A stretch of 19,422 nt of DNA from Anaerolineae bacterium (GTDB taxonomy: Bacteria; Chloroflexota; Anaerolineae; B4-G1; SLSP01). Made by a program: the position numbers and the translations under genes. Positions 1-19,422 of this stretch are shown here, piece by piece. Location: positions 1-19,422 of the forward strand of contig JAFGSL010000174.1 of NCBI GenBank assembly GCA_016934645.1, given 5' to 3'. The stretch's first letter is position 1. Each line of letters begins with the position of its first letter. The notes under the pieces are model-generated. The model was not told where the DNA came from. It searched no databases and was given only the letters and a program-made list of their open reading frames with translations.

Positions 1-43
1 ACTGTTTTACGGGTTGTTTTTCTTCTCCCGAATCATTGCGCAT
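1..43 (-). CDS. Possible N-terminal fragment of a gene running off the left edge
   Basis: On the minus strand an ATG at 43-41 opens a frame with no stop up to the window edge. The 14 codons seen read MRNDSGEEKQPVKQ. It lies about 95 nt downstream of the response-regulator stop, in the same direction, so it could be the next gene of that transcription unit. No clear Shine-Dalgarno sequence precedes it and 14 codons are too few to identify a family. This is a weak call that depends on the sequence beyond the edge. Confidence 0.2.
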   Translation of the reverse strand, partial: MRNDSGEEKQPVKQ

Positions 44-137
44 CCCGGTAGAGCCCGACTGACTGATCCGTGCGTATGGCGCTGAACTATTTCGGCTCCC
101 CTGAAAGCGTATAGATGTTTAGAAAGTTGTGTTTGGA

Positions 138-524
138 TCAGTAGGTAGTGCGGTCGATATTGGTGCATGCGTTGATCGCTCGCATCACTTCGTCGGGATC
201 GAAAGGTTTGACGATACAGCGGTTTGCGCCCAAAGCCAGTGCACGTTCCTCGTTCCTCACGTTGGCCCAGGCAGAGATGGCAATGATCGGTATGTCTGCG
301 GTGGCCGGGGAGTCTCTGAGAGCCACGATAGTCTCAAAGCCATCCATCCGCGGCATGCGTAAGTCCATCAGGATCACGTCCGGTTGCCAACTTTGTGCAC
401 ACGCCAGGCCCTCAATCCCATTGCTGGCGAACTTGACCTGGCAATCTTGTAGTTCCATTTCCAACAGACGTTGCATCAATTCGCGCTGTGTCGCATTATC
501 TTCCACATGAAGGATCTTGACCAT
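138..524 (-). CDS. Single-domain response regulator (CheY-like receiver)
   Basis: The 128-residue product is almost exactly one receiver domain with no output domain. The acidic pair E8/D9 follows the first beta strand, the phospho-acceptor is D54 in ILMDLRMPRMDG, the conserved hydroxyl residue is S84 in AISAWA, and the conserved lysine is K106 in VKPFDP. All key residues of the family are present, so it should be phosphorylated on D54 by a histidine kinase. Single-domain receivers act through protein contacts, as in chemotaxis, phosphorelays or kinase control. No kinase gene is visible in the window, so the partner is unknown. It resembles the DivK/Cph2-type stand-alone receivers that pair with hybrid kinases, but this is only an impression. 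The ATG start is preceded by an AGGG sequence about 11 nt upstream, a weak site. Confidence 0.93.
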   Translation of the reverse strand: MVKILHVEDNATQRELMQRLLEMELQDCQVKFASNGIEGLACAQSWQPDVILMDLRMPRMDGFETIVALRDSPATADIPIIAISAWANVRNEERALALGANRCIVKPFDPDEVMRAINACTNIDRTTY

Positions 525-648
525 AGATAAATTATCCCTATCACAAAATCTCCCCTAACCTGGATGAGCCAGAACCACAAAGGCCTGCAATGCCTCTTTT
601 TTACCCGTTGCGCAAGGTGTTGCGTGGTTAGGCTCTATCTACGTTAAG

Positions 649-654
649 TATAAT
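649..654 (+). promoter_or_regulatory. Likely -10 box for the 753-1634 operon, in the 525-752 gap
   Basis: A perfect TATAAT lies at 649-654, about 100 nt upstream of the first gene on the plus strand. No good -35 hexamer sits at the right distance; TTAGGC at 628-633 is a poor candidate. The rest of the 525-752 gap between the divergent genes is AT-rich near 680-725, with repeated TTCATCATT-like words, and holds no gene that I can see. It must also contain the promoter of the response regulator, for which I see no convincing match. Confidence 0.4.
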
Positions 655-752
655 CGGGGTTGCCGAAATTCCAAGCGTATTTTTCATCATTTCTTCATCA
701 TTCCTTCACAAAACTCTGGTAAACTATGTTTCATAGCGTAGGAGGTAATGAA

Positions 753-1073
753 ATGAACAAAACTAAATTAAACTATTGGGTGGATGTGATGATCGCCGTG
801 TCATTCGTTGTCTCGGCAATAACAGGCCTTGCTTTCCTGGTAATGGGATCGGGCGGTTACCAGGGTGGACGCAATTCTCAGTTTCTGACGGCGTTTCTGG
901 GCCTTGAACGGGCACAATGGAGCGACTTGCATACGTTGGGCAGCTTGGTGATGATCAGCGGCGTGTTTATGCACCTGGTGCTGCACTGGAACTGGATCGT
1001 CTGCGTGACCCGGCGCATGATCGCTCGCCCGGTGCGCCCTACCCGTGAAGCCGCTTGTGAAGTCACGCCTTAG
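753..1073 (+). CDS. DUF4405-type small membrane protein (putative b-type cytochrome)
   Basis: The frame is open from an ATG at 726, but the ATG at 753 is preferred because GGAGG at 741-745 lies 7 nt before it. The resulting 106-residue protein has two hydrophobic segments at about residues 10-31 and 60-83. Histidines H60, H74 and H78 lie in the second segment, in the arrangement LHTLG...HLVLHWNW that I associate with DUF4405 proteins. These are thought to be two- to four-helix, heme-binding membrane proteins linked to electron transfer. The C-terminal 20 residues are basic and proline-rich, and probably cytoplasmic. It is followed after 24 nt by a membrane-anchored beta-rich protein, with which it probably forms an operon. 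Heme binding is inferred from the histidines only. Confidence 0.7.
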   Translation: MNKTKLNYWVDVMIAVSFVVSAITGLAFLVMGSGGYQGGRNSQFLTAFLGLERAQWSDLHTLGSLVMISGVFMHLVLHWNWIVCVTRRMIARPVRPTREAACEVTP

Positions 1074-1097
1074 GAACAGGAATTCAGGAGAATCAAG

Positions 1098-1634
1098 ATG
1101 TTAAAGAAGATAGTGAGTTATGGTATTGTGGGCTTGTTGGCGCTTGCCCTTATCGCGGGCACGGTTTACATTGTGCTTAGCCCATCGGAGACACGCGCAG
1201 GCCAGGGACAGAGCCGTGCAGTAGAGGCAGCAGCGGAGAATGAGTCAGGACAAGAGCGTGGGCGTGAACAGAGCGACACAACAACGGGGAACGGCTATCG
1301 CGGCGACCAGAACGACGCACCAGTGGGTGATGGCATACCGATCAATAGCGCGTTGCTTACCGTGCATGGCACAGCGACGGAAGTGGATAATGATGTCATT
1401 CTAAGCACCGAATCCGGTGACCTTCTCGTCGGGTTGGGGCCAGCGCACTACCGTGAGCAAGCCGGATTTGTTATCAGCTCAGGTGATGAATTGGAGATCA
1501 GTGGCTTCAATGAGGATGAGGAGTTCAAAGCGGTCAGTGTTCAAAATCTCACCAACGGTATGAATATCATCCTGCGCGATAGTGGTGGTCACCCGATGTG
1601 GGCTGGTCAGGGCAATCTGCGTAACCAACCTTAA
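1098..1634 (+). CDS. Membrane-anchored extracytoplasmic protein with small beta-rich domain
   Basis: The product has 178 residues. Residues 7-27 form one transmembrane or signal-anchor helix after a short basic N-terminus. Residues 30-80 are a polar linker rich in Gln, Glu, Gly and Arg, and residues 84-170 form a compact beta-rich, probably OB-like domain. Visible landmarks are GPAHY at 114-118, a GDELEISGF stretch at 129-137 and a C-terminal HPMWAGQG. I have seen similar domains beside DUF4405 proteins, but I know of no assigned biochemical role. There is no lipobox Cys and no heme motif. GGAG about 7 nt before the ATG supports the start. The pairing with the preceding DUF4405 protein suggests a membrane redox or sensing role, which is inference. 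Confidence 0.6.
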   Translation: MLKKIVSYGIVGLLALALIAGTVYIVLSPSETRAGQGQSRAVEAAAENESGQERGREQSDTTTGNGYRGDQNDAPVGDGIPINSALLTVHGTATEVDNDVILSTESGDLLVGLGPAHYREQAGFVISSGDELEISGFNEDEEFKAVSVQNLTNGMNIILRDSGGHPMWAGQGNLRNQP

Positions 1635-1660
1635 CAATAACAAGCCCCTTTTCTCTGTGC

Positions 1661-1693
1661 GACCGGCCGGTGATGTAACGTCACCGGCCGGTC
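1661..1693. terminator. Perfect 13-bp GC-rich palindrome after the DUF4405 operon
   Basis: GACCGGCCGGTGA at 1661-1673 and its exact reverse complement at 1681-1693 flank a 7-nt loop. The hairpin would be very stable and sits 27 nt after the stop codon, so it probably ends or protects the upstream mRNA. There is no run of T after the right arm, so it is not a classical intrinsic terminator. It also lies about 25 bp upstream of a TATAAT sequence, so it could instead be a regulator site for the ECF sigma gene. Confidence 0.5.
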
Positions 1694-1717
1694 GGTCATG
1701 GATTCCCAAACAAGGTG

Positions 1718-1723
1718 TATAAT
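1718..1723 (+). promoter_or_regulatory. Candidate -10 box of the ECF sigma factor operon
   Basis: TATAAT at 1718-1723 lies 90 nt before the GTG start of the sigma factor gene and just after the palindrome at 1661-1693. No convincing -35 is seen (GGTCAT occupies the expected place). ECF factors often drive their own transcription from promoters unlike the housekeeping type. I see no clear ECF-type -35 (GGAAC-like) here. Confidence 0.35.
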
Positions 1724-1812
1724 ACTGGTCATTTAAACGTATAGATTGCAAGAATTTCTTAATACCCGTATCTTTTCCCGCATCTTCACGTCATAAAGGA
1801 TAGGAAACACGT

Positions 1813-2355
1813 GTGAAAACCGCTGACGTTTTGTTGCAACGGGCGCGACACTGGGACGAGACGGCTTTAGCGCAGATTTACGATACCTACGCGCCAGCCA
1901 TCTATCGCTACGTTTACCGGCGCATGGGACATGCTGACACGGCGGAAGAGATCACGGCGGAAACGTTCCACCGTTTCCTGGTTGCTTTGAAGCAGGGCGG
2001 CGGCCCAACAGAGTATCTCTCAGCCTGGCTCTACCGCGTCGCGCACAATCTGATCGTCGATTTCTATCGCCGCCAGCCGGTACAAGAACCAACAACGTTA
2101 GAGGATGTTGTTCTGGCCGATGGTGATCAAGGTGTAGAGCATCTGGAACGCCAAACACGGGTGGAACAGGCTCGTGCCGCACTACGGCAGTTGACGCCAT
2201 TGCAACAACAGATCATTACCTTGCGGTTTCTAGAAGAGATGAGCAATGAGGAGGTGGCACGCGTGGTTGAGCGCACCGAGGGTGCGGTGAAAGCACTACA
2301 GCACCGTGCGCTCAACAGCCTGCGTCGCCTATTGGAGGGAGAAGATGAAGTTTAA
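1813..2355 (+). CDS. ECF-type RNA polymerase sigma factor
   Basis: The 180-residue protein has the two-domain layout of group 4 sigma factors. Region 2 spans about residues 20-88, with AEEITAETFHRFL and the AWLYRVAHNLIVDFYRR core used for -10 recognition. Region 4 spans about residues 124-174, with LTPLQQQIITLRFLEEMSNEEVA followed by a helix-turn-helix ending ALQHRALNSLRRL. The start is GTG at 1813, with AGGAAA just upstream. The last 11 nt overlap the start of the next gene, so translation is probably coupled and the next protein is its likely anti-sigma partner. Target promoters and the inducing signal cannot be read from this window. The DUF4405 operon immediately upstream is a possible target. 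Confidence 0.93.
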   Translation: MKTADVLLQRARHWDETALAQIYDTYAPAIYRYVYRRMGHADTAEEITAETFHRFLVALKQGGGPTEYLSAWLYRVAHNLIVDFYRRQPVQEPTTLEDVVLADGDQGVEHLERQTRVEQARAALRQLTPLQQQIITLRFLEEMSNEEVARVVERTEGAVKALQHRALNSLRRLLEGEDEV

Positions 2356-3571
2356 ACGTACAGCACCACAAGAAACGCTGTCACCATCGGTGGCCTCTGC
2401 TATGGATGCTTTGCGTCCAGTGCCTGCGCCAGACGCTGAGGCATGGGATGCGCGTCGCCAAGCGTTTTTGGCCGAAGCACTCGAATATGCACCCCAGGCC
2501 GTAACCCTAGTACCGATTTTGCGTCGTAAATCATGGAAGAACCTATTCTCAGTTAAGCTTAAGGAGGCTCCCATGATGGCATTTGTGAAAGTTTTAGTTG
2601 CACTAGCTCTTATCTTCGGCGCGACGGCCGGCACGGTCAGCGCCTCACAGGAGAGCTTGCCGGGATCAGTGCTTTATCCGGTGAAGGTGGGGTACGAAGA
2701 TGTACGTTTGTCGGTGACACAAGATCCCGAAGCAAAAGCTCTGTTGGCGATGGAGTTTGCTGAAGAGCGCGTCGACGAGGCTGTGCAATTGGTCGAAGAT
2801 GGTGGCGAAGTCCCCGAACCCCTCGCGGCGCGGTATCAGCTCCAGGTGGGGCTGGCTATGCAGACGATGGAAGGGCTTGGAGAAGCGCAACAGCTTCAGC
2901 TTCGCGCACATTTCTCAGGCACACTGCAAAATCAAGTACGTGTGATGGAGCAGACTATGGCACGCCTGCATCAGGGCGAGAACCCGGAACATCCTGAACC
3001 CACCCAAGCCATGATTCAGACGATGCAACAGACAATGCTACAAGCGCAGCAGCAGATGCAACAGGAGTTCGGTGGCTTTGGTCCTCAGGCAGGCGGTAAT
3101 GACGAAGCCCCTGGTAATGATGAGGCCCCTGGCGGCAATGACGGAACTCCTGGCAATGATGAGGCCCCCGGCGGCAATGACGGAGCCCCCGGCAATGACG
3201 AAGCTCCCGGGCCGAACCCCAACGATAATGGCAACGATGGTCACTACGGCGAAAGTCAGGACCACGATAAGCATCACAAGAACGGCGGGGACAAGGGCGG
3301 CGGCGCAGACGACAAAGGCCAAAACAATGGCGAAAAGGGTGGCAACATCGACACCGGTAACACTGGTGATAACGGCGGGAATGGCGGCAGTGATAACGGT
3401 GGTTCCGACAACGACGGTAATAACGGCGGTTCTGACAATGGTAATGGTGGAAACGACGGTTCTGACAATGGTGGAAGCGGCGGTTCTGACAATGGCGGAA
3501 ACGGCGGCGGAACTGGTAATGGCGGCAGTGGTGGCAATGGCGGTGGTAATGGCGGCGGAGGTGGCAACTAG
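2345..3571 (+). CDS. DUF5667-type membrane anti-sigma-like protein with Gly/Asn/Asp-rich tail
   Basis: ATG at 2345 is chosen over an earlier in-frame start at 2306 because GGAGGGA at 2335-2341 precedes it; the start overlaps the sigma factor's end. The 408-residue protein has a cytoplasmic part (1-75), one transmembrane helix (about 78-99) and an extracytoplasmic helical region at about 102-240 starting SQESLPGSVLYPVKVGYE, typical of DUF5667. The tail (248-408) is almost entirely Gly, Asn, Asp and Ser. In Actinobacteria and Chloroflexota such proteins often follow an ECF sigma gene, and the N-terminal part could hold the sigma factor at the membrane. I see no zinc-binding HxxxCxxC motif, so it is not a classical ZAS anti-sigma factor. 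The tail may reach into or stick to the cell envelope. The anti-sigma role is inferred from linkage. Confidence 0.75.
   Translation: MKFKRTAPQETLSPSVASAMDALRPVPAPDAEAWDARRQAFLAEALEYAPQAVTLVPILRRKSWKNLFSVKLKEAPMMAFVKVLVALALIFGATAGTVSASQESLPGSVLYPVKVGYEDVRLSVTQDPEAKALLAMEFAEERVDEAVQLVEDGGEVPEPLAARYQLQVGLAMQTMEGLGEAQQLQLRAHFSGTLQNQVRVMEQTMARLHQGENPEHPEPTQAMIQTMQQTMLQAQQQMQQEFGGFGPQAGGNDEAPGNDEAPGGNDGTPGNDEAPGGNDGAPGNDEAPGPNPNDNGNDGHYGESQDHDKHHKNGGDKGGGADDKGQNNGEKGGNIDTGNTGDNGGNGGSDNGGSDNDGNNGGSDNGNGGNDGSDNGGSGGSDNGGNGGGTGNGGSGGNGGGNGGGGGN
3088..3568 (+). repeat. In-frame low-complexity repeats coding the Gly/Asn/Asp tail
   Basis: This DNA is built from degenerate short units. The first part has alternating units coding GGNDEAPG, GNDEAPG and GGNDGTPG (about 3091-3213). 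The second part has units coding GGSDN, GGNDG and GGNGG (about 3360-3568). Because the units are multiples of three bases, long open frames exist in other frames and on the other strand, but these are by-products of composition. Copy number probably varies between strains through slippage. Confidence 0.85.
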
Positions 3572-3595
3572 CACCAGGTCGCAACCTTCCTCACA

Positions 3596-3632
3596 ACCCT
3601 CCCCTAATACCATCGGGGGAGGGTCATTTTTT
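3596..3632 (+). terminator. Intrinsic terminator after the sigma/anti-sigma operon
   Basis: ACCCTCCCC at 3596-3604 pairs exactly with GGGGAGGGT at 3616-3624 across an 11-nt loop, followed by six T at 3627-3632. It lies 25 nt after the stop codon and separates this operon from rpsT. Confidence 0.9.
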
Positions 3633-3640
3633 GCCTAAAC

Positions 3641-3668
3641 TGGACAAAATGCAAATATAGGGTATACT
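3641..3668 (+). promoter_or_regulatory. rpsT promoter
   Basis: TGGACA at 3641-3646 and TATACT at 3663-3668 are separated by 16 bp, each one base from the housekeeping consensus. It lies just after the preceding terminator and leaves a leader of about 90 nt before rpsT. The leader could carry the S20 feedback site known for rpsT in other bacteria, but I see no distinct structure. Confidence 0.65.
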
Positions 3669-3762
3669 CTGGTTTCGTGATTGAAGAATTGGATTCTATC
3701 CAAAAATGACAAGGGTGAATCCTCGAAAAGGTACTTAATTAGAAAGTCTTGGAGGAACAAGC

Positions 3763-4032
3763 GTGGCAAATACTCAATCGGCCAAGAAACAGGTCCGTAG
3801 TTCTTATCGCAAGTGGTTGCGCAATCGTTACGTCAAAGGGAAGATGCGCGGAGCGCTACAAATGGTCAACAAAGCCATCGCCGCCGGTGATGCGGAACAA
3901 GCTCTGGCATTGATGCCCGATGCTGCTAGGCAATTGGATAAAGCAGCCAGGAAAAACGTGATTCACCACAGAAAAGCTGCCCGTCTCAAGTCGCGGATGA
4001 TGCACAAGATCAACGCATTGCAGGCGCAGTAA
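3763..4032 (+). CDS. rpsT: 30S ribosomal protein S20
   Basis: The 89-residue, strongly basic product matches the S20 family in length and pattern: the N-terminal MANTQSAKKQVR, the three-helix layout, and the conserved KNVIHHRKAARLKSRM region in the C-terminal helix. S20 binds 16S rRNA early in assembly of the small subunit. The start is GTG at 3763, with a strong GGAGG at 3751-3755 placed 7 nt upstream. It is a single-gene unit with its own promoter and a strong terminator, as is usual for rpsT. The neighbouring proC gene converges on it. Confidence 0.97.
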   Translation: MANTQSAKKQVRSSYRKWLRNRYVKGKMRGALQMVNKAIAAGDAEQALALMPDAARQLDKAARKNVIHHRKAARLKSRMMHKINALQAQ

Positions 4033-4107
4033 TTGCGCCTTTAGGCGTAGCTTTTAAGGTATTTGGATATTCGGCGTTCGGCGTAACCTTTATTGTAATT
4101 TTTATCG

Positions 4108-4139
4108 AAGCAGCGGGGAGAAAACTCCCCGCTGCTTTT
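4108..4139 (+). terminator. Intrinsic terminator of rpsT
   Basis: AAGCAGCGGGGAG at 4108-4120 and its exact reverse complement at 4125-4137 form a 13-bp stem with an AAAA loop, running into a T tract at 4136-4139. It lies between two convergent genes, rpsT and proC. A smaller hairpin (GGCGCA at 4023-4028 with TGCGCC at 4034-4039) overlaps the rpsT stop codon. Confidence 0.9.
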
Positions 4140-4210
4140 GTGCGTTAAAAAGCTCAGTTACCCTTGCAGAGGTACGCTTTTCCCTCAACCTTCGCAAGCG
4201 TAGTGATCCA

Positions 4211-5029
4211 TTATCCTTTATCGCGCCCTAATTCTGCCGAACGTACGTAAGCGGCCCATATCGCGCGCGAGAGCACAGTGCGGAAGCCACCTTTCTCCAG
4301 ATGGTAGAGGGCCTCAGCCGTCGTGCCGCCCGGCGATGTGACTTGGTTGCGCAACGTTGCCAGATGCATGTCCGATTGTTGCGCGTAGTTCGCTGCACCG
4401 ATCACCGTCTGGAAAACGAGCTTCTGGGAAACATGACGTGAGAAGCCCAGATGCACTCCCGCATCGACCAGGGCTTCCATAAACAGATATACGTAGGCCG
4501 GACCAGTGCCGGAGAGCGCCGTCGCCATATCGAGATAGTGTTCGTCCTCAACGTAGATCTCCTCCCCCAACGCGCCGAGAATCGTCAGTGCGTGCTGGCG
4601 TTGTTGGTCGGTCACAGCCGCGGTGGCCGTCCACATCGTGATACCCTGCCCGATCTGCGCGGGCGTGTTTGGCATCGCGCGGATCACGCTCTCCATACCT
4701 GTTCCCTGGCGGATCGTCTTGATCGGTACCCCCGCCGCGATGGAGAAGATCAGCGCCTCCGGTTTGATGTGGTCGCGAATTTCGTCGAGCACTGCGTTCA
4801 TCACCTGCGGCTTGATCGAAAGGAATACGATGTCGGCGGCTCCCACCGCTGGTGCATTTTCCGGTGATACGCGGATCTTATAGCGCGCTTCGATTAGCTC
4901 CAGCCGCTCGCGCCATGGATCCGTTCCGATAATGTTTTGCGGTTCAATCAAAGACAAGCGCAGCAATCCCTTGATTAACGCTTCTCCCATCGTCCCGGAA
5001 CCAATCACAGCTATTGTAGGTAATGTCAT
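4211..5029 (-). CDS. proC: Pyrroline-5-carboxylate reductase
   Basis: The 272-residue protein catalyses the last step of proline synthesis, the NAD(P)H-dependent reduction of 1-pyrroline-5-carboxylate. The N-terminal Rossmann motif GSGTMG is at residues 10-15. The dimerisation/substrate domain carries SGTGPAYVYLFMEAL and the C-terminal signature SPGGTTAEALYHLEKGGFR. Length and motifs are normal for the family. AGGAGG at 5035-5040 precedes the ATG by 5 nt. It is the last gene of the minus-strand run and follows a YggS-type gene after 58 nt. A yggS-proC neighbourhood is common in bacteria and fits shared amino-acid metabolism. Confidence 0.96.
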   Translation of the reverse strand: MTLPTIAVIGSGTMGEALIKGLLRLSLIEPQNIIGTDPWRERLELIEARYKIRVSPENAPAVGAADIVFLSIKPQVMNAVLDEIRDHIKPEALIFSIAAGVPIKTIRQGTGMESVIRAMPNTPAQIGQGITMWTATAAVTDQQRQHALTILGALGEEIYVEDEHYLDMATALSGTGPAYVYLFMEALVDAGVHLGFSRHVSQKLVFQTVIGAANYAQQSDMHLATLRNQVTSPGGTTAEALYHLEKGGFRTVLSRAIWAAYVRSAELGRDKG

Positions 5030-5087
5030 TCTATCCTCCTGAAAATAAGCAAATCAAAAATCCGGTGCGCCCTGTAGTGTGGGTGCC

Positions 5088-5822
5088 TTAATCCGTTGAC
5101 AGAAAAATGCCGCGCCCTACCCGTATGAGTGTCGCTCCCTCTTCAACGGCGATCTCAAAATCGTTCGTCATCCCCATCGAGAGATGTGGCAGAGTCACGC
5201 TGGGGAAATGTTCGCGGAGCGCGTCACGCAAGGCACGCAGCGAAGCAAAGACCGGGCGTACCGCTTCAGCATCGTCAACGATCGGCGCCATTGTCATCAA
5301 GCCCTCAAGGCGTAGACCGGGGAGTGCCATGATCGCGGCGACTTCGGCATACAGATGTTCCCGGAGAGCCAGATCGTGTTCCCAGCCGGCGGTCTGGTAG
5401 CCATACTTGCTTGCCTCGCCGGAGACGTTGCACTCCAATAGCACGGGAAGCTCGCGCTCAGCATCGACTGCCAGCACGCTCAACTTCTGTGCCACTGCCA
5501 ATCGATCAATGGAATGGACCACATCGAAGTGTACTACAACCAGCGGTGCTTTTCGCCGCTGGATATGACCGATCATATGCCAGGTTGGCTTTTCACTTTC
5601 CGCCGGGAGACGCGACGCAACTTCGGAGATCTTCTGCGCGCCCTCTTCGGGACGGTTTTCGCCAAAATCGCGCTGTCCGCTATCCCATGCAGCAAGAATA
5701 TCATCTACGGGAAAGGTTTTGGTGACGGCAACCAATTGCACGTCGGAGGGATTCCGTCCAACCCGCGACGCTGCTTCAGCGATACGGGTACGGATATTTT
5801 CGAGATTTGTGACGATGGTCAT
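5088..5822 (-). CDS. yggS: YggS/PROSC family PLP homeostasis protein
   Basis: The frame is open much further upstream (to 6380), but that part overlaps the rhomboid gene antiparallel in meaning and has no family features. The ATG at 5822 gives a 244-residue protein of the usual length. LVAVTKTFPVDD carries the PLP-binding lysine K35. FGENRPEE, WHMIGHIQRRK and the C-terminal LSMGMTNDFEIAVEEGATLIRVG are family hallmarks (the middle one usually reads HFIGxLQxNK). Members bind PLP without known catalysis and keep vitamin B6 and amino-acid pools balanced. The start lies 8 nt after the rhomboid stop codon, so it is in the same operon, with a weak GGGA binding site. Confidence 0.93.
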   Translation of the reverse strand: MTIVTNLENIRTRIAEAASRVGRNPSDVQLVAVTKTFPVDDILAAWDSGQRDFGENRPEEGAQKISEVASRLPAESEKPTWHMIGHIQRRKAPLVVVHFDVVHSIDRLAVAQKLSVLAVDAERELPVLLECNVSGEASKYGYQTAGWEHDLALREHLYAEVAAIMALPGLRLEGLMTMAPIVDDAEAVRPVFASLRALRDALREHFPSVTLPHLSMGMTNDFEIAVEEGATLIRVGRGIFLSTD

Positions 5823-5830
5823 CTCAATCC

Positions 5831-6544
5831 CTAGAAGTCGTCGCGCCAATAGCGGCTGCCATCGTAGAAGTAGGGTGGCGGCGCAGGAGGTTGCTTTTGA
5901 CGGAAGATCGGCATCAAAATCATACCGATGGCGAATCCGCCGATGTGTGCCCACCACGCCACGCCACCGGTTTGCACAGCGACGTTGATCGATGCCAGAC
6001 CGTTGAGGAACTGCACCAGGAACCAGCCGCCGAGTACGACCACCGCGGGCAGATAGACGGTGGTGTAAATGAAGATCAGCGGTATCAGCGTGCGCACCCG
6101 AGCACGGGGGAAGAGGAGCAGATACGCGCCCAGCACACCGGCAATTGCACCGCTTGCGCCGATGGCGGGGATATTCGAGGTAGGCATGGCCAGCACTTGG
6201 GCTAGCCCAGACACCAAGCCACACAGCGTGTAAAAGATGAAGAACCGTACGTGCCCCATACGATCTTCTACGTTGTCTCCGAAGATCCACAGGTAAATCA
6301 TGTTGCCGATCAAGTGTGCCCATCCGCCGTGCAAGTACATCGCCGTGAAGAGGGTTACCAGGGTTATGGGGTTTGTCCAACCGGTGACGATGCGGTTAGG
6401 GACAGCGCCGAACGTCTGGACGAGTTGGTTTGCCGCCGGTTCGAACAAAAACTCAACCAGGAATATAAGCGTATTGACCACGATCAGCCCAAGCGTGACC
6501 GTGGGAAAACGCCTTGAAGGTATATTATCGCCTAATGGAATCAT
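5831..6544 (-). CDS. Rhomboid family intramembrane serine protease
   Basis: The 237-residue protein has about six hydrophobic segments. The catalytic serine is S131 in IGASGAIAG and the catalytic histidine is H200 in AWWAHIGGF. The HxxxN element, H77 and N81 in GGWAHLIGNM, forms the oxyanion pocket. An EDRMGHVRF loop follows helix 2. All active-site residues are present, so it should cleave transmembrane substrates within the membrane. The C-terminal 25 residues are Pro/Tyr-rich and cytoplasmic. A run of six G precedes the ATG by 6 nt as a binding site. It sits between the MFS transporter gene (66-nt gap) and yggS (8-nt gap). Its substrates are unknown. Confidence 0.94.
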   Translation of the reverse strand: MIPLGDNIPSRRFPTVTLGLIVVNTLIFLVEFLFEPAANQLVQTFGAVPNRIVTGWTNPITLVTLFTAMYLHGGWAHLIGNMIYLWIFGDNVEDRMGHVRFFIFYTLCGLVSGLAQVLAMPTSNIPAIGASGAIAGVLGAYLLLFPRARVRTLIPLIFIYTTVYLPAVVVLGGWFLVQFLNGLASINVAVQTGGVAWWAHIGGFAIGMILMPIFRQKQPPAPPPYFYDGSRYWRDDF

Positions 6545-6610
6545 ACTCGCCCCCCATCCTGCCGTATGTGGATTGTAATCCCAATCCGGCTGACTGCAAA
6601 GCTGTCAGCG

Positions 6611-7843
6611 TCAGGCCACAACGGCACCCACTTCCCCGGAACGGCAACTCGCATCCGTATCATCTGGCTGGGAAAGCAATCTGCGTCGTGTAAAGGATAC
6701 AGTCCAGGCCATAATCAACGCACCGAGTACGCCGACAGACCACGTCCCTGCGTTTTCTAGCAGCAATCCTCCCAGGCCTGGCGATACAATTTGCGCGAGC
6801 GTTTGCAGCGACGACGAGAGTCCAAGCGTCCCGCCGGTCTCTTCCCGGCGCACAACCTTCGTCAGCTGACTGGTTAGCACAGTGTTCAGGACACCGGCTG
6901 CCAGCGCAGTCGGCGCCAGCACGACCAGCAACAGCCAGACGTTGGGCGCAAACGCCCATCCAAGAAGCGCAAGCGCCAGAATGACCGTCCCGGCAAAAAT
7001 CAATTGCCGTTCGCGGAAACGCGCAGTCAGCTTGCCAATGGCGAAGCCCTGGACCAGGACGGATAAAATTCCCACGTAAGTCAATACCAAACTGGTAGCC
7101 TGAACATCCAATGCCAGACGGGTTTTGGCATAAAGCGCGAAATTTGCCTGGAACAAGGTGAATGCCAGGCTGTAGAGTAAGTTGATATGCAGCAACGGTC
7201 CTATGCACGGGCGTTTCAACGCTTCAGCGAGAAGACGGAATGAGAAGCGTGTGCGGGGACTGACGCGCATTTCGGCGCGTCGCTCTTGGGAAAGGGATTC
7301 TGGCAACCAGAGCACAACCGCGATCAGATTGAGCAGCGAGAGGCCTGCTGCAACCAGCGCCGGAACGTTATAGCCGAACTGGCTCAAGACTCCACCCATC
7401 GCTGGGCCGACGATGAACCCCAATCCAAAGGCTGCGCCGATGATGCCCAGACCACGCGCGCGGTTCTTTTCGTCGGTGACGTCGGTAATGTAGGCGCGCG
7501 CTAACGCGATATTGCCGCCGAGTAGGCCATCCAAAATGCGGCTGAGAAAGATGACCGTCAATGAGCGCGCTGTCCCCAACAACAGGAAACTCACCACCGT
7601 CCCCACGATGCTGACGATGAGCAGCGGACGTCGTCCATAGCGGTCGGAAAGTCGCCCGATGGTCGGTGCCGCGATCAACTGACCGAGCGCGTTTACCGTT
7701 CCCAAAAGCCCGACCAGGGTCAACGTCGCGCCGAATGTTTCCGCGTAGTAAGGGAGCAAGGGTAAGATCAAGCTGTACCCGAGCAAATCGATCAGGACAA
7801 AACCAAAGATCAATCCCAAACGTCGTTTGATATCTTTATCCAT
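6611..7843 (-). CDS. MFS transporter, TetA-like drug/metabolite efflux type
   Basis: The 410-residue protein has about 12 transmembrane segments. Loop 2-3 carries the MFS signature GRLSDRYGRRP near residues 63-73. The central region has the GFIVGPAMGGVLSQFG pattern of motif C, which is typical of drug:H+ antiporters. It is therefore most likely a proton-driven exporter, with unknown substrate. AGGAG at 7853-7857, inside the last codons of the photolyase gene, lies 9 nt before the ATG. The start is only 15 nt from the photolyase stop, so the two are co-transcribed. This context suggests a role in the photo-oxidative stress operon rather than housekeeping, but that is inference. Confidence 0.9.
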   Translation of the reverse strand: MDKDIKRRLGLIFGFVLIDLLGYSLILPLLPYYAETFGATLTLVGLLGTVNALGQLIAAPTIGRLSDRYGRRPLLIVSIVGTVVSFLLLGTARSLTVIFLSRILDGLLGGNIALARAYITDVTDEKNRARGLGIIGAAFGLGFIVGPAMGGVLSQFGYNVPALVAAGLSLLNLIAVVLWLPESLSQERRAEMRVSPRTRFSFRLLAEALKRPCIGPLLHINLLYSLAFTLFQANFALYAKTRLALDVQATSLVLTYVGILSVLVQGFAIGKLTARFRERQLIFAGTVILALALLGWAFAPNVWLLLVVLAPTALAAGVLNTVLTSQLTKVVRREETGGTLGLSSSLQTLAQIVSPGLGGLLLENAGTWSVGVLGALIMAWTVSFTRRRLLSQPDDTDASCRSGEVGAVVA

Positions 7844-7858
7844 CGTTGGTATCTCCTA

Positions 7859-9262
7859 CTATATGATTTCACCCTCACGTGCCATTTTGTAAGCCGATAG
7901 CGCCCGCTTGCGCGCCCCGGTATGCTCAACGATGGGCTCGGGGTAATCCTTACCGATAACGCAGCCAGCTTCACGCTGCACGCTATCAGGCATCGTCCAT
8001 GGATGGTGTAGATAGACGAGAGGCACGTGTCCCAATTCCGGGATCCATTGGCGCACGTAGTCGCCATTGGAATCGTACTTTTCGCCCTGCAATAGCGGGT
8101 TAAAAATGCGAAAATAAGGCGCAGCATCCGTGCCGGTTCCCGCACTCCACTGCCAGCCACCGTTGTTCGCTGCCGGATCGCCATCGATGAGGTGCTGCAT
8201 AAAGTGTCGCTCGCCCCAGCGCCAATCGACGAGCAAGTCCTTGGTGAGGAATGATGCGACGATCATCCGCGCGCGGTTGTGCATCCAGCCAGTCGCCAGG
8301 AGTTGGCGCATCCCTGCATCGACGACGGGATAGCCGGTGCGGCCTTCCTGCCAGGCACGGAAGGCGTCTGTATCATTATCCCATTGGATATTCCGTAGAT
8401 TCTCGCGGAAGCTCTCGCGGCGGACATGGGGGAAGTGATAGAGCACGCTCATATAGAATTCGCGCCAGATCAACTCGCCGAGCCAGACGTCCACCCCTGA
8501 TTGTGCGCTGTCACGTGCTTTCAACGCTGCGACGACAGCTTGCCGCGCCGAAAGCATCCCAAAACGCAGATACGGCGAGAGCTCTGATGTCCCTGTCTGC
8601 GCCATCAAATCGCGCCCCGTAGCGTAACCAGCGATCCTCTCTGCGACAAAGTCCTGCAACCGGCGCCGTGCCTCGGCTTCTCCGGGCAGAAATGGGACGC
8701 TCTCCAGCAACCTTGGTGCGTCGGGCAAGGCAGCGCTGCGGATATCCGGCGGAATGGGAATGATCTCCGGCGCAGGAAGCAATTCCCGTGCATCCGGCAG
8801 GGGCAAAGCGCGCCACGCCCGGCTGTAGGGCGTATACACAGCGTAGACGCCGCCATCGCGTTTGCATACGGCCTCCGGTGGGTGGACGGTCAATCCGCCG
8901 ACGAGGTGTAGTGGTACTTTCGCCGCAACCCGCGAGTCGCGGTGACGGGCATACGGGGAGACATCCGCTTCCGCAAAAACGGTCTCGGCCCCGGTTTCCT
9001 GGCGCAGGCGCGCCAATTCTTCATCCGGGCGACCGTGACGTACGATCAGGTAACTGCCTCGCGCGCGTAGATCAGCATCCAGGGTTTGCAGTCCGCTGAG
9101 TAAGAACGCACGCCGTTTGTCGCCGGCATAGTCGGAATTCCACAACGCTGGATCGAGCACAAACACGGGAAGCACATAGTGGCTGTGAGCCAGAGCAGCG
9201 TGCAGGGCCTGGTTATCGCTCAGTCGCAGGTCGCGCCGTATCCACCAAATCGTTGTGTTCAT
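7859..9262 (-). CDS. phr: Deoxyribodipyrimidine photolyase (class I CPD type)
   Basis: With ATG at 9262 the protein has 467 residues, typical of class I photolyases; an in-frame ATG at 9268 and a TTG at 9286 are alternatives. MNTTIWWIRRDLRLSDN starts the N-terminal antenna domain (about 1-165). The FAD domain contains GRDLMAQTGTSELSPYLRFGML, LIWREFY, TGYPVVDAGMRQL and NNGGWQWSAGTGTDAAPYFRIFNP, which hold FAD contacts and the terminal electron-transfer tryptophan. The enzyme uses blue light to split cyclobutane pyrimidine dimers. The antenna chromophore (folate or deazaflavin) cannot be decided here. No clear Shine-Dalgarno sequence precedes any start. A palindromic repeat lies just upstream, and the gene sits in the operon facing a B12 photoreceptor-type regulator. 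Confidence 0.95.
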   Translation of the reverse strand: MNTTIWWIRRDLRLSDNQALHAALAHSHYVLPVFVLDPALWNSDYAGDKRRAFLLSGLQTLDADLRARGSYLIVRHGRPDEELARLRQETGAETVFAEADVSPYARHRDSRVAAKVPLHLVGGLTVHPPEAVCKRDGGVYAVYTPYSRAWRALPLPDARELLPAPEIIPIPPDIRSAALPDAPRLLESVPFLPGEAEARRRLQDFVAERIAGYATGRDLMAQTGTSELSPYLRFGMLSARQAVVAALKARDSAQSGVDVWLGELIWREFYMSVLYHFPHVRRESFRENLRNIQWDNDTDAFRAWQEGRTGYPVVDAGMRQLLATGWMHNRARMIVASFLTKDLLVDWRWGERHFMQHLIDGDPAANNGGWQWSAGTGTDAAPYFRIFNPLLQGEKYDSNGDYVRQWIPELGHVPLVYLHHPWTMPDSVQREAGCVIGKDYPEPIVEHTGARKRALSAYKMAREGEII

Positions 9263-9276
9263 AGGCATACAAATGT

Positions 9277-9330
9277 GTAGTGGCAACTTTAGTCGCTTCC
9301 GCGCGAGAAAACGACTGAAGTCGCCACTAC
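9277..9330. repeat. REP-like palindromic repeat, copy 1 (between AKR and photolyase)
   Basis: GTAGTGGCAACTTTAGTCG at 9277-9295 pairs with CGACTGAAGTCGCCACTAC at 9312-9330 over all 19 positions except two, which can pair as G-T/G-U. The loop has 16 nt. The right end overlaps the stop codon of the aldo/keto reductase gene by 4 bases. It resembles copy 2 at 19359-19412 in its GTAGT...ACTTTAGT core. It may stabilise or attenuate the operon mRNA ahead of the photolyase gene. Confidence 0.8.
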
Positions 9331-10277
9331 GCTTTGACTGCCAGACTTAATTCGTCCAGCGCGGCAACTTCGTCATCCGTAAGCCGCCAGCCGAGAGCGC
9401 CTGCATTTGAGAGTACTTGGCGAGTGTTCTTTGCACCGGGGATCGGGACTGCCCCCTTACAGATCGTCCAGTTAAGAGCGACCTGAGCGGGGCTTTTGCC
9501 ACCGTGAGCCTCGCCAAAGTCGCGCAGCATCTCAATCAGCGGCTGCACTTTTTGGAGATACTCGCGGTTGTATGTGTTTCTGCGCGGGCCGGGTGGCGGA
9601 TTGTCGGGCGTATATTTGCCGGTGAGGATACCCTTCTGCAACGGACTGTAGGCAATCAACGTCACATTGAGATCCTTGCAGAGTTGCGCCACACCATTGA
9701 ACTCTGGATCGCGGCGGAGCAGGCTGTAGAAGACCTGGTTGGAGGCCAGGGGAATACCACGTTTGGCGAGTGCGGTATGCGCGCGGCCCATCTGCTTCAT
9801 ATCGTAGTTGGAGACGCCGACGGCGCGTATCAGCTCCGCTTCTACAGCGTCGGCCATCGCGTCCATCCACGTCTCGATCGGCACGGGCGGAAGAGGAAAA
9901 TGCATCTGGTAAAGGTCCACGCGTGCCATCCCCAGACGCTTGAGGCTGTTGCGCAGTTCCCGGCGAAGAGCGTTTTTCGTCAGCCAAAAGGGAAACGGCA
10001 TAAACTTGGTCGCTACCACGACGGGTTGTTCGGTTTCGCGGATAAACCCACCGAGTAACCGCTCCGAACGTCCCAGTCCGTAGACCTCCGCCGTGTCGAA
10101 GAAATTGATCCCGGCTGCTACCGTCGCATCGAAGGCAGCTTGAATGTCGGCATCGTTGTAACTTTTGCCGTATCCCCACATCACCGAATCGCCCCAGGCC
10201 CACGTACCGATGCCCATCGGGGATATGTCGATGTCGGTATTGCCCAGTTTCACCCGCTCTACTGTTTGTTGTGTCAT
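9327..10277 (-). CDS. Aldo/keto reductase
   Basis: The 316-residue protein is a (beta/alpha)8 NADPH-dependent oxidoreductase. The catalytic tetrad is complete: D61 and Y66 in FFDTAEVYGLGRSE, K91 in VVATKFM, and H126 in LYQMHFP. The C-terminal cofactor site is seen in AVPIPGAKNTRQV. It looks closest to the plant-type chloroplast/bacterial AKRs, whose substrates are usually reactive aldehydes or quinones; the true substrate is unknown. GGAGG at 10282-10286 lies 4 nt before the ATG. It follows the Rieske gene after 63 nt, which hold a 12-bp tandem duplication. In a photolyase operon it may clear aldehydes made by lipid oxidation, which is inference. Confidence 0.93.
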   Translation of the reverse strand: MTQQTVERVKLGNTDIDISPMGIGTWAWGDSVMWGYGKSYNDADIQAAFDATVAAGINFFDTAEVYGLGRSERLLGGFIRETEQPVVVATKFMPFPFWLTKNALRRELRNSLKRLGMARVDLYQMHFPLPPVPIETWMDAMADAVEAELIRAVGVSNYDMKQMGRAHTALAKRGIPLASNQVFYSLLRRDPEFNGVAQLCKDLNVTLIAYSPLQKGILTGKYTPDNPPPGPRRNTYNREYLQKVQPLIEMLRDFGEAHGGKSPAQVALNWTICKGAVPIPGAKNTRQVLSNAGALGWRLTDDEVAALDELSLAVKA

Positions 10278-10299
10278 TTGTCCTCCGGGAATAGTCTTA

Positions 10300-10323
10300 T
10301 CGTCGTTAGTCTCGTCGTTAGTC
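10300..10323. repeat. 12-bp tandem duplication
   Basis: TCGTCGTTAGTC occurs twice in direct succession at 10300-10311 and 10312-10323, between the aldo/keto reductase and Rieske genes. It is short and probably a slippage product. Confidence 0.7.
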
Positions 10324-10340
10324 AGATTGTCGAGTAGTCA

Positions 10341-10709
10341 TCAGTCTAGGTCGATCCAGATGCTGCCTTCGGCGATGCGGGCTGGGAAAACACGCAAGGC
10401 CTTTTCACGGGAAACCGCCCCCAACATTTTTCCGACGACGGGAGGCCAGGGTGACCAGGCCTTCACATCGCCGGTGTGGAGGTCGAAGGCGCTGTGATGG
10501 AAGGGACAGACGATGGCTAAACTGGTTCCAGTTTCGTCTTCGGTGACTGTACCGCCTTTGAGAGGTAATCGCATATGCGGGCATGCGCTGAGCATCGCGT
10601 AGACTTTACCATTTTCGTGAATGAGCAGGATGGAATGATCCTGCACTTTAACCACCTGGCGTGTTCCTTCAGGCAGTTCTGTTTCGGGCAAAACTTTGAT
10701 CCAGTTCAT
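10341..10709 (-). CDS. Rieske [2Fe-2S] ferredoxin-like protein
   Basis: ATG at 10709 is chosen because GGAGG at 10715-10719 precedes it; the open frame extends to 11015 but that part overlaps the epimerase gene. The product has 122 residues. The cluster ligands are C43 and H45 (CPHMRL) and C68 and H71 (CPFHHSAF), so the CxH...CxxH pattern is complete. There is no signal peptide or membrane segment, so this is a soluble cytoplasmic Rieske ferredoxin of the NirD/BphA3 type. Its job is probably to pass single electrons to a partner enzyme. No oxygenase alpha subunit is nearby. The neighbours are an epimerase, an SDR, an AKR and a His-rich membrane protein, any of which could be a partner. Confidence 0.93.
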   Translation of the reverse strand: MNWIKVLPETELPEGTRQVVKVQDHSILLIHENGKVYAMLSACPHMRLPLKGGTVTEDETGTSLAIVCPFHHSAFDLHTGDVKAWSPWPPVVGKMLGAVSREKALRVFPARIAEGSIWIDLD

Positions 10710-10743
10710 AAGCACCTCCGGTTGGGAAAAATCCTTGGAAAGT

Positions 10744-11673
10744 TTACTCGTTAAAACGTTTGTTACTTCTGAAAATATCGGATAGGGCAGCATCGAGCGT
10801 AGGAAAGTGGAACGCAAATCCCATCTGCTGCAATTTGATCGGGAGAGCGTGTTGTCCACTGAGGAGTATAGTCGCCATCTCTCCGAAAAGCAACCGCAGC
10901 GCAAATCCCGGCACCGGTAGCCACGCAGGACGATGCATAGCGCGCCCCAGCGCGCGGCTGAATTCGGCGTTGGTCTGCATTTGCGGCGCGGTGAGGTTGA
11001 ACGGACCGTGCGCATCTTCGCGGTCGATCAGAAAGCGAATTGCCGCCACCTCATCAACCAGGTGAATCCACGGGAAAGCTTGTTGTCCGTTACCTACCGG
11101 CCCGCCACCAAAAAAACGAAACGGCAAGGCCATTTTGGGCAATGCGCCGCCTTCCCGTGTCAATACGATGCCGGTGCGAAGGAGAACGTGTCGCACACCA
11201 GCTTTTTCGACTGGACGTGTGGTGGCTTCCCAATCAACGGCAACCCGTGAGAACCAATCCGTTCCAGGCAGAGATGCCTCGCCGAGTGCCTCTTCACCGC
11301 GCGGTCCATAATATCCTACCGCCGAAGCCTGGAGAAATGCGCGTGGCTTATGTTTCGCAGCGTTGACCGCATCCACGAGGGCCTGCCCGGCCTTGATCCG
11401 GCTTTGCCTGATGCGCATCTTGCGTTCTGCCGTCCATCGCCCGGCAGAGATATTCTCCCCTGCCAGGTTGACGATCACATCAATGGCGTTGATCAGGGGC
11501 CCCCATCCGGCGACACTACGTGTGTCCCACGGTCGTACTTCAACGCCGGACGGCAGTACGGGGGCGCGCGCCGGGTTTCGACTAAGCACGATTACCTCAT
11601 GGCCATCACGGGCTAAATCGGCTACCAGCGCCCGGCCAATCAATCCGGTTCCTCCAACTACAAGCACACGCAT
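10744..11673 (-). CDS. TIGR01777 family NAD-dependent epimerase (YfcH/SDR39U1-like)
   Basis: The 309-residue protein starts with the Rossmann motif GGTGLIG at residues 7-13. It has the family elements LAGENISAGRW, ASAVGYYGPRGEE and GPFNLTAPQ. It ends in a DUF1731-like C-terminal part (VPGFALRLLFGEMATILLSGQ). These are atypical extended SDR proteins of unknown substrate, conserved from bacteria to animals. AGAGGA about 6 nt before the ATG serves as binding site. It follows the SDR gene after 22 nt. I recall TIGR01777 proteins in light- or singlet-oxygen-regulated clusters with photolyase in other bacteria, which fits this operon. Confidence 0.93.
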   Translation of the reverse strand: MRVLVVGGTGLIGRALVADLARDGHEVIVLSRNPARAPVLPSGVEVRPWDTRSVAGWGPLINAIDVIVNLAGENISAGRWTAERKMRIRQSRIKAGQALVDAVNAAKHKPRAFLQASAVGYYGPRGEEALGEASLPGTDWFSRVAVDWEATTRPVEKAGVRHVLLRTGIVLTREGGALPKMALPFRFFGGGPVGNGQQAFPWIHLVDEVAAIRFLIDREDAHGPFNLTAPQMQTNAEFSRALGRAMHRPAWLPVPGFALRLLFGEMATILLSGQHALPIKLQQMGFAFHFPTLDAALSDIFRSNKRFNE

Positions 11674-11695
11674 TGTGATTGTCCTCTCGGTGTTT

Positions 11696-12556
11696 TCACT
11701 CTTGCGAGAGTGAAGCCGGGATTGTGCGAATGTTCAGGTCGAGGGGCGGGGCGGGACGTCCCAACAGGCGCCGCACCATTTCTTTCAGCGCCCCACCAAG
11801 CATGGAGAATATGGTCGATTGCTCGACGACCAGGCCGGTTTTCCTGTCTGTCGCGTGACTGCCGAGCCACACGACTTTCTCGGCAGGAACTTCAGGCGGC
11901 TTGCCGAACATCCGAATGACGGTATCAAATGACGCCAACCGTCCCTCGTAGCCTTCGACAGCATCAACCTGGGTGAGCAACTCGGTGACCATCATCCCGG
12001 GATTGAAGGCGTAGACACCTACACCGCTCTCTTTGTATTCCTGCGCCAGAATGGAGGTGAAGTTCTTCATCCACCCTTTGCTGGACGTGTAGGCGTTCTG
12101 CATTGGCATCGGGCGGCGCGATCCTGCGCCGAGAATGTTGATGAGTTTTCCCGCGTGACGCGGCAGGAAGTGCTGCATGGCAACCCAGGAGCCGTGATAC
12201 GTGCCCCTGATGTTGGTCTGCAGCACGGTGGTGAACATCTGCGGGGCAATATGCGCCGTAGCGCCGTAAGGCCCGGCGATGCCGGCGTTGTTGATCCAGA
12301 TGTCGAGCTGGCCAAAGGTGTCCAGCGCGTGCTTCTTGAGGGCCTGGACTTGGGCGAGATCTCCGACATCACATGGAATGCCAGCAACACGCCCATCGTT
12401 CGACTGCAGTTGCGTGACCGCTTGCGTGACCGCATCGGCCGATCGCGAGGCCACAACGATGGCTGCCCCCTCGCGGATGTAGGCCCGTGCAATCGCCAAA
12501 CCCAGACCACGCGTTCCCCCGGTAATGACAGCAACTTTTCCATCCAATGTGCCCAT
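11696..12556 (-). CDS. Short-chain dehydrogenase/reductase with altered active site
   Basis: The 286-residue protein has a classical SDR fold. TGGTRGLG at 12-19 binds NAD(P), NNAG is at 89-92, and Y156-x-x-x-K160 is in NAYTSSK. The catalytic serine normally 13 residues before the Tyr is glycine here (G143, in INILGAGSRR). S146 is nearby and could substitute. I recall a subfamily with similar NILG/NLLG sequences, so this may be a family trait rather than a defect. The C-terminus (about 240-286) extends beyond a typical SDR and is proline-rich. Its ATG overlaps the stop codon of the upstream membrane-protein gene as TAATG, so translation is coupled. The substrate is unknown. Confidence 0.9.
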   Translation of the reverse strand: MGTLDGKVAVITGGTRGLGLAIARAYIREGAAIVVASRSADAVTQAVTQLQSNDGRVAGIPCDVGDLAQVQALKKHALDTFGQLDIWINNAGIAGPYGATAHIAPQMFTTVLQTNIRGTYHGSWVAMQHFLPRHAGKLINILGAGSRRPMPMQNAYTSSKGWMKNFTSILAQEYKESGVGVYAFNPGMMVTELLTQVDAVEGYEGRLASFDTVIRMFGKPPEVPAEKVVWLGSHATDRKTGLVVEQSTIFSMLGGALKEMVRRLLGRPAPPLDLNIRTIPASLSQE

Positions 12557-13587
12557 TACGCTGTTGCTCCTTCTGCTTCCTGAACAATCGGTTTCCGTTT
12601 GAAGATACGGAGGACGAGGGTGATTAATCCCGCTAAGAGCAAAGCTGCGAGGTATTCGATAATCGGGATGCGCACAATTTCATTGATGCGTACCCACCCC
12701 AGTCCGCTATAGGTGAGGATGACGCCACCCACATAAGCGGCCAAAATCACCCACTTCGACCAGTTTGGTAAACGCAGCCCGTGCATCTGCGTGATGACGA
12801 ACATCCCGCCGAAGCCGAAGAAGAACATTGGCCAGAGGCCATTGCCCTGCATCACCGCGACCAATGTGCCGTGGAAGAGCACCATCACTTCCTGTACCAT
12901 CATCCACCAGCGATTGATGTGTAGCCGGGTGTAGAACAGGCTCCCCTGTAACAACAATAGGAACATGTAGAAAAAACCTACCAGGTGCCCAAGCGTTGAT
13001 TCGGCCGGGTGGTACCAGAACGTATACACTGTCGCCCAGGCGAAGACGTAGCCGTGGTATTTTCGCACAAAGCTGGTCGCGTCTTTGGAGATGGGACCGC
13101 GCTTTCCCCAGAACAACCCACGACGCCGGTTCTCCATAATTAAAATCATCACCAGCATCAAGATGACGGATCCTTGAGAACTCCAAATGGAAACGTCTTG
13201 CGCGAGGCCATCGTACCAGATATGAGTTTGGATAAAGTGCAGGACGATGAAGAATGCGTTGACCCCCAGAGCGATCCAGTTTACCTTGTGCAAACCACCC
13301 GTGTACCGTTTCACGCGCGTCTGAGCATAGTAGATCAGTCCCCACATCGCCAGTTGATGGGCGACGTAAAAGCCCCAGGCCGTCAGGCGCGTCCACAGAG
13401 TCGGATTCGGCAGCTTCCAGTAGTACCATGACGCTCCTTGATCAGGCAAGAATCCACTTCGATCGAGCCACTGTCCGGCCCACCAGATCAGTGCAGTAAA
13501 AGCTAGACTGAAAAGAATGCCGCTCCACAATACCCGTTTTGCCGCTGAGGTTATTCCTGAAGTTGTATGCTGTCTTTGTATCTCCAT
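12556..13587 (-). CDS. Unidentified His/Trp-rich multi-pass membrane protein, first gene of operon
   Basis: ATG at 13587 is preferred over upstream in-frame starts because GAGG at 13597-13600 lies 9 nt before it, giving 343 residues. I do not recognise the family. Nine or ten hydrophobic segments can be drawn, roughly at 18-37, 70-88, 104-121, 136-151, 179-192, 201-220, 230-247, 250-267, 277-294 and 310-328. Many histidines lie in or next to membrane segments: H77, H117, H122, H178, H193, H201, H223, H239 and H269. Tryptophan is unusually frequent. This could allow heme, metal or carotenoid/quinone binding, but no standard motif proves it. It is the promoter-proximal gene facing the B12-type regulator, and its stop overlaps the SDR start, so it is probably the key target of that regulator. 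Confidence 0.8.
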   Translation of the reverse strand: MEIQRQHTTSGITSAAKRVLWSGILFSLAFTALIWWAGQWLDRSGFLPDQGASWYYWKLPNPTLWTRLTAWGFYVAHQLAMWGLIYYAQTRVKRYTGGLHKVNWIALGVNAFFIVLHFIQTHIWYDGLAQDVSIWSSQGSVILMLVMILIMENRRRGLFWGKRGPISKDATSFVRKYHGYVFAWATVYTFWYHPAESTLGHLVGFFYMFLLLLQGSLFYTRLHINRWWMMVQEVMVLFHGTLVAVMQGNGLWPMFFFGFGGMFVITQMHGLRLPNWSKWVILAAYVGGVILTYSGLGWVRINEIVRIPIIEYLAALLLAGLITLVLRIFKRKPIVQEAEGATA

Positions 13588-13623
13588 AGTTATCATCCTC
13601 GTTTTATCTTTATTTTCTAAAAA

Positions 13624-13651
13624 ATCATAGCACAAAAGACAATTTTGTCAA
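13624..13651 (-). promoter_or_regulatory. Promoter of the membrane protein-SDR-epimerase-Rieske-AKR-phr operon
   Basis: On the minus strand TTGACA (13651-13646) and TATGAT (13629-13624) are separated by 16 bp, a near-perfect housekeeping promoter. The expected start of transcription is near 13617, leaving a leader of about 30 nt. The -35 box forms one half of the palindrome at 13646-13661, so a repressor bound there would block RNA polymerase. Confidence 0.7.
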
Positions 13652-13661
13652 TATATTGACA
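13646..13661. promoter_or_regulatory. Perfect 16-bp palindrome, candidate operator
   Basis: TGTCAATATATTGACA is its own reverse complement. It covers the -35 box of the minus-strand operon promoter and contains a second TTGACA in the plus direction. Position and symmetry fit an operator for the adjacent MerR/B12 regulator. A TGTACA at 13671-13676 lies 10 bp further on and may be an additional half-site. Binding is inferred, not shown. Confidence 0.55.
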
Positions 13662-13681
13662 TTGATTTTCTGTACACATAT

Positions 13682-13709
13682 TTGACAAAACGGCGTTTTG
13701 TGATAGGAT
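13682..13709 (+). promoter_or_regulatory. Candidate promoter of the MerR/B12 regulator with overlapping inverted repeat
   Basis: TTGACA at 13682-13687 and TAGGAT at 13704-13709 are 16 bp apart, and TG at 13701-13702 gives an extended -10. An inverted repeat, ACAAAAC at 13685-13691 with GTTTTGT at 13695-13701, fills the spacer, as expected for an autoregulatory site. The remaining leader to the start codon (about 230 nt) holds no gene, only the G-run and hairpins described separately. Confidence 0.45.
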
Positions 13710-13737
13710 ATACTTATTCCTGCTGGCTCAAGAATTT

Positions 13738-13834
13738 CGACCTAAAGGTCGGGGGGGGGGAGATATAAGGGGGATTTTTGTGCGGGACTTTGTCCCGCAC
13801 AAAAATCCCCCTTAAAAAAGCTGCTTTAGCGGCA
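13738..13834. repeat. Cluster of hairpins and G10 run in the regulator's leader, with perfect 23-bp inverted repeat
   Basis: CGACC-TAAA-GGTCG at 13738-13751 is followed by ten consecutive G at 13751-13760. A perfect 23-bp inverted repeat has arms 13766-13788 and 13792-13814 around a TTT loop, with GTGCGGGAC-TTT-GTCCCGCAC at its centre. A further small hairpin GCTGC-TTTA-GCGGC lies at 13820-13833. No T-run follows the long stem on the plus strand, where AAAAAA follows, or on the minus strand, so it is not an intrinsic terminator. It lies between the regulator's promoter and its start codon and would form in the leader RNA. Confidence 0.85.
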
Positions 13835-13948
13835 GAATTACACGCAAATGCCCCTTGGTTCTCCATAATGAGAAGATCCTGTAATCAGATTATAGCAGGA
13901 AGCGCAATCGTACTATCTATGAAGTCAGTTGGGGTACAAGGAGTAACG

Positions 13949-14926
13949 ATGAACGACGAGGAACAGATTTATACCATTGGGGTTGTCGAACGTATGACCG
14001 ACATTCCAGCGGCGACGTTGCGCATCTGGGAACGTCGCTATGATTTCCCGGATTCTGATCGCACTGAAGGAGGGCATCGTCTCTATTCGGAAAAAGAAGT
14101 CCAACGTTTGCGCTGGGTGAAGGCACAAATTGATGCAGGGATGCATACCCGGCAGGCGGTCAAAGCATTGCGGCTGATGGAAGCGGAGGGCGGCGCACAG
14201 GCCGAAATGCGGTTGCCGGGTATGGTGACGTTGGCGGCTCCAAGCGCAGAATCTGACAACGCAGGCAATGTTCATATCAGTGCATTGCGGACGAAGCTTT
14301 TCTCTGCCCTGCTTGCCCACGACACCGGGCAAGCGGATCAGGTTTTCAACGACGCATTTGCCCTTTACACGCCAGAAAATCTGATTGTGGATTTGATCGC
14401 TCCAACGCTGCGCGACATTGGAACGGGGTGGGAGCAAGGCGAGATCGATGTTGCAACGGAGCACCTAGCGACCAACCACCTGCGCCAGCACCTGCTGGCG
14501 TGGATGCGCACCGGACCACCCCCCTACACTGCATCACCCGTCGTGTTGGCTTGTGCTCCAGGCGAATGGCATGAGGGGGGCTTGCTTATGTTTGGCGCGT
14601 TGTTGCGTCGTCGCCGTTGGCCTATTGCCTATCTCGGCCAATCTATCCCTTTGCCGGAGGTAGCCAAGTTCGTCCAGAAGATAAAGCCCCCAGCCGTGGT
14701 GCTGACCGCGACGACAGAAGAACCGGCTCTGGCGCTGGCGGAATGGCCTACTTGGCTGCCTGAAGCTGCCAAAACGGGCAATCCGGTCGTTAGCTATGGC
14801 GGATTAGTGTTCAACCAACAGCCTGAGATACGGACCAAAGTCCAGGGGCTCTTTTTAGGGACGACGCTTCAGGAGGGTGTGGAAACGCTGGAACGTCTGC
14901 TACGGCAAAAAGGTCTACATCTATAG
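13949..14926 (+). CDS. MerR-family regulator with cobalamin-binding domain (CarH/LitR-type photoreceptor)
   Basis: ATG at 13949 is chosen because AAGGAG at 13938-13943 precedes it; the open frame starts earlier but runs through a hairpin region. The 325-residue protein has an N-terminal MerR helix-turn-helix (8-58, IYTIGVVERMTDIPAATLRIWERRY), a four-helix cap domain (about 110-188) and a Rossmann-like B12 domain (about 197-320). The cap has W161, then nine residues, then E171-H172, the W-x9-EH signature of CarH-type photoreceptors. The B12 domain has E206-W-H208-E-G-G211, the E-x-H-x-x-G motif with the cobalt-ligand His. Such proteins bind adenosylcobalamin, repress DNA as tetramers in the dark and let go in light. 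The residue after W161 is Glu, where, from memory, Thermus CarH has a His. It faces the photolyase operon divergently. Confidence 0.9.
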   Translation: MNDEEQIYTIGVVERMTDIPAATLRIWERRYDFPDSDRTEGGHRLYSEKEVQRLRWVKAQIDAGMHTRQAVKALRLMEAEGGAQAEMRLPGMVTLAAPSAESDNAGNVHISALRTKLFSALLAHDTGQADQVFNDAFALYTPENLIVDLIAPTLRDIGTGWEQGEIDVATEHLATNHLRQHLLAWMRTGPPPYTASPVVLACAPGEWHEGGLLMFGALLRRRRWPIAYLGQSIPLPEVAKFVQKIKPPAVVLTATTEEPALALAEWPTWLPEAAKTGNPVVSYGGLVFNQQPEIRTKVQGLFLGTTLQEGVETLERLLRQKGLHL

Positions 14927-15415
14927 CAGCGTTTTAGGGTCGGGAAATTGTCCTGGTTGGAGAAGGGGAACAGCTTCGGCATAACCTGGGGCCGCCATCG
15001 CAAAGAAATTCCCGGCCCGTACTCGGGCGATGGCTTCATCAGGCAATATCGAGTGGTAGAGGACAAGATACCCTGCAAGGATCAGTCCGGTGCGGTCGGC
15101 TCCGGCGTGGCAGTGAACCATCACTGGTGTCCCAGCCTCGACCCGCTTGTGGATGAAATCCCACACCGGTAGTGCCTCGTGGATGAATGCCTTGCGCATC
15201 CCCGCCGAATAAAGATACACCGGGGGAAACGCGGCCCGATAGTGCTCCAGGCCATAGTGGCTCAAATCTTCCACCGGCTCTTCCGCCGCAAGGGAAACAA
15301 CCGTGCGAATCCCGCCAGCATAAAGGTCTTGCGGATTCCAAGGCGCTCGAACCGGCCCGGGGCGTCCGCCTAAAACTCTATCGATGATCCAATAGACGTG
15401 TTGCATAGCCCCCAT
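14921..15415 (-). CDS. Dual-specificity/tyrosine-type Cys phosphatase family protein
   Basis: The 164-residue protein contains the P-loop VHCHAGADRTG, with nucleophile C102 and R108 fitting the HCxxGxxR signature. The fold around it (MVHCHAGADRTGLILAGYLVLY, followed by AIARVRAGN) is that of small DSP/PTP-like phosphatases. The aspartate general acid expected roughly 30 residues before the Cys is not seen; the region reads FPPVYLYSAGM. E80 might act instead, or activity may be limited. The substrate could be a phosphoprotein, phosphoinositide or nucleotide. Starts at 15415 and 15406 are both possible, and neither has a clear binding site. Its stop overlaps the stop of the convergent B12 regulator gene by 6 bp (CTATAG holds both). 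Confidence 0.85.
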   Translation of the reverse strand: MGAMQHVYWIIDRVLGGRPGPVRAPWNPQDLYAGGIRTVVSLAAEEPVEDLSHYGLEHYRAAFPPVYLYSAGMRKAFIHEALPVWDFIHKRVEAGTPVMVHCHAGADRTGLILAGYLVLYHSILPDEAIARVRAGNFFAMAAPGYAEAVPLLQPGQFPDPKTLL

Positions 15416-15451
15416 TGTACCATACTGGAACGCTTGTCAAACTGACCCCGG

Positions 15452-15479
15452 TTGCCAAAATGCTCTTGTAAGGTATAGT
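15452..15479 (+). promoter_or_regulatory. Promoter of the RicT/PSP1 gene
   Basis: TTGCCA at 15452-15457 and TATAGT at 15474-15479 are 16 bp apart and lie about 35 nt before the start codon. Each hexamer has one or two mismatches to the housekeeping consensus. Confidence 0.55.
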
Positions 15480-15513
15480 TACGGTCAAATGTCACATCAC
15501 GAAAGCAGGAAAC

Positions 15514-16506
15514 ATGAACGAAGTTAAGGATACCACGTCGGACGAAAGCCAGGCGTGGTCTGATGAAATTGAAACGTGGCTGGATGAACACCAGGAAGCG
15601 CTTGACGATGCGCAAAGCGAACTTTACGTTAACGCGGAATCCGAAGCTGAGGAAAAACAAGAAGACACTGGGCTAAAGATCCCCATCGGCATTCGTTTTC
15701 AACCCGCGGGCAAGGTATATCATTTTGCTGCTCCAGTGGATATGGGGTTGGAGCGGGAAGGTTGGGTAGTGGTAGAGACGGTCTACGGTGAGCAGGCCGG
15801 TCAAATCAGCGAGACAGACGCGAAACTCCCCGATGGCGTTTCGCTAAAGCGGCTGAAGCCAGTATTACGCCGGGCTAGTGGTCTGGATATGGCGCGTTAC
15901 CAGCTTATGTGTGAACGTGCCGAACGCATGGTCGAGGTCGCCAGGGAAGAGGCCAAGTCTCATAAACTGGACATGAAGATTTTCTCTGCGGAATTCGCGC
16001 TAGATGGCGGTAGCGCCATTCTGCTCTGTACCGGCAATTCCAACAAGCGGGACTTGAGCAACTTCCGGCGGCGGATTGCGAGCCGGATGAGTTGCCGTGT
16101 TGAGGTGCGCACCGTTGGCCCGCGCGATCACGCCAAGGCGTTGTGTGGTTACGGCGTCTGCGGCGAACCGCGCTGCTGCTGCCGCTTCCTCACCGAATTC
16201 CAGACAGTATCCATCAGAATGGCGAAGGATCAGGCGATTTCGATGGCCCCCACCGATATCACCGGCATGTGTGGGCGGCTGCGCTGCTGCTTGGCCTACG
16301 AGCATGAGGTCTACAAAGAAGAAGCTAAAAACCTGCCGAAGATCAAGGCCCGCGTGCAGACGGAAAAAGGCCTGGGACGCGTTATTGATCTGGATATTCT
16401 TAAAGGCGAGGTCGTCGTGGAAGTGCCTCCTTATGGCCCGCGGGTTGAACGGGAACGCTTCCGCTTCCCCGCCGACGAAGTCAAGGTCGTTACGGAAAAA
16501 TCATAA
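15514..16506 (+). CDS. PSP1 domain protein, RicT/YaaT-like
   Basis: The 330-residue protein has a PSP1 core at about residues 55-325. Cysteines cluster as C211, C216, C221-C223 in ALCGYGVCGEPRCCCRF and C253, C258, C259 in GMCGRLRCCLAYEHEVY. These two segments are the hallmark of the family. In Bacillus, YaaT (RicT) works with YlbF and YmcA in a complex that carries [4Fe-4S] clusters and supports RNase Y-dependent mRNA maturation, sporulation and competence. No ylbF or ymcA homologue is seen here. The first 50 residues form an acidic, probably disordered extension not usual in the family. AGGA stands 3 nt before the ATG, a short spacing. The gene ends 3 nt before the convergent glycosyltransferase gene. 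Confidence 0.92.
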   Translation: MNEVKDTTSDESQAWSDEIETWLDEHQEALDDAQSELYVNAESEAEEKQEDTGLKIPIGIRFQPAGKVYHFAAPVDMGLEREGWVVVETVYGEQAGQISETDAKLPDGVSLKRLKPVLRRASGLDMARYQLMCERAERMVEVAREEAKSHKLDMKIFSAEFALDGGSAILLCTGNSNKRDLSNFRRRIASRMSCRVEVRTVGPRDHAKALCGYGVCGEPRCCCRFLTEFQTVSIRMAKDQAISMAPTDITGMCGRLRCCLAYEHEVYKEEAKNLPKIKARVQTEKGLGRVIDLDILKGEVVVEVPPYGPRVERERFRFPADEVKVVTEKS

Positions 16507-16509
16507 TGC

Positions 16510-19317
16510 TTATGGGTTTAGGGCAATTGGCAAAAGCAAATCTATGTTGCCGTTGACCGCGAGGTAACTCCCGTCTTCCTGGCGATAGAAGCCTATGCGT
16601 AAGCGGTAGTCGCTAGCCGGGAGCTCGCCCGGCAGGGTCAGCGTGTGCCGGTCGACAATGATCTCCCCAGCAATCCACAGGGATGTGGGATAGCTCCCCT
16701 GCTGCGGTCCTTCGTCCACTTGCGTGACGATGGCACCGGTTTCATCCAGCACATGCACGAAGATAAGGTAATCTTCATCTAGCTCAGCCAGCGATTGCCA
16801 GTACAGCGTTGTCTCCAAGGGTTGACCCGCCTGGAGCGTTCCCACATCGTAACCGAGTAAGCGGATGTGTGCGCCGAAGTCTACCTCGAAGGGGTGCCGT
16901 ATCTCTGGCGGCGCAAAGGTGCGCGTCACAGTTTGCACTTCCACGCTCCCCAACGTCGCCACGGGCGTATCCCCTACCGATAACGCCAGTATGTATTGCC
17001 CGGCTACGATCTCCCTCGGCAAGCGTAACGCGTAACGGTCCTCAATGATGTCACCGGGGCGCCATTGCGTGAAGGCATAGCCGCTTGCTGGCGCACCGCT
17101 GTAGAGGCGCGTCACAGGCGCGGGTTGCTCTGAGCCGGTCAGCGTCAGGGTGACGTCACCTTCCGGCAGCGCATCGCCTATCGCTTGCCAGCATAGCCGG
17201 AGAAGCATAGATTCGCCGGGGCGCATGCTCTCGGGCGGGGACGTAATGCCTGTCAGCCGCAGGTCGCCGAGAATGGTATCGGTCACGCGTGGAATGCCGA
17301 AACAGGCGGCCTCGGATTGTTCGGTGTTGGGCGCAGACGGCATCGGCAGCAACGTCCCCGTCAGCGGAAAGCGCGCCTCGAGCCCGGCGAAACGCTCCGC
17401 TTCCAGACGCGGCAGCACCTCACCACTGTCGGGGTTGAAGAAACTCACGCCGATCTCGTAGCCCTCCACGGGCGGGATGCCTACGGGCGGGGTGAGCGTG
17501 TACTGGTCGAGGACGAGATCGCCTATCGTCCACTGCTCCGGTGGATAGTGGAAAGCCGTCACACGTGTCCATTCGCCGGTTTCCGGGTGCAGCAGGCGCA
17601 CTACTGGCTGGAGTGAAGTGTATGGCGCGTTGACCATCCACGTGACGAGGATCGGGCACGGTTCGGCGACGCGACACGCGCCCACCGACTGCGTGTTGTG
17701 TAGAAAGATCACGTGCGCGAAGTCAGCGACGGAATCGGCAGTGGATTCCGGGTCAGACGTTGCTGCGCGCAGTGCGGTGATATCGCTTTCGTCAAGGCGT
17801 TGCACCCACAGAGCCGGTTCGCCGGTGGGGTCGTTGAGAGCGGTGATGCGCCATTTCTCGGTGATCGTCTTGGGCCAGAATGCTGGCAGCGCGATTGAGC
17901 GTGGCCATAGATAGAGGGCATCCCGGGACAGTGGGAGTACAAGCGTTGCTCCGCCAGTGAGCCATTTGGCTTGGAAATACTGTCGTGCCAGGGCCGCCAC
18001 TGTAGGGTGACGGTAATGCTCGCTGGCGATGTAGACCGTGGTCTGCAATAGGTCCGCCGCGTCCAGCGCCTCTGCCGCCAGCACCATCTCGCCATCGGCG
18101 GCGTAGAATAGCTCGCTAGACGAGGCCCATTGGCGATAGGCGTGAGCGGTCGCTAATCCGCCAAGCAGCAAAAGAAGCAGGAGGCAAGAAGCAAGAGACA
18201 GGAGACGCCTTTTGGCTCGCAGATAGCCTGTGAGCATGGTGATGAGCGTAGCAACACCATACGCCGGAAGAATGGCGATGAAAGGGAACAAGCCGATCAG
18301 ACGCAGGTTACTCGGCGTGATCTCGGAGGTCGCCAGCGCGCTGGGGAACAGCATCGTCGCCAGTACCGCGACGATGAAGGTTCGCCCGGCACGGTACAGG
18401 TTGTTGCCTTGCTTGGGGAACAGAAGGCAGGCCAATCCAATCAAGGCCAGGGCCGCCGAGACAATGTCCAGTACCGGTTTACCGGGGACGTTGAAGCGGA
18501 TATAAGGATCGCCGCCACCGGGCCAGGCCAACGCGCGCACGCAGAGCCACAATCCGCGCAGTGCATCGCGCCACGTCGCGGCAGCGACCTGGGTGATGCG
18601 TGTGGTGAAGGCGTCGGGGTTGCGCAGAAAGTACAAGCCCAGCGGGGAAAAGACAACCACAGCAACCAGTAACACCAGTCCCAATTGGCCCACTCGTCTC
18701 AGACGAGTTCCCCGAGGCGTGCGGACGAGCAGCCACCCCAGCGCTAATGCCAGCGGTATCGGGAACAGGCGCGCCGCCAGATAGGTGTATGCGGTAAGGC
18801 CGAGGCACACGCCGCCTGCGACGAGCCAGCGGCGTGTGCCGTTGCGCAGGCCACGCCAGAGCGTGGCAACCGTCAACGCCTGAAGCAGCGGCTGTGAGAT
18901 AGCGCGGAAGCCATAACGGCTCAGGAGCACATGCGGGAAAGCAATAGCAACCCATCCCGCTGTCAGGAGCGCAATCTCCCGCGAGCGTTTTGCGGGACCG
19001 AATAGCGCGTGGGTTGCGGCATAGGTCGCTGCGACGGTGAGGATAGCGAGCATTGCCGCGTTCAGTCGCAAACCCCACAGCGCGCCACCGGTCGCCCACA
19101 CCCAGAACGCGCCGGTATAGAAAAAGAACACTTCCTTGCCGGTATAGGCGCGGATGAACACCGGGCGATAATCACCAGAAGCGATTTGCCGTGTGAGAAT
19201 AACGTTGGCGGCTTCGTCATAGTGTAAACCTACGGGCGTATCAGGCAATGCACCCAGGCGTAGCACTGCCGCAACCAGGAGCACGAGCGTCATACCGAAA
19301 ACATAGAAACGTTTCAT
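16510..19317 (-). CDS. GT39-like membrane glycosyltransferase with large extracytoplasmic C-terminus
   Basis: The protein has about 935 residues from ATG at 19317; a TTG at 19320 is in frame. The first 400 residues hold ten or more transmembrane helices. The first external loop carries GLHYDEAANV with D34-E35, the acidic pair expected in GT-C enzymes such as PMT/ArnT. These use polyprenyl-phosphate sugars outside the membrane to modify proteins or lipids. Residues about 400-935 are mostly soluble. From about 530 they look like repeated beta-sandwich modules, with two similar stretches ending in DRYALRLPREIVAGQY and DRHTLTLPGELPASDY. Such long C-terminal parts are common in Chloroflexota homologues. 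No Shine-Dalgarno is seen, and a -10 box lies only 10 nt upstream, so the mRNA may be leaderless. No terminator separates it from the convergent RicT gene. Confidence 0.87.
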   Translation of the reverse strand: MKRFYVFGMTLVLLVAAVLRLGALPDTPVGLHYDEAANVILTRQIASGDYRPVFIRAYTGKEVFFFYTGAFWVWATGGALWGLRLNAAMLAILTVAATYAATHALFGPAKRSREIALLTAGWVAIAFPHVLLSRYGFRAISQPLLQALTVATLWRGLRNGTRRWLVAGGVCLGLTAYTYLAARLFPIPLALALGWLLVRTPRGTRLRRVGQLGLVLLVAVVVFSPLGLYFLRNPDAFTTRITQVAAATWRDALRGLWLCVRALAWPGGGDPYIRFNVPGKPVLDIVSAALALIGLACLLFPKQGNNLYRAGRTFIVAVLATMLFPSALATSEITPSNLRLIGLFPFIAILPAYGVATLITMLTGYLRAKRRLLSLASCLLLLLLLGGLATAHAYRQWASSSELFYAADGEMVLAAEALDAADLLQTTVYIASEHYRHPTVAALARQYFQAKWLTGGATLVLPLSRDALYLWPRSIALPAFWPKTITEKWRITALNDPTGEPALWVQRLDESDITALRAATSDPESTADSVADFAHVIFLHNTQSVGACRVAEPCPILVTWMVNAPYTSLQPVVRLLHPETGEWTRVTAFHYPPEQWTIGDLVLDQYTLTPPVGIPPVEGYEIGVSFFNPDSGEVLPRLEAERFAGLEARFPLTGTLLPMPSAPNTEQSEAACFGIPRVTDTILGDLRLTGITSPPESMRPGESMLLRLCWQAIGDALPEGDVTLTLTGSEQPAPVTRLYSGAPASGYAFTQWRPGDIIEDRYALRLPREIVAGQYILALSVGDTPVATLGSVEVQTVTRTFAPPEIRHPFEVDFGAHIRLLGYDVGTLQAGQPLETTLYWQSLAELDEDYLIFVHVLDETGAIVTQVDEGPQQGSYPTSLWIAGEIIVDRHTLTLPGELPASDYRLRIGFYRQEDGSYLAVNGNIDLLLPIALNP

Positions 19318-19326
19318 CAAAGGCTG

Positions 19327-19332
19327 ATTATA
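19327..19332 (-). promoter_or_regulatory. -10 box of the glycosyltransferase gene
   Basis: A perfect TATAAT reads on the minus strand at 19332-19327. Transcription would start near 19320, within a few bases of the ATG at 19317, in line with the lack of a ribosome binding site. The -35 region (TTTTCG at 19355-19350) is weak. Confidence 0.5.
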
Positions 19333-19358
19333 CTGTAGTCTCAGTAGATCGAAAATCT

Positions 19359-19412
19359 GTTCGTAGTAACCGCTTTAGCGGTCTTTGGACGACTAAAGTC
19401 GTTACTACGAAC
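19359..19412. repeat. REP-like palindromic repeat, copy 2
   Basis: GTTCGTAGTAAC at 19359-19370 pairs exactly with GTTACTACGAAC at 19401-19412. Inside lie two small hairpins, ACCGC-TTTA-GCGGT at 19369-19382 and ACGAC-TAAA-GTCGT at 19389-19402. The whole can fold as a cloverleaf-like or long-stem structure. It shares the GTAGT outer end and the ACTTTAGT core with copy 1 at 9277-9330. It lies upstream of the glycosyltransferase promoter. Confidence 0.85.
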
Positions 19413-19422
19413 GTAAAAATCA

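Follow-up and report, generated by a model that had tools for sequence, protein, structure and literature searches.

Which genes would a B12-type photoreceptor control when no carotenoid genes accompany it? The question is raised by a contig of an Anaerolineae bacterium (JAFGSL010000174.1; 'the window' is the whole stretch of 19,422 nt that was analysed), in which a CarH/LitR-type regulator gene (REG) stands divergent from seven tightly spaced genes on the - strand (13587-6611), headed by one for an integral membrane protein (MEM). The original prediction described these genes as a putative B12-photoreceptor-controlled operon linking a photolyase to a new set of redox proteins. All of the genes that it named are present, tightly spaced and divergent to the regulator, although its interval, 7859-14926, left out the MFS gene that it also named (6611-7843). 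The features are as follows.

13949..14926, + strand: REG, CarH/LitR class-I-like regulator, 325 aa, MerR HTH and two B12-binding domains (PF13411/PF02607/PF02310)
13766..13814, no strand: 23-bp perfect inverted repeat with a 3-nt loop in the predicted REG leader (repeat search)
13624..13709, no strand: divergent promoter/operator region common to MEM and REG (promoter scan, 16-nt spacers)
13682-13687 and 13704-13709, + strand: REG promoter, TTGACA / TAGGAT (10/12)
13667..13688, + strand: two tandem 11-bp CarH-type direct repeats, TTTCTGTACAC and ATATTTGACAA, the second containing the REG -35
13646..13661, no strand: 16-bp perfect palindrome TGTCAATATATTGACA over the MEM -35 (repeat search)
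13651-13646 and 13629-13624, - strand: MEM promoter, TTGACA / TATGAT (11/12)
12556..13587, - strand: MEM, 343-aa integral membrane protein, His-rich, of an undescribed family (no Pfam/NCBIfam family)
11696..12556, - strand: SDR oxidoreductase (family searches)
10744..11673, - strand: TIGR01777 (YfcH/ThyD-like) epimerase with DUF1731 (340 bits, cut-off 207)
10341..10709, - strand: Rieske [2Fe-2S] ferredoxin, 122 aa (PF00355, 62.5 vs 20.3 bits; CxH...CxxH motif as CPH...CPFH)
9327..10277, - strand: aldo/keto reductase, AKR (PF00248)
7859..9286, - strand: class-I CPD-type DNA photolyase (PF00875 and PF03441, class-I relatives)
6611..7843, - strand: MFS exporter (TetA/MdtG-like), 15 nt after the photolyase

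REG, whose start we refined to 13949 (SD sequence GGAG), carries both motifs cited in the original prediction: the W-x9-EH of the four-helix bundle (WEQGEIDVATEH) and the E-x-H-x-x-G B12 motif, as EWHEGG. Its MerR HTH contains the RxWERRY signature (LRIWERRY) and, by eye, the long B12 motif E/DxHx2G-x41-SxT/V-x22-27-GG keeps the x41 spacing, with TAT for SxT/V and 28 residues before GG. The closest PDB relatives are the CarH structures 3whp and 5c8d (E 1.5e-39 and 1.9e-39). REG scored 176.7 bits against a 400-bit cut-off for the NCBIfam CarH equivalog NF052513, and is therefore filed here as class-I-like rather than as that equivalog. In a regulator tree from which duplicates were dropped (L005 kept as L081; L085 and L090), REG falls in a clade of 11 with 0.996 support, together with L137-L143 and three regulators that are divergent from MEM (L005, L029 and L031). 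L137-L143 hold its seven nearest relatives among 301 Chloroflexota genomes, and all seven lie beside crtI/crtB-like genes. More widely, crtI- or crtB-like genes occur in 15 of 17 REG regions and in neither L145 nor L151, while L144 has no REG region; seven of these regions (L137-L143) are the best REG matches, and the rest were chosen because they matched a photolyase, MEM or REG. The residue directly after the Trp is Glu in REG, in place of the His132 of Thermus CarH. The regulators of L005/L081, L029, L031 and L137 share this Glu, and position 132 is E, Y, F, H, C, S, R or A across the collected homologues. Judged from sequence, the putative CarH subclade with Glu in place of the ligand-switch His132 is new.

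The promoter scan found seven promoter-like sites in 6400-15600; shuffled sequences gave 4.7 (sd 2.7), and the number is therefore ordinary. The best of them is that of MEM, and the 10/12 of REG is equalled by one other site. The back-to-back TGTCAA...TTGACA pair that makes up the divergent -35 boxes recurs in 3/2000 dinucleotide shuffles of the intergenic region, and a 28-nt inverted repeat (79%) lies in the shared promoter region. The same divergent REG/MEM layout is found in L005, L029 and L031 (hereafter the three divergent relatives), and both -35 boxes are kept there. Using the CarH 11-bp repeat definitions as given in PMC8156234 and PMC9304148, the window's two tandem repeats match the relaxed form nnnnTnnACAn at 8/8 positions (reached in 5/300 mononucleotide shuffles, and in 3/300 for the promoter core). 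A class-I operator would have three or more tandem repeats over the promoter; the window's strict three-repeat score, 11/15, is reached in 63/500 dinucleotide shuffles and is not significant. The tandem repeats of the three divergent relatives are stronger and lie over the MEM -35, with strict scores of 14, 13 and 12 of 15 that are reached in 0, 2 and 4 of 500 dinucleotide shuffles; by eye, TTGACA-N17-TATAAT precedes MEM in each. Among 80 MEM loci, strict repeats (>=13/15, a threshold that we set, with mononucleotide shuffles) occur in 7/54 gaps just upstream of MEM vs 4/353 other nearby gaps (Fisher p 1e-4), and two of those four other gaps adjoin REG while one separates a crtB-/crtI-like pair. 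Thirteen further intergenic regions linked to REG or crt genes were scored as well: in eight of them, <=5/300 mononucleotide shuffles attain the strict score; the five without a standout score are L138, L140, L142, L146 and L153, and L146 is a REG/MEM pair. The 16-bp palindrome is absent from the intergenic regions of the three divergent relatives. The 20-nt core of the 23-bp inverted repeat has no exact match among 136 loci, and no Rfam family matches at gathering score anywhere in the window, that repeat included.

The CarH motifs, the CarH-type repeats at the shared promoter, and the layout and stronger repeats of the three divergent relatives agree with the B12-photoreceptor-type control originally proposed. 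Read from sequence, the motifs, promoter architecture, repeats and gene association suggest what we regard as the probable explanation: that REG is a class-I CarH/LitR photoreceptor-repressor of its own gene and of the MEM-to-MFS operon. In the dark, REG with bound AdoCbl would occupy the operator that lies between the two -35 boxes and is common to both promoters, and would thereby silence the REG gene together with the MEM-SDR-TIGR01777-Rieske-AKR-photolyase-MFS operon. Light would then cleave AdoCbl, REG would leave the operator, and the REG gene and operon would be transcribed. AdoCbl binding, dark repression, light release and a single transcript are all steps that we infer. The operon would form the non-carotenoid arm (DNA repair plus membrane/redox functions) of a light regulon to which other Chloroflexota add crtI, crtB and cyclase genes. 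Several findings weigh against this explanation: the strict repeat score of the window, the five regions without a standout score, Glu132, the low score against NF052513, the rarity of a CarH-like gene or this photolyase near MEM in the unbiased sample, the TetR-type genes that MEM follows in some loci, a seven-gene order found nowhere else, and, from the literature, the Herpetosiphon pigment and carotenoid-pathway results described below.

How far this control would extend along the seven genes is best judged from their spacing and from the neighbourhoods of their relatives. The SDR start overlaps the MEM stop by 1 nt and the remaining gaps run from 15 to ~64 nt; the photolyase start is uncertain (TTG at 9286, or ATG at about 9268/9262), and its 423.6 bits against NCBIfam PRK10674 lie below the cut-off of 506. 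Gene maps of the relatives used ORFs of >=90 aa picked greedily, and BLAST against window proteins or a few neighbours supplied the names; names were checked with Pfam for ten neighbours and one TetR, and 'glycogen phosphorylase' and 'G6PD' were assigned by eye. Because contig ends truncate many MEM loci, the neighbour counts are lower bounds. MEM is directly adjoined by an SDR relative in 15/80 loci, by a TIGR01777 relative in 18 (which lies within about 6 kb in 22), and by one or the other in 33. MFS relatives (50-67%) occur in 11/80, photolyase relatives recur near MEM in this set, and MEM lies downstream of TetR-type genes in some loci (one TetR confirmed).

It is unlikely, in our view, that these genes are a loose stress/redox neighbourhood in which the reach of REG ends with its own gene and MEM (perhaps SDR), and the photolyase, AKR and MFS genes are under their own promoters. 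The full gene order is indeed not conserved: none of the 80 MEM loci, many of them truncated at contig ends, repeats the seven genes in the order seen in the window; only SDR and MFS follow MEM in the three divergent relatives; AKR relatives near MEM are rare (L025, 67%; L026, 63%), as are those of the Rieske protein (one weak relative, 27%, L047); and upstream of MFS, at 7885, lies a promoter-like site scoring 9/12. Against this stand the short gaps, terminator-like sites at chance level (11 found vs 9.7 in shuffles), and the recurrence of TIGR01777, SDR, MFS, photolyase and AKR relatives near MEM. A different reading, and to us a quite improbable one, has REG binding AdoCbl and the operator without serving (mainly) as a light switch, Glu132 making it a B12- or redox-level repressor of an oxidative-stress operon. 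Glu132 in the window and in L005/L081, L029, L031 and L137 speaks for it, as does work in PMC10442372, where His132 of Thermus CarH is reported critical for tetramer disassembly and the H132A variant for the most part remains a tetramer on illumination; the same paper, however, cites earlier work in which H132A still disassembles. According to PMC9304148, His at 132 occurs in 'many' homologues and is thus common but neither universal nor defining, in keeping with the variability seen here. Constitutive pigment in a CarH-bearing Herpetosiphon (PMC6210107) would also fit; the regulator of H. geysericola (L087) carries His at this position. The photolyase within the operon and the crt-like genes adjoining near relatives of REG argue instead for the light-responsive repressor that we favour.

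Across the 301 Chloroflexota genomes, MEM accompanies photolyase (24/30 MEM genomes vs 50/271 others), CruF (24/30 vs 83/271) and CarH-like genes (25/30 vs 83/271, or 20/30 vs 65/271 once matches over the B12 part only, by eye 23 of the 108 CarH-like genomes, are dropped), in tests that ignore shared ancestry. CarH-like and photolyase genes lie <=15 kb apart in 13/52 genomes holding both, which fits the B12-photoreceptor-type control originally proposed. In the suggested neighbourhood search for MEM, CarH and phr, the divergent REG/MEM pair recurs in L005, L029 and L031, but in the unbiased sample, by eye, MEM lies near a CarH-like gene in 1/30 MEM genomes and near this photolyase in 0/30. As originally noted, no carotenoid genes are visible; a scan of 20 window ORFs, in which the rhomboid was compared with NCBIfam only, found neither carotenoid nor LOV/PAS families, and two of the ORFs (1098-1634 and 16510-19320), as well as MEM, had no match at all. 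The idea of a stand-alone new set apart from carotenoids is not supported in its original wording: relatives of MEM, SDR, TIGR01777, AKR, MFS, photolyase and, distantly, Rieske (29-35%, in the CarH/crt clusters L137, L153 and L154) turn up repeatedly in loci that also contain crtI-, crtB- and cyclase-like genes. The membrane-repair role that was also suggested is conjectural. Because of the repeats of the REG/MEM relatives and the seven nearest REG relatives beside crtI/crtB, the operon looks, by sequence comparison, like a Chloroflexota CarH regulon in a version without carotenoid genes.

MEM has 3729 homologues, the named best of which are from Chloroflexota. The view that it belongs to no recognized family held: no Pfam or NCBIfam family matched, and its predicted model (pLDDT 92, pTM 0.89) has no PDB match at E 0.001. 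On this sequence and model evidence MEM is a putative new family with a confident model. Comparison with CruF (PF04240) gave an hhalign probability of 1% over 43 columns and that with lycopene cyclase PF18916 0.2%, and neither was accepted as a relative; Brp/Blh (PF15461) is not among 25 of the 28 families listed for 106 MEM members. In an alignment of 50 of 71 filtered MEM ORFs (from the 80 loci) with 55 of 161 listed homologues, with members down to 33% identity, His77, 117, 178, 193, 201, 223 and 239 are invariant or nearly so, and Asp, Glu, Arg, Trp and Tyr residues are also invariant. Tentatively, MEM may be a membrane-embedded His-metal (or haem) oxidoreductase whose substrate would be a carotenoid or lipid; the SDR, and perhaps also the Rieske ferredoxin, would then serve it as redox partners. 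That it is instead a transporter or structural membrane protein would suit the lack of a fold match or known family, and seems to us somewhat unlikely given some seven (nearly) invariant His, the other invariant residues, and the SDR or TIGR01777 relatives that so often adjoin it. Doubtful, as a whole, is the fuller proposal that MEM represents a new-fold family of light-induced His-metal membrane enzymes for photoprotective carotenoid/lipid modification, under a Glu132 CarH subclade without the His132 ligand switch.

The closest described systems are the CarH carotenoid operons (class I LitR) of Thermus, Bacillus and Myxococcus, which share with REG the MerR and B12 domains, W-x9-EH and the lower-ligand His, and with the locus the candidate tandem 11-bp repeats over a -35, as well as the crt genes found beside near REG relatives. 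The window differs in lacking crt genes, in the Glu for the common His after Trp, and in a unit that is headed by MEM and includes photolyase, Rieske and AKR genes. Herpetosiphon likewise has a CarH-type regulator in a MEM-bearing Chloroflexota genome, H. llansteffanense (L041). As described in PMC6210107, however, its CarH gene adjoins that for phytoene synthase (crtB) rather than MEM, and its pigment is constitutive, without light induction; the L087 regulator, moreover, retains His132. The carotenoid pathway of H. aurantiacus is assigned to known crt/cru genes in PMC3368417, and this assignment leaves no obvious gap for MEM. The class II LitR regulon of Pseudomonas (PplR/PmlR; phrB, SDR, FAD oxidoreductase, ufaM, cryB, folE) resembles the window in combining photolyase, SDR and unannotated genes, with no crt named in the cluster as presented in PMC9758184. 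Those regulators lack the second B12 domain, have a LOV partner and use TGTACA-N12-TGTACA sites (PMC9758184), whereas REG possesses the two B12 domains and the scan of 20 ORFs gave no LOV/PAS gene. CruF and PF18916 lycopene-cyclase-type proteins are, like MEM, polytopic and found in the same genomes or clusters; they are carotenoid proteins, and differ from MEM at a profile-profile probability of 1% or less.

The adjacency of CarH and crtB in Herpetosiphon has been published (PMC6210107); our search of the full-text literature found no paper on CarH with photolyase in Chloroflexi, or on CarH/LitR with carotenoid in Chloroflexota/Chloroflexi. This work describes CarH operators and regulon content for Chloroflexota. 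It also brings to light an unnamed membrane protein family, MEM, with thousands of homologues, that its sequence context appears to tie to B12-type light control. Finally, the Glu- and Tyr-132 CarH clades raise the question of how widely the Thermus CarH ligand switch at His132 applies.

The regulator gene of the window, which we call REG, stands opposite a set of seven close-set genes:

13949-14926, + strand: REG, CarH/LitR-like regulator, divergent from the seven-gene set on the - strand

The seven genes encode a membrane protein (MEM), an SDR, a TIGR01777 protein, a Rieske ferredoxin, an AKR, a photolyase and an MFS protein; MEM and the SDR gene overlap by one base, and the remaining neighbours stand 15 to about 64 nt apart. 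After them, from 6544 down on the same strand, lie a rhomboid-like gene, a YggS-type PF01168 protein and pyrroline-5-carboxylate reductase. The scan of 20 window ORFs detected no carotenoid family. The best explanation is that a class-I-like CarH light switch would govern the accessory part of a photoprotection regulon; the carotenoid part would lie elsewhere or have been lost. The window also holds a phosphatase-like gene (DSP/PTP domains; 14921-15415), convergent with REG and overlapping its 3' end by 6 nt, and, at 1813-3571, a sigma-70 region 2/4 protein of ECF-type size and, after it, a DUF5667 protein whose long tail is rich in Asn, Gly and Asp.

REG contains MerR, B12-binding_2 and B12-binding domains and both the W-x9-EH and E-x-H-x-x-G motifs, and its best solved-structure relatives are CarH chains. 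The lower-ligand His is present in all 22 regulator rows of the alignment listed. In REG, Glu follows the Trp, at the site of His132 in Thermus CarH. PMC10442372 describes His132 as a cobalt ligand after photolysis, reported critical for tetramer disassembly, and cites an earlier report that H132A still disassembles; many, not all, myxobacterial CarH homologues have His at this site (PMC9304148). Among the collected regulators, Glu132 is found in the window, L005/L081, L029, L031 and L137 (L numbers denote fetched loci of relatives), and most of the long class (about 440 aa) have Tyr or Phe. REG, L137 and three MEM-divergent regulators group in the tree (support 0.60), nested in an 11-member clade (0.996) with L138-L143.

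The sigma70-like promoters of MEM and REG (11/12 and 10/12) face apart, both inside a 28-nt inverted repeat (79%). PMC8156234 and PMC9304148 describe CarH operators as 11-bp repeats arranged in tandem across a -35 or -10, with the pattern nAnnTnnACAn or, in a relaxed form, nnnnTnnACAn. Two relaxed repeats stand in tandem at 13667-13688, with the REG -35 within the second (score reached in 5/300 shuffles); the strict three-repeat score in the window was not significant (63/500). The divergent layout (-REG/+MEM) also occurs in L005, L029 and L031, with strict scores of 14/15, 13/15 and 12/15 (reached in 0, 2 and 4 of 500 shuffles, respectively); the MEM -35 falls inside the middle repeat in L005 and L029 and the last in L031. 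Across 407 gaps near MEM in 80 loci, 11 scored at least 13/15: 7 of the 54 directly upstream of MEM (15/15 in L002) versus 4 of the 353 others (p 1e-4), namely L007 and L030 at REG, L017 in the gap of a crtB-/crtI-like pair and L020 between genes with no assigned name. For five of the seven MEM-upstream cases the fetched locus contains no relative of REG, which points to control in trans. Thirteen additional intergenic regions linked to REG or crt were scored: eight stand out (at most 5/300 shuffles) and five, including L146 (REG/MEM), do not. An inverted repeat with perfectly matched 23-bp arms and a loop of 3 nt lies in the predicted REG leader (13766-13814), and by eye the L031 MEM leader (2625-2816) has a different palindromic insert; small palindromic elements may thus land in these leaders.

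MEM (343 aa, about ten helices) matched no Pfam or NCBIfam family, and 106 members searched against Pfam at E 10 gave no consistent one, any single family being common to at most four. Homologues numbered 3,729 among 7,243 candidates; Chloroflexus-type relatives share 33-42% identity and are mostly longer. His117, 178, 193, 223 and 239, Asp131, Arg155/156 and Glu233 are invariant, and His77 and His201 nearly so. His77, 117, 178 and 239 lie inside predicted helices (2, 3, 5 and 7, respectively), which may point to a metal or haem site. The predicted structure is confident and had no PDB match at E 0.001.

Within about 6 kb of MEM in the 80 loci are relatives of TIGR01777 (22), crtI (20), SDR (17), REG (13), MFS (11), photolyase (7) and crtB (7), and its direct neighbours include TIGR01777 (18), SDR (15) and REG (9). 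Pfam matches confirmed that L074 codes phytoene synthase and a crtI-type amino-oxidase protein, L004 a lycopene cyclase, L032 UbiA and L015 a DICT-cyclase protein. In the 301-genome Chloroflexota sample, crtI- and crtB-like genes adjoin all seven nearest REG relatives (L137-L143), six with a PF18916-type gene; an MFS gene is present in L137, and distant Rieske genes occur in L137, L153 and L154. One point speaks against a carotenoid role for MEM: H. aurantiacus has MEM (L038), yet its carotenoid steps were assigned to known genes (PMC3368417).

Other arrangements recur around MEM. A DICT-sensor/cyclase-like protein, possibly a second signalling branch, appears in CarH/MEM/crt clusters (L015:14283-15590, by Pfam; L074:12801-14093 and L010:10764-12107, by resemblance). 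Caldilineaceae loci including L032, L037, L049 and L051 repeat the order G6PD-like, glycogen-phosphorylase-like (both named by eye), TIGR01777, MEM, UbiA-type, crtI-like, placing NADPH-supply and prenyltransferase genes near MEM. In L069, L073, L076 and L077 (Pfam for L077) a TetR-type gene, not CarH, precedes the MEM-SDR pair, which can therefore be under non-CarH control.

MEM occurs in 30 of the 301 genomes, CruF in 107, a CarH-like protein (1e-20) in 108, 23 of which match over the B12 part only, and the window's photolyase type (1e-40) in 74. With shared ancestry uncorrected, MEM genomes versus others have photolyase in 24/30 versus 50/271, CarH-like proteins in 25/30 versus 83/271 and CruF in 24/30 versus 83/271. 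Of the 52 genomes that have both CarH-like and photolyase genes, 13 have them within 15 kb of each other. By eye, MEM is near a CarH-like gene in 1/30 MEM genomes (G095) and near photolyase in 0/30, which counts against the proposed reading.

In summary, this kind of system is already known from CarH/LitR regulons. The Pseudomonas class II LitR regulon likewise holds photolyase and SDR (PMC9758184), and in Herpetosiphon CarH adjoins crtB and the pigment was constitutive (PMC6210107). The new elements are MEM, its candidate upstream operators and the Glu132 clade.
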